NCBI GenBank assembly: GCA_037043015.1
Contig: CM073321.1
Location: forward strand, 2,795,001 to 2,859,000
Source of the DNA: Bryum argenteum
Lineage: Eukaryota > Streptophyta > Bryopsida > Bryales > Bryaceae
DNA length: 64,000 nucleotides
Reading direction: 5' to 3'
Every line of letters starts with the position of its first letter. The stretch's first letter is position 1. The notes beneath the pieces were generated by a model, which did not search any database, had not been told where the DNA came from, and was given only the letters and a program-made list of their open reading frames with translations. Both the position numbers and the translations under genes were made by a program. Positions 1-64,000 of this stretch are shown piece after piece.

Positions 1-59
1 CCTATATAGCTAAAACCATACGCTATGCTGGAGTGTATGGATTCACAATATCGTAATTA

Positions 60-3000
60 TCATTCACCAGACTGAGGGTTGGAGCGCTCTCCAACAAGAA
101 GTTTACGCTTTGCACGAGTTCGACTGAATGGACCATCTGCATTTAAGATCAAATCTAAGACTCTAGAGTCTTTCAAGTCCTGCAAAGTCCTTCTTGTAAG
201 GGGACTATGTACATCCAGTAAATAGTCTAGAGCTTGAGACTGGTATCGTGGCCCCCAAGTAGACTCAGCATATTGACACTCTTCCAAATCTTCCATGGAG
301 GCATGACCTTCACCGTCGGTTACTCTCTTCCCATATTGATTCCATCAATGTCTGTGAGGTTAAATCTCGGTGTTCCGGTTTCTAACTCACAAGTGGGCCG
401 TGGGGGTGGGTGCAAACAAAACAATCTTCCAAGCAATGGACAACCTAGCAACACTTAGCAAATCTTCTCAACATATCCTATGAAGTTCGGAGTTAAATTG
501 GGCAGCGCTTCCGCGCTTGGTCCCAAATTTCCGAATTTTTAACCTAAACTTGTAAATTCAGCATAAAACTTGGGCAGCGCTTCCGCACTGCCCTTACTCG
601 TGGTGCACACCAACTAATCGAAACAGCATTTCAGCAAGGCAGATTCATTCAACAAAACAACCATCACTCAATTATAAGGCAACACCATTCAAAAAGAAAA
701 GAACAAAAGAAAGAAGAAAAAACAAAAGAAACAAACAATCAATTTTTTGGGCAAGAGTTTGCCGTTTTTTTAGGGCACAAGGTTCATAAACCCTACAAGC
801 ACTTCAACAACCAACCAGGAATAACCAAAAAAAGAAAAAAGGAGAGGGGCTTCCTCTCTAATGCCACCTGTGCGCCCTCCGTATTATCACGGAGGGGACG
901 GGGTTTAGCAAAACCGTTGCTCGATCTTTGATCTCCACGCCGATCGGCGTCGTCGTTGGTGTTATCGGTCGGTCCTCGTGGTGGTCGCCGACCCAAGCTC
1001 CGTGGCCGCCGCTCCGGTCTTTGTCGACTCTCTCTCCGGTCGTCTCTCGCTTCTCTCCGTGGATCCTCCAATCGCCGTTCACGCTTCTCCGTCGCTCGAG
1101 AACGATCTCGCTCCTCGAACTTCCGCTACCTCGTTCGCTCTGAGAGCGATGCTGCTCCTCGAACTTCGAATTGCTGGGCTCCGTCGGTGCGGGATGGGCC
1201 GCGACCTTGCTGCCTCCTAGCGACCGCTCCTCCACCTTCCCATCCGATGAATCCGCTCTCACCAAAAACCCCAATTGGCTCCGTTCATCGTTAGGATCTT
1301 GTCGCCTGGGAAAGCGGATCCACTACCCCAAATTCGCCCAACCTCGAGAGAAATGGGAGTTGGGTCAAGGTGCTCATGGGTGATTGCAAGATCCCGATCA
1401 CGCTGGGGAGTGCGTGGAAAATGCGAGTGCCGCCCTACCGATCTCGTCGTGTCGATGCTGCTCGCTGTTGCTAAACCGACATCGGTCTGGAGTTGCCGAA
1501 GTTGGGCTGCCGCCTTCACGCAGTCCGCGACGGCCGGATCGGCTGCCCGCTCCGACGCGGTGCTCCCAGCGCTGTCCGCTCCACGTGCAGCTCGAAGCCA
1601 AGTTCGTCGTCCTCGCCACCATCGGCCGATCGCGCTTCTGCGGTGCTAGAGCTTCCGCTTGCAGCTGCTCTCTCGTGTCGACGTTTTCGGCGCTCTTCCG
1701 AACTCCAACTGGTCCTCCGTCGCTAAATCTGGCTCCTCTCCAGATAGCCCTCGGCTCTCCCACCATGCAGACTTCCACCCAAACAACACACTGAACTCCC
1801 ACCCAAAAAACTCTAACCCTAAAACAATTCTAAACCTCAACCAGATTTATCGTCCCAACACAATCAAACACCAATCCCTAAATCCATACAAAAATCATGA
1901 AAACCAAGCAACAACCAAAAACTCGTCTAACGGCTCCTCCTCCGACTCTCCTCCCCTCCCTGGCTGATCCAGGGAGGTTGAAGCAAAAAGCTTCATCCGT
2001 CCAATTGGGCGGATTTCATCCGTCCAGTTGGACGGACTTCCATCCATCGTTTTTTCTAACCAATTAGGCAAGATAAAGGCACCACACTTCATATAGGGGT
2101 TTTATAGAAGGTAAGGGCGAAATGGGGCAACCCGACCCTTACTTAGGAATACATAATCGCTAAAACATACTAAAAACTCGCCATTTAATATATTGGCGTT
2201 CATCAAAAATACCAATTTGATATGAATTAGAGCAAGAACGGGCTGCTTGTGCCAAAACCTCATTGAGACCACGGGTATTCCGTGAATCCACGAAATGAGC
2301 TAAAAAGTCTAATTAAACCATGAAAACCTGACAATTACGCGCTAAACCTTGCGGGGAGTGTATTCCCGCTAGAGTGAACCGTTTCGCGGGTTCACAATGT
2401 CCCATTGGGTGGGGCCCCCACTTGAATGTATTAGAGCTCACATCAAAATAGCCTCCAAGGCATTGAAAGAAGAACATCCGATTACCCTCATGCTGTAGAC
2501 CTTGTCCGGCAAGTATTGGTGCAACTCTTAGAATCTTGTTTGGGTCAGTCTCCCAATTCAATTGGGAGCTAGGAGTACTCTTCTCGAGATTATGTTCACC
2601 TCTACGCCAACTCCAAATAAGGTCTTTACCCCGGAATCAAACCTCGTCAGTAGTCTCAGCATTGTGTTCCCAAGAAGGCGGCATATAAGTTCTTAGATTG
2701 AACATCTCGTAAAACCGCTCATAAAAAGGCGCTTTGCATATAGCACAACGACTTTGAGTCAAACAATGAACTAAGAGACACTGCGGATGATACATATGGA
2801 CACAAGAGCCTAAAGCCCATCCACCCTCAGGTCCAAATGGATTTAGCCATATGGGACACGTAGAGTGATCCAATACAAATTGCGGAGGGTTGGGCCACAA
2901 TAATGTCCTAGATGCTACATCAACATGTGCCGACATGTGGTGTTTGAAATTCCACCCAGCCTTGCTCCAATCTACAACCTCTGTAGAAGTGTCATCTTGC

Positions 3001-4434
3001 ATCTTGATGTCCATCATAGGAAGATTATCAAACAATGTATCCACACTCGGCCACGAGGTCATACCGAACGTTCGTCGACCAGCTCCACTAGTAAAATTCT
3101 TATCGATCTTCTCCAGCTCCGCTGCAACTTGTCTGCCTCTGTCCACCGAAAGTATACATGCCACCTTCCAATGGTAGTAAGTGGCTGACAACTGCTCCAA
3201 ACGAGCTTGCAGTTGTTGCTTTTCCTTTAGTAAGGAGTTGTATCCATCAGAGGACATGAAAGGGGGATTACGAATAGGGGGGAACAACGGTAAAGATAAA
3301 GAATCTTGAGAATCACATCGTACATCTTCTTTTCGTTCGAGGCCCGACATATAAACAACACATGGCTGAGCTTTCACAGGACGGCGCAATATAGGGCGTT
3401 GCGGTAACATTTCTCCAAATGCCAAGTCTTCTGTAAGGTTGAAGACAACTCTATCAACATCGGCCATGTCTGACTTCTCTACATCTCCACGAATGTTACG
3501 TGCGTGAGATAGTTCTTGCATCTTCTCGCCCATGCGTGCATATTCCACGAAAAGCTGGTCCCCTTCTTCCACCTTCTTCACATACATTGCTCGTGTTTTT
3601 TCGAGATCTGCTTGCAATCTTGCTATGACATCGTCTTTGCTCTTCAGAAGAGCTTTGAGATCAGAAGATGTGTGAAGTTCTTCCAATGGTAAGATGCAAG
3701 TACCATGGGGCTCTACTACGGGTGGATGATTACTTGCTATTGGAGGGCGAGAGCCACCTATTTCAGGAACGCGGCGAGGTAAATTACGACGATGATCCGC
3801 ATCAATCACAACGCTGGAGGGAGGAAGTGGTTGTTGTACTTGACGCACCGCCTTACGAGGCCGCGAACCATCTGAGTCATCGTCCTCTTCTGATGTAGCA
3901 CTATGATAGGAAACCTCTTCCATAGCCTTGATAATAGACCTCGTCACTCCCATGCCACCATTAGGAGCGTCAGGGAATCTTAGAATGCCTGTCGGAATGT
4001 CACTCGTTGAAGGTCGTGTTACATGCTTCCCCTCTTTGACAGTTGTCCAATCCACTCGTTTACCAAGAGCAACCTCGGCATATATTCCACGAGCAAGAAA
4101 CAATGGAACCTCGTTGCGCTCCACACATGGCATGCCATACAAGACTTGGTAAACCTCAATGCATCGTTGTTTGAAGTTTGGGCAGTCGCAAAATTTAAGA
4201 TTTGCCTTGTTGGTGCGCCGATGAAAATGGTGACGTGACAGAGGGAATTTCTTGTCAATGTGACCATTCAATGAACGATTCGCAAGTGGCCATCGTCTAC
4301 ATATCTGGTTCATCTTCCCAACCTCTGAAGGCAAGCTTATTTGGATTTTGAAGCACGTGTAATCTTTTCCGTTGTGGAGCGCCCTTCCTCTTCGTGTCGT
4401 TTTCTTCCTTCCTAAGTTGCTCGAGAGTAGCCAT
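60..4434 (-). pseudogene. RING-finger/coiled-coil protein gene, broken by a solo LTR
   Basis: The ATG at 4434 opens a frame beginning MATLEQLRKEEN that hits a stop at 4297-4299. The long frame continues from just upstream, so a one-base frameshift near 4300-4330 is likely. The body has a basic N-terminal part with a Cys-rich patch (CDCPNFKQRC), an acidic stretch (EEDDDSDGS), a coiled coil (about 3230-3640) and a RING-H2-like finger near 2690-2860: CPIW, then CVHMYHPQC, then CAIC. The second zinc ligand is Trp instead of Cys. The frame stays open past a TGA at 2638, reaches the LTR at 2402, and resumes at 347 through another TGA to a stop at 60. RING fingers usually act as E3 ubiquitin ligases; the target is unknown. 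It is divergent from the kinase gene at 5148 and probably belongs to the same element. The inference is strong for one broken gene and moderate for RING function. Confidence 0.6.
353..2396 (-). mobile_element. Solo LTR, family 1 (copy A)
   Basis: The 2044-bp segment has TG...CA ends (minus-strand start TGTGAACCCGCG, end ...CCTCACA) and is flanked by the direct 5-bp repeat ATGTC at 348-352 and 2397-2401. The same family lies in inverted orientation at 24918-26305. Both copies share the terminal sequence and two internal copies of GGGCAGCGCTTCCGC. No internal coding region is present, so it is a solo LTR. It sits inside the downstream coding part of the RING-finger gene. ORFs inside it have no recognisable product. 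Strand is assigned relative to copy B. Confidence 0.85.
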
Positions 4435-5147
4435 GGATGAAATAGCCAAAATGGCGAATAGTTATTACCTACCCAGAACGAGCATGCAGCCAATTTAATG
4501 GATGTAAGACAACGCGCCAGGCTAGTAAACCCAAATAAGAAGTTCAGATACGATGGGGGAATATATAGGGCAACCTTGCGCCGAGGCGACCACAAAATCA
4601 AGGGGACCGGCGGTCCAGATAGAGGTACGATGTTTGCGTGGCAATCGGCGGTTCAGTGAGGGCGCGACCGCAGGTACAGCTGTTGCGACGCAGGAGGTGG
4701 GGCGATTGCCGGTGCAGCTGTCGCGACAGCGGGAGGTAGGGCGACCGCCGGTGCAGCTGTTCGCGACAGCGGGAGGTGGGGCGATCGCCGGCGCAGCTGT
4801 TCGCGACAGCGGGAGGTAGGGCGACACCCGGTGCAAATGTCGCGATGGGGAATGGGGACGTAGGGCGACCGCCGATGCACTGCCGCAAATCGCCCGATGC
4901 AAATCGCGACAATGGGACTCAAGCGACCGCCGGTGGGCGATCAGAGTGCGATCGCGGTCTCGAGGGATATATAAACCCCAACGCACGGTTTTGATATTAC
5001 TTTTCCCCAAACCGCTACTGAACTCTCCTCCGCCCTGTCTCCTTGCTCGTCTTAATGATGCGCACTGCCGGGTCGTCTGAGGAGTTTTTGGGGTTTGGTG
5101 CACATTGATAGCAGGGGGGAGATTTTTTGCCGGTTTCAAGTTTAACG
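4435..5147. promoter_or_regulatory. Divergent promoter region of the RING and kinase genes
   Basis: This interval separates the two outward-facing start codons. A TATA-like CCTATATATT (minus strand, about 4557-4570) lies about 120 bp upstream of the RING start. GGATATATAAACCCC (plus strand, about 4965-4980) lies about 170 bp upstream of the kinase start. Between them is an array of GC-rich palindromic repeats. The arrangement suggests joint control of both genes. Confidence 0.5.
4636..4960. repeat. Tandem palindromic repeats in the divergent promoter
   Basis: About four units of roughly 44 bp carry the core GCTGTCGCGACAGC (a perfect palindrome, often with one extra T) alternating with GGGCGACCGCCGGTGCA. 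A related motif, GCGACCGCCGGTC, is scattered at 7085-7310 downstream of the kinase gene. The spacing and palindromic form suggest binding sites for a dimeric protein. Confidence 0.65.
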
Positions 5148-6699
5148 ATGAGTAAATCCAGAAAGCACCAGGAAGGACAACGAACATGGGATCTTGATGC
5201 CCCCGAAACATTTGCACCAGACCTTGGTATGCAACAACCTAGTGTAAGTGGAGGCCATAGGAGGAAGAGGAGACACCCAAAAGAAGTAGCTCCCGGATTC
5301 CCAACATCAGATTATATTAGGTTTGCGGAAAAAGCATGCTTGGATTGGTATGAGGAAATGGAGGCTCAATTCCTAGAGCACAACTACTTGAAGAATGTTA
5401 GCATGGGCAAAGGGATACTGAAGAAGAAATTGGAGGCGGTAATTTTGAAGGCCATGGCGGAATCGGATGAATTCAAAGATGTGGATTATCATTCGCAGTA
5501 CCAATTGTGGATGGATAATACAATTGAACAATGCGTCTTCAATGTAAAGGAGTTGTGGAAGAAGCGATTTGGACAGAGGCGTCTAACACAAGAGGACCAG
5601 TTTAAACGCAAGATGGATTGGTGGCAACTCTATGTCCAAAAGCTTAGCAGAAATAAAACCCGAGGGATGTCATGGGGAAAAACCGCTTTGCGTGCCACAT
5701 TTGAACGAGATACAGGGTCGGGGGTGGTGTGGATTCCTCAAGACGCTGCGATAGAAGCTCTATCAGCGCGCGACATGCAGGGAGGCCATGGACTGGTGCG
5801 GAAGGTGAAGATTGTTGGAGTAGACCACGTTCCAGGTAATATCGAGTTTGCAGCAAAGCTTTTCAAGAATATGAATATTCAGAAGAGGAGGATAGAGACT
5901 GCAGCAGAAGCTCTTGTATGTCCTTTGAATCATCCAAGAATTATCAGGTTTTGGGCGTTACATAGAAGAACATTCGAGGCTTACTCATATTGGTGGAATG
6001 GAGGATCACTACACGAAATGTTGAAGTTGGATGCATGAGAAGGTCGATGACAAACATCTTCACTGGTCGAAAGTAAAGGAAGTTCCGAGTCTCACTCAAG
6101 AGAAGGCTTTCAGAATTAGCCTTTTTCGTCAGCATAGGATGAAGTTAGCTTGGGGTTTAGTGTACATCATGAATCTGGTGCATAAGACAGGAGTACTTCA
6201 CAATGACCTATCCTTCTCGAACATACTATTGCATTTCCCAACTGTCGGAGAAGACAAGATTTGTATTGGAGTGTGTGACTGGGGGATGGCGTCTCGTATA
6301 GTGGAACAACAGCCTTCACGTTACGAATACCAGACGGAGAAGAAAAAGGATGACAATATGGCACGTCGATGGTGGGTGGCGCCCGAGATGTTCTATACTT
6401 ATGGACCAGAAAGTTCAGAAACAAAGTTGAACGTCCAGGAATTTCGACATCCAACCACAGTAGCATCAGATTCGTATGCGGTTGGCAAGCTCATCCTGCT
6501 GATTGGTGTGCAAGACGAATTCGACGAAGAATTATGCCCAAATTTGACGGTGCGAGAATCATTCCTATCGAAAGTGTTATCACTGACCAGGCATGAATCG
6601 GAGAAGAGAATGACCTGTGGGGAGGTGGTGAACCGCTTGATGGGGAAACCATATCATATGCTTCCACCGGAGTCTGTATTTAGAGAGGACAGTTATTAG
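5148..6699 (+). pseudogene. Protein kinase-like gene with a frameshift
   Basis: The start ATG at 5148 (MSKSRKHQEG) follows a TATA-like box by about 170 bp. The first frame (5148-6038) has a basic, charged N-terminal region with no domain I recognise. A kinase N-lobe follows, with FAAKLFK (the ATP-binding lysine) and HPRIIRFWALH. A one-base shift near 6028-6031 moves the reading into the second frame, which ends at 6699. That frame holds the C-lobe: catalytic loop VLHNDLSFSNILL (HND where HRD is usual, catalytic Asp present), CDWG in place of DFG, and RWWVAPEMF (APE motif). The role is presumably phosphorylation of Ser/Thr or Tyr; the substrate is unknown. It is divergent to the RING gene. The break could be real or a sequencing error. 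Confidence 0.75.
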
Positions 6700-8534
6700 T
6701 TTATAATATCAGTATATCTTCTTGCAATTCATAAACTCCAATGGATGACCATCTTACGTCATTGAGTGCTCATTTAGCCATGTAATTCGCAAATTATACT
6801 TGCAATATATACAATCTACTTTTTGACATATTGTTCCAGTTTTAATAGATTTTTGCAACTCTTATAATTATGTTCCCTTTTTACACTAGTCACATATGTA
6901 TGTCACAACATTATTTGTTACATGAGTTTCAAACCTCATGGTTGATGTTAGCCTTTTCTTCAGGGGTTCGTGGATTGTTGTAATTTGTTTCATCTTAAAT
7001 TCTTAATGCTTCATCTACGTTTGGATAACGCGAACGGAAGAATTTTGGGTAATGTTGGATAGCAAAATAACTTATTCTACTCGGGGGAAGCCTCCAATGC
7101 AAGGCGAGCCTAGGCGACGACCGGTCCAGGGGCGAAAATAGGCAACCGCCGGTCAAGCGAAACCGCCGGTCGCCCGAGGCAATCGTCGGTCGCTCATGGG
7201 CGATCGTCGGTCGTCCTTGGGCAATCGACGGTCGCTCCTGGGCGATCGTCGGTTGCTAAGGCGACTGCCGGTCCAGAGAAGGCGACCGCCGGTCCAGTCC
7301 TACGTGGCGCAGTCGCGAACCGTATTGCTGAGTTGTACACACCACGTGGCAGCCACGTAGGGATGCAACGTGGACAGGGTAAATCAAGGGTAAAAAAAAG
7401 ATTCTGTAGATTCTATTAGACATTCTAAGGCTCAATGTCTGTGTGACATGTCGTGTGTGTCTGACGTCCGATAGTGTCTAATAAGACAACCCTGGCTAAT
7501 ATTTGTCTTTTAAGTGTATGTGCGAGTATGAAGATTATATTTCTATAAGACTCTCCTAATCATTTTACAAGTTCCGTAGTGGTAATGTGTAAATATAGAT
7601 TTTTCATTTAATTGATCTTGGTAGTTGTTCATAACCCCTAAATAAATATGAGTCATGTCCGCATTTATGGCGTATATTACTTTTGGTTTTATAGAAAGTG
7701 ATGTATCTTCAGTATCTTATTATAGCAATTGATAATACTACATGATGAAATATACAATGATATATTATTTTAAGATGCGATTTGATATATTATTTTAAGA
7801 TGCGATACTCCATTTGATTTATATGGCAATAAAATTTGTATTGAATAAAATTTATCTTTGTGGAAGCGTCTTCTTATCCCCAAGTAAAGTTCTTTATTTA
7901 ACCTAATTTGACCCTTATGATGCTATGTGTTTTTGGCAAATGACACTAAGAACTTACATCCCCAAAATACTAAATGCCCTTTACAGTGAATTAAGACATT
8001 AGGCTTGTTTCTAAAGTCTGCAATTTGGGCATTGAAGAAAAATACGTAATTTTAACTAGAAAACACATGAACATCATCATGCCATAAGTGATACGAAGTA
8101 AGTAACATCCTCCGGACCATAATAACAACATTAAATGATTCATCAATCAATTCGCAAAAGTAACTTAAGTATAGTTTAGATTTTAGATAAAATAAAGAGA
8201 TCTTAATCCCTGAATATCCTTGATGCAAAATTGCCTAAATTCTCCATGCCAGTAAAGCCTCAATTGAAGCAATGTTTAGAAGATCCAACCGTAGGAACTT
8301 AAAGTTAACTTGAGTTTTTAGTTACTTGCAAAATTTAAACCGTCGATTCTTTTCCATTAGTGAGATTATAATGCTCAAAGCAAGGAGAATCTTATTTGTG
8401 CGGAAACCCCAAATAATGTAATTTGGATCTTGAAATTTTTAGGGGGGGTGTTGTGAAGAAATTCAAAATGTTTGTTGGAATAAATTAGAATAGGGTTAGG
8501 TTTAAGAGGAGTGGCCGCCATCCTTAGCTCCCCA
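6700..8534. other. Non-coding, AT-rich sequence with a palindromic-motif cluster
   Basis: No supportable gene. The part at 7085-7310 repeats variants of GCGACCGCCGGTCGC and GGCGATCGTCGGTCGC about eight times, matching the motif upstream of the kinase gene. It may therefore be the far flank of the same element. The rest is AT-rich with no clear structure. Confidence 0.4.
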
Positions 8535-8780
8535 CCAAGGCGGCTTCGGACACCCACGCCATCGGGGAAAAAAATTTAATAATAATAAAAAAATCTAAAA
8601 AAATAAAAAATAAAAAAAATAAAAAAAAATAAAAAAATGGCTAATGGCCTAGCCGACCAAGGCCGCCTTGGTGAGAGCCGACCCATCAAACAACCCGACC
8701 GAATTCCTTTTTTTATTTTAAAAAAAAAAATTATTTTTTTATTTTTTTCCCGATGGCGTGGGTGTCCGAAGCCGCCTTGG
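8535..8780. repeat. Inverted repeat with AT-rich spacer (MITE-like hairpin)
   Basis: The left arm (8535-8570, CCAAGGCGGCTTCGGACACC onward) is the reverse complement of the right arm at 8743-8780. Arms are about 37 bp and nearly identical. The spacer is A/T homopolymer-rich and contains a smaller inverted pair around GACCAAGGCCGCCTTGG. No target duplication was found, so the class is uncertain. Confidence 0.6.
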
Positions 8781-9581
8781 TCGGTCGGCGACCGCTTAAA
8801 CCGCGTCCGACCGATCGGTTGGTCGTCATCGATCTGACAGTTGTGGGCTCCTGATTAAAATCTAATGGTTACCACGACCGTCAGTTGGCCCAACCTGGGG
8901 CCGGTCCGAGCGAATTTTCTCGATCGCTTTAAAGAAGATCAGATTTGAACGGCTTAGATGCAAGTTCCAGAAGATCTAACGGGTGAAAATTTTACTATTG
9001 TCGTAGTAATTCCAATTCCCCCCCCCCCTGGACGGACGTCCGGACGGTCATCGACGGACATTTGACGGACGACCAAAATTACCCAAAAGACTTCCATTTT
9101 GACATCCCTGGTGCACAACAACGGGCAGCCGAGGCCGAGGCCGGAAGATATCAATCTAAAGATGAGGATCAAGAAGAAGACGACCCAGAAAGAGAGAATT
9201 GAGACAAAGATGAAGAAGGAGGAACCGGATTGGCGACCCCCCTCCAACCGGTAAGAAGTGCTGGAAGGAAGAACAAGAAGAAGTTCACACCCCGGTTGGC
9301 GAGGGTACGAACGCCTAAGTCGACGCCTACAAAGGAAGGCGAGACTTCTGGAGCAGCAGTCACACCAGGTTGAGTTGATCCACGCGGAGTAGCGTCACCA
9401 GCTCCAGCATCTGAGTAAGCACTCGCAGGAGGGCGAGTGCCGAACTTGAAGCTGAATACGAGCAAGAAGAAGAGGACGATTGAAGAATAGCCGGTGGAGC
9501 CGGAAGGTAGAGAAGAGGAGGACGAAATTCTGGATCCCGATGTCATTATTATTATGTCTGATTACCAATCCGGGAGGTGAT
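8781..9581. other. Probable 3' end of a retroelement, unclear coding
   Basis: Charged, low-complexity codons (Glu/Lys/Arg-rich on the plus strand) occur at 9120-9540 but no frame is convincing. The last bases before the CACTA insertion, CCGGGAGGTGA, look like a polypurine tract. The sequence resuming after the insertion begins TGTTCAAC, like an LTR start. A run of 11 C lies at 9018-9028. Confidence 0.25.
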
Positions 9582-11418
9582 CACTACTAGAAAGATCAGC
9601 ATCCAAATCAACAGAGAAGCGTTGATTTTCTCTGTTGATTTGGACACGTTGATTTGGACATTTATCTGCAAGAATCTGGTGAAATTTTTTGTTGATTTGG
9701 ACAAATTAAAATTTTTTTTTAAAAAATGAATTAAAAATTTAAAATAAATAAAATAATTAAAAGAAAAAAAATTAAAAAATCTAAATTTTTTCTCTGGTGA
9801 CCGTAACGTCCGGGCAGGAGATGGGGTCTGCCTGCCCGAAAATTCCAGGCAGGAGATGGGATCTGGCTGCCCGAAAAGTCCGGGCAGGGGATGGGGTCCG
9901 GCTGCCCGATTAGTCCGGGGAGTAGATGGGATTCAACAGCTTGACCGCTGAATTATTCACATGGAGGTATGTTGAAATTCAAATACAAAGGCCGGTCTAT
10001 AACAGTATAAAAGAAATGTCAAAGATTATTGGATCGGAAATCAAAACGATGAGATTCCTTGGTATCGGTTCTACATGTAGTGAAAACAAAACTTGAAAAA
10101 AGTAAAATCTTGATTTTTGGTGAATTTTCAAAGTTTCTGCAATCTTATTGATTTTAGGCAGATTTTGAGAATAAATGAGAATATACCGTAGTTTGGGCAC
10201 TTTTGGGCACTTCTCAAATAGTGTTTTCAAACTTTGACCTTGAATACCTCCTGAAGTATGAGGAATTTTGAATCATAAATGATCTTTTCGGAAAGGTATG
10301 GAAAAACCCTATAACCTGCCAATGGTTTCAACTTCATGCGTTCTAAATTCAGTAAATTAGAGGCTGACCAAGCGACCCCATTCGGGTCGATCTGATCAAA
10401 TCGACCCCATTCGGGTCGATCTAGACTGTAGGGGTTAAACATCAAAATTTGGAATTTGACTTTGCAATTTTTCCCAAATTACCCCTAAAGCTTTGAGGAA
10501 AAAAAAATTACCCCTTCATCTAAGTTGCCTAACATAGCAAAATGCCGTTTTGGCTTTCTTGGACTTTTAGGAATTAAAAAGTTTAAAAATTTGTTCACAC
10601 CCTTGGAGCGCAAAAAGGTAGAAAATTGCAGTCTATTAAATTACCTTTTGAAAAATAGAGTCCGTAAATAGCAGAAGATTAAAAAGATTCCAAAAGATTC
10701 TATAATATTTCAATCGATTTTTAATTATCCAACATATTTTTCATAAGATTTCAAAAGAATCCCAAAAATTCAAAATATTCCCAAAATATTCCAGAAGATT
10801 CTCAATAGACGACCATCAGATTCCAAAAATTCCAGAAAGATTCCCAAATATTCTCAAAGATTCCCAAAGATTCTATAAGATTCTAATAGATTCCAAAAGA
10901 TTCTAAATAGATTTTAAAAGATTCTCAAAAGATTCCAAAATATTCCAAAGAGTCCAAAATATTCCTAACAAAATACAAAAGATTCTCCAAAGATTCTAAA
11001 AGATTCCAAAGATTCCAACATATTCCTAACAAACTAAATTAGTCCCCAACTGATTCCAAAAGGTTCTTAAAGATTTCCAAAAAATTCTAAAAAATTTCCA
11101 AAAGATTCTAAAAGATTGTCAACTGGTTTAAGAAGATTCTCAACAAATTCCAAAGATTCTAAAAGATTGTCAACCGATTTGAAAAGATTCTTAACAAATT
11201 CCAAAAGATTCCCAAAAGGTTCCAAAAGATTCCAAAAGATTCCAAACTTCAACAAAATTTTGTTGATTTAGTCATCGCACTATCTTAGTCAACAAAAGTT
11301 TCTCTTGCTTCCAACAACAATTCAAAAATCTGATAAAACGGTCAATCTAGTGCCCCAAGCAAGAGAAATGTGTTGATTTTTTGTTGAATTTTTTGTTGGT
11401 CACGATTTTCTAGTAGTG
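9582..11418. mobile_element. Non-autonomous CACTA element
   Basis: It starts CACTACTAGAAAGATC and ends GATTTTCTAGTAGTG, an inverted pair typical of CACTA elements. It is flanked by the 3-bp repeat GAT (9579-9581 and 11419-11421), the size this superfamily makes. No transposase is present. Near both ends the sequence repeats TGTTGATTT-type words. The interior at 10660-11240 is a degenerate run of GATTCCAAAAGATTCTAAA-like units. The 1.84-kb length and lack of genes mark it as a dependent copy. Confidence 0.85.
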
Positions 11419-11420
11419 GA

Positions 11421-12780
11421 TGTTCAACTAGATCACGTCTCCTGCAGACGGCCTTTAATTATCTATATTCCTTTTTGACTATCTATACCCAATAGGTATA
11501 GATTTATAGGCAGCTAAGTCGACAGGGATAGATACGCGATTGGTCGACCGACCTATACACAGGTCGACTCGACTTAGTATTGGGTCGACCCTAGTATCAT
11601 GTCAGACCCTAGTATCGGATCGGGTCTCAAACCCCATGACTATAAGTAGTCTCCTCTCCTCGGAGGAGATGCTACTGTTTTCTATTTTTTATATGATACC
11701 TTTGCCGGTAACCGAAGACTAGTCGACTACTTGTGTGTCGCTACTTGTGTTTGCAGTAGAGTCGATTCTGTCTTGCGTGTATGATAACTTTGTTGTTCCG
11801 CCTATGTATTTTCTTTTTCTAGAATCGACTTAGAGTTTGAATGTAGAATGAATTGTTTTAGGAAAGTCAATCGACTGTGCTAGACGATCGACTAGCTGGT
11901 CGTAGCATCCTCGGGGTAATCTCCTAAGCAGTCGATCCCGAGTCGATTAAGCTGTCGTCTAGCTTAAGTAGAGGTTTCTGCTTTGGGTTATCGACTTGGG
12001 TAGTATAACTACCTCGTCGCCCCCCTTTTCGTCCCTTTGTTATCACTCAGATACTAAACTGATCGACTAATTCTTGAATCTTGAGTCATTGCAGTATTTT
12101 TTAATATAGATTGGAAGAGTCGGCTGGATCCAGTAGTTAAGTCGACTGGATCTATCAATTCTCCCTTCTTCATCAACTAGTCCGTTAAGTTGGTTTTCTT
12201 AAAAAACCCTCTTAATATTTGGCAACCATGCTTACGTTCTAACCTAGACAGTCTCTCAATCTGCATTATACACACACTAAGGCGGTAGAGACTGTGTCCC
12301 GCAGCTCTTGGAACCCACAGACGCACTACCCGCCTGTTTCCGCAAACTCTCCAACAAGCTTCATCTGGACCACCTCCGCCAACGACCTCTGACGGATGAA
12401 CCAAGTACGCGTATAGTTACGTTATTTTTCACAGAAATCGTTTTGAAACAAAAACGAAAAGAAAACCCTAGCCGCGCCGTGTCTAGTGGTCCATCCTACC
12501 CTACAACTGAGATCCAGATCTAACTACCAGACGATCTGAACTCCGACTCGGCGGTAGGTTAACCCGAGCTCGTATTAGACTCACAAATTATAAGACTTCT
12601 GTTCAAACCCTAGTCGGAACCTTTCTTGCTCCTCGAACAAAGTCAACAAACCCCTGGACCAAGAATGTCTCGACCTCATTCTCGTGTTGTTGGAGAGCCG
12701 CACCCGATCACCATCTCCCCTAGCCAGATCAACAACACGAGCACGCAGAGAGAGCTATGCAACCTGCAGATCGATCCAAC
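11421..12780 (+). mobile_element. LTR-like region and 5' start of a gag gene (retroelement)
   Basis: The sequence begins TGTTCAACTAG directly after a polypurine-like stretch. It contains many GTCGAC-type words (GGTCGACC palindromes) and a TATA-like ACTATAAGTAG near 11640, so an LTR is likely; its 3' boundary was not fixed. A plus-strand frame at 12626-12780 (MLLEQSQQTPGPR...) is cut at 12781 by the CACTA element. It probably continues after 27852 into the gag region with zinc knuckles. The 3'-end, LTR, gag order suggests tandem or recombined copies. Confidence 0.4.
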
Positions 12781-12799
12781 CACTACTAGAAAACAGGGG

Positions 12800-14520
12800 G
12801 TAGTGTGATTGGACCCTTGTGACTAGGGGGTTTTTTTCGGCAAATTTTTGTCGCAGTCATAGAAAATGTGATTGTGTCGAAAGTTGTGACAGTATACTGT
12901 CACATTTGACTCCAGTTACAGATTTTGCAGCTGTCAACGCGTTCCCCATGATCTACACAAATAGTGTGGGCAGTTCCCCGGTTTAATAGTCTGATTTTGT
13001 CGATTATGCAATTAGTGGAGCACATCGTGTCGTATAGTCTGGGTAGTGTCGTTTATGGGCAAGGGGGGCAGGAAATATGGTTATTGGCGTAGGTTGTCGG
13101 GTTCGAAATTAGTCTGGCTAGTGCTATGTAGTGTAGGTTCCTATTAAATAGTACGACTTTCAGGCAAAGAAGTGAATTCTTGGCTTTTCAGTGTGGGTTG
13201 TTATTCCGACCAATTTAGTATGGTCTGCTTCGGGGTTTTTAATTGGTGTAGGTGCATATTAAATAGTGTGAGCTTAGGGCCTGAAGTGGTTTTTAGAAAT
13301 TTTAGTGTGGTTATTTTGTACAAGCAATTTAGTATGGTCTGGTTGTGGGTTTCTACTTAGTGTAGAATCCTTTTACATCTATTGGGTTTAAGATTCTTTA
13401 CTGATAATTAATTCTTGTTTTAAGACTTTTGGTTTTACCTCTAAGTTACTACTCTTTGATTTTTCTTTACAATTCTCGAATCATATTAACTTCATGTTAA
13501 CTTCTTTGTGATTTTAAAAGTTACTATATAAAAGTCATGCTAATTGAATCCACTTTTGAAAATCTTACATACTTGTTATTCCTCAATATTTTACAAATGT
13601 GGACACTTTCAAACTTTACCTTAATTTTAGACTCAAATTCCAATCAATTTTTAAATTTTACACCTTGCATATAGAGTATATGAGAAGGCCTATGGAACAA
13701 CTATATATGTTTGTTTTTGTATTTGTATTATTTACTAACTCAATGATAATAAAAGTTCAACCAATTTTATGGGTTTCTTACTTCTTATTGGTCCTACTCG
13801 TACTAAAATATTTGGTGAAACTTTTTACTAATCATGGCCATCTTTTATTTTTTCATACATTTGAAAGATATATTAAACAAAGAATTTGATTCCCTTCTAT
13901 TGCATGAATGGTTTTAAATGTACATGAAGTTTAAGATTGTTGTACTTTACCGTTAGTTGTAGAAGCCATAGATGGAACACACTTTGGGATTTGAAAACCA
14001 ACGAGAGCAGTGGACGATTATCTTATATTCTTATTTCAAATCTCATAGTTTTGTATAGAGTGCCAAGCTAAACTCATTAATTGATTTGCTAAATATAATT
14101 CAACATAGCTATTCGTACAATTCCATAATATTAATTTTTCGTAAATTTCGGAAGTTATTACAATTTAATTTAACATTTTGGCAAGGTATGGGAAAATTGT
14201 ACAATATGCAAGTCAAAGTAGCGGCCGGTCCAAACCTGCACAGTCTAAATTTAGTAACGAGGAGCGTGACCAATGTCAAATTGACCACAATATAGTTATT
14301 TTTGACTGTAGGGATTAATATAATATAAACTTCTGTAATCATTTACTCATTAGCGAATCTAATTTTGCATAGGGGATATATATTTAAATTACATTTTGAG
14401 GAAAAAGTACAAAGTTTTTTGTGACTCGTAGTAGTCAATCGCGGAGTAGGACTGGTTGCAATCACATACTCAGTGGTCATCTAAAAAAGTGACTAGATGC
14501 AGACATAATCGCGGGTCCCG
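12800..14520. repeat. CACTA left subterminal repeat region
   Basis: No gene is visible. The first 600 bp repeat short words such as TTTAGTATGGTCTG, AGTGTGGTT and AAATAGTGTGAG. The remainder is AT-rich. In CACTA elements such subterminal words are the binding sites of the TnpA-type protein. Confidence 0.55.
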
Positions 14521-14523
14521 TGA

Positions 14524-17500
14524 TCACGTGTCAAAAATTTCTGCCTGTGTGGATAGGGTGTTCGAATGTTCCGGGTCCCCTTCCTCGAAGTCCTCATCTC
14601 CCTCTTCTGCTTGTAGAGCGGCCTGTACATCGTCAATAGTCATAGCCACTGCGTCTGCCATGGTTGGGGGAACGAATCTCGGGCATGGCCATCTCTGTGG
14701 ACGAGGCGATGCGTGTGCTACGTGGATCTTTGCGGAGAACCACCTTCCACCCGGCTTGGCTGGTAATATCTGCAAAAAAGACCTGCTGGACTTGAACAGG
14801 GAAGGCAAATGAGTTCGCTGAATGTGGCATGCACCGATCGAAGTTCACTAGGGTGAATCCGTATTCGTCATGCTTCATAGTCGCCCGTGGACCCGCCATC
14901 ACTGCCTGCACCCACTTACAATATAGGACAATGATTTCCCCCCCGCCATAGTCAACGCCGATGAATTCTTCGATGGAGCATATGTATTCAACATTACCCA
15001 TCCTGATGTTCCTGTCGGAGGAGCTGGCTCGGCAGGGTGTCGCAAATGTGGCCGCTACGCCGCTGTCACATGTTAGCAGATCCACCTTTGACGCACGAGT
15101 ACGATAATGGTTCCCGTATGCGTACATCGCGCGGTAACTCCTCGCATTGTACGATGGAGGGCTGCCCAACATCATCACGTCTGGTTTAATGTCATCGCCC
15201 CTACTGATTGACTCCTTTAGTGCGTTGGGGAACCAGACAGCAAAAGGCTCATCTATTGTGCACTGAGCCTGCTCCGGGTCACTTTGAGAGCGTGATCTCC
15301 GCTGCTCCCTTCGAGCAGCCGCCCGTTGCTGCATCTGCTCTTTGTGTTCTCTGCAGCCCAACATATAGAAAGTCACGGATCAGTCACAGTGGGGAAATTG
15401 TGACTGATATCAGTCATATGGTTGCAATGTGACTCATAGTAGTGAACTGGGATGAGTAGTGTGACTCACAAGAGTCATATTTGTAACTCATGCGTGATGT
15501 GTGAGTTCAAAAGGACTTACTCTCGGAAACTCGTAAGGATTCTGCATTTGTACGCACAAACTCGTGAATCCATGCTTGTAACGCAATGGTTAACTTTCGG
15601 GGACGTCCTTTGCTGCTTATAACCTCGCCGCTGACCTTAGGTTCTTCCTTACCATCCCAAATTCGTCTCTCGCTAAGAGTGCAGCCCTGCAAGTACTGGG
15701 TGTAGAATCCCATAGTCTCAGTCTGTATGTAGCCTCGCGCCATGGATCCGTCTGGCCTAGCGCGTTGCTTGACATAGCCCTTGAGTGTCTTCAGGAACCG
15801 TTCGATTGGGTACATCCACCGGTTGTGCACAGGGCCGCAAATCCGCAATTGCTGCACTAGATGGATAGGTAAATGTGACATAACGTCGAAGAAGGAAGGA
15901 GGAAAAACCTTCTCCATCATGCACATTGTCACTATGCTCTCATCGTACAGGGCGTCAAGGGTCGACAATGCAACAGTCTTCGCAAATAGCCGCTGGAACA
16001 AGCGGCTGAATCGGATGAAGGCCACCCTGACAGTCGGATCGAGGAGTTTCCGAACGCAGAGCGGCAATAGCTGCTGCATCAAAACGTGGTAGTCATGCGA
16101 CTTTAGACCTCTAAGGTCCCCGTCCGTTGTCACCATCGATCGAAGACTTTCTACGTACGACGATGGAGGTCGTAACTTCTGCAGAGTGTCCGCAAACTCC
16201 TTCTTTTCTGTCTTAGACAGAACATAGGGTGTCTTCGGTAGAATCATCGATCCTCGCCTCCTTCCTGGTAGTGGGTGCAAGTGTGGCCAAATTTGGCTTC
16301 CTGTAAGTCTAGCCGGGATTTCAATGTATCTTTCTGTCCCCAGATGGTTCGCAGCACATTCTCCGTAATATTCTTCTCGCAGTTCATCGGGTCCAACAGA
16401 TGTCGTATCATCAAGGACTGAAATACAGCAGCCCACAACATGTGTTAGACAATCGGCACGAAAAAATAGAACCCGATGGATGCATGGCCATGATAGAGTG
16501 TAACGCATTCTAAAGCACAACACTGTGCTCACCTCCCAATACGGCAGTCTGTAGAGACTGCTCGTTCGCTTCACGCCAGAAACGTGCACAGGATCGTCTG
16601 CATGCCGCACTCCCCTCCGCTGGATTGTTGTGGCCGTCCAAGCCTCCCTGTCCCGACCAAACTGCAGAATCTCGCTTGCTGTGAACTGTGGAGGAGGGGG
16701 TTTTGTCTCCGATTTTCCATCAAATGCTGCTTTCTGTCTCTGATACGGATGATTGGGTGCAAGATATCGCCGGTGTCCCATATACAAATTTTTCCCGAGT
16801 GGGGAGGACCTTCTACTTGACACAGATGGACCACATTCGGGGCATCCTCGATACTCTTTCGTAACTTGCCCTGATACAAGGCCATACGCAGGGAAGTCGT
16901 GAATGCACCAGAGGAGTATGGCCTTCAGGGTGAACAATCTGTGTTCAAGAGGAGCGGAAGCGTCGAATGCCTGCACACCAACCCACAGCTGTAGCAACTC
17001 TTCTAGGAAAGGGGCCAAGTACACGTCAATGTTGTTCGCCGTGACACTCTCCTTTCCTGGGATAATCAAAACCATCATGATAAGGAAAGTCTTTGTCACA
17101 AGCCAAGGAGGCAAGTTGTAGTTTAAGAGAATGATTGGCCACGTGGAATGGTTGAGGGAGAGATTGGAGTAGGAGTTGACCCCATCTAGTGCCAAACCCA
17201 ACCTGATGTTGCGGCCTTCACCGGCTATGTCTGGGAATAATGTATTTACGTGCTTCCATGCCGGAGAATCTGGAACACACTCCATCTTCTCTGGTTGTGT
17301 TGGCCTTAATGTGTGCCAAGTGCACATGGTTGCCAACTGTTTGCAGCGATACAGCCTGCGTAGCCTTGGAATCAAAGGAAAGTGACGAAGGATCTTGTTG
17401 GGTCTCTGCTTTGAGCCTGGAATGTAACGTGGTGATTGGCAGACGGGACAGTGTGTTGCCGCTGCCAGTTCACTACGAAATAGCACACACCCATTTGTGC

Positions 17501-18079
17501 AAGCATGAATCAAAGCATATGTCAACCCCATCTTGCGCATCATCCGGGTAGCTGCATAATGAGACTCTGGTAGGGTTTTACCTCGAGGAAGGAGCTCCTT
17601 CAGTAGCACAAGTATCTCGTTTGTATAGCTCGTTGAAATGCCAAACGCAGTAGAGAGGTTCAGCAACAATAAAGTGGCAAGTAGTGATGTCGTCGATGAA
17701 CCTGGATATAGGGGTGATTGTGCTCCTGCCATAAAGTCCTCATCTGGTTCATCTTCAAACTCGGCTCCAATTGCTGCCGCTTCCTCTTCCTGCACCGACC
17801 CGACTGGATCGTTCAAGATATCATCGGCAAGTGGGTCGTATCTTTGAAAACACTCTGTGATCATCTGCATCAGATCCACTTCGGGTACTGCGGCAGCTGC
17901 ATTGGATGGCCCGGCTTCAGGAGGAGGGTTCTCGAATCTAGCTTCCGGGTCCTCTACACGATCATCATGAGGAGGATTGTGGATGGTAGGTGCAGGGTCG
18001 CGGAGGACATCTGCAGGGTCGTCGATCGCTGCTGCAACGTCGGCCTCAAGAGGATGGTCCGGATCGTCATAACAATCCT
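14524..18079 (-). pseudogene. TNP2-type CACTA transposase gene
   Basis: This is the catalytic transposase of En/Spm elements. The coding region begins in this window at an acceptor near 18079 (DCYDDPDHP...). The N-terminal exon ends at about 16530 with LYRLPYWE. It holds the transposase_21-type core: LALDGVNSYSN, LNYNLPPWLVTKTF, IPGKESVTANNIDVYL, LLWCIHDFPAYG and a CPEC. A roughly 100-bp intron follows, then SLMIRHLLDPMNCEKN, then a frameshift near 16245-16265. The DUF4218-like part (IHLVQQLRICGPVHNRWMYP) ends near 15515. After another intron, the exon from about 15365 carries the DUF4216-like part (VLYCKWVQ, DEYGFTLVNF). A shift at a five-C run near 14687 leads to the end at 14524. The first exon(s) upstream of 18079 were not identified. 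The breaks imply loss of function. Confidence 0.88.
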
Positions 18080-18410
18080 GAGTAAATAAACCAACTATTT
18101 TCAATCACAACGGATCCAAGACAGTAACGAAGTTTACGACTTGTGACTAGAATCAGTCATTATTTTCATAGATATGACAGAGTGTAGTCATAGTATTGAG
18201 GAGAATCAAACTTGGCGACTATGAGGAGTGACATATCACAAATATGTGACTAGAACTAGTCATTATTTAACAATGATTGGTCAAGCATTCCAAAGCGTTA
18301 GTGCTTGTCTTAACGGGTACATGTGTACAGACAAATATTTACTTCCCGACCCTGTATTCTGCAAACAACTCGTCCCCTGGAACTATATCCCTTAATGCTA
18401 TCGTAATTAC

Positions 18411-18884
18411 TTAACCATGATGGCTCTGGTTCCAGGGCGCCGGGAGAGGCATGAAATCCCACAGGCAGTTTTTGATTTCCGATCGCCCCTCGCTGCTATT
18501 TATAAATCCAGCAACATTCCCGAGTTTGACATCCCCATTCAGGAACATTTCTTCGGTTGCAACAAGCGCGTACCGCCGGAAACGTGGAGAGGTACAATGA
18601 GCTATTCGGAATTCTTGTGCATCTAATTCTGGGCCGACAAACGGTAGAAGCTCATCTCCAGCCTTTGCTGCCTCTAAAGCAAATAAACCCCATCCCATAA
18701 ACAAGAATTGTGACACTTTCACTTCCCAGGCTCTACCCCAAAAAATAAATTTGCGGAGCTTTGGAATGGGGCCGGGCCTCCACTGCCCGTACTCTCCTTT
18801 CACAATCATGTTTGACTCATGGTCGGAAGTAGCGAGTGATGGGCGGGGTCTTGCTGTACCGAGGAAGGCTCGCAATGCGGCCAT
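18411..18884 (-). pseudogene. SET-domain gene fragment captured in CACTA element
   Basis: The minus-strand frame of 157 residues starts at the ATG at 18884. It shows the beginning of a SET domain, MGWGLFALEAAKAGDELLPFVG (matching the usual G-x-GLFA...GE-I motif), then a middle part (RRYALVATEEM). GNVAGFINSSEG follows, corresponding to the cofactor/catalytic motif usually read as GNxARFINHS. The His of NH is Ser here, and the final catalytic Tyr motif and post-SET cysteines are absent. SET proteins methylate lysines, usually on histones. This fragment is probably inactive or a partial exon. It sits upstream of the transposase gene on the same strand, with a stop between. It could be an N-terminal exon of a longer host-derived gene. 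Confidence 0.55.
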
Positions 18885-21113
18885 GGTTGCTGCCTGTACA
18901 AAGGGCCGCCTCGAATCCTAGAAGCCGACATTTCAGCAAATATTGGAGCAGAAATGATGTGTACGTGCATGAGAGATGGATGCTTACCAAAATAGACTTG
19001 GTGAAGTTTGGAACGCGGCCAAACTTGCGTAGGTGAACCCGAAGGCTCCGTCAAAGAAGGACCTTACCTCCCATGCACATCCGACACGGACAGGGGTACC
19101 TCGTCAATGCCCGCCTGTCGGCAATTTGTTCTTCGATCTCCCACAACCGCAGGTCATGGAGTAATTGCTGAGATGCAGCATCCATCGAAAGTGGCTTCGG
19201 GCCTTGAGATGCGCTCGATCACGAATACAAATCACATTATCAACAAAATATGACAACATCGAATTTGATCTCATCGACATACAACATGTGACTGTAAACT
19301 CCAAAACTGACAGAGGGAGGGAGGTTGGAGACTTTGAATACCTTCGCGCAATATTGTTGATCTGCAAGTGTGAGGGGTATCAGAATAACAAATTCGTCAG
19401 ATGAAGTCTAACGTATTGCACAATTCATGATAAGTTTTCCTCACATGTCATCGGCATGCCTCGATCTAGTACGTACCTGCAATTTAGAAGTATGTGGACA
19501 ACATCCAATAGCTCAAATGGAAGACAATCAGGGTATGATTTGGAACTTCAGACTCAAAATTAGGCAAGAAGGAGGAGACTTGATACTCTATGCCGAAACG
19601 GGTGTTTAAATCCACCATCATCATTCGACGCAAAAAGCTAGAAATTCAGTGAATTTAGGCCAATGAGTACCTGTGATTGGGTAGAGTCACCTCAAGTATT
19701 TTGTGACTGCAATGAGTGTCATCGAGTATTCGTGACTGTGACAAGTCACGCTGTATGGGCCGCCTCGCGCTATTACTGCAACATTAATGGCGGTGGCGGC
19801 CGTAATTAGCGCTGATGGCGGCGGAGTAAAAAGGGGTCTACAACGGCCGTCCAATTTTGAACAATCATTTCTCCGAATTGATGTTGAAGTGACTGTCTAA
19901 GGAGGGCGATGGCGGCTATGGCTGAAATGGCGCCTTGGGCTACAACTCGTTTTTACAAAGCTTGTTTCAGGTGCAGCAATGGCGACCACGGAGAATCAAT
20001 CCGCATTAGTGCTTGAAGAAACAGATCAAGCGGCGAAGAATCACCAAGCGGACGCGCCGAACGAGGAAGAGGACACCAGGATCGAAGAAGTTGAGGACGG
20101 CGCAGAAGTTGAGGACGGCGCAAAAGGAGACGAGGACGGCGCAGAAGAAGACGAGGACAGGGCCGAAGGAGACGAGGACGACGCCGAAGGAGACGAGGAC
20201 GGCGCCGAAGGAGACGAGGACCGTGGTGAAGGAGACGAGGACGGCGCCGAAGGAGACGCAGAAGGCGCGGAAGATAACGAAGGCGCCGAGGGTGACGAAG
20301 GCGCCAAAGGTGACGAAGGCGCCGAAGCTGACAAAGGCGCTGAAGGTGACGAAGCTGACGAAGGCGCCGAAGGTGACGAAGGCGCTGAAGGTGACTTGGA
20401 CAGCAGCAGCAAAGAAGAGGACGACGGCAGCGACTACAAGGAGGAGGAGGAGGCCTCCAGCGACTCCGACTCCAGCGCCTCCAACTCCAGCGCCTCCAGC
20501 GACTCCGGGGCCAAGCGCAGGTCAAGAAAGGCAAAAGCAAAGATGAGTCTAGCAGCTGAAGAGGACGCACCGCTGGTGCAAATTGAAATCAATAAGTTGA
20601 AGAATTTGGCGATCAATCGTGCAAAACTGCAGGACTTGGGATTGCCAAGTCTCACCTTTGTTGCTAATGTTGTGGAGCCATTGATTGTGAGTGAGGAAGA
20701 GGCAGCATCGCCTCCACGCAAATGTGCATCGAAGTTAGCGGGGAAGAAGCGTGCACTGTCCCCGTCTTACCCCCCCCCCCCAAGCGAGTGACGCGACAAC
20801 AAAAGGCAACAGGGAGGTTTGTATCCCCGCCATCCTCTCCCATTCCTTCACCATCCGCAGCAAACGATGTAGCAGATGTCGTGCATCGAGTAGCAAATTT
20901 AAGTGACGATGGCATTCGTGATGTTTTCTGCACAATTGCGACCTTTCCGCCAATAACAACCGAGGTCCTGGCTTCCGCGTCGACGCTATTTACAGGGTTG
21001 TTTGAGGATAGCAGGGATGTTTCAGCCCTCCGTAGAGGAGCCCGGTTAGTAAAGAGCGATCAGGAGGCGGGAGAGGAGTTGCATCGGCTTCAGTAGCCTC
21101 TAAACAACCCACG

Positions 21114-21443
21114 GTGAGTGCACACTCTGACTAGTTCTGCTCACCTTTTACTTCTACTCACCTGTTTTGAATGTGACTAGAATGAGTCACACATATAGTC
21201 GCGCAGTGTGACTGGGTCATGTCACTTCCGCTCACGTGTTTTGAATGTGACTAGAATCAGTCACACACATAGTCGCTCAGTGTGACTAGGTCGTGTCACT
21301 TCTGCTAACCTGTTTTGAATGTAACTAGTATTAGTCATAAACAAAGTTGCGCAGTGTGACTAGGTCCTCTAACTTTTGCTGGCATGTTGTTTTGCCGAAA
21401 TACATGTTGTAATTCATGTTGTCTGCACGTCGTTGCGATGCAG
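21114..21443. repeat. Intronic GTGACTA/TAGTCAC palindrome array
   Basis: This intron is built from about three copies of a roughly 65-bp unit with TGTGACTAGAATCAGTCAC as core. The same core, often as GTGACTAnnnnTAGTCAC, recurs at 15390-15500, 18140-18270, 19670-19750, 22480-22530, 23050-23360 and 26800-27840. It is nearly absent from the exons. Confidence 0.8.
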
Positions 21444-24400
21444 GGCAAACAGAGATCCTGTAAACTGCAGGAGTCGGGGATTGTTGAGTGGGACAGTTCC
21501 GGCAAGCTCCCGAGTGTACAGCCCGGAATACCACCTGAACCACCATCGGCTTCTAAGCCGCGAACAAGAAGGATGTCGATCGAGATGTCGGAAGAGCTGC
21601 AGGACGAGGAGATGTACTCAGACGAGGACATATACGGAACTGAAGACATTTCTCAGATGTCGGGAGACGAAGATGTGGCAGAGGAGGACGAGCAAGACCA
21701 GGAGCCCCCTATAGCAGATGCTCATGCACTGGCAATTTTGGAGGCAGAGAGGGAGCTTGCGAAGAAGGACCTCGAGGTCTTGAAGATGCGAGGTCCTGAT
21801 GCCTTCATGGCATCCTTATCCGGGGGGTCTGCAGGCTACAACCGAGACAAGAAGAGGAAGGGTCGGGCGAGGGCCGAGGTGAAGCCGACAGAGTCCGGCA
21901 AGCGCATTTGGGTCGAGGTGGATGCGACAGGCAATCCCACAGGGCTGCACCGGTCAAAGTTCTTTACAACTGTGCGAGGATATAGCAGGAACATCGACTT
22001 CAGCATCGACAACTACAAACTTCACGACAAGGCGATGCTCTTGGATATCAAAGCCCAGGTCGATGCCATCACCGAGTACCGTGGGGGGTTGGGAAGACTA
22101 TCGGAGGAAGGCTTCCACAAGGTCATGATGGACCACTTGCGGATGAAGCGGTACCACACCAAGCAGATAGTCCTCAAAGGTGGAAGGTGCCCCCCCGGAT
22201 GTCCGCCTCCGTTCTGGCACAATATGACTAAACTGATAAAGGAAGACCGAAAGAAGAAGGAGTCTGAGGCGCGGAAGGCGAGCCGCAGCAAGGTGCAGAA
22301 GAAGAGCCACGCAGGCCGATCAGAAGGAGAGGTGCGTGATAATTTGGTGAGAAATTTCTGTGCACAATTATCTCAGCTTGTCAAATGTATTCTAGGTCTT
22401 CTTGCGTTGGCAGGTCTTTTTGCGTTCTTGCCGCAGAAGACCCCCTTGGTTCTATCATGTCTGCTATCACATGTGTTGAATGTGACCAATATTAGTCACG
22501 AACGCAGTCGCAAGGTGTGACTAGGTCCTGTAACTTCTGCTGGCATGTTGTTTCGTGCAAGTACAGACTTCTGAGATTTTTCAGAATTGTTCTAGTTCTG
22601 TTGTTTGACTCACATGAATGCTCCGAAAGCTGCCGTTGTTCCAGGCACTAGAGCTCGAGCGGGATCCATCCCGTTTGGAGTTGGAGACCGAATTACAACG
22701 GGAAAAGGGCGCATCCTCGAGGAAGTGAAAGTATCACTCGTCGATAGTGTCCAACGTCTCACCCGCAGCTGAATGGCAACCCGAAGACGAATCTCCTTCT
22801 TCAGGGAAGAGGGACGCCTTGGGATCGCGAGTTGAGAATCTAGAGGTTTTGATGCAGTCACTGGTGGGCATGTTTGCCGCTCGCTTTGGAGCTTGGCCGC
22901 CCGGCCAAGCAGTGCAGGTGGCAACCGCTGCCATAGCCGGGGAGGCGATTACCGACAACGACGGGAAAGACATTCCAACAGAGCAGAATGTAATGAACTC
23001 ATTAACCTCCATCAACCCTAAACCGGCCTTAAACATTAACACTGTTGTCCGTAGTATCAGTCATACTTAGGAACATAGTGACTAAAACCAATCATCAAAA
23101 TAGGTCCCAAAATCTAAAATCAGTCACGAAATAGTGACTAAAAGTAGTCGTCTAATTCAGTCACTAGAATCACTCACGAAATCTAGGACGGGGGAGAATT
23201 TTGACTTCGTGATCTAGAAGGCGACTAGAATTAGTCATATTCTTGTGACAGGTTTGTGTCACAATATCTTGGTGGGTGACTATTTTCAGTCTTGCTTTTT
23301 GAATTAATAACTAGAATCAATCATCTACTTTCTGGGTTGTATGACTCACAGAAGTCACGTTTCGGACCCGCAGCGTTAGACTATTAGACTTAAGGTTAAT
23401 GGAGAAAAATGCTTACGGACTCCAAGGTTGAATTTGGGTTTTAATGAGTGTAGGTGTCTCTGATGGATGCATCCACAGAGTTGGACGACACGGAACTTCC
23501 TGCAGAAGGGAAGAAGGTCGTGGAAGATTCCCCGGATGCCCAGTCCAGGAAGAGGGCGAAAGGACATGAGGTCGATGTTTCTACTCCGAAGAAGGGGAAA
23601 GGAAAGGAGGTCGCTGAACAAAGCCCAAAGAGGGACCATGGACAGAATGCAGTGGCGACCCCTGAATCGACTCCAAAGAGGAGTAAAGGAAAGGCAGCTT
23701 GGAAGTCTACCCCGAAGAAAGGCCCGACAGCGGAGACTATACAGAAGAGCACTGCGTATTTACCTCTCTCACTAGACGAGGAGGGATTTTTGGCACAAAT
23801 CGAGGGGAAAACACTCGTTACAACGGAGTCTTTACCGCCGAAGAAGAGCATGAGGAAGGTTCTTGACCTTGACGACCTCATCTGCATCACGCACGAAGAG
23901 GAGACACGCATCGCAGAGAGGCGCATTGCAGAATCCGAGACATGCGAGATTACGCATGTCACACGAGCACCGGCAGCAGACCTTACCTCTACAGCAAGTG
24001 CTATGCTTGCCACACCGGGTACAGCAGCAGTGGCGAACATCCCCATGGAGAAAGCCGCGCCCACAGTCAAGGCACCCACGGAGAAAGGCCTGCTAACAGA
24101 AGAGGACGCACCCAAAAAGAAGACTATTTTGCCATCAACGTCCCCGTCCAAACCTGCTAAAAAGAAAGCTAAGCTGATAGAAGGGAAAGGTACGGCGAAG
24201 GGCGGCACAGCAGGAAAGGGCACGTCAGCCACAGCTGCAAAGACCACAGCACCTCCAGTAGTGAAGGACACAGCCTCATCGGCAAGGAAGGGTACAACGA
24301 CCTCCGCAGAAAAGGGCATAGCCACGGCAATACCGAAGGCGGGTGCTGAGCCAAGCACAAGGAGCAAGAAGCCTGCACAACTAGCAGAGGTTCTTGGCTC

Positions 24401-24917
24401 CGGTAAGGCGAAGCTGCCTGTCGAGAAGACGCAGGCTATCCCGCCGTTGGTAGCCCCCGCTGCTCCTGCAACTCAAACGCGTGCAAAGGTGGCGGCCTTC
24501 AAAATTCCAAGGACCTCAGCCAAGAAGGAGGAGAAGAACGAGAGGAAAGCTGAGGAAGAGGAGGTGGAAGACGAAGAGCAGGCCGAAGAGGACGAGGATG
24601 ACGATGACGAGGAGGAGGACGAGCCAACCACAGAGTCTGATGCCGAAGACAATGATGCACCGGAGAAGTCTGGTGCGAAGGATCCGCCTCCAAAGGCAAC
24701 GAAGAAAACAGCAGCGGCAACGAAGACGAGCCGGAGAACTACCGATCCGCCGAAGGTAGGTTTGCATCAATAAGTGACAACATGTTGTCAAAGAATTTAG
24801 ATTATGTGACTAAAGTTAATCAAATTTCATTGCAAATGTAACTAGCCTCAGTCACAAATTGTTACAGTCATAAAAAATGCAACTAATCATAATCACTGGA
24901 GTTACAAGAGGACTAGG

Positions 24918-26305
24918 TGTGAACCGCCGAAACGGTTCACGCTTGTTTGAAACACTATATATAAGCATTAGACCAATATTTTTATGTTCAAAACACCCAA
25001 TGGGGACATTTAGGCTAATTCCTTCGGGTTCCGGAATTTCTATGATAATTGGAGGAGTCTTGCTTAAATGGCCCGGTGGTTGTTTGTTCTATCCTAAAAT
25101 TAGTAATATTAACTTGCGTCTAGGTTTTAAGTCATGTTTTTGGGTTATGTTTTATTACTTTATCATTATTCATAAATGCTCAAGATTCCTCCTAGTTAAT
25201 AAACTAGGGAATTAGTAAACCCTGCGGATGAAATGCTAGATGAACAAGTTTCATCCGGCTGAACCGGATGAAATTCTACCACATCCAAGTGCACGACTAG
25301 GGAGAGGAAGGAGAGTTAGGGTTGAGAGTTTTTTTTGGAGAAGTTGGTGTGTGGAGAGGTGTATGTGTGTGGAAGGTTTTTTAAGGAGATCTAAGATCTA
25401 GATCTTGTTTTCTTGAGGGCCGTTTTTGAATCTTCTTGCTTGTGGTTTTTTTAGCAATTGGTTTTAGATTTAGTTTGGTGTGCATGTTTTGTTGGAAAGG
25501 GGTTGTTGGTGAAGGAGAACCCTAGGGGTTTGGAAAGAGGAATGTGTGTGTGTTTTTGGGTAGGTAGAAGGGTCAAGGCGAAGGCGTGGTGGCCGTTGGA
25601 GTGAAGGAGGGTCGGCTGTAGCGGCACATTCGAAGGCCGACTTTGAAGGGCAACAACTCGAGATCTACAAAGATTGGAGGGACGAGCCTTAGTGATTTGG
25701 AAGCGTCTCCAAGCCCTCTTTCCAGCAATACTAGGCTCGCCCTCAGCGGATCAAGGATGGAGGCGTGGTGGCAGCTGGAGTGAAAGAGGGTCCAGTAGTG
25801 GTTGGAGACAACGTGAAGGGAGCCCATCTCTTCTCAATTCCTTGATATTTGTGTTTTTTGCAATTGGTTTGGTTGTGTGGTTAGACATAGTAGAGATTGT
25901 GAACTTTATCCTAAAAAATGGTAATTTCATTGCCCAAAAATTGGTTGTGATGATTTAAATTGGGTTGCATGCTCTTGTCTTTGGTGTTGGCCTTGGATTG
26001 GAATGGTTGTGCTTCGTTTGCCTTGCTGATTTTGATGATTGAATGCTAGAGTACACTAAGAGTAAGGGGTGTGCGGAAGCGCTGCCCAAATTCTATGCTG
26101 AATTTACAAATTTAGGTTAAAATTTAGGGAATTTGGGACCAAGCGCGGAAGCGCTGCCCAATTTAATTTCGAACTTCAAAGTTTAGGTTGAGAAGATTTG
26201 CTAAGATTGCTAGGTTGTCCATTGCTTGGAAGGTCAAATTGTTTGCATTCCTCCCCACGGCCCGACTTGTGAGTTAGAACCGGAAGACCGGGATTTAACC
26301 TCACA
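24918..26305 (+). mobile_element. Solo LTR, family 1 (copy B), nested in CACTA
   Basis: The 1388-bp segment starts TGTGAACCGCCG and ends CCTCACA. It is flanked by the direct repeat CTAGG at 24913-24917 and 26306-26310. It is the inverted counterpart of the LTR at 353-2396, shares its ends and GGGCAGCGCTTCCGC boxes, and lacks coding sequence. It lies in an intron of the TnpA-like gene, so it post-dates the CACTA element. Confidence 0.87.
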
Positions 26306-26784
26306 CTAGGACTCAGCAAGTCTAGGTGGTGATCGTTTGGGCACGTGCGTAGCCGATAGTGAATTAGGCACGAGTTTGTCAATTCACTGCAGAACACTAT
26401 GACTGAATCCGCCATACCTTGAGTTTGATGCAGAACACTATGACTAATGTTATCGCTATGGCGTGTGAGCAGGATCATGTGTTGGCTCTGCATGACTTAG
26501 AGTACATCATGGCCGTGGAGAACAACATTGTGAAGCATGTCGGAAATGGGGAGGTGCGCAATCTAAGAGGCCCTCGAGCCAAACACCATGGGCACCCCAT
26601 TCCGGAGGGCATTGCAAAGGTCCTTCTTATCGAGTGTCTAGATGACTCGTACCCATTGTATCACCCACACACGAATTGCACTCTTCCGAAGACTTTGCTG
26701 AAGGAGGTGGGGGTGCATGAAATTCTGTGGCCGAAGGCGTTGTTGCGATATCGACCGCGTTCCCCCATTCCGCTGCTTCGATGA

Positions 26785-27850
26785 TACGGGTCTGCAGTTA
26801 GGAAGTAACTCATTCCATTTTCTGAGTCTTAGTCATTTTTTAGTATCTGTGACTGTGTTTAGTCATCTAGCAGTCTGACTATTAAGCGTCGTCGTGCGAC
26901 CAGACTATAGACTAGTCCTAGTCACAAAACGGACAAGATGTGACAACAACTGATCAGAGGTTGTCAAAACTAAGACTACTTACAGTCATCAGAATAAAAC
27001 ATGTAACTGCATTCAATTAAGATTCCAGCACAGCTGTGACAAGACTTAGTCTCATAATGTACAAGGTGTGACTATAAGTAATCACATCTCATCGACAATA
27101 TGACTATTGTCAGTAACGGAAGTAACAAGATGTGACTCCATTCAATCAGATTCATCATGTGTATGACTAGACTCAGTTTCATACTTCCGATAATCTGACT
27201 AGTACTCATCATAATTATAACTGAACACAACTCCCCATAGTCAGGGATTACTGCAGATATGACTATACGCTGTCACATGCTGTGCCGCCTATAAACTATA
27301 ACCTCCAAATGTGACTATATAGGGTCACCGATTGGAACATAGATGACATGTGTGTGACACACACATACACAAAATGACTCCGCTCTGTCGGATTTATCCG
27401 ACTGCGCTTAGTCACATACATGTGGTTTTCCCGGAAGAGACTCTCGGGTTTGATACGATCATGTCACAGCTATTTGTGTGACTGAGAGTAGTCACATTCG
27501 TGAAAAATGTAACTAAGAACCTCAGCCCATATCACCAAACCGCTAGTCACAAATAAAAAGTGATCGGTTTTTAACAATGACAACATTCAGTCACTTTTTC
27601 CGACCCCAAAGTGACAGAGTTTAGTCACATAATCCAGGTGCCAACGGGCAGCCCGAAACAAGGTCCCTAAAAAGTCAATGGGAACAGCCCTTGGGAACAT
27701 CCCGTAGTCACATATGCAATGTCCCGAGCGACTCAATGTTCACCACACATCCTAGTCACCTCAGTCACAAACACATCCAGGCCCAAAAAGGCCATTTATT
27801 ATGATTTTCAGTCATAGTGGCCAGTCACACTACCCTTTGTTATCTAGTAG
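26785..27850. repeat. CACTA right subterminal repeat region
   Basis: No gene. Dozens of copies of GTGACT, TGTGACTA and TAGTCAC occur in both orientations, several as near-palindromic pairs. They are the expected TnpA-type binding sites next to the right terminal inverted repeat. Confidence 0.8.
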
Positions 27851-27852
27851 TG

Positions 27853-29873
27853 AACCGCAACCCCCATTGTTACAGAAGGCAACATCTTCACGACATACGA
27901 CGTTTGAAGACAAGTATCGCCCCCCGTCTCTCCTCCTACATCTTTACATCATTATCTCCAACCCTCTCAACCCCGGGTTAATACTCTAGAGCACGATCGA
28001 TTCGAGGACCTCTCGATTCCCCTCGGCCGTATAGTCTAAGCTGCCTCAGTCGGTCTATCGACTCGCAGCGAACCAATTCCTCCAGCGTCTCATTCTTATC
28101 CTTGTTCTAACATTATCGTACACTCGTTTGAGGAACCCCCACCTTCTCAAGTAGCCATCGAGGAGTTACCCAACCTGTCGACCCCTCACGCGAGGCCGAC
28201 CCGCCGCATGATTCCGTATGTATCTAACCCCATGCGAGCAGATCTCAACCGCCAATGGAAACTTTTTCAGCTTTAAAAAAGCCGCGAGGAGCTAGATACG
28301 CAAATTGCATCTGTACTAACGGATACTGTACCCCCTAATACACGTGTGTCTGTTGCTGCCGATCTTCCCTCTCATCAGGTCGCCCACGATCGGCGCCCGG
28401 ACCCGTTTTTAGCGTCTTAGGGAGCCACGACTAGCTCGGGCCGCCGCCCTAGTCGACCAGGTTCATCCTCCAGTCCACCCGACGCTCACAGTAGTCGACC
28501 TGGCACACCGATCAATCACCCGAAAAGTCCCGCAACTCGACCTGCACGACCCCACTGCCGACCCGGAACACCACCTGTGGGCCCCAACATGCTAGTGGAC
28601 CAGGTACACCTGATGCACCTCTAGTGTTCAGCGAGGCGTTCGTCGACCAACTTAGGGATTTCATCACCATGAACCTCCCTCATCTCGCTCCAAGATCGAG
28701 TACACAACCGGTCCTGCAACCTCCTCCCGAGATCCTCAACTTAGAAGCATCTCGCCCAAGGACACAACTCCAGACCCCGGCACCCCGCCATCGATTCAAT
28801 GCGATTGGAATCGACCCCTCGCCCGTCCGGGTGCCAGATCAACTTCCTAACCGTGCTCCAGCTCCAAAAATTCTCCCTAAATCCGAGCCTTCCATGTTGA
28901 ATCCAGGGTGTTTAGCTCCTGGATCAGTCCCTCCACCTACTTGTCGGATCTATGGCCAATGATTCCCTTCTCTGCCCATATCAACCACCACCTTATCGAC
29001 TATCCACTACCGCACCCATATACGTACCAACGTATGACACCGGATTAGCAGCCCCTCTGCCTCCCCGCCTCATCGCCAGGAAACCGGTAACGATGCCCAC
29101 TTACAAAGAAGGTACGTGCGCCCTTACACACGTCCATTGATTTCTCAATGCGATCACTTTGAATGGCGAAACCGAACCCGCCATCCAAATTGTATTGTTT
29201 GGTAATTCTCTAGTCGATACAACTAACTATAACTGGTTTGCAACTCAGCGCTCGACCTACCCCTACCAGACCCTTCCTCAACTCCTCGATGCCTTCAAAA
29301 ATTGATACGATCCGCCGAGACCGCCGAGAGTGGACTCTCTAAGGTTACCACACCTCAAGTCGACCCCGGGTCGACCACTCGCCGGGTCATTTGTCCACGT
29401 TGCAAGAAATACGGCCATGGCGACAAAGACTGCTGGCTCAATTCCGACAGTGCCCTCGGAAAGCAACCCGCCGCAACCACCACACCAGCGGTCCCACTGG
29501 CAGCACTCTCATCGAAGTCTACGACCTCTTCACACAACCGCCCACCAAGGGGCGACCAACCACCCAAACGGATATTTCCCTGTGCGTTTTGTCAAACTCT
29601 AGAACACCCGACTCACCGTTGCCCAATTTTACAGGACCCCAAGTTATACCAGCTGGTCGACAAACATGAGCAGGAAAAGAAGGCAAACAAGACCTCACCG
29701 GTTATTACGGAGCTACCAGACCCAGCAGTCGGCATTCATACCATCGCCACAATTACACGCAACCAGTCCAACCGAGTTCCTCCCCCGACAACCACAACGC
29801 CAGCAACCATGGATTGGACTGAGCAGGAGAAGCTACGAGACCGCATGATCGACGAAGTCCACCGACTCCATAT
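27853..29873 (+). pseudogene. Retroelement gag region with two CCHC zinc knuckles
   Basis: This continues, out of frame in places, the coding region cut at 12780 by the CACTA element. The frame at 28624-28962 is Pro-rich (FSEAFVDQLRDFITMNL...). The frame at 29302-29886 holds two knuckles of the C-x2-C-x4-H-x4-C type: CPRCKKYGHGDKDC and CAFCQTLEHPTHRC. Zinc knuckles bind RNA in retroelement nucleocapsids. The frame runs up to the copia LTR at 29874. No reverse transcriptase follows, and the sequence on the far side of copia does not continue it. Multiple stops at 27900-28620 show decay. Confidence 0.6.
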
Positions 29874-30096
29874 TGAGATTCAATAGAGGGAGAGAGAGAA
29901 TACACTACACTCAAAGCTTACAAGTAGTAGAGTAAAGAATGATTGAATGAGATACTCACTCATTCCAAGTACTTACTTATATATCCAAGTGAAGGCACTA
30001 AGTACTACAACAAAGATAAGGTTTGAGTGATCAAGATCACTCTACAAAGGATAGACTACTAGAGGACCTTCTCTCTCTACATACGATAAGGCTTTA
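29874..30096 (-). repeat. Copia 3' LTR, outer part
   Basis: This matches 58250-58480 of the other LTR, starting TGAGATTCAATAGAGGGAG. It ends in AAGGCTTTA, the left copy of the MULE target duplication; the intact LTR reads AAGGCTCTA at this place. Confidence 0.85.
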
Positions 30097-30140
30097 GGGA
30101 CGTAGCTACGGTGTGAGCAGAGAGCGGTGAGCGGTGAGCG
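30097..30140 (+). repeat. MULE left terminal inverted repeat
   Basis: The sequence begins GGGACGTAGCTACG and contains GTGTGAGCAGAGAGCGGTGA followed by GCGGTGA. It pairs with 53270-53314 in reverse complement with one mismatch in the core. Confidence 0.8.
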
Positions 30141-30580
30141 TTGAGCCATCAAATTTCAGGATTTAGAGTGCTGATTTGGTTTTTTTAGTAAACAAATTTC
30201 TAAAAATAATAGTTTACTATTTATTTCAGGAATATTCTCAAGAATATTCGAATATTCTTCACTTATTACCGTGGTTTTGTGCTCCTAAACCCGTGGATAT
30301 AAGGCTAAATTATCTGAAATTCGATGGACTTAAACCACGTTCTTCAAACATGAAGAGACATTTACGAATTTTACTGAGTAGACTAGAATATTATAACTGT
30401 GAAATCAACAGTCCAAGTTTGCATAGCAAATCATAACTTTTGGTAAATATGGATACATTTATTGATTATAGTAAAACGCTGAGATCAAAATAAATAACGT
30501 GTGAAACACACGATTACAGGGATAACATGTAGAATGGGTAGATGTGGATGGTGGTTTACGTAATGTGACCTTGAGGTAGT
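30141..30580. other. MULE left subterminal region
   Basis: AT-rich, no gene. It contains a short palindromic stretch around GAATATTC (about 30231-30257). It lies between the terminal repeat and the 3' end of the transposase gene. Confidence 0.4.
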
Positions 30581-33500
30581 CTACTCTCTAACTTGGTCTA
30601 GGATTCCCCTCTCTAGAATGTTTTTCACCTCGTTGAAACTGAGGGTGGGCGCGTGGATGAAGAGGTCTCTATCAATATCAAATTTGCATACCAATACTAA
30701 CACGAAGTATAGGTGCTTGCAATGTCTATACGGTTCGCCTTTTCATCCTAACTTAGCTATGGTTTTTTTGAACACCGGGCAAGAACACTCAGGGTTCTCA
30801 CTGAGAGATAGTTTATGGATAGACTCTGAATCTGACTCCAAAGCAACGATACATCCAAAACCAGGTTGTGGTATCATGGTCACCTCGAGTATTTTTGCCT
30901 CCATGGCACGAGCTGAATCAATGTTCTTCATGTGCTTCGGAGTCACAGCCTTGATGCGTCGAAGAACTTTAGACCTGCGTGATTTGGGGTACAGATCAGC
31001 CTTGTCCGGCACAGGAATATGTGACAAGTCTCTCGGTGGCGCAGAAGTATTGAATGTGCGGTTGAGAGGAAGGCGTTCCTTTTGTGGGAGCCGAAAACCC
31101 GCATTCTCCAACGCCTCAATCTCGTCCACTGTCAGATTGGTCCCGATCTTCACGGGCCAAATAGAGGGAATAGGCGGTCGACCTTGTTTCCGAGAGAACG
31201 GCTCAATCCATTTACGACGACTGCCCTTCACACAACGCTCAATGTCGTCTGGACAAAAGAAAAACTGATCAGTTTTTTTTGGACCCTCTTGAGGACGCTG
31301 CCATACTCCGGTGTAAGTTGGAGCTGCGGTCGCCTTTCCGTTTTGGACAATGCGGGATTCGCATTTCTTCCTGGTCTTAGCCATAATACCCCAACAAGCC
31401 TTGGATGAGGATTCTTTCAAACGAGCAATGTGCCATAGACGCTCATTCACTCTCGTCTCTTGGATAGCAATGACGCGCTGAATACTGGGTCCTAGAGAAG
31501 AGGACGGTTCCAGCGGTTGCTCTTGAACTTCATCCTCTTCGTGGATAGGACTGAGATTCCCAGCAAGAGCTCGTGTGACTCTTCTGCCTATTCGAGAGCG
31601 TGAGTAACTCACGGTGTCAGGTCGATGAGTTTCATCTTCAGCACCAATGGGAACATCAGCCTTACGTTTCCTAGAACCAAAAATCTCTGCCCCCTCCAAG
31701 TGGGCGTCACGCGTACAGTAAGCTTCTGCTTCAGGGAAGTCCATAACGGCCTTGTTGAGGCAAGATGGATTGCCGGATCGATTAGCCCGACGTTGAGCGG
31801 TATAAAGATGCTGACGAAGTTCTTCTACGGATGGTCCTGATCCACTTGCACCGCCTTTGTTGAATTGGTGGTAGCCGACCACTTGGAGGAATGCCCGAAC
31901 GTAGTCGTCAACGGCTGCGACGTAGAGATCCCTACCCTTATTGCCAGACGCTAGCAACCACTTGTTGTGGATTGACTCCGCAAGATTACATGAAGGCATC
32001 TCTGCGAGTTCTTCTGCCGAATATTTTTTTTCCTGCAATGATCAAACGTATTAGGCCTTTATTACTAATTTGAATTTGTACTTAATACAGATTGGAAGTA
32101 TATAAATGAACATAAAAATCAACTATTACTATATAAACAAGAACTGTTAATTTCTTTGGTACTGTCATAACATTACAGAAGCTACCATAGAGCATGAAAT
32201 CAGCACAATTATTGCAAAGAAATAGTACGCTTACTAGTTCCATAAATCCTCCCCATTGTCTGTATCTAAAGTGCCAGTACGCAAGCCAATGACCCAAGTG
32301 TTCTAAACCAACTTTGGAGGTGGCCTTCGAGGATGCCCACCATGCTCTTATAGCCCAATATCGGGTCTCAGCCTCTTCCATGATGCGCGCATCCTTATAC
32401 TGCTTACAGAGAATCCGGTGTTGGCCTTGCAATTCGGGCACAATGTATTGTTTCGTATGTTTCTCAAGAGACTGCGTCCAATGGAAATAACATGTCCGTT
32501 CCCGACCTTCTATGGGGATGACAGGGTTCCCAGAGCCGTAGATGATGCACACAGCGTTCCAATTGGCTTGAGCACTATCAGCCATAAAACCTTGGAACTG
32601 CGGCTTGGGTACTCCGTTCCTCGCCATCACATGATTAAGGTTCTTGTAGAAGACGAGTTGAGCATCTTTGTCCTCTGATTGGAAATCACAACATGCAATG
32701 GTTAGAATGCGTTGGTAACGTGAGTCGTACACGTGGCAGGCCATGGTGGTCCAATCCGTAACGCGGTAGACATGGTCAAACATCATCCAGGCGTGGGCGA
32801 GATTTCCTCCAGGCTGCATACGGCGAACCAGATCAACACCGGTACTGGGGCCGACCTCCGACATTTTGAATATGAAGACTTTCTCGGATTCGTCGCCTTA
32901 GCCACGGAACATGTTGCGTTGCACATATGCCCAATTGCTGAGACCTCTGAGCTTTGTGATCCCATCGAGAATGCCATACCTACGCAAGTACTTGAAAGTG
33001 TAGATACGATTCCACATACTTGGAGAGTTTAACTCTTTGCATTGTTCAAAGACAGGTTCTAGCTGCTGAAGAGAAAGATTGCCGGTTTCGGGGTCACCTT
33101 CGTCACGGAGAAGTAAGTTACCTAACAAGTCTTTGCTGGTTTCCATAACTATTTTGGAAACGGTTGCGTGAGGGTTACGGTCAACATGCTCTTCTAGTAA
33201 CTCATCTATTTTTTCCTTACACATCTATAATCTCCAACTTTGACAGGGTGCTCGTGGGTTCCTATATGGACACGTGCACGCTCCTGACAATCCTCTCCAA
33301 CTACGTAAAAGATCTTCGCAGAACAAGGCGCAACACAAACAGGAGGTTGTTTGCAAAGCTTACAGACCAACGTCGAGGTGGGTGGGGGCGATCCGCCTAC
33401 CGAGAATGGGTCTTTGGTAATGCCTTCAAACTCCACGTCGTTTACTCCAGCGACTCGATCAGGTCGTTGCAAGAAGTCGCAGTCTGGGTTGTGGCACTGT

Positions 33501-34353
33501 AGATGTCCTACACAGTTGGAGTATCGGAAAGACAACCCTTGCGTATTGCTGATGTTGGTGGTCATCGTCCTAGTCCACACATGACGGTCGTACCGTTTAT
33601 CCATCCCCTCCATGGACTTCGCAACCTTGTGAGTTGCAGACGGCAGAGTTGGCGGAAAGATGAAGAGTACATCGCCATTGAATGACGGAGGCAAGAAAGA
33701 TACGTTGACGGTGCGGATGGTTTTGAAATCAATTTTTTTGAGGAGAGTCTTGCTACTGGGCATACTAGCGAGGTTGCAGAGAGATGGAAGAATTTTTTTG
33801 GGTCTCACAATTTGCGATGAAACTAAAGAAGGAGGGGTGGCTCTTAGATAGTTATCCCTAACAAGAGGTGGCAATGGAATATCAGACGTCAGACGACATG
33901 GTTGCAGAGGAGACTTCTTCTCGTCTTCTGATGAATCCGATATGTCAATGGTGACTTCGAGACCTGGTTCGACCTTGACACGAGTAAGAGCTGGAGCAAC
34001 CGTGGAGATAGTAGAAGAACTACGTGGGGTCAGGAGAACTGTTGAGGAGTTCATGACGGACTCTGTCAAGCCGTAGAGGCGATACTTTCCAGCTCAAAGC
34101 TTCCAGATTGTAGTATTGTTCTCTAGGATGATTGGATCTACGACCATGGAGTACTGAACATGATTAGTATCAGGTTCTAGAACTTCTCTCTCTAACCACA
34201 GGGAAGATGCATCGTAGCCGAATCGAATTCCAAGCCACGATGCACTGATGTCTACGACACCTTCAAGCCCTACGGCCATGCAAATGGGAACAAGTGCTCC
34301 TTGTGACAGAATCTCAACAATGTCTGCGGCAATGGGTTCAGTGGACGAGGAAG
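30581..34353 (-). pseudogene. MULE transposase gene (zinc finger, DDE core, SWIM finger)
   Basis: The start ATG at 34353 (MASSSTEPIAADIV) lies downstream of a TATA-like CTTATAAAC near 34430 on the minus strand. A WRKY-GCM1/FLYWCH-like finger follows (CHNPDC, CKLC, then VHIGTHEHP, about 33250-33480). The DDE-type core (about 32300-32830) has MMFDHVYRVTDW, FMADSAQANWNAV, TCYFHWTQ and EEAETRYW. An intron lies at about 32036-32250. The last long exon ends in a SWIM finger, CSCPVFKK then HCKH. The transposase would cut and join element ends. Disruptions: TGA at 34094-34096, a frameshift near 33215, TAA near 32897, and TGA at about 30735 within the SWIM finger. It is divergent to the gene at 34864. 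Confidence 0.85.
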
Positions 34354-34863
34354 CCATGATGTCCGAGAGGACCAACGAGCATCGACAGTGGATGTAAGGA
34401 AAGGATACACACTAGGTACGATACCGTTTATAAGATTTTGTACTAAGATCTCGTAATGAAGTGAATAAGGTGGGGAGAGTGATTAAACCAGACAATTACC
34501 ATGAGGAAGAGTGAATATGGTATACCATTAGGCAATTATAATTAGTGTCATTAAAGTGCAAATGCTGACAGTCACGAAATTGGAAAAGTGACGGCGGCCG
34601 GCATTGTCAGAGCATTTGTATGCAAATTCAAAAATTAGATTAGCATATCATGTCAGAGACTGTCACAGTTGGCAGACCACGAGCCGTCATATTTGTTGCG
34701 ATAATTTATGATAAACTGCACAATTTACGTTAGGGGCGGCTTGTGAACTTTGTTTAAATAGGAGTAGGATGACGAGATGGTCCTTTCTTTCGTTCGTTTT
34801 GTTCGAGTTGGTAAGGTATTGAGACGGTACGATCAGTGTGCTTCTGTTCAGAGTCTTGACATT
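34354..34863. promoter_or_regulatory. Divergent promoter region in the giant MULE
   Basis: This interval lies between the outward-facing starts at 34353 and 34864. TATA-like sequences are CTTATAAAC (minus, about 34425-34435) and GTTTAAATAGGAG (plus, about 34753-34765). Paired CTGTCAC/GTGACGG-type words occur at 34565-34700. An upstream in-frame ATG at 34777 could extend the plus-strand gene. Confidence 0.4.
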
Positions 34864-37800
34864 ATGGACGCGGTGAGCTTGGGGTCCGAGAGATCCAGTG
34901 ACAGTGTGCCTAAGAAGAAGAAGAGAAGAGGGGGTACTCGTTTTAGTAATACGAAAGCACGCAAACGAAGTGCATTGCAAAAGGTGGGTGCGTCTAGGTC
35001 AAGTGGAGATGAGGGAGGCCCTGCTGATTTTGATTTGAACAATGATGAACTCGGGCCCCATTATAGGAGGAATCTGAAAATGCGGTCGATCAATCTTGAC
35101 ACAGTGATCGAGATTAACGAGAAAGACACTGGTGAAGATGAGAACAAATTCAAGAGATTCATAGATGAGCAAGAGCGCAGTAGAAGTGGATCGACATCCA
35201 GCGAATCTCTATGTTATTACATAGGAGGTGATGAGATTGCACAGGATTCCAAGAAGCAGGTACGCTAGTATTCTTGAGTTTGTGCTATTTAGTTATTGCA
35301 GTTTGAGTTTACTGAGTTGAATGTTTGTTTACAAGGTTGATGCCGATGAAGGTCCCAAGAACGATGAGGTAGATGAAATAAGTTTTGACAATTCGGACAA
35401 AAACTTGAAGGATAGTGATGAGAACGAGGAGCAAATGGACGAAAAGAAGGCGTTGGTAGATGTTGGAGAGAATGAAGATACCATCGATCGAATTATAGAG
35501 GAGGAGGTAAATGATATGACGTTTTTCCTAAGTGTCATGAAGGAGTCAGGGCACATTTTAGCATTCACCTCGATAGATTAGAGACGTGATTATGTTTGCA
35601 CTAAGAAAATGTGACCTAATATTGAATAAGTGATTGATTGGTTTTCGTACTTGTAAATCATGTGAGTTTTGAATGCGGTACAAGTGTCAAGTCTCGTGAA
35701 TAAAAGAGGGCAAATATTCTAACATAAAGGATCTAAGGGTATATCCCCAAGCGGGTACGGGTATACGAAGCGCCGACGGGTATCGGGGTAAGAACCCCCG
35801 GCCCGGGCAGCAGCGACGGCGGTTACGGGGTAAGAACCCCGGCCCGGCAAAGAGCCACGGCTGGTACCGGGTGAGACCCCGGCCAGGCAGCAGCGCCGGC
35901 GGGTACCGGGTGAGACCCCCGGCCCGGCAAAGAAGCCGGGCGGCGGGACGGGGTGAGACCCCCGGCAAAGCAGCCACGGGCACGGGTGAGACCCCCGGCC
36001 CAGGCCGCATCGCCGGCGGGTACCAGGGCGAGAACCCCCGGCCCGGAGTGAGAAGCCCCCGCCCCGCCGTTCGGTGAGCGGTGACCGCGTCGTGAGCTTG
36101 TCGCTGTCCGTCTCTCTCCGCTCCCTCTCCGGAGGCTTCTTCCCTGTCAAATCAGCTGCCTTTGCGGCGCATTGCTCAATTTAACCAGGTGATGCCGGCA
36201 CGTTCGTCAAATGATCCTGGGTAATTTCTGAAATGGGAGGTCCTCCTTTGTGCGCCGCGCAAAATCCTAGAAATTGAATGAGGAGCCGCCGATGAAGCCT
36301 CAGATAAGCTTGGCGATCGATTTGATTGTGAAAAGTCATTAGGAGAGATGCCTGACAGAAAGAGTGACAATTTCGATTGTAGCTACCAGAATAGAATGGA
36401 CGCAATTAGTGAAGATGCTTCCGCTGCACTAATACGGCGTACTTGTTGCTATCAACAACTCCTTTCCTGTCTATGTGCAGTTCGGTTTGAAGGAAGGTGC
36501 TACAATGGCAAACTTGGGCGTTGGTGAGGAGATCACACTGCAGCGAGAAGAGGAGATCAGAATGCAGCGAGAGGGAGAAGACGTGGAGAAGGAAAGAGAC
36601 AATGTGAGTACTGATTCCTCGACAAGCCTCTTTTCTGAGTTTTACAGGGAATACGCTTTTCAATACGCTCCAGGGAAAGAATTCAAGACTCGTGAAGAAA
36701 AGGAGGCGTGGTTTGCGAGGGGCTTCAAGGTATGAATTATCTACTTGACAAATCTTGAATTTGCTACTTCTGAATGCCGAGGAATCTCAGTCCTTTCTCG
36801 GGAGAGTACGAGTTCGTTGTTTCTGTCCATGGGACTTCTCTGGAGAGTGAATATTTTTAGGGGAATTTTGGCCCTTGCAGTGGTCCTAGTGTTGTAGCGG
36901 TGTTTTGTTCTCTACGGGGTCGGCAGCCTCCCTCAGACGCTCCGCTCAGAGCCAGGTGATTGGACGCCAACATTCCAATTCCAATTCCTGTGCGTTTCAG
37001 TCGATGTGAATTTGGGTGAATCCCCGGCCCTCAGTGGTCCTCGTGATGTCGATATGTTGTGGCTCAAAGGGGGTCGGCACCCTCCCAATGCTGTGGTCCT
37101 CGTGATGTTCAGATGTTGCTCGGGAGGTTTGATTTGTTTTTCTGTTTCAATTCCTCTTTCATTCTTTCGCTGTGAATGGCGGCTCAATCCCCGAACCTCA
37201 GAGGTCCTCGTGATGTTTAGATGTTGTGCCTCGAATGGGCTGGCCTCTTCCCGATGCTGTGGTCCTCGTGATGGCTGATGTTGTGCCTCGAAGGGGCTGG
37301 CCTCTTCCCGATGCTGTGGTCCTCGTGATGGCTGATGTTGTGCCTCGAAGGGGCTGGCCTCTTCCTGATGCTGTGGTCCTCGTGATGGCTGATGTTGTGC
37401 GTCGAATGGCCGACACTCTCCGAATGCAGTGTGACTGGCACCATCGTGGGCTTCAGTGTGTCTGTGATCTTGCGTACCTTAAGCTTTTTGAGACACGAAT
37501 TCCCGAAGTGGTCATCGGTGTGTTAGACTTTCGTGGACGAAAGTATGGCAGGGCCTTGGGAGGTTTGTTTTTTTTTTTCTCTTTCAATTCCTCTTTCAAT
37601 CTTTCGCTGTGAATGGCGGCTCAATCCCGGAACCTCAGAGGTCCTCGTGATGTTCAGATGTTGTGCCTCGAAGGGGCTGGCCTCTTCCCGATGCTGTGGT
37701 CCTCGTGATGGCTGATGTTGTGCCTCGAAGGGGCTGGCCTCTTCCCGATGTTGTGGTCCTCGTGATGGCTGATGTTGTGCCTCGAAGGGGCTGGCCTCTT

Positions 37801-40800
37801 CCTGATGCTGTGGTCCTCGTGATGGCTGATGTTGTGCGTCGAATGGCCGACACTCTCCGAATGCAGTGTGACTGGCACCATCGTGGGCTTCTGTGTGTCT
37901 GTGATCTTGCGTTCCTTAAGCTTTTTGAGACACGAATTCCCGAAGTGGTCATCGGTGTGTTAGACTTTCGTGGACGAAAGTCTGGCAGTTGCTCGGGAGG
38001 TTCGAATTTTCTTTTCTGTTTCAATTCCTCTTTCATTCTTTCGCTGTGAATGGCGGCTCAATCCCCGAACCTCAGAGGTCCTCGTGATGTTCAGATGTTG
38101 TGCCTCGAAGGGGCTGGCCTCTTCCCGATGCTGTGGTCCTCGTGATGGCTGATGTTGTGCCTCGAAGGGGCTGGCCTCTTCCCGATGTTGTGGTCCTCGT
38201 GATGGCTGATGTTGTGCCTCGAAGGGGCTGGCCTCTTCCTGATGCTGTGGTCCTCGTGATGGCTGATGTTGTGCGTCGAATGGCCGACACTCTCCGAATG
38301 CAGTGTGACTGGCACCATCGTGGGCTTCTGTGTGTCTGTGATCTTGCGTTCCTTAAGCTTTTTGAGACACGAATTCCCGAAGTGGTCATCGGTGTGTTAG
38401 ACTTTCGTGGACGAAAGTCTGGCAGTTGCTCGGGAGGTTCGAATTTTCTTTTCTGTTTCAATTCCTCTTTCATTCTTTCGCTGTGAATGGCGGCTCAATC
38501 CCCGAACCTCAGAGGTCCTCGTGATGTTCAGATGTTGTGCCTCGAAGGGGCTGGCCTCTTCCCGATACTGTGGTCCTCGTGATGGCTGATGTTGTGCCTC
38601 GAAGGGGCTGGCCTCTTCCCGATGCTGTGGTCCTCGTAATGGCTGATGTTGTGCCTCGAAGGGGCAAGCCTCTTCCTGATGCTGTGGTCCTCGTGATGGC
38701 TGATGTTGTGCCTCGAAGGGGCTGGCCTCTTCCCGATGCTGTGGTCCTCGTGATGGTTGATGTTGTGCCTCGAATGGCCGATGTCGGACTGTCACATCCC
38801 TTTCCAAAGGATGCCCGAACACCGTGGTGAGCCGAGAGGACCCTGGGAGTGACGCCCCGGGCTTGGCAAGAGACAAGGTGAAGTGACCAAGGGGAGTCCC
38901 GAGCAAACAGCACGCAATGGCGTTGTACTCGGGACGAACTTGGTCGCGTGTCTTACATGGTTGGAAACCTTGTTTGAGCACGCATCCATGGGTCCAAAGA
39001 ACGCGCAATTTGGAGTTGTGAGTCATGAGATATGACTCTCCAAAGTTGGAGCGCGTTCCGGGACACTCCGGGACTCGGGAGTGTTGCCTTTCGGGACTCA
39101 AAATGTCGTCCTTCTTGGATGGCGGCATGTTGCATGTCTTTGGAAAGCTCTAGACAAGAGCTTTCCAAAATGCTAAGGCTCGTGAGGAGCAAAGCAATGC
39201 TTTGGGAGATATGGCTCTCCAAAGCATCGGGACTTCGGGACTCCGGGACTGCTGCCTCCCGGGACTCCCGAATGTTCAGAGGAGCATAGCTCCCACATGA
39301 AAGCGCCGATTGGGACAAGGGAGGAGTCCATCGACATCTACTCAAAGAGTAGATGTCGAAAATGGGCTCGCACGTCCCATTTGGATAACTGAGCTACAAG
39401 TTAGCCCGAGAAGAAGATACGGCCCGTTTTTGAGGCTAAGGCAAAAACGGGTGGTCTTCCAAAACAAAAGTGTGTCACGGAAGGCCCCTCAACACAAGAG
39501 GGGGGGGCCTACCGAAGACTCCAGAGAGTACTATGAGGAGGGGTGGTCTCCCTCCTCACTTGCACATGGTGCCTTGAGGAGCCGGGGTGGCTCCAAGGGG
39601 TGAGGCTTGGGATGGGGCCTCACTCCCGCACCTTGTGGAAAGTAGAGAGTGCTTTGGAGCCTCTCTAAACATGGGGTAGGGAAGTGTCCCTCTCCAAGTT
39701 AATCCCCGTGATAAGTAGTGCCGGTTCCCGACAGTGACCGGGAATGGCTCAAGAAGGTGAGGCATGGAAAGGAAGCCTCACTCCTACATCTTGGGCATTG
39801 TGGGATTCTCTTGAGCATCCCGCAACATTGGGTTGGAAAGAGTCCCGCTCCAAACTAGTCCCCGGGAAAACTAGTGCCGCATTCCGGGAGGATTTCCGGC
39901 AATGTTCCAAATGAAGTGAGAGACAAGAGTGGAAGGGAGACTAGTGGGAAGTTGGACAATGGATAAGGGCGGTTAGCTCCGGGGGTGAGTAGTGCCACCC
40001 TTGGGAGCTTGGACATGTGTGGAAGGCCGCCCCGTGCCACCAAGTGGCATGCCCATGTGTTTTGTGAGAGTTCCGGTTTACGGGTTCCGGGTAATGAGTT
40101 GGGGGAGTCAAGGTGGGTTGGACACCTTGACTAGAAATGGTGCTAACATTGTGTGTGCTTGGCATGTGCACTGTTAGCTAAGTTGTGGCCGGTTGCTACC
40201 AACAAAGTAAGCCGTGATTCCGCTACCAAGTAAGGCTTCCTTGAAGAAAAAGAGTTGGGAGTAATTAGGGCCGCGACACGGACTCCGTTTTTTCGATTTT
40301 TGGCCATTATGTTCTAATGCGCATTAAGAATAAGTATAGTGTCTAGAATCCGACCTATGTATTTGCTAAGCCGTATAGTATAAGGCAATTACGTTTTTAC
40401 AAATAAAGGAATTAGTTAAACTCTAGTTTATGTTAAGTAGGACGGATTTGCCAATCCGTACTCTGTCCCCGTACGGCTAGGACATGCTGTCAGAGGACGG
40501 ATTAGGAGTTATGATGGTAGGTGAAGGACGGAGTGGCGAAGAATTTAATAATGGTGAGAAATCTAGAAGGCGACTCCGTACGGAGAGGACAATGATGGCG
40601 GCGGACCATGTCATGATGGTCGGACTTAACTCCGGCCCTCTCGATATAAGGTAACCCGTCCGCCCTTGTCGTCACCTGCCTCCTCGTTTTCTGCGCCCCT
40701 TGTCGTCTTGCGATTCTGTCCTCCGTCTTTCTGCTTTCCGTCCTTAGCTCCGATCCGGCCCACTGGCCGATCTCAGCCCGACGACTCCCTATTTCCTTGC

Positions 40801-43800
40801 GCACTTCTTTCCGATGGCAGGAACGGCGTCCACTTCCGCTCAGGAGCAAGAGGAGCTGAAGATTTCCATCAAGCTCGTGTCGCCGTGTATTCCGATCGAG
40901 GAGGATGAGAAGAAGTCCTTGACGGAAGACCTCAAGAGGATGGGGTTAGCCGGCCTGCTGGATACGCCCTGGGGTTTGCGCGACGCGGAGATGGTGCGCG
41001 AAATCAAGGTCGGCGCGCCAAACCAGTTCGAGGGGACGGTTAGAGGGAAGCCGGCTTCCTGGACGGCCGACCATCGAGAGAGCTGTTCGGCGACCAAAAA
41101 CAACGGAGTAGGGTTATGCGGCCGAAACACAAGTGGGCGAAGAAGGCGTTCACGGGGATCCACACAAGAACAATGGCTACTCGATCGAGGATTGCGGGAA
41201 TCCGAGGAGCGCGCCGTCATCAAGTTCCCCGGCGCCGATCACCCACGGAGAGAAGCCGCACCGGATCACCGTACGGGCCGCCAACACCGCCCCGGGGCTC
41301 CTTGCGCGCGAACGGGAGACGGATCGGGGATGATCATCCGCGACTTAGTCGCCCGGCTTATGGAAAACGTAGGTAAAACCCGTCCTAGCCCTATTACTCC
41401 TTTTCTTTACCACCGCATAAGAAGGAGGAGGTGCCGACGGATGAGGAGGAGTCGAACTATGAGATCGCTACTGTCGCCGCAAAACAACGGCGTGTTCGAG
41501 TCGAGGAGAGTACGGATAGCAAGGCCGTGTACTCGGAAGAGGAGGAGGACGAGGTCGGATCAGTCGAAGGGGACGTTCCACCCGACGCACCAGAGGAGCC
41601 GGCTCCGGAGGCACCCCCACCGCGGACGCGTCCAGAGGTAATCATCCTTCCGTCCCCGTCCCCTCCCACGAATCCGACCGAGGCCGGAACTCAGACTGAG
41701 AGGGGACAACCCTCGAGGCCGGTGGATGAAGGGGAAGTTACGGCCGATTGGGAGAACCCCATGAATCCGAACGACCCCCGACTCCCCCCACCTCTCAGTC
41801 CGTCCGCCAATCACCCGGATCCCATGAGGCGAGCATGGCACCACTTCACGGAAGCCAGGTGCCAGTACTTCCTCTACCAAGGACTGCTGGCGAAGCTATG
41901 CCAAGAATTTGGAGTGAAGACGTTGCTGGAGGTCAAGGCGAAGTGGGAATCCAAGCCGGACGCGGAGCAGTTTCGACAAATGGAGATGCAAGTGACCAAG
42001 CTGATCCTGGAGAATAGACGTCTTCGCGAGACGGTCAGGAGAAGGGAGGAGGAACTCCTGGTCGGAAGGCAGGCCGTAATCACGGCAAACGAGCAGGTCG
42101 TAAAGCTCGTAGAAATTTGCGAGGTTCCGGCCGAGGTACTGCAGAGGGCTAACCTGTTCGAGGCCGGAATCTTGGAGTTGGAGGTTTTCAAGGCGGAGAC
42201 GTTCAAGAAGTTCCTCTTGGCGGCGAAGACGTACGCCACGAAGGTAGAGAAGAGCAACGCCAAGGTCAAGGTGCTGCTCGACGCCGTCCGGGAGCAGATG
42301 AAGGAGGTAGTGATGCCGGCCTTCACTTCTACTCCGGCCAAGACACCGCGGCCGGATACAGCGAGGATGGATGCTGGGCCCTCCAGTCCGACCGACACGA
42401 AGGGCAAGGCGAAGGTGAAGACGGAGTCGGATGCACCCGCCCCAGCAGACTCACCGGCCAAGAACACGCGCACCGCTAAGAGGAAGCTCACGGCCGAAGA
42501 ATACGAGAAGTCTCCCGGGGCGCAGAAGCTCCACGACATCGGCCTCGAGCACTCCGAAGAGGAAGAATTGAAGAGCGGAGACGAGACCAACTCCAGCGAG
42601 GACGAATACGTGATAACGGATACGGGCAAGAGAGTGAAGGCAGGACCTATCGCAGCGACGCCACTGAAGCGGCCGAAGCACGGAGTTAGTTCGCGAAGGA
42701 AGAGGTAGGACGTCTTTGAGGACGGCTGTCACAGGACGGCCAGGGTTAGGAGGTCGGATTGGTATCCGTCCTAGGCCAGTATAGTGTTTTCTTTTTGGGG
42801 GAATGCGTGCCGCTTTTTGAGGAGTAGGCCTGATAGGCCGGTGCCGCAATCCAGTTAGGGATCTAAGTCGTTGACTTAGAAGTACTTATAGGTGGGAGTT
42901 TTGTCCACCAAAACATTCCTTGCTTGAGTGTTAATCGAACCTTCTTATGCGCATATTCGGTGTGATCATTTCCCTGTCTCCTTTTCAGTTGAGTGCTTGG
43001 AAAGCCGGATCTACCTTTGTGTGTTGTGAGTTGGGAGTTAGGAATCCGGATTCTTTGTTAGATCGTTTCTGTGGAGTTGAAGCCGGGTTAGGCGTATTCT
43101 TGAGTGCCTTGTGTCTTGAACTGGTCTAGATGTCTGAAAGAGGGAAACTGCTGTGGTAAACACTTACGGTCTGGGAGGTTCTGGGAGTATAGTGTGTGAG
43201 GACGGATTCCAATCCGGCCTCCTGCTGCCATCGACTTGGGTTCCTCTGTAGCCTCAGAGGACGGATTAAGCGCAGTACGTGACCAGAATACGTGTAGACG
43301 TCTTCTAGCCGGATTCGGAGCTCTTGGAGTCTGTCATTGTAGTAAGGGTGATAGGGTAACCAGGACGGCCTGCGTGACCTGCTAGTTCGGACGGATAGGA
43401 CGAATTAGTTGTGAGGACGTAATGTGTGCCTTAGTGTGTGTGTGTGGTTGAGTAGAGTCTAAGTGTGGAAGTTTCCGCCACGGTAAACATAAGGGAAAGA
43501 GTCTTTGTGCATCCCCTCTTGCAAAGGGATACCCTTGCCCTGTAAGGCTAAAACATAAGTTGGGACTAGGAACGTTTCTGGGTTTGGTTGTTTTAGCACT
43601 GCTTGTCTTGGTCACTTCACAGAATCCCAGGAACGATACACGAGTCACCTCAACTCGGGTTTTACACCAATAAACGTGTAAGGGAAGATAAAGTGAATAC
43701 ATGGCATCCGACAGCCGACACCCTCCGAATGCAGTGTGACTGGCACCCTCGTGGGCTTCTGTGTGTCTGTGATCTTGCGTTTCTTAAGCTTTTTGAGACA

Positions 43801-44817
43801 CGAATTCCCGAAGTGGTCCTCGGTGTGTTAGACTTTCGTGGACGAAAGTCTGGCAGTTGCTCGGGAGGTTTGAATTTTTTTTTCTGTTTCACTTCCTCTT
43901 TCATTCTTTCGCTGTGAATGGCGGCTCAATCCCCGAACCTCAGAGGTCCTCGTGATGTTTAGATGTAGTGCCTCGAAGGGGCTCGCCTCTTCCCGATGCT
44001 GTGGTCCTCGTGATGGCTGATGTTGTGCCTCGAAGGGGCTGGCCTCTTCCCGATGCTGTGGTCCTCGTGATGGCTGATGTTGTGCCTCGAAGGGGCTGGC
44101 CTCTTCCCGATGCTGTGGTCCTCGTGATGGCTGATGTTGTGCCTCGAAGGGCCGACACCCTCCGAATGCAGTTGGACTGCCGTCCTTGTGGGCTACTGTG
44201 TGTCTGGGATCTCGCGTACTTGACGCTTTTTGTTAGACTTTCGTGGACGAAAGTCTGGGAGGGTCTCGGTACCCTGTGTGTGTGATGATGTGTTTTTTAG
44301 CAGAACTGGTTTTTTTTGTATTTTCGTGCAAATTTTTGTCAAGCTTTCGGGCATTGAAGTGGTACTTATGATCTTCTCGGTGCTCTAGTTTCAAATGGGA
44401 TTGACATTCTTCTTAAATAATGGAGTTAAATTTTATTTGTTTAGTTTCTTGTTCCTGAACGCTCTCTTAGAGTTGGCTTACTAATGGTTTTGCGTGGTAT
44501 TGCAGGATCAGTTAAAGCCAGTTGCAGATGATTCAGAAAAGGAATCCGATGCAGATAGCGACCTCTCCTTTTTGAGAGACGAAGTGTTAGCTTACGTTGA
44601 GTCCCGTCGATTAGTAGTAGCTTTGAGCTCGGTTCCGAGAACTCCGTCTCCTCTCACCCCTGTCAGTCACACTTATCGTGTTGACTTTGATCAGGTTGCG
44701 ATTACAAAGCAAATCAAAAAGAATGATGCCAAAGCTAGACGTATCCAAGAGAAAGCAGTAGCTAGAAGTGCACCACGTCGTTCTCCGCGTCTTGCCGCAA
44801 AGTTAAAATTTGTTTAA
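34864..44817 (+). CDS. Charged nuclear-type protein gene, four exons, unknown function
   Basis: I do not recognise the family. Exons, all with GT/AG junctions and one continuous frame: 34864-35259 (basic KKKKRRGG and KARKRS, likely nuclear localisation), 35336-35506 (acidic), 36481-36729 (Glu/Arg-rich helix, then FYREYAFQYAPGKEFKTREEKEAW) and 44506-44817. The last exon has Ser/Pro and a basic tail, SAPRRSPRLAAKLKFV. No premature stop was found, unlike its neighbours. The third intron is 7.8 kb because it holds a minisatellite and the nested element at 38782-43713. The next gene starts 139 bp downstream on the same strand. An upstream start at 34777 is possible. It may be an accessory or DNA-binding protein of the MULE. 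Confidence 0.6.
35745..36070. repeat. GC-rich tandem repeat in an intron
   Basis: About seven imperfect units contain GGGTACCGGGTGAGACCCC and CCCGGCCCGG-like words. The tract is far more GC-rich than its surroundings. It lies in the second intron (35507-36480) of the charged-protein gene. No coding value is apparent. Confidence 0.7.
37190..38781 (+). repeat. 57-bp minisatellite organised in 437-bp higher-order units
   Basis: The basic unit (GATGCTGTGGTCCTCGTGAT... through ...CTGGCCTCTTCCC) recurs every 57 bp in blocks of three or four. The blocks alternate with a spacer holding GACTTTCGTGGACGAAAGTC, giving a 437-bp period. Equivalent points lie at 37226, 37663, 38100 and 38537. Because 57 is divisible by 3, the array gives long repetitive open frames on both strands; these are not genes. 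The array lies in the third intron of the charged-protein gene. Confidence 0.9.
38790..40278 (+). mobile_element. Solo LTR, family 2 (copy C)
   Basis: The 1489-bp segment starts TGTCACATCCC, ends GGCCGCGACA, and is flanked by CGGAC at 38785-38789 and 40279-40283. It is the inverted relative of the LTR at 49498-50816. It includes a hairpin, CGACATCTACTC then AAA then the complement (about 39332-39358), and many GGGACTC words. No coding region. It landed eight bases inside the left end of the nested element at 38782. Confidence 0.9.
40814..42708 (+). pseudogene. Retroelement-type accessory protein gene with coiled coil
   Basis: The start ATG at 40814 opens MAGTASTSAQEQEELK. The first exon shifts frame several times between about 41070 and 41340: pieces of sense such as GYSIEDC, EERAVIK, HRITVRAANTAPG and MIIRDLVARLMEN lie in alternating frames. 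An intron at 41369-41421 (GTAGGT...AAG) is followed by a clean exon to 42708. That exon has acidic and Pro-rich parts, a long coiled coil (about 41880-42310) and a basic/acidic tail (PLKRPKHGVSSRRKR). The layout resembles gag-like or accessory proteins of plant LTR elements, but I do not recognise a defined family. The 5' exon is clearly decayed. Confidence 0.5.
43714..44260 (+). repeat. Minisatellite, right part
   Basis: This continues the array interrupted at 38781. It has three 57-bp units and two copies of GACTTTCGTGGACGAAAGTC (about 43830 and 44236). It shows that the array was split by the insertion at 38782-43713. Confidence 0.85.
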
Positions 44818-44956
44818 TTGTATCCTCATAGTGTATGATATGTTTATCATATGCTTACTTATAAAGCGATTATGATATATTATCTTTCTTATATTGTTAT
44901 TTTGACACATTCTTATTCTTTTTGTGGTCTGCTGTACTTGCTCTCTGAATTGCTAG

Positions 44957-47900
44957 ATGAATCTTGATCAAGTCGAACTTCTTCAAGATGCAGTGGATAC
45001 CCGGCCTTTTCTTAATCTTCCACAAACGGTATCTTCCGACGGTGACGAACTCTTACTTGATAGTGGCGGATCTGTTGGAGACTTGCGGAATACAGTACCG
45101 GAAGAGACTCCATCGATGATGGATCTCCAAGCTGAAGCAACGCAAGGTCCAGATGGTCACGAGTATCCTTCCGAGGATGATGACACCCCTTTGTCTGGAG
45201 GTGTCACCGTTGGAATCGTCCACATGCCACCTCATCTTGAAAACAAAGATCCGGATTGGAGTGCAAACGAGATGAGAATGATTCATAAAAGTGATTCAAT
45301 TGCGATCATCAACAGGTTGAGATACAAACCTGTGAAAAAGTCCTGCATGGTAATTCCATTGTGTCGTCTTGTTTGTTATCCCAAGGTTCGACCTATCTCC
45401 GAACAAGACGTACGGAAATTGGATAATGAGTTCAACAAAGGCTATCGCGAAGGAGACCGAGTCATGTACGTGTCTCCCTTCGATAGGAAAGGGAGAGAGA
45501 AAATTGTTGACGCCGGAGATGCAGTGTGGACGAATCCACTTTGGAAATCTGCAAATGAAGAGTTTGAGAAGACGTTGCTATCTGATCCGGATCTTCAACA
45601 CTTGAGCGATAAGTACTTCTACGTGTACGAAGGTAACCACCGAGTTACGGCGTGGATGCGTCACATTGAGAGGTACCATAAGATGGAAGCTTCGTGGCAC
45701 ATCTCCGTGGACTGTATCGTACTTGATGCACGAGGAGAAAGCAACCTCCTGCTTGACGCTATGAACGACATAAATTGGTGAGTACTTTACTGATTTTCCT
45801 ATTTGCTCTATTTGTATTTTGAGTAACTTCAATGTTTTTTATGTTTGAGTTCGCTCTACAGGTCAACTGAACATGACCATGTCGAAGACGGGTTGTGTGC
45901 AAAATTGCAGCGCATGAGGAAGTTCGGTAAACTGAAACTTGAGGATTTCAAGGATCTGATATCTCCAGAAGATTACAGAATATGCAAGAACGCAAAAGCC
46001 AAAAAAGATACTTGGTATCCTGTAACAATTGAAGTTTTCGTAAAATTCCTATATGCGGTAAGTTGAGTGTAATGGGTAGGTACTGTGATTCGTTGTATTT
46101 GGGTTTTTCCTCTTTATTAATCCTTCTTATGTTATGTACTGAGGAGATTAGCAAAGGCTTCCGATGACGCTGAGACGAATTACTACGCAACAGTCCCAAA
46201 GGAGAAACAAACAGGACCCGGAGTTTGGAGTGCGATGGATAATGCGATCAAAGCAGAAATTAAGGCCATTCGTGGCAAAAACTTCGACAAGATGGTCGCT
46301 GTAGCAAACCATAAACTTGGGAAAGTATTTGCGAAGGAGGTAGAAAATGCACCCCTTTCACGTATCATATGACTATATTTGTGATCATGATTCATCACTC
46401 GATTCTTACTTGTAAATTACATGTGCAGATTTATTCCCATTACAGCAAGAACCTGAAACCCGATATGACAATAGATCATTTACAAATGGTTGCCACTAGC
46501 AATGTTCATTGCGATTTCAAGGGAAAGTGGCTCCAATGGTGGAACTCATCTGACGATGTTCGACGATCTTTTCGCTTCCCTGATGAACGTCCAATGAAAG
46601 ATAAAGCTCTGGTGGCATTTCTGCATCGCGCATCTCTTTGGGCACAGGTATCTTCAATTTTCTTTACGTGTTGAAAAAGTTTGAGTTCATATGATATATT
46701 CATCATTAACTTGTTTTTTTTTTACAGCTCGAGCATTCACTTCAAACTCAATTGCAAATCCTCATTGACAACGAAAACCTCACCATTGAGTGGTCTAGTG
46801 TTGTCCTAAAGCCATCTGTGTATGTAGAGAAGTGGAGGTTGCTCTTATGGGACAAGGCATTCAACAACTACCTTGGTCCTAATGCAAACCCAAAGTTCAT
46901 CTAAGGCTCGGATCTTCAAAAGATTACCGGGGGCAAAGTTACAATTAAGCGACTTTTATTCCGGTATGTTTTTAATTTTCTCTTCAAAATTATTAAATTT
47001 GGTACAACTTGTTCAATTCACACAATCTGATTTTTTCACACTTTTGTAGGTACTTGAAACAAGAGCTCGTTGCGAAGGGAGCATTAGCTTCGTTCTCTAT
47101 TCCAATGGAGTTCGAGGACATTTCAGTCACGAATAATCCCCGCATTTTTTTCTCCACAGCCCAACAAGAGCGGTTTACCAACTCCCAATTGACGACCGGT
47201 GGATGGTTTCTGGAGTGTGACGACAACTACGTGCACAAGGAGGAGAAGCATCTTCTTCGAAACCTTGCGTCTAACCCAGCTAACTCTACACCAATGGACT
47301 TTGACGACGATGACGATGACGACCTCTCCATTTTACCAGTCGCACCTGATCCAATCTCCTCTCCTTCCTCACCAGTTGCAGTGCCCAAGTCTCGTGCAAA
47401 CAGGAAGAGACGCAACGTTGTTGCAGAGCCAGTTGTAGATCTTGAGCAAGAATCCGAAGAGAATGCTCCCCTCGGAGAAGACATTGCAGGGCCTGAAGAT
47501 GCTGATCTGACTCAGGCTTCAGCGGGAGCCGCAATCAATACAATTCGACGTGGTGCAAGATTGACTCAACTTTCAACAGGTGGACTTACGAATGCTGGGT
47601 CCCCTCCTCAATCATTCACCGTTGACCACAACTCGCAGCAGTCCCCACGTCGCCTTAGCCAGCCAATATTCCCGAGACGCCCTCTTCCAAAACCCAATCA
47701 CATCGGTAGCAGCTCGTCGTCTAAAATATCGGTGACTTTACCTATGTATCTCGAGAAGGGCAACATTGGTGATTTGGTTCACCAGTCATCGAAGACTGCA
47801 AAATGGGATTCGCAAATCCTCGATATCGTCGAGCACATCAAGAAGGTTTTATTTCTTCCATTTGTCTTTCATGAACTTCTTCTTACGTTTTGTACTTCTA

Positions 47901-49240
47901 AATCTATTAGCCACTTTCTAATTTTATACTTGTATCTCAGATTGGAAAAGACCGCAAGTACCCGTGTTCGGCGATGGAGTATAAACCCAAGCATCCAGGG
48001 ATTGATCTCATTTTTGCAGATGCTCCCGAGAACTTGCCTGTACCGGGTGTGTCTCCAATAGAAATTCCATCTTGGAACCGGCGTGACAAAACCTACTTTG
48101 AGAGCCTCTTCGTGTTTGCCGCGTATCATTTGACAAACGTTGGAGCCATTCTTCTGATGTATCCCAAATGTCGCAGAATCGAGCGTACTCTCGATGCCGA
48201 GTCCCATACATATAGTTTTCGTCTTGTTCAAGACTGGTGGGGATATAATCCCCTTTCTATGGCATCTACCGTACCTAAACCGAAAGAGGTACGTATCAGA
48301 ATCTAATTTTCAATTTCGAAATTCTTGGTAATTGCCTTCTTTGCATCTATATTAATGTATCTATACTTGTGTTTTGCAGACTCACTGCTTCCATATCAAA
48401 GTGTATGTTCGCAGAGAGTTTGTTTCGAAGTTCCAAACTCGGCAAGTCGCACACGCATATGCGGGTGTGTCAATCGTACCTGATGAGGAAGACCACCTCT
48501 GTAACTTTGCAGAGAAAGAAACCTTGCGATATCGTCCGGACGGTACGCCGTGGCGAGGCTCACGAGAGAAGGACCCTTCCTTCATTCAATGTTTCGTCGA
48601 TTGTCTCACGGACGAGGGGGGTATAGTCTTCGACTGGAGCGCAAGTACAGGTAAAGTTCCCGTAGACTCTACATTAAAATTTGTTTCTACATTTCGCATT
48701 TTTAACGTGGGCTTCCGATTTTGTAGGTGCATCTGTGATTGCTTGCGCGCGCTCCAACTGACACCTCATCGCTATGGAACCTGACGAAGAGATCTTTAAT
48801 ATTATACTCGCGGATTACAAGAACGGACCTTCCGGTGATGAGGAAAGTGGAGAATCAGCCCCCCCCCGCAGACTATGACTCTGACGAACCGGTCGTGAAG
48901 AAACCACGAAAGTTCATTGGTGCGTATTACCACCTTGTATTCTCTTTTTCAATTTTAAATTACACACTTACAAATTGGTAGGACTGACTTTCTTTGCAAT
49001 TTTAGGATAGCAGGTCTAAAAGAGCGATTGACTCGCAACGCTCATCTCTACGAGAGCCCTCCATCGAAATTCACCCTACCATCGTATGCTGAGCGACTTG
49101 CTCAAGAGTTTGTTCAAGCTCCATCTCCCATTTTGTCTGACACTCCACGTCGACGTTATAGCAAGAGTGTGCTTAAGTTTATAGACTTTGAGGCAGATCA
49201 GTGTGATCAGCACTTTAATGGTACTACACCGTCTACCTAG
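44957..49240 (+). pseudogene. ParB-like domain fused to N4/N6-type DNA methyltransferase-like domain
   Basis: Ten exons with GT/AG junctions: 44957-45777, 45862-46057, 46157-46339, 46429-46647, 46728-46962 (approx.), 47050-47845, 47941-48288, 48380-48650, 48727-48919 (approx.), 49014-49240. Exon 1 (MNLDQVELLQD) ends in a ParB/sulfiredoxin-like fold: MVIPLCRLVCYPKVRPISE, then YVYEGNHRVTAWMRHIE and a beta strand WHISVDCIVLD. Exon 6 is an acidic/Ser-Pro linker with a basic patch. Exon 7 resembles motif IV of amino-methyltransferases (DLIFADAPENLP, for DPPY) followed by AAYHLTNVGAILLMYP. Exons 8-9 resemble motif I (IVFDWSASTG-ASVIACARSN...HLIAMEPDEE, for DPFxGSGTT...GxExD). The order IV then I fits the beta class. 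The catalytic residues are altered. In-frame TAA (46902) and TGA (48759), plus a shift at nine C (48859-48867), disrupt it. Confidence 0.7.
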
Positions 49241-49461
49241 TGTGTGATTTGTTTTCCGATAGGTACTGGACATGGTAGCGCCATACATTCGTAGTTTCCC
49301 ATGATCTATTACTTATATACTATCTATATGTGTTTTTAAATATATACGGTTTTATATTTTTATAAGTCGGAACTTTGTATTCAATAAATTCAAGCACATT
49401 CAAGCCAACTCTCACACCAAGTGTGACTCGTGGCCATACAACTACTATAACTAGCAATCAA

Positions 49462-51222
49462 CTAGTCGTAGTTGGAATCACTTCCAGAATCACCGCCTGT
49501 CGCGGCCCTAATTACTCCCAACTCTTTTTCTTCAAGTAAGCCTTGGTAGCGGAATCACGGCTTACTTTATTGGTAGCAACCGGCCACAACTTAGCTAACA
49601 CTGCACATGCCAAGCACACACAATGTTAGCACCATTTCTAGTCAAGGTGTCCAACCCACCTTGACTCCCCCAACTCATTACCCGGAACCCGTAAACCGGA
49701 ACTCCCACAAAACACATGGGCATGCCACTTGGTGGCACGGGGCGGCCTTCCACACATGTCCAAGCTCCCAAGGGTGGCACTACTCACCCCCGGAGCTAAC
49801 CGCCCTTGCATATTGTCCAACTCCCCACTAGTCCCCTTCCATTCATGTCTACACTCTCCATTCGGGACATTACCGGAAACCGGCACTACTTTTCACGGGG
49901 ACTAGTTTGGAGCGGGACACTTTTCCAACCCAATGTTTCGGGATGCACACCACAAGCATCCCATAGTGCCCAAGGTGCGGGAGTGAGGCTCCATCCCAAG
50001 CCTCACCCCTTGGAGCCACCCCCGCTCTCCTCGGCACCATGTGGAAGTGAAGAGGGAGACCACCCCTCCTCATAGTACTCTCTGGAGTCTTCGGTAGGCC
50101 CCCCCCTCTTGTGTTGAGGGGCCTTCCGTGACACACTTTTGTTTTGGAAGACCACCCGTTTTTGCCTTAGTCTCAAAAACGGGCCGTATCTTCTTCTCGG
50201 GCTAACTTGTAGCTTAGTTATCCAAATGGGACGTGCGAGCCCATTTTCGACATCTACTCTTTGAGTAGATGTCGATAAACTCCTCACTTGTCCCAATCGG
50301 AGCTTCTATGTGGGAGCTATGCTCCTCTGAACATTCGGGAGTCCCGGGAGGCAGCAGTCCCGGAGTCCCGAAGTCCCGATGCTTTGGAGAGCCATATCTC
50401 CCAAAGCATTGATTTTCTGCTCACGAGCCTTAGCATTTTGGAAAGCTCTTGTCTAGAGCTTTCCAAAGACATGCAACATGCCGCCATCCAAGAAGGACGA
50501 CATTTTGAGTCCCGAAAGGCAACACTCCCGAGTCCCGGAGTGTCCCGGAACGCGCTTCAACTTTGGAGAGCCATATCTCATGACTCACAACTCCAAATCG
50601 CGCGTTCTTTGGACCTATGGGTGCGTGCTTAAACAAGGTTTCCAACCATGTAAAGCACACCACCAAGTTCGTCCGGAGCACGACGCCATTGCGTGCTGTT
50701 TGCTCGGGACTCCCCTTAGTCACTTCACCTTGTCTCTTGCCAAGCCCGGGACGTCACTCCCGGGGTCCTCTTGGCTCACCACGGTGTTCGGGCATCCTTT
50801 TGAAAGGGATGTGACACCGCCGCTGCGATCACCAGCTTCTGAAGTGAATTCCACGAAATCTTCCCAAATCGTCTGGAGAGGCACTATCTCATACTTGTTG
50901 CAGCTGAAGCACCCCAATTCTTGCCCGTCATGTCCTTCAGGTAGTCGTCTCCCTTCTTCCGTGCGATACACCCTGCACACCACGCTTTGTTACAATAATC
51001 ACACGGGATCACAAACTGAATTCCCCCACACCAATTGCATTGCTCATCATCGTACTGGGCGTTCTTCGTGAATACAACGTCGTCCAACACAAGTTTGCAC
51101 GAAATGCATATGCCAACACCGAGATGAGGATGCTCCAACAAACAAGCACGCATTTTTTTCTCCCCACAAGCAGTGCAAGAATACAAATACAAGGGATCGA
51201 AATCGGCCGAATGCCCCGCCAT
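49462..51222 (-). pseudogene. Small ADD zinc-finger (ATRX/DNMT3-type) protein, broken by solo LTR
   Basis: The ATG at 51222 (MAGHSADFD) lies about 95 bp downstream of a TATA-like CTTATATAC on the minus strand. The product is about 150 residues and almost entirely an ADD domain. It has a GATA-like finger (CTAC...HPHLGVGICISC), then a PHD-like part, DEQCNWCGGIQFVIPCDYC, NKAWCAGCIARKK, with the last pair CFSC displaced by a one-base shift near 50910. The tail reads EDFVEFTSEAGDRSGG and meets the LTR at 50816. Beyond 49498 the same frame resumes and stops at 49464-49462. ADD domains of ATRX and DNMT3 read histone H3 tails unmodified at K4. Here it is a stand-alone reader encoded in a transposon, convergent with the ParB-methyltransferase-like gene. 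Confidence 0.78.
49498..50816 (-). mobile_element. Solo LTR, family 2 (copy D), in the ADD gene
   Basis: The 1319-bp segment begins TGTCGCGGCCC and ends GGGATGTGACA on the plus strand. It is flanked by CCGCC at 49493-49497 and 50817-50821. It is the reverse complement of the family at 38790-40278, including the CGACATCTACTC hairpin (about 50247-50275). It interrupts the last codons of the ADD-finger gene. Confidence 0.9.
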
Positions 51223-51289
51223 TTGATCCACAACAGTGCAAGAGTCAGAAGTTTCAAAAGAGAGATGGCCCACGAACTGCTCTGAGATG

Positions 51290-53269
51290 CTGGCTTCCGT
51301 TTCCTCCGTTCTTGTATATAAGGAGAGAACTTTGGATTTCCCACTCAACCTCACCAACCCGATTTATCAGCACCGGCAGTGCAGTCAGTATCGGCAATCG
51401 GCACACCAGGAGCGCCGTCAGAATCGGCACCGACAAGGCAGCTTTTCTGAACTCTATACCGGCACCGACAGTCCAACGAATCAAGAATCGACACAATTCC
51501 CTTACACTCTCATGACGTTGGACGTGAGTTCTCAGGGACACCATCATTGCACTTCGTCCCTCCTGTTAGTTTGTCGGTCCCTCCTGCTAGTTTGTCGGTC
51601 CCTCCTGCTAGTTTGTCGGTGCCATGCTAACCACCTGCTTAATCTTGGTGCCCATAGGGCCGGTTCTTTCCTCTCCCTCGTTCCATGGAAGTTGTGATTG
51701 ATTCATTTTGTTACCACCGCAGTGCTCGTTTGAAGGTCCTCGACTCCGATTTTGGTCACTCCCTGCTTGTACATCTAGCCGATGTCATTGTCATCACCTG
51801 CGCATGGGACCGGTGCCAGGTGCTGTACTTCGGCTCATGGAGCTAATTTCGAAGCTGTACTTTGATATGTTATTGTAATGGAAGGGCCGTTTTGCTCACC
51901 GACCAATGGACGTGAGTTCTCAGAGACACCATCATTGCAATTTTCTTACATTCTCGTGAGTAATCGAATCACTACCGCATCCTTTTCTCCCATCTCTACT
52001 AGCACATCACAATGAGCACCGACACTGCACAACTTCATGGAATGTATTCACCCCTAAACCGACACTCCTTATGACACAACCCATCCAATGTCATGAAGTC
52101 CAACATCACAATGCATGAGCACCGACATTGAGCATGAGCATGAGCATGAGCATGAGCACCGACATTGAGCACCGTCATTGACCATGAGCATGAGCAAGAG
52201 CACCGGCATTTGAAGGTCAAATTCATCAAATAGTGTGATACTATGGATTTTTGATGATATTACAGAAATTTGTTGATATTATGGAAGATGTGGGTGATAT
52301 TAAAAAACGTGCCATTTTGCAAGCATAAATCTTTGAGATTTTGAGTTCAAAAATATGCCGGTATAATGGCACGTTTCGTAAACGCGACCAAGTTGGCACA
52401 ACATGGCTTTGGTAATTTGGCAAGAGGAATTGTGTTATTTTAACGGAATTGAGGTTTACTCTAAGTATCTCAGTACAGTGTAATGTAAGCCATGCATGCC
52501 TTTGACGGTGACATCAGCCCTAATTTTGATGTAACTTCTTGAACTCCAATATCAATGCAACGATGTATGTAAATGTTTAAGTACTAAACTCATTGCACTC
52601 TAAAAGTTTTTTTGTTTCCATTGAAGTGATTGAAGCTTGCCAATGTTGGTAGGGGCTATAGTCCAGTAATAGTATAGCTCAGGATAGCTGCTTTAGGACG
52701 CGGTGCAACGCTCAAACGAGGCCGAGGAGAATCGAACTCGGACCACTACAATGCCACGTGAATGTCTTTCTGTACACTTTACAACTTACAAGGTGACACG
52801 GGAAGACGACCTGTAGTTATAAATTTTAGATTATATGAACCGAAGCATTTACATATAATTCTCGACGGTGTAGTAGGAAATTGATGACGTCACCTAATTA
52901 GTCTCTAAATCTTAATATTGATAAATGAAACTTATTGATTACCTAAACGGCCATCCCAAATTATGGTATATATTTTGTATATGATTTTAATTGTATTGGT
53001 TAGACATGATGATGCCACCTATAATTTAATTAATCATTATCTAAACTTGCAAATGTGGATAATTTATGAAATATTGTATAACCTCGCACCATAAAAAATA
53101 AATGGATAAAGGACCTATATCCACGGTGTTGGGTTCTTTTTTTTGCCTAAAAACGACCATTTCAAAAATTCAGAACCACCCATTTCATGGTAATAGGGCT
53201 ATTAACTTTTAAATTTTTTTTGCAATGAGTGGTAATAGGGTCTTAATCTTTCATGAAAAAAAAAAATCT
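51290..53269. other. MULE right subterminal region with short tandem repeats
   Basis: No convincing gene. It contains three units of CCTCCTGCTAGTTTGTCGGTC (about 51557-51622) and a GAGCAT/ACCGACATTGAGC tract (52105-52215). A tRNA-like segment on the minus strand near 52690-52770 includes CCGAGTTCGATTCTC. The 52400-53230 stretch is AT-rich. Frequent CACCGACA words occur throughout. Confidence 0.45.
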
Positions 53270-53314
53270 GCCAATCACCGCTCACCGCTCTCCGCTCACA
53301 CCCGTGCATTCCCC
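53270..53314 (-). repeat. MULE right terminal inverted repeat
   Basis: The reverse complement begins GGGGAATGCACGG and contains GTGTGAGCGGAGAGCGGTGA. It matches the left end at 30111-30137. It is followed immediately by the 9-bp duplication AAGGCTCTA. Confidence 0.8.
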
Positions 53315-53468
53315 AAGGCTCTAGTGGTCCATCCTTCTCTACACACGATAAGGCTGTTGTGGACAAGCCCTCTCTATCTACGATAAGACTCTATTCATCC
53401 AACCCTCTCCACATACTCTAATCAACTCTAGTTACCCTTAGTAACTACGAGCAATCTAATCTTCAACA
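53315..53468 (-). repeat. Copia 3' LTR, inner part
   Basis: This is nearly identical to 58467-58620 of the 5' LTR and ends ATCTTCAACA (TG on the element strand). A purine-rich AAGTGGGAG directly precedes it on the minus strand (53469-53478), the expected polypurine tract. Confidence 0.88.
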
Positions 53469-53470
53469 CT

Positions 53471-55551
53471 CCCACTTTGCAAGTAGTTACCACCTCGCAA
53501 TTCCATCGCCTTTGTTAGCTTCTCGTGCCTCACCCTAGCAAGCGCCTTTGTCAACACATCCGCCACCATGTCCTCCGTTGGGCAATACCACAAGCTCACC
53601 TCTCCATCCTCTAACTTCTCCCAAATGAAGTGATGTTGCACATCTATGTGCTTCGTACGAGAGTGGTGTTTGGGGTCCTTTGCAAGCGCAATGCACCCTT
53701 GGTTGTTACACATGATCCTTGTGGTCTCCGCTTGCACAAACCCAACATCCTCCAATAGTTGCCGTAGCCACAACGCCTCCTTCAAGCAATGGCAAGTTGC
53801 CATGTACTCCGTTTCCGTAGTAGACACCGCTATCGTAGGTTGCCTCTTGCAATTCCACGAGATTGCACCATCTCCTACAAAGAACACATACCCCGTCGTG
53901 GACCGGCGCTCATTCACATCACCCGCCCAATCCGCATCACAATATCCCTTCAAATCAAGGTTGTTACCACCAAGGCACAATTTGTAGTCAATGGTGCCTT
54001 TCAAGTACCTCAAGATGCGTTTAACCGCCATCCAATGTTGAGGCTCAGCCTTTGCCATGAATTGGCTCACCATGCTCACCGGAAATGCAAAGTCAGCCCT
54101 AGTGGCCACCTTTGCATACATCAACGACCCCACCGCAGCCTTGTATGGAATAGCCTTCATCTCCTCTTCAACCGCCTTAAAATCCTCATCCGAAAGCTTC
54201 AACAACGACCCCTTTACATCAAGCGGCGTGTCAATCGGCTTGCACTCCTTCATGTTGAAGCGCTTGAGCACCTCCTCAATGTATTTGCCTTGGCTCATGG
54301 TGATGGTCAGTGCGCTGCAATTCTTCTCAAATGCAACACCAAGGAAAAACTCCAAAGGCCCAAGATCACTCATCTCAAACTCCTTCTCAAGCTTGGCCTT
54401 CAACCACCCCAAAACCGCATCATCACTAGCCAAGATGATGAAATCATCCACATTGATGATTACAATCAACAACAACTCTCTTGTTTGCTTCACATGCAAG
54501 GAGTGATCCGCATGGCTTCTAAAGAAGCCTTCTTTGGTGAATAACATGTCAATCCTTTGGTACCACGCCCTTGGTGATTGCTTGCGCCCATATAAAAACT
54601 TCTTGAGCTTGCAAACAAGGTGTTGATTGCCCTCCTCCACAAAACCAAGGGGCTGGTCCATGTAGATGTCCTCCTCCAACTCACCATTCAAAAACGCCGT
54701 CTTGACATCCATTTGGTGAATCTCCAACTCCATGGCTGCCCCAATCGCCAACATGCAACGAATGGTGGTAAACTTTGCTACGGGTGCACGGTCTCATGGA
54801 AATCCACACCTTCCACTTGAGAGAAGCCCCTCGCCACCAACCGTGCCTTGTAGCGCACCACGTTGCCTTGTGCATCCTTCTTGGTCCTAAACACCCACTT
54901 GCAACCAACACTCTTGCGGCCTTTTGGCAATGGAGTCAGCTTCCATGTGCCATTGGCCATTAGAGATGCATACTCCTCTTGCATGGCCAACTCCCACTTG
55001 CTTGCATCCACACTTTGCAAAGCATCACCCAGACTCAAAGGATCATAAAAAGAAGCCACATTTGCGCGTTCTACCTCGTTAGTGGGTGGAAGAACGTAAT
55101 TCAACCACCATTCACCCGGCGGCCTCCTCTCCCTTCTTGGATACCTTGAGCCTTGTGCACGCTGCCCTTCATCAATCTCCTCGTGTGGACCTAGCTTTTC
55201 TTCCACTACCTCCTCCTCTTCTTTCTCTTGTGGATTTTGCACACCTTTAAACTCCTCTCCAACTTGTGCCTCTTGTACAACGGGCGCTGAAATTGGAGGT
55301 GTATCCACCAAAATCACCGTAGGTGGCTCCAAACTCCCACTTGGATACATCTCCACATTTGCATCTCCACGAATAGCATCCTCCACAAACACCACATCAC
55401 GAGACTTGAGGATCATCTTCGTCTCCAAACACATCAACCTATAAGCCTTGGTTCCTTCACAATAACCAAGAAACACACACTTTGTGCCATTTGCATCAAG
55501 TTTAGTCCTCTTTTCATCCGGCACCTTTGCATAAGCAACACACCAACACAC
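53471..55551 (-). pseudogene. Copia pol: reverse transcriptase and RNase H part
   Basis: The upstream frame (54778-55551) carries the integrase C-terminal region and the RT start (WELAMQEEYASLMANGTWKL, KARLVARGFSQ). A shift near 54780 leads into the frame ending at the LTR. The RT core follows (MDVKTAFLNGELEEDIYMDQP), with the catalytic box reading NVDD instead of YVDD. RNase H is at about 53690-53950 (CDADWAGDVNERRSTTGY, STTETEYMA). The stop codon lies just inside the 3' LTR. The altered YVDD box and the frameshift make it inactive. Confidence 0.9.
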
Positions 55552-56590
55552 GCATGTGTGTCACAAAAGGCTTCTTACCACTCCATGCCTCTTCGGGTGT
55601 CTTACCAACAAGTGCACTAGTTGGGCACCTATTGCGTGTGTACACCGCTGTAACCACCGCTTCCGCCCAAAGGTTCTTGTTGAGGTTCTGGTAATGTAGC
55701 ATGCTCCATGTCATCTCCACAATGGTGCGATTTGCTCTCTCCGCCACTCCATTTTGTTGTGGTGTGTATGGTGTTGATAGTTGTCTCTCAATGCCATGTG
55801 CTTGCAAGAAGCGTTCAAAGGCCTTGGAAGTGAACTCCCCTCCATTGTCGGACCAAAATGCTTTGATCTTGTGCTTCGATGGCTTCTCCACAAGGGCCTT
55901 GAACTCCACAAACTTGGCAAACACCTCTCTCTTGGACTTCAACACATACACCCACACCTTCCTAAAGAAATTATCAATGAAAGTGACAAAGTACAAGCAA
56001 CCGCCCATAAAAATGGTCTTAAATGGACTACACACATCCGAGTGGACTAACTCCAAAGGCTTGCTTGCACGTTGACCTCCCTCACTTGGAAATGGAGTCT
56101 TTGAGAGCTTGCCTTCAACGCACCCCTCACAAACCGCCGAATTCGATGCTCCATCCTTGATTTGCATGCCATTCACCATGCTTTGAAGCGTTTTGACACT
56201 CTTCACATTCAAATACCCAAGGCGTCTATGCCATAGGTCCACATGGGCTAATTGTGGCGTTTGGTGTGCTACATTGGCCATTTCATGCATAGAGAAGGGC
56301 ATTTCATACAAGCTCCCTACTCTTGGCAATCTAGCAATCACCTTTCTATTGACATCTCTCACAATGCATGCATCATCATCAAACTCCACTTTTAAACCGT
56401 TGAGAGCAAGTTTTACCATGGAAATCAAGTTCCTCTTGAACTTGGGGATGTGGAGCACCTCCTTCATGTTGATCTTGTGCTTTACTCCCATCACCATCAC
56501 CTCCTCAACAATGGTGCCAACTCCAACCGCATGCACAATGCTATCATCTCCCAAGTGCACATTTCGTGGTGGTGATATTACCTCATATGT
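55514..56590 (-). pseudogene. Copia pol: protease end and integrase part
   Basis: The frame starts just after the stop that ends gag and contains the pre-integrase zinc motif (LWHRRLGYLNVKS... CEGC). The integrase core has the catalytic acidic residues in LVHSDVCSPF, FWSDNGGEF and NGVAERANRTIVE. It ends by a frameshift near 55550, where the next frame continues. Integrase joins the cDNA to host DNA. Confidence 0.9.
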
Positions 56591-57514
56591 TTAGAACGAT
56601 GCCCTATGGGGTGACATGTGCTTGGTTGCTCCCGAATCCATGATCCACTTGGCCATGGTCTTGTCATCTCCATCATTGATTGCAAAGGCATGCTCCACTT
56701 TCATCTCCTCTTTGCTTGCAACAACGGCGCTTAGAAACGCATAACCCGCCTCGTTGTTGTTGTTGCTTGCAACATTGGCACTCTCCTTCTCCTTCTTGTT
56801 GTTTCGAAAGCAATACCTTGTAATGTGACCCAGTTTGCCACAATTGTAGCACATTCTTGGGCCATTTTGCATCCTCCCTTTGTTTTGGGCCGCCACCAAC
56901 GCTACGTCACCACTTGGAGCACCCTTCTCCTTCCTCTTAGACACTTCATGCATCAACCTTGACACAACAAACTCCACCTTAAGGTCAGCAAGTTTTAAGG
57001 TCTCCAATGCCATGATCAAACTCTCAAACGAAGGTGGCAAACTATCAAGCAATGTCATGACAATGTCATCCTCCCTCATGGGCACATCCAAGCATGCGAG
57101 TTGATCCGCAAGTGTCTTGATGTTGTTGATGTGCTCCAACAAGTCCGCCCCTTCCTCCATCTTGATTGTGAAGAACTTGCGCTTCAAATAGAGTATGTTG
57201 GATAAGCTTCTTGTCTTGTGGATGTTACAAAGCACGCTCCATGCTTCCGCCGGACCCTTGCAACTGTTGATGTGCGCAAGTTGCGCATCCACCAAGTTGA
57301 GCCCAATCATGGACATCGCCTTGTGCACCCTCTTTTGGTAGTCCTTCTTGTCCTTCTCACTTGCTTCGGATGGTGGAGCCTCCTCCGTGCCTTCAACAAT
57401 CTCCCACAAGTCCATGGAAGAAAGTGCCAAGTTCATCTTGAACTTCCACAAGTTGAAGTTGGTGCCATTGAACCTTTCAAGCACTCTAACACTCTCACCT
57501 TCCAAAGAAGCCAT
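56591..57514 (-). pseudogene. Copia gag and protease start
   Basis: The ATG at 57514 opens MASLEGESVRVLERFNGTNF, the usual start of the copia gag (UBN2/retrotran_gag type, about residues 1-200). A zinc knuckle, CYNCGKLGHITRYC, follows. The protease active site MDSGATKHM lies just before a TAA at 56591. In intact elements gag and pol form one frame, so this stop is a lesion. Confidence 0.9.
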
Positions 57515-58232
57515 GGCAAAGCTCCAATGTTTCCCACAACACTTAAACAAGCAAAATACACTTGCTCCTACTTAAATTTAATCTTCTGCAAGCTAATTGA
57601 CCTCCAAATAGAATATCTAGATCTCTTACACACGCACAAGGTGTGGTTGCACTTCAAAGCACTCAAATCAACCCTCAATGCATGCAAATGAGCACTTTTG
57701 CACTCTTTACAGTAGATCAACTCTCAAACTATGTCAACAAAGCTTGTAGATCCACAAATCACTCAAATCTAAGCTTAGGAGTCTCAAAACACCTACTTTT
57801 GCACCTCAAATGCTAAAATCAGCCCTATGTGTGCACATATGCACTCCAAATGCTAGATTCGACCCTCTCAACTCTAAGTGCACTCAAGTAAACATTACAA
57901 CACACACTCCTAAGCTCAAAACACCTCAAACAATGGATTTGAGAGCCCTTAATGCAAAGAAGCACCTTCAATGTGCAAGGAGGACTCAAACAACAAGCAT
58001 ACAATCTTACAAGTGTTTGAGTCACCTCCAACACCTCTAAATTGCTTCTATTGCCTCCAATGCTCCAAACCTCCTTCAAAATGGTTGCAAACACCTCCAA
58101 ATGACTCCAAGTGCACCTCTAAATCTCCAAGAGACTCCAAGTAGTGCAAATGAGCCCTACATGTGCATACAACACCTCCTTGACCTCTCCAAGCCTCCAA
58201 AAGTACTCAAACTCAACCTCTCTACAAGAGTA
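57515..58232 (-). other. Copia 5' leader, non-coding
   Basis: No gene. The leader between the primer site and gag is rich in CTCAAA, CACCTCC and TGCACTC words, many in imperfect tandem. Such leaders carry packaging and dimerisation signals in other elements; none can be named here. Confidence 0.5.
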
Positions 58233-58246
58233 GTGGGCCCATAACC
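58233..58246 (-). promoter_or_regulatory. Primer-binding site, half of initiator tRNA-Met
   Basis: The plus-strand 14-mer GTGGGCCCATAACC equals the anticodon stem-loop of plant initiator tRNA-Met. The element strand is complementary, three bases from the LTR end at 58250. Priming from the tRNA interior rather than its 3' end is the half-tRNA mode known for Drosophila copia. Confidence 0.75.
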
Positions 58247-58249
58247 TAT

Positions 58250-58620
58250 TGAGATTCAATAGAGGGAGAGAGAGAATTCAACACACTCAAAGCTTACAAG
58301 TAGTAGAGTAAAGAATGCTTGAATGAGATACTCACTCATTCCAAGTACTTACTTATATATCCAAGTGAAGGCACTAAGTGCTACAACAAAGATAAGGTTT
58401 GAGTGATCAAGATCACTCTACAAAAAAGGATAGACCACTAGAGGACCTTCTCTCTGTACATACGATAAGGCTCTAGTGGTCCATCCTTCTCTACACACGA
58501 TAAGGCTGTTGTGGACAAGCCCTCTCTATCTACGATAAGATTCTATTCATCCAACCCTCTCCACATACTCTAATCAACTCTAGTTACCCTTAGTAACTAC
58601 GAGCAATCTAATCTTCAACA
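58250..58620 (-). repeat. Copia 5' LTR
   Basis: The 371-bp LTR runs TGAGATTCAATAGAGG...CTTCAACA on the plus strand. It carries the uninterrupted AAGGCTCTAGTGG site where the other LTR received the MULE. Confidence 0.9.
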
Positions 58621-61600
58621 AGGAAGAGGGAGATTAGTTCTTGCAAGATATGCGAACACCTCGGCCTGCCTTTGGAGGAGGCGTTCATTTTCCTCCAATC
58701 GGCGATTAGATTCCTCCAGACGGCAATTCTTCTCCTCCTCAGCCCTCTTTTGTTCTGCTCTGAGCTTGCTCACCGCTCGGTAGAGCTCAGCGACCTTCCT
58801 CCCCGACTGAGATGGATCAGGAGCTTGCCCAGTCGCATTCTGCAGAGGACCTGCTGGTTTGAAAATTATGGGAACTGCAGCGGAAAATCAAGCGGAATCT
58901 TGAGCGGGAACTGCAGTAGGAATTGCAAGGGGAACCGTAGCTAGGACTACAGAGGGAACTGGAGAGGGACTTGGAGAGGGACTTGCAGAGGAACCTGCAG
59001 CAAAAACTGCAACCATCTCCTCCTTTTCATCCGTCAATGGCGTCGTATCTAGCTCTGAGGCAGAAGTGGTAATATCTAGCTCTGAGGCGGAGGTGGCCAT
59101 AAGATTCATCACTTCATTGTCATCGTCGGAGTCGCTGCCAAGGTCAATCTACACGTGATCTGGGGCAACTATCGCAAAGATAGGCTTTCCCTGCTTATTC
59201 AATTTTTTGCTCTGAGGAGCGGAGACTACATCTGCCACTAATGACGTTGGCATAGCAGTATGCCCCGTCGCCAGTAACACCTGCAACCTTGCCACATGGA
59301 CTAAGCTCCAGCCGCCGCTTTAGTGGTTGCCTAATCTTCAAAGTGCCCTCCGTCCCTCAAGAAGAACCAATCTCTATCGCGAAAGATGAGACGCCCTTCG
59401 TCAGCTGTCTAGGATTTATCTCCAAACCAGGGATAACTTGACCCATCATAGACCCTGTCGTAATGGTTGGGGTCTCAGATTCGACAATAGGATCCCACTC
59501 CTCTGGAAATGGAGCTACATGACGTATTGGAGACAAAGGACCCGAAGTGGCAACAAGCGGCGCAGTAGCCGAAAGTGGTGCTGGGGCATCCTCTTCTGCA
59601 AGAGCCGGCTGCAAGGACTCCTCCTCCCAAATCTCCTCGAACTGAGATGGCACATTAGGATCAAAAAACTCGGGATCTACATAATCCTTATTGACGGGAT
59701 TGTCCCCTTGACCACTATTGTCGTAATCCTCTCCCATGTCTTCAACCAACTCTTTGTCCTCGTCCTCCTCCTCGTCCTCCTCGTCCTCCCCCTCGTTACC
59801 TTCGTCGACATCTTCATCAACATGTGAATGGGCGAGGTTAGATGTTGTCTCTGCGGCAAGAGACTTCGAAGGATCGTTTGATTGTGCCGTAGCAAACCCA
59901 GAAAGCAGGATCGCTCTCCCCTGAACTGTGGTTGTGAGCAGGCTAGCCTCCGCCTCCTCTTTGGAAGACTCTTTTGCACTCCTGTCATACAGGCAACTAC
60001 GGTGCACAAAATCGCGCCAGTTGACCCCTGCCGCTTTCTTAAGCGTCGCGACATGTCGGTCTAGGTAAGGGGAGTCAACCAAACCGTAATGTCGATGCCC
60101 ATGGATCTGAAAAAGAAAGTGGCATACTCAGCAATGGCATTTGAATAATTGTCCCCAAGTCGGGGATAATATAAATAAAGATGACAATGAAGTCAAGCGA
60201 AGTGCAGATATATTTCTTGATAATGGATATTTATCACCAAACCAGGGATAACTATGCAAATATGAAAACAAATCTATTTTACTTAGAGCTATAAACGCAA
60301 ACTAGGACAGTGAAGAATTATCCCCGGTCCGAGGATAATACATGATAGGCACTTACAACGGACGCGACCATGAACTTCGAACCGGCGAAGATTCCTAATG
60401 TTGAATCCCCAATCTGGCAATACTTGTGAACAAGGTCGATGTAGAACTCCATCCTAAGTTCTGATTGTTTTAATATCCATTTTGTCTCAGCAAACAACCC
60501 AGCCTCCGAATAGTATGGCACTGACGCAGGCTTGTACTCAGGTTTAATCGTGTTCTTGAAACTGTCAGCGTGGGGATCTCCCTTCCTAAATAGGTATATC
60601 AGGCGGATGTCATTCGCAGACTTTTCTGGAGCTGTCTCGTTGAAAAGCTTATCGTTTGAAGCTTTCTTATACTGCGAGACCTCCATGTGGTGCCCTAGAT
60701 AATAGTGTTGGAGCACATTCCTCAAAGTCACGAGGGACTTCAAAGGCTTGTTGGCTATCTATACCCAAATGGGGGGAGCCGTGTACACCGGGTCTTTTAA
60801 ACCCTAAGCTGCCTTTATGACGTACTGAAGTGCAGCAATCTTCATGCCCTCCGTTTTGCCGGCGCTGTATATGGTGTCCCGAAGGTCACACACACCAAGC
60901 CTGCAAACGCCATTCTCCAATGGTACTGCCCATTGAGGGCTCAGTGTTTTTTCTTTAGCAAGTTTTACCGAACGAAGGTAACACCATTCAACCTCTCCGA
61001 CCGGATTCTACTGGAGGCGAATGAACTTCTTGAAGAATTTCTCCACGCCAGGATATCTGTCCTCCAAATTTTTTGTTGTCTTCAGCTTTCCTTGGTTCTG
61101 CAGCCTGGCCGAGTAGAATCCCTTGTTGATGTGACCAAGCAGCATATTCCAAGACGCGGATGTAAATCCATGAACCAGCTTCCACAACTTCCACTTCTCC
61201 TCTTCAACATCATAAGAATCTTCTTTGAATAATGGAAGCGAAGACTTTACAGCCTTCATTTCTTGAAAGGCTAAACGCTTTGACTTCTCGCGAAGGCACC
61301 ACTCAGAACAAGACCGTTGATCAAAGTGATAGTGCTTGCACTTTGAATTCGACAACTGGGGTACCGACGACTACCAGGCTCGTTGGACACATCGACTAGA
61401 AGGCAAGACATTTTGTATATGTCCTTGTCTGTTAGCCTCCCAAGCTTTCGGAAGAATTCTTGGGTGATGTGGTGCTTGAAATTGGAGAACCAAGACCTGT
61501 TCTTGTAGTAGTAGTCTCCCGTGTCTGAGTCGATGAGATTTCCAACGGCATGCTTCTCCAGAAACTCCTTGAACTTCTCATACCACGCATCCTGCAGCGT

Positions 61601-63776
61601 TATGATGAGGATTTCATGCTTCAGATCTGCGGCGCACTGGATTTTCTTGCCTTCTTTGCTGGTGTCAATGTTCTTGAACCTCATGATCAAGAGATCGACA
61701 AACTCCTAATGTAGTCATTACAATGGCTGATAATGAGAAAGAATACACGAACGCATAAGATTAACAAATCTTCTAACCAGAGATAACTTCGAAAGGAAAA
61801 ACAGACTGGAATGCAAATTGAATCAAATTATGGCCGGGTCGGAGATAATTCCAATTCCGATTTCCTTCGCAAGCATACATAGTCGAGGATCGAATGAAAG
61901 TTCTCCGAGGGTAGAAGATAAATACTAATTAGATAATTCAGGCTAAACACACGTTTGAAGACGAATCGGCAAATACCCCGGGTCAGAGATAATATGGTAA
62001 TGAGTTAGCCATACACAAAGAATGACTCGATCGACACAAGCAAAATATCTACGATTCAAGGATAGTAATGAAAACGTTCGACAAAAATACCTTGTACTTC
62101 TTTGGGTTATAGACGCTTGCGTTGGATCGACGCTCAGACTCATTTAACCTATTTGAAGGACATCCACAATCGATCCAGATGGAGCACCCTGGTTGAATTT
62201 GGTTCCCCCATGTCGGTTGAGCATGGGTAAGGGGATTTGTAATGTTATAGTGCGCAGATATGGCAGTTAGTCTAGTTGGGTCCTTGTCATAGACAATGTA
62301 CGCATCCCAAGTCTTAAGGGGTACACAAATCATTAATTACAAATCATTAATTAGCTCCCGGGCAGCTTCGACGGAGTGCTGGCCGTCGATGATTGCAAAA
62401 CTCTTGGATTTGATCTCGTCCCAATTCCTGGGCTTTCTATCGAGAAGATCACCGTTCTCCTTAATAGGTGTGATGACAAGAGTCCTGCGAGCTTGGATGT
62501 CTCCTAACGTAGCGAGGTAAACTTTTAGGCTATCTTTGATTTCTTCCTCGAAAGCTCAAATTGTCCACTGGGCCTTCCCGCGGCTCAGTTGCTCTAATGT
62601 AACTGCTTTTGGTTCCTTGTTGAAGAGGAAGGAAACAACGTAATCCTTCTGGAACTTGGTCTGGGCTAATGCCATCTTTGCCCAGTCGATGCCATCGTCC
62701 TTATCCTTCCCATGCTTGTCCTTCTTCGCCTTCTTCTTCTTCAATGGGCTTGCCTACGTTTCCCGAACCTCCGAGACGTTGCTCGGTGCTTCGGATGCTC
62801 TGCATCTTCTCTTCCTCTGAGGCTTTGGTTGCTCTTGTGCGTTCGACATCCTCTTCCTTGTCGACCGCGCTGGGGCAGACCACTCAGGGTTATCTGTCTG
62901 CACACTCTGATCCGGAACTGACATAACGGGTTTCGCCGGAGAAGCCTTCTTCTTGGAATTCGACGGGTTGTTTTGACAAATTTGTCAATAATCGGTTCAG
63001 TATCCGCGTAAGGTCATCTGCCTTAGGCTCGCCTCAGGAAAAGAGAAGGTTTACCCATGAATCGAGGAATCCATGCTGCACATTTTGAAGGTGCTCGACG
63101 AAACCATCCGGGTCGAACTAGGGACCACAATTTGTTCCAACTTCCACAATAATTCCAAATTCGTAGATGTCCTTGTCCTTTTCATGGAAATGCTGGTGGC
63201 AACGAATAAAGACAAACTTGGACCGGTGTGGCTTGAAAGCTGCAACTCGAACATTCTGATGCAGAGAAATTTAGACGTCGTTCATTTCTTCACGATGCAT
63301 GATAAGCAAAGTGTTCCTTGTAATCTTCAGGGTCCAGCTCACAACGACATCCTTGAATTGAAAGAGGTTGGATGCCTCTATGTCGTCTTCTTTGAGGAAT
63401 GGAGTGTACCCAAATGGATACTGGAATAGGTCTATGACCAAGAATATAGGGCTCGTGTCTGTGACTGCAACTGCCATCTTGGGTCTGCAAATTTAGAGAC
63501 GATAGGTTGTAAGCATGAGGGTCACTCAAATTATCCCCGACCCAGGGATAATTCATGTTTTAACGAGCGGCAGTATTCGATCATGACTAATGTCATCTAC
63601 GGAAATTGGGATTGTTAGACTTATTGATGATTTGGATGATCCGAGCTCTCGGATACGTTACTGTCTTCAACCAACCGCTTGCGACGTTGCTCAAACACTC
63701 CTTGAACTTTGTCAGGGCTAGCCCTAATGATCCGAGCGGTGCTCTTTGTTCGCGCCAGATTTGATGATACCACTCT
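58621..63776 (-). pseudogene. Second ParB-like (DGQH) plus DNA methyltransferase-like gene, heavily decayed
   Basis: It continues beyond the right edge: the first visible exon is 63599-63776, behind an acceptor at 63777. Exon 63048-63484 (MAVAVTDTSPIFL...) and exon(s) near 62085-62960 follow. The latter hold KKKKAKKDKHGK, FLFNKEPKAVTLEQLSRGKAQW, then SFAIIDGQHSVEAARELIND, a ParB/DGQHR-like motif, then PLKTWDAYIVYD. From 61708 to 60360 the frame reaches DSTLGIFAGSKFMVASVV. After an intron comes IHGHRHYGLVDSPYLDRHVATLKKA (60105 on), which together resemble methyltransferase motif I. An acidic region (about 59760), low-complexity parts and a coiled coil (RRAEEEK-type, 58650-58850) end at the copia LTR. 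More than eight in-frame stops and two or more frameshifts were seen, many as TGA, TAA or TAG where CGA, CAA or CAG would fit. Confidence 0.62.
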
Positions 63777-63870
63777 CTGAAACAGATGGAATAAATTGTT
63801 GGTTTATTTCGACGATACGAATAATTTGTAGGAGCGTAGGTTTATTTATCCCCGACCCGGGGATAATGCG
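59411..63870. repeat. Dispersed palindrome TTATCCCCGACCCGGGGATAA
   Basis: Copies or variants lie near 59415, 60150, 60228, 60318, 61777, 61830, 61975, 63531 and 63846, mostly in introns of the decayed gene. The best copy, TTATCCCCGACCCGGGGATAA, is an inverted repeat of TTATCCCC around a short centre. It was not seen elsewhere in the window. Confidence 0.75.
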
Positions 63871-64000
63871 TTTTTTTGGCTGGGTCTTACTACATAATCT
63901 CACTAAATTGTAACCATCATTGATTTATTTTGCAACACTTAGATTGTTACAGACTAAAAAGCATATGTTCACTTATTTCTGGAGGGGGAGTAAAATGTGT

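Follow-up and report, generated by a model that had tools for sequence, protein, structure and literature searches.

A high-copy DNA transposon of Bryum argenteum appears to encode a protein of about 1170 residues in which a ParB-like domain is followed by a middle region with an acidic linker and then by a methyltransferase-like domain. Judging from sequence, we give a probability of roughly 0.55 to the reading that this is an accessory protein that binds the DNA of its own element and protects the element from silencing or helps it to move, its methyltransferase domain not methylating. The gene has been under long-term purifying selection.

The transposon and its ten-exon gene

The transposon measures 23.2 kb, two nested inserts included, in the window, by which we mean the whole 64,000-nucleotide stretch of DNA that was analyzed, and 18,424 bp in a copy at C1:44.02 Mb that has no nested inserts (Table 1). 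Its ends carry inverted repeats, imperfect and some 50 bp long, with a target duplication on either side, AAGGCTTTAG (30088-30097) and AAGGCTCTAG (53315-53324). In the window and the C1:44.02 Mb copy, which are the copies whose flanks were read on both sides, the duplication is 9-10 bp with one mismatch, which is within the range of 8-11 bp given for Mutator-like elements (MULE) in the available part of PMC6446971. The insertion splits a copia LTR, and the rejoined flanks align over their full length with the second LTR of that element, the only differences being the duplication of about 10 bp, a few mismatches, and a three-base gap. Long inverted arms were considered as the transposon ends and rejected, as these arms belong to the two later insertions of Table 1, absent from the compared copies; ORFs at 40748-42708, inside the first of these insertions, were rejected as part of the transposon. 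A compared copy has just 453 bases between the positions that correspond to 49497 and 51273 of the window.

The ParB–methyltransferase-like gene lies beside the presumed transposase, on the opposite strand. The C1:44.02 Mb copy has a 776-aa ORF, for which a search of Pfam gave no match. A second ORF, farther downstream, includes a SWIM-like stretch, CxC...CxH, and matched SWIM in Pfam weakly, at an E-value of 0.54. Tandem arrays like that of the window occur in both of the other copies compared.

Alignment of the window with 18 other copies gives a model of ten exons at 44957-49240, with which the ATG at 44957 and the TAG at 49238-49240 are both consistent. In four of the 19 aligned rows (L017, L018, L022 and L027) the 3' part is missing or scrambled. 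Every splice site is conserved in most rows, with some lost in individual copies. The window copy itself is decayed: the acceptor of intron 2 is gone, exon 5 contains a TAA and exon 9 a TGA, and a run of C in exon 9 is one base longer. A copy on another contig (L024, C7:7932008-7938008) is open throughout (1167 aa), with no stop or frameshift and all splice sites in place, and is the only fully intact row among the 19; another (L009) is free of stops and has lost the acceptor of intron 1. Three motifs follow one another along the gene, YVYEGNHRVTAW in exon 1, ADAPEN in exon 7, and DWSASTG with NRHLIAMEPDEE across exons 8 and 9. The initial annotation had described a multi-exon, transposon-borne gene with these motifs in this order, and the exon model with its open copy, the position of the motifs, and the transposon ends and target duplication in the copia LTR agree with it on each count.

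Table 1. Features of the transposon and its insertion site (window coordinates)
Feature	Position	Strand	Remarks
Target copia LTR, left part	29871..30097	-	remainder 53315-53468; second LTR 58247-58620
Whole DNA transposon	30098..53314	.	ends accurate to 1-2 bp, set by where two other copies stop aligning
Presumed transposase pieces	30746..34093	-	ORFs 34093-33209, 32897-32085, 32041-30746
Non-coding tandem array	37115..38781	.	437-bp units holding 57-bp repeats; resumes at 43714-44270 past nested insert
First nested later insertion	38782..43713	.	absent from L029 and L031; borders approximate, inside array
Presumed last exon of another ORF	44506..44817	+	ends RRSPRLAAKLKFV; upstream of ParB-like exon; from ORF and splice-acceptor reading
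Exon 1	44957-45777	+	ParB-like domain, PLCR...VRP...GYREGD...YVYEGNHR..AW..I..H...W...V
Exons 2-6	45862-46057, 46142-46339, 46429-46647, 46728-46963, 47050-47845	+	middle region and acidic linker
Exon 7	47941-48288	+	methyltransferase motif IV, D-A-P-E-N in window copy
Exon 8	48380-48650	+	PWRGSREKDPSF and beginning of motif I (DWSAST)
Exon 9	48727-48919	+	remainder of motif I, GASVIACARSN.HLIAMEPDEEIF; TGA and frameshift in window copy
Exon 10	49014-49240	+	C-terminal tail and stop
Second nested insertion	49498..50819	.	inverted sequence in common with first insertion
ADD-domain gene, start	50911..51222	-	convergent with ParB–methyltransferase gene; 145 aa in other copies

The ADD-domain gene is present in part of the copies only, among them the six closest to the window. 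Compared with solved structures, the ADD protein of the C1:44.02 Mb copy matches the ADD domain of ATRX over residues 13-121 (E-value 1e-14); against the Pfam model ADD_ATRX it scores 20.0 bits (E-value 6e-4), under the cut-off of 25.7. By this structure match, the gene is homologous to the ADD domains of ATRX and DNMT3.

Copies, families and selection

Searching the Bryum argenteum genome with exon 1 returned 1196 candidates; scores in the genome searches are given for the best candidates only, and all 150 scored ones match. The copies fall into three divergent families, A, B and C, with 39-47% identity in the ParB-like part, and both the ParB-like and the methyltransferase parts were found in each family where examined. 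Median dN/dS is 0.055 for the ParB-like exon, based on 20 fetched exons that were all picked to be stop-free and on 154 of 210 pairs (the other 56 were excluded with dS saturated or no greater than 0.05), and 0.13 for the methyltransferase exons (209 of 210 pairs used). Because dN/dS is far below 1 and the methyltransferase profile score described below is far above those of shuffled profiles, the gene must be more than a product of chance; motifs arising by chance, or a pseudogene with no coding history, are excluded by the open copy together with the low dN/dS.

Affinities of the two halves and divergence of the catalytic motifs

A profile of families A, B and C together aligned with eight phage and plasmid enzymes over 208 columns, with a probability of 98.5, an E-value of 2.6e-15 and a score of 105, against a maximum of 20.0 in 60 column shuffles. 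Family A alone scored 60.2 (maximum 17.0 in 50 shuffles, 13.4 reversed). The N-terminal part of its methyltransferase half, taken by itself, scored 23.7 with a probability of 7, and one of 50 shuffles reached 135, so the assignment of motif IV rests on the three-family comparison. Family C matches phrog_67, a DNA methyltransferase, over residues 2-203 (E-value 2.1e-10). The Pfam model N6_N4_Mtase gives the open copy 14.7 bits for the whole protein and 16.4 for the domain, the cut-off of 26.7 not being reached; in a genome search with this model, two of 32 matches were at the cut-off, both from family C (26.7-26.8). A tblastn search of phages returned 111 records at E-values up to 10, the best 0.004; the best 20 of the 111, several of them near-duplicates, all fall on residues 929-1066, and 16 of these 20 are annotated as methylase or methyltransferase. 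By these comparisons, above all the profile alignments and the phrog_67 match, the methyltransferase half is genuinely related to the beta-class amino-methyltransferases, with motif IV before motif I, as had been proposed for it.

The ParB-like character of the N-terminal half is moderately supported. The PHROG ParB-like partition protein phrog_1033 matched 21 of 21 family A copies (best E-value 0.0022), with no match for the family B and C pieces. An hhalign comparison with six plasmid ParB pieces, which places GNHR opposite GERR, scored 20.6 (probability 2.7), against a maximum of 18.06 in 60 shuffles. Pfam ParB_N was found in none of the 21 family A copies and in no family B or C piece, where just unrelated weak matches appeared. 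The ParB part gave no relevant match by sequence to solved structures and none by tblastn to plasmids; against phages, tblastn returned two records at an E-value of 5 and, in another search, three at 7. A single-sequence AlphaFold2 model had a mean pLDDT of 32.8, too low for a fold to be read. On this evidence the ParB assignment made in the initial annotation is moderately supported at most. Its further suggestion, capture of the gene from a prokaryote or virus, was not borne out; two scans of viral contigs with the ParB part turned up no relative.

The catalytic motif (D/N/S)PP(Y/F/W) is not kept. Eighteen of 20 fetched family A loci cover the site, where 17 read DAPE and one DAPK (L043); a copy with stops outside those 20 loci (L026) reads VAIE. 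Family B has DIPE in two loci (L098 and L102) and DISE in a third (L099), its others being unreadable at the site, and family C has DTPF in both of its two loci. Glutamate thus stands in place of the aromatic residue in families A and B. The AdoMet motif FxGxG is not kept either, reading SASTG, FASTG and TASTG in families A, B and C with the last glycine retained; GSG has become STG, and HPTQKP has lost its histidine. Across the fetched copies there is next to no variation in motif I or at the D and P of motif IV, and these positions are under constraint. Such constraint would also be expected of an active enzyme with unusual chemistry. The divergence of the catalytic motifs had been noted along with its possible consequence, a protein that binds DNA rather than modifying it; the DAPE and DIPE forms, STG and the altered HPTQKP confirm the former, and the latter would fit motifs so diverged.

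Function and related systems

Proteins of this kind are already known from algal transposons, according to the available parts of the literature. A transposon of Ectocarpus encodes a ParB-methyltransferase protein, and the same paper cites others from green and red algae (Iyer 2011 and Petroll 2025 are cited in PMC12477816). Compared by description only, the Ectocarpus system shares with ours both domains in one protein (1104 residues there, 1167 here), an element of large size (21.5 kb in Ectocarpus against 18.4 kb) and, given our putative ParB and transposase readings, a gene on the strand opposite the transposase; it differs in being a Sola1 element of a brown alga, whereas ours has a target duplication of 9-10 bp and a plant host. 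Phage and plasmid beta-class enzymes (Pfam N6_N4_Mtase) share the order of motif IV then I and homology across the domain, but here DxPY has become DAPE or DIPE, GSG has become STG, HPTQKP is altered, and the domain is fused to a ParB-like part in an intron-rich gene. Bacterial-type enzymes also occur in other eukaryotes, as the available parts of the sources describe: the amino-methyltransferase N4CMT of bdelloid rotifers, with SPPY intact and activity shown (PMC8885841), and the plant DNA methyltransferase MpDN4MT1 of Marchantia, likened by description only, which acts in sperm and has no extra terminal domains (PMC8566409, PMC8885841). As far as searched, what is new is the plant host, the different transposon type, the altered motif IV and the linked ADD gene; no land-plant report of a transposon ParB-methyltransferase protein was among the literature matches listed, subscription journals being mostly outside reach.

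In the reading we prefer, the protein would grip the element's own DNA with both its ParB-like domain and its methyltransferase fold, perhaps at the 57/437-bp tandem array, and would shield the element from host silencing or assist its movement. Since families A and B have glutamate in place of the catalytic aromatic residue, the most likely role of their methyltransferase domain is to read or bind DNA, not to methylate it. A parallel, likened by description only, is offered by VANDAL transposons, whose VANC proteins, in the available part of PMC10398659, bind to tandemly repeated non-coding regions and erase silent marks, an anti-silencing role shown there by experiment. The protein might instead be an active enzyme that marks its own transposon, methylating N4-cytosine or N6-adenine by way of D-A-P-E, with the resulting mark serving to label or protect the element. 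The near-invariance of motif I and of the motif IV D and P speaks for this, as does DTPF in family C, which with its aromatic residue could still have enzyme activity; the predicted product of the Ectocarpus relative is 4mC or 6mA, and Marchantia sperm have a functioning 4mC methyltransferase (PMC8566409), as described in the available parts of these sources. We nevertheless consider self-marking unlikely, given the glutamate of families A and B, the lost histidine, the change of GSG to STG and the report, in the available part of PMC8885841, that changing SPPY to APPA abolishes N4CMT activity. DNA binding or anti-silencing therefore seems likelier than methylation, as far as residues can tell.

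Less probable again is a helper of transposition alone, which would bind ends or repeats and aid cutting, joining or the choice of copies with no part in silencing. The gene does adjoin the presumed transposase and is under selection in a high-copy element, and other DNA transposons may have accessory proteins that act likewise, but there is no specific pointer to the ends and the ADD gene linked to some copies hints at chromatin. More doubtful than either is an elaborate form of the anti-silencing idea, in which the ParB-like part would load on the array and spread, a dead base-flipping fold would read or mask methylation sites, and in some copies a histone H3-reading ADD protein would complete the element's own chromatin-recognition kit. 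That a host gene was duplicated and picked up by the transposon, serving it in no way, is very improbable: the element can acquire sequence, witness the ADD gene found in part of its copies, but three divergent families have both domains where examined, and dN/dS between dispersed copies is very low.

If the binding reading is confirmed, transposon-borne ParB-methyltransferase proteins would extend from algae to a plant, in well over 100 scored copies under strong constraint, and a catalytic motif would have been exchanged for a recurrent alternative, not simply lost. This raises a testable question, whether methyltransferase folds serve transposons as DNA readers against host silencing, for which one genome already supplies a natural series, the catalytic position being E in families A and B and F in family C.

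Copies of the gene and constraint on its product

The gene encodes a selected, transposon-borne relative of the methyltransferase fold that probably also carries a ParB-like domain. Its multi-exon structure is as the initial annotation drew it, with ten exons fixed by aligning the region to 18 further copies in this genome. That alignment places four breaks in the window copy, while L024, a copy on contig C7, is open through the ten exons (1167 aa) and is the only one of the 19 rows to have every splice site too.

The genome searched comprises 258.8 Mb in 25 contigs, and the chlorophyll a/b-binding family, matched 90 times, marks it as that of a photosynthetic, plant-like organism. Searches with the ParB-like exon returned 1196 candidates, and all of the best 150, which were scored, matched at 84-100% identity, about four-fifths of them without a stop as counted by eye; exon 8 returned 924 candidates, of which the best 150 were scored. 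Copy numbers from both searches are lower bounds. Among the matches listed, contig C1, 17% of the genome, holds 32 of the 41 closest to exon 1, an excess that would fit hopping over short distances, a recent burst or some peculiarity of this chromosome.

Median dN/dS was 0.055 for the ParB-like exon (n=21; 154 of 210 pairs usable; median dS 1.56), 0.133 for the methyltransferase regions (n=21; 209 of 210 pairs) and 0.081 around motif I, the AdoMet motif (206 pairs). Twenty of the 21 ParB-like exons were picked as stop-free, and because open copies were chosen, these values describe active lineages.

Affinities of the two halves

A genome search with PF01555 gave 32 matches and revealed two divergent families, B (six loci examined, L098-L103) and C (two near-identical places, C4:20.50 Mb and C7:9.88 Mb; L096, L097, L104, L106), beside family A, which is the window gene and its copies. 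The family C places may be transposons or duplicated host genes, and the family B loci may likewise lie in transposons. In the stretches fetched, a ParB-like exon lies upstream in one family B place and both family C places; identity among the three families in this domain is 39-47%.

For the second half, the sole Pfam match, N6_N4_Mtase, stayed below the cut-off, with E 0.03 when the entire protein was searched and 0.0088 when the domain was. A tblastn search of 50,697 phage records with the whole protein hit 111 at E <=10, the best at 0.004; all of the 20 listed, several of them near-duplicates, align to residues 929-1066, and 16 are annotated as methylases. Plasmid records gave 30 matches, with 17 of the 20 listed annotated as methylases (E 0.2 to 3). 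In profile comparison with eight enzymes of phages and plasmids, family A reached a score of 60.2 (E 1.7e-8; 50 shuffles <=17.0, reversed 13.4), and addition of families B and C raised the score to 105 across 208 columns (E 2.6e-15; 60 shuffles <=20.0), which bears out the proposed kinship with amino-methyltransferases. Taken by itself, the N-terminal half of the family A methyltransferase profile scored 23.7 (prob 7), and one of 50 shuffles of it reached 135.

The proposal of a ParB-like first half fared less evenly: a PHROG ParB-like partition protein was matched by all 21 family A copies (best E 0.0022), but Pfam gave no ParB match for this part, its hits there being weak and unrelated. Six other PHROG matches each occurred in one copy only. 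Against six plasmid ParB pieces the profile scored 20.6 (prob 2.7), with 60 shuffles reaching <=18.06 and cross-controls 15.7 and 12.4, and set GNHR opposite GERR. The ParB-like part of families B and C had no PHROG match, solved structures included no relevant match for this part, and a single-sequence AlphaFold2 model of it had a mean pLDDT of 32.8. The evidence for ParB-like identity is moderate.

Catalysis by these enzymes needs an aromatic ring at the motif IV position, where the families align to DLPY, DIPY or DPPY of prokaryotic enzymes. Family A has ADAPEN, with DAPE in 17 and DAPK in one of the 18 fetched loci (of 20) covered there; L026, an additional copy riddled with stops, reads VAIE. 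Of the six family B loci, two carry ADIPEG, one carries ADISEG and three are damaged or unread at this position; both family C loci have IDTPFD. Motif I is DWSASTG, DWFASTG and DLTASTG in A, B and C, respectively. Because glutamate recurs where catalysis needs the aromatic ring, the sequences suggest a change of function under selection and not decay. The phage DNA methyltransferase profile phrog_67 is matched by family C over its length (E 2.1e-10), and family C may still be an enzyme.

The transposon and its linked genes

Comparison with two C1 copies placed the element borders, and at the two ends lies an imperfect inverted repeat some 50 bp long. The element is inserted in one LTR of a copia element; once joined, its flanks differ from the other LTR by a duplicated 9-10 bp (AAGGCTYTAG), a 3-base gap and a small number of mismatches. 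At C1:44.02 Mb, a copy of 18,424 bp without the two nested inserts has a similar target duplication, likewise with one mismatch. Its presumed transposase ORFs matched no transposase profile, and target length, ends and a SWIM-like stretch point to a putative Mutator-like element, judged by features in the excerpted text of PMC6446971. The two inserts share inverted stretches of 0.3-0.85 kb at 96-97% identity, a young repeat; a related stretch lies near L032, another transposon copy.

Features of the window and of related copies
Feature	Location	Strand	Remarks
Protein-kinase-like ORF	6025-6696	plus	
Transposase_21 (tnp2) gene	15510-18104	minus	E 5.5e-51
Element	~30098-53314		
Nested insert	~38782-43713 (shared stretches within 38790-40278)		
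ParB-methyltransferase gene	44957-49240	plus	ten exons
Nested insert	49498-50819		
ADD-domain ORF	3' of ParB-methyltransferase gene	minus	145 aa; ATRX ADD structures, E 1e-14
776-aa ORF; downstream, ORF with CxC...CxH stretch	C1:44.02 Mb copy	minus	presumed transposase
ParB-methyltransferase gene	C1:44.02 Mb copy	plus	
ADD gene / second ADD-like ORF	C5:22033080 / C5:22031087		example pair
ADD gene / second ADD-like ORF	C10:4215377 / C10:4217582		example pair

A search at E 1e-10 recovered the ADD-domain ORF from the window copy and from the six closest ones, and not from the tails of seven others, five of which align directly to the element's last kilobase and two to its last 86 bases only. 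The ADD query had 294 candidates across the genome; of the best 150, which were scored, at least 20 by eye lie on the strand opposite a scored exon 8 and about 1 kb past it (contigs C1, C3, C5, C6 and C8), and others lie elsewhere.

We infer that the protein would bind the element's DNA without methylating it, in the service of anti-silencing or transposition. As a working model, VANC of the VANDAL elements in Arabidopsis comes nearest: according to PMC10398659, it targets non-coding regions that form tandem repeats; the tandem array of 57/437-bp units within the present element, known from sequence, would be the analogous feature. In the excerpted part of PMC12477816, the 21.5-kb Ectocarpus element Sola1-1_Ec32 encodes, on the strand opposite its transposase, a 1104-aa protein with ParB-like and N4C/N6A-type methyltransferase domains, and green and red algal cases are cited; transposon ParB-methyltransferases are therefore already known as a kind. 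In contrast to Sola1-1_Ec32, the host here is a plant and the transposon is of a different type; within the literature searched, both features are new, as are the DAPE/DIPE motif and the linked ADD gene.

At places where no exon 8 of a ParB-methyltransferase gene was scored, several ADD genes have a second ADD-like ORF, 36-40% identical, roughly 2 kb from them; these represent a further dispersed ADD family. The protein-kinase-like ORF of the window may likewise be a dispersed repeat gene, since similar sequence also lies past the end of L025, another transposon copy.
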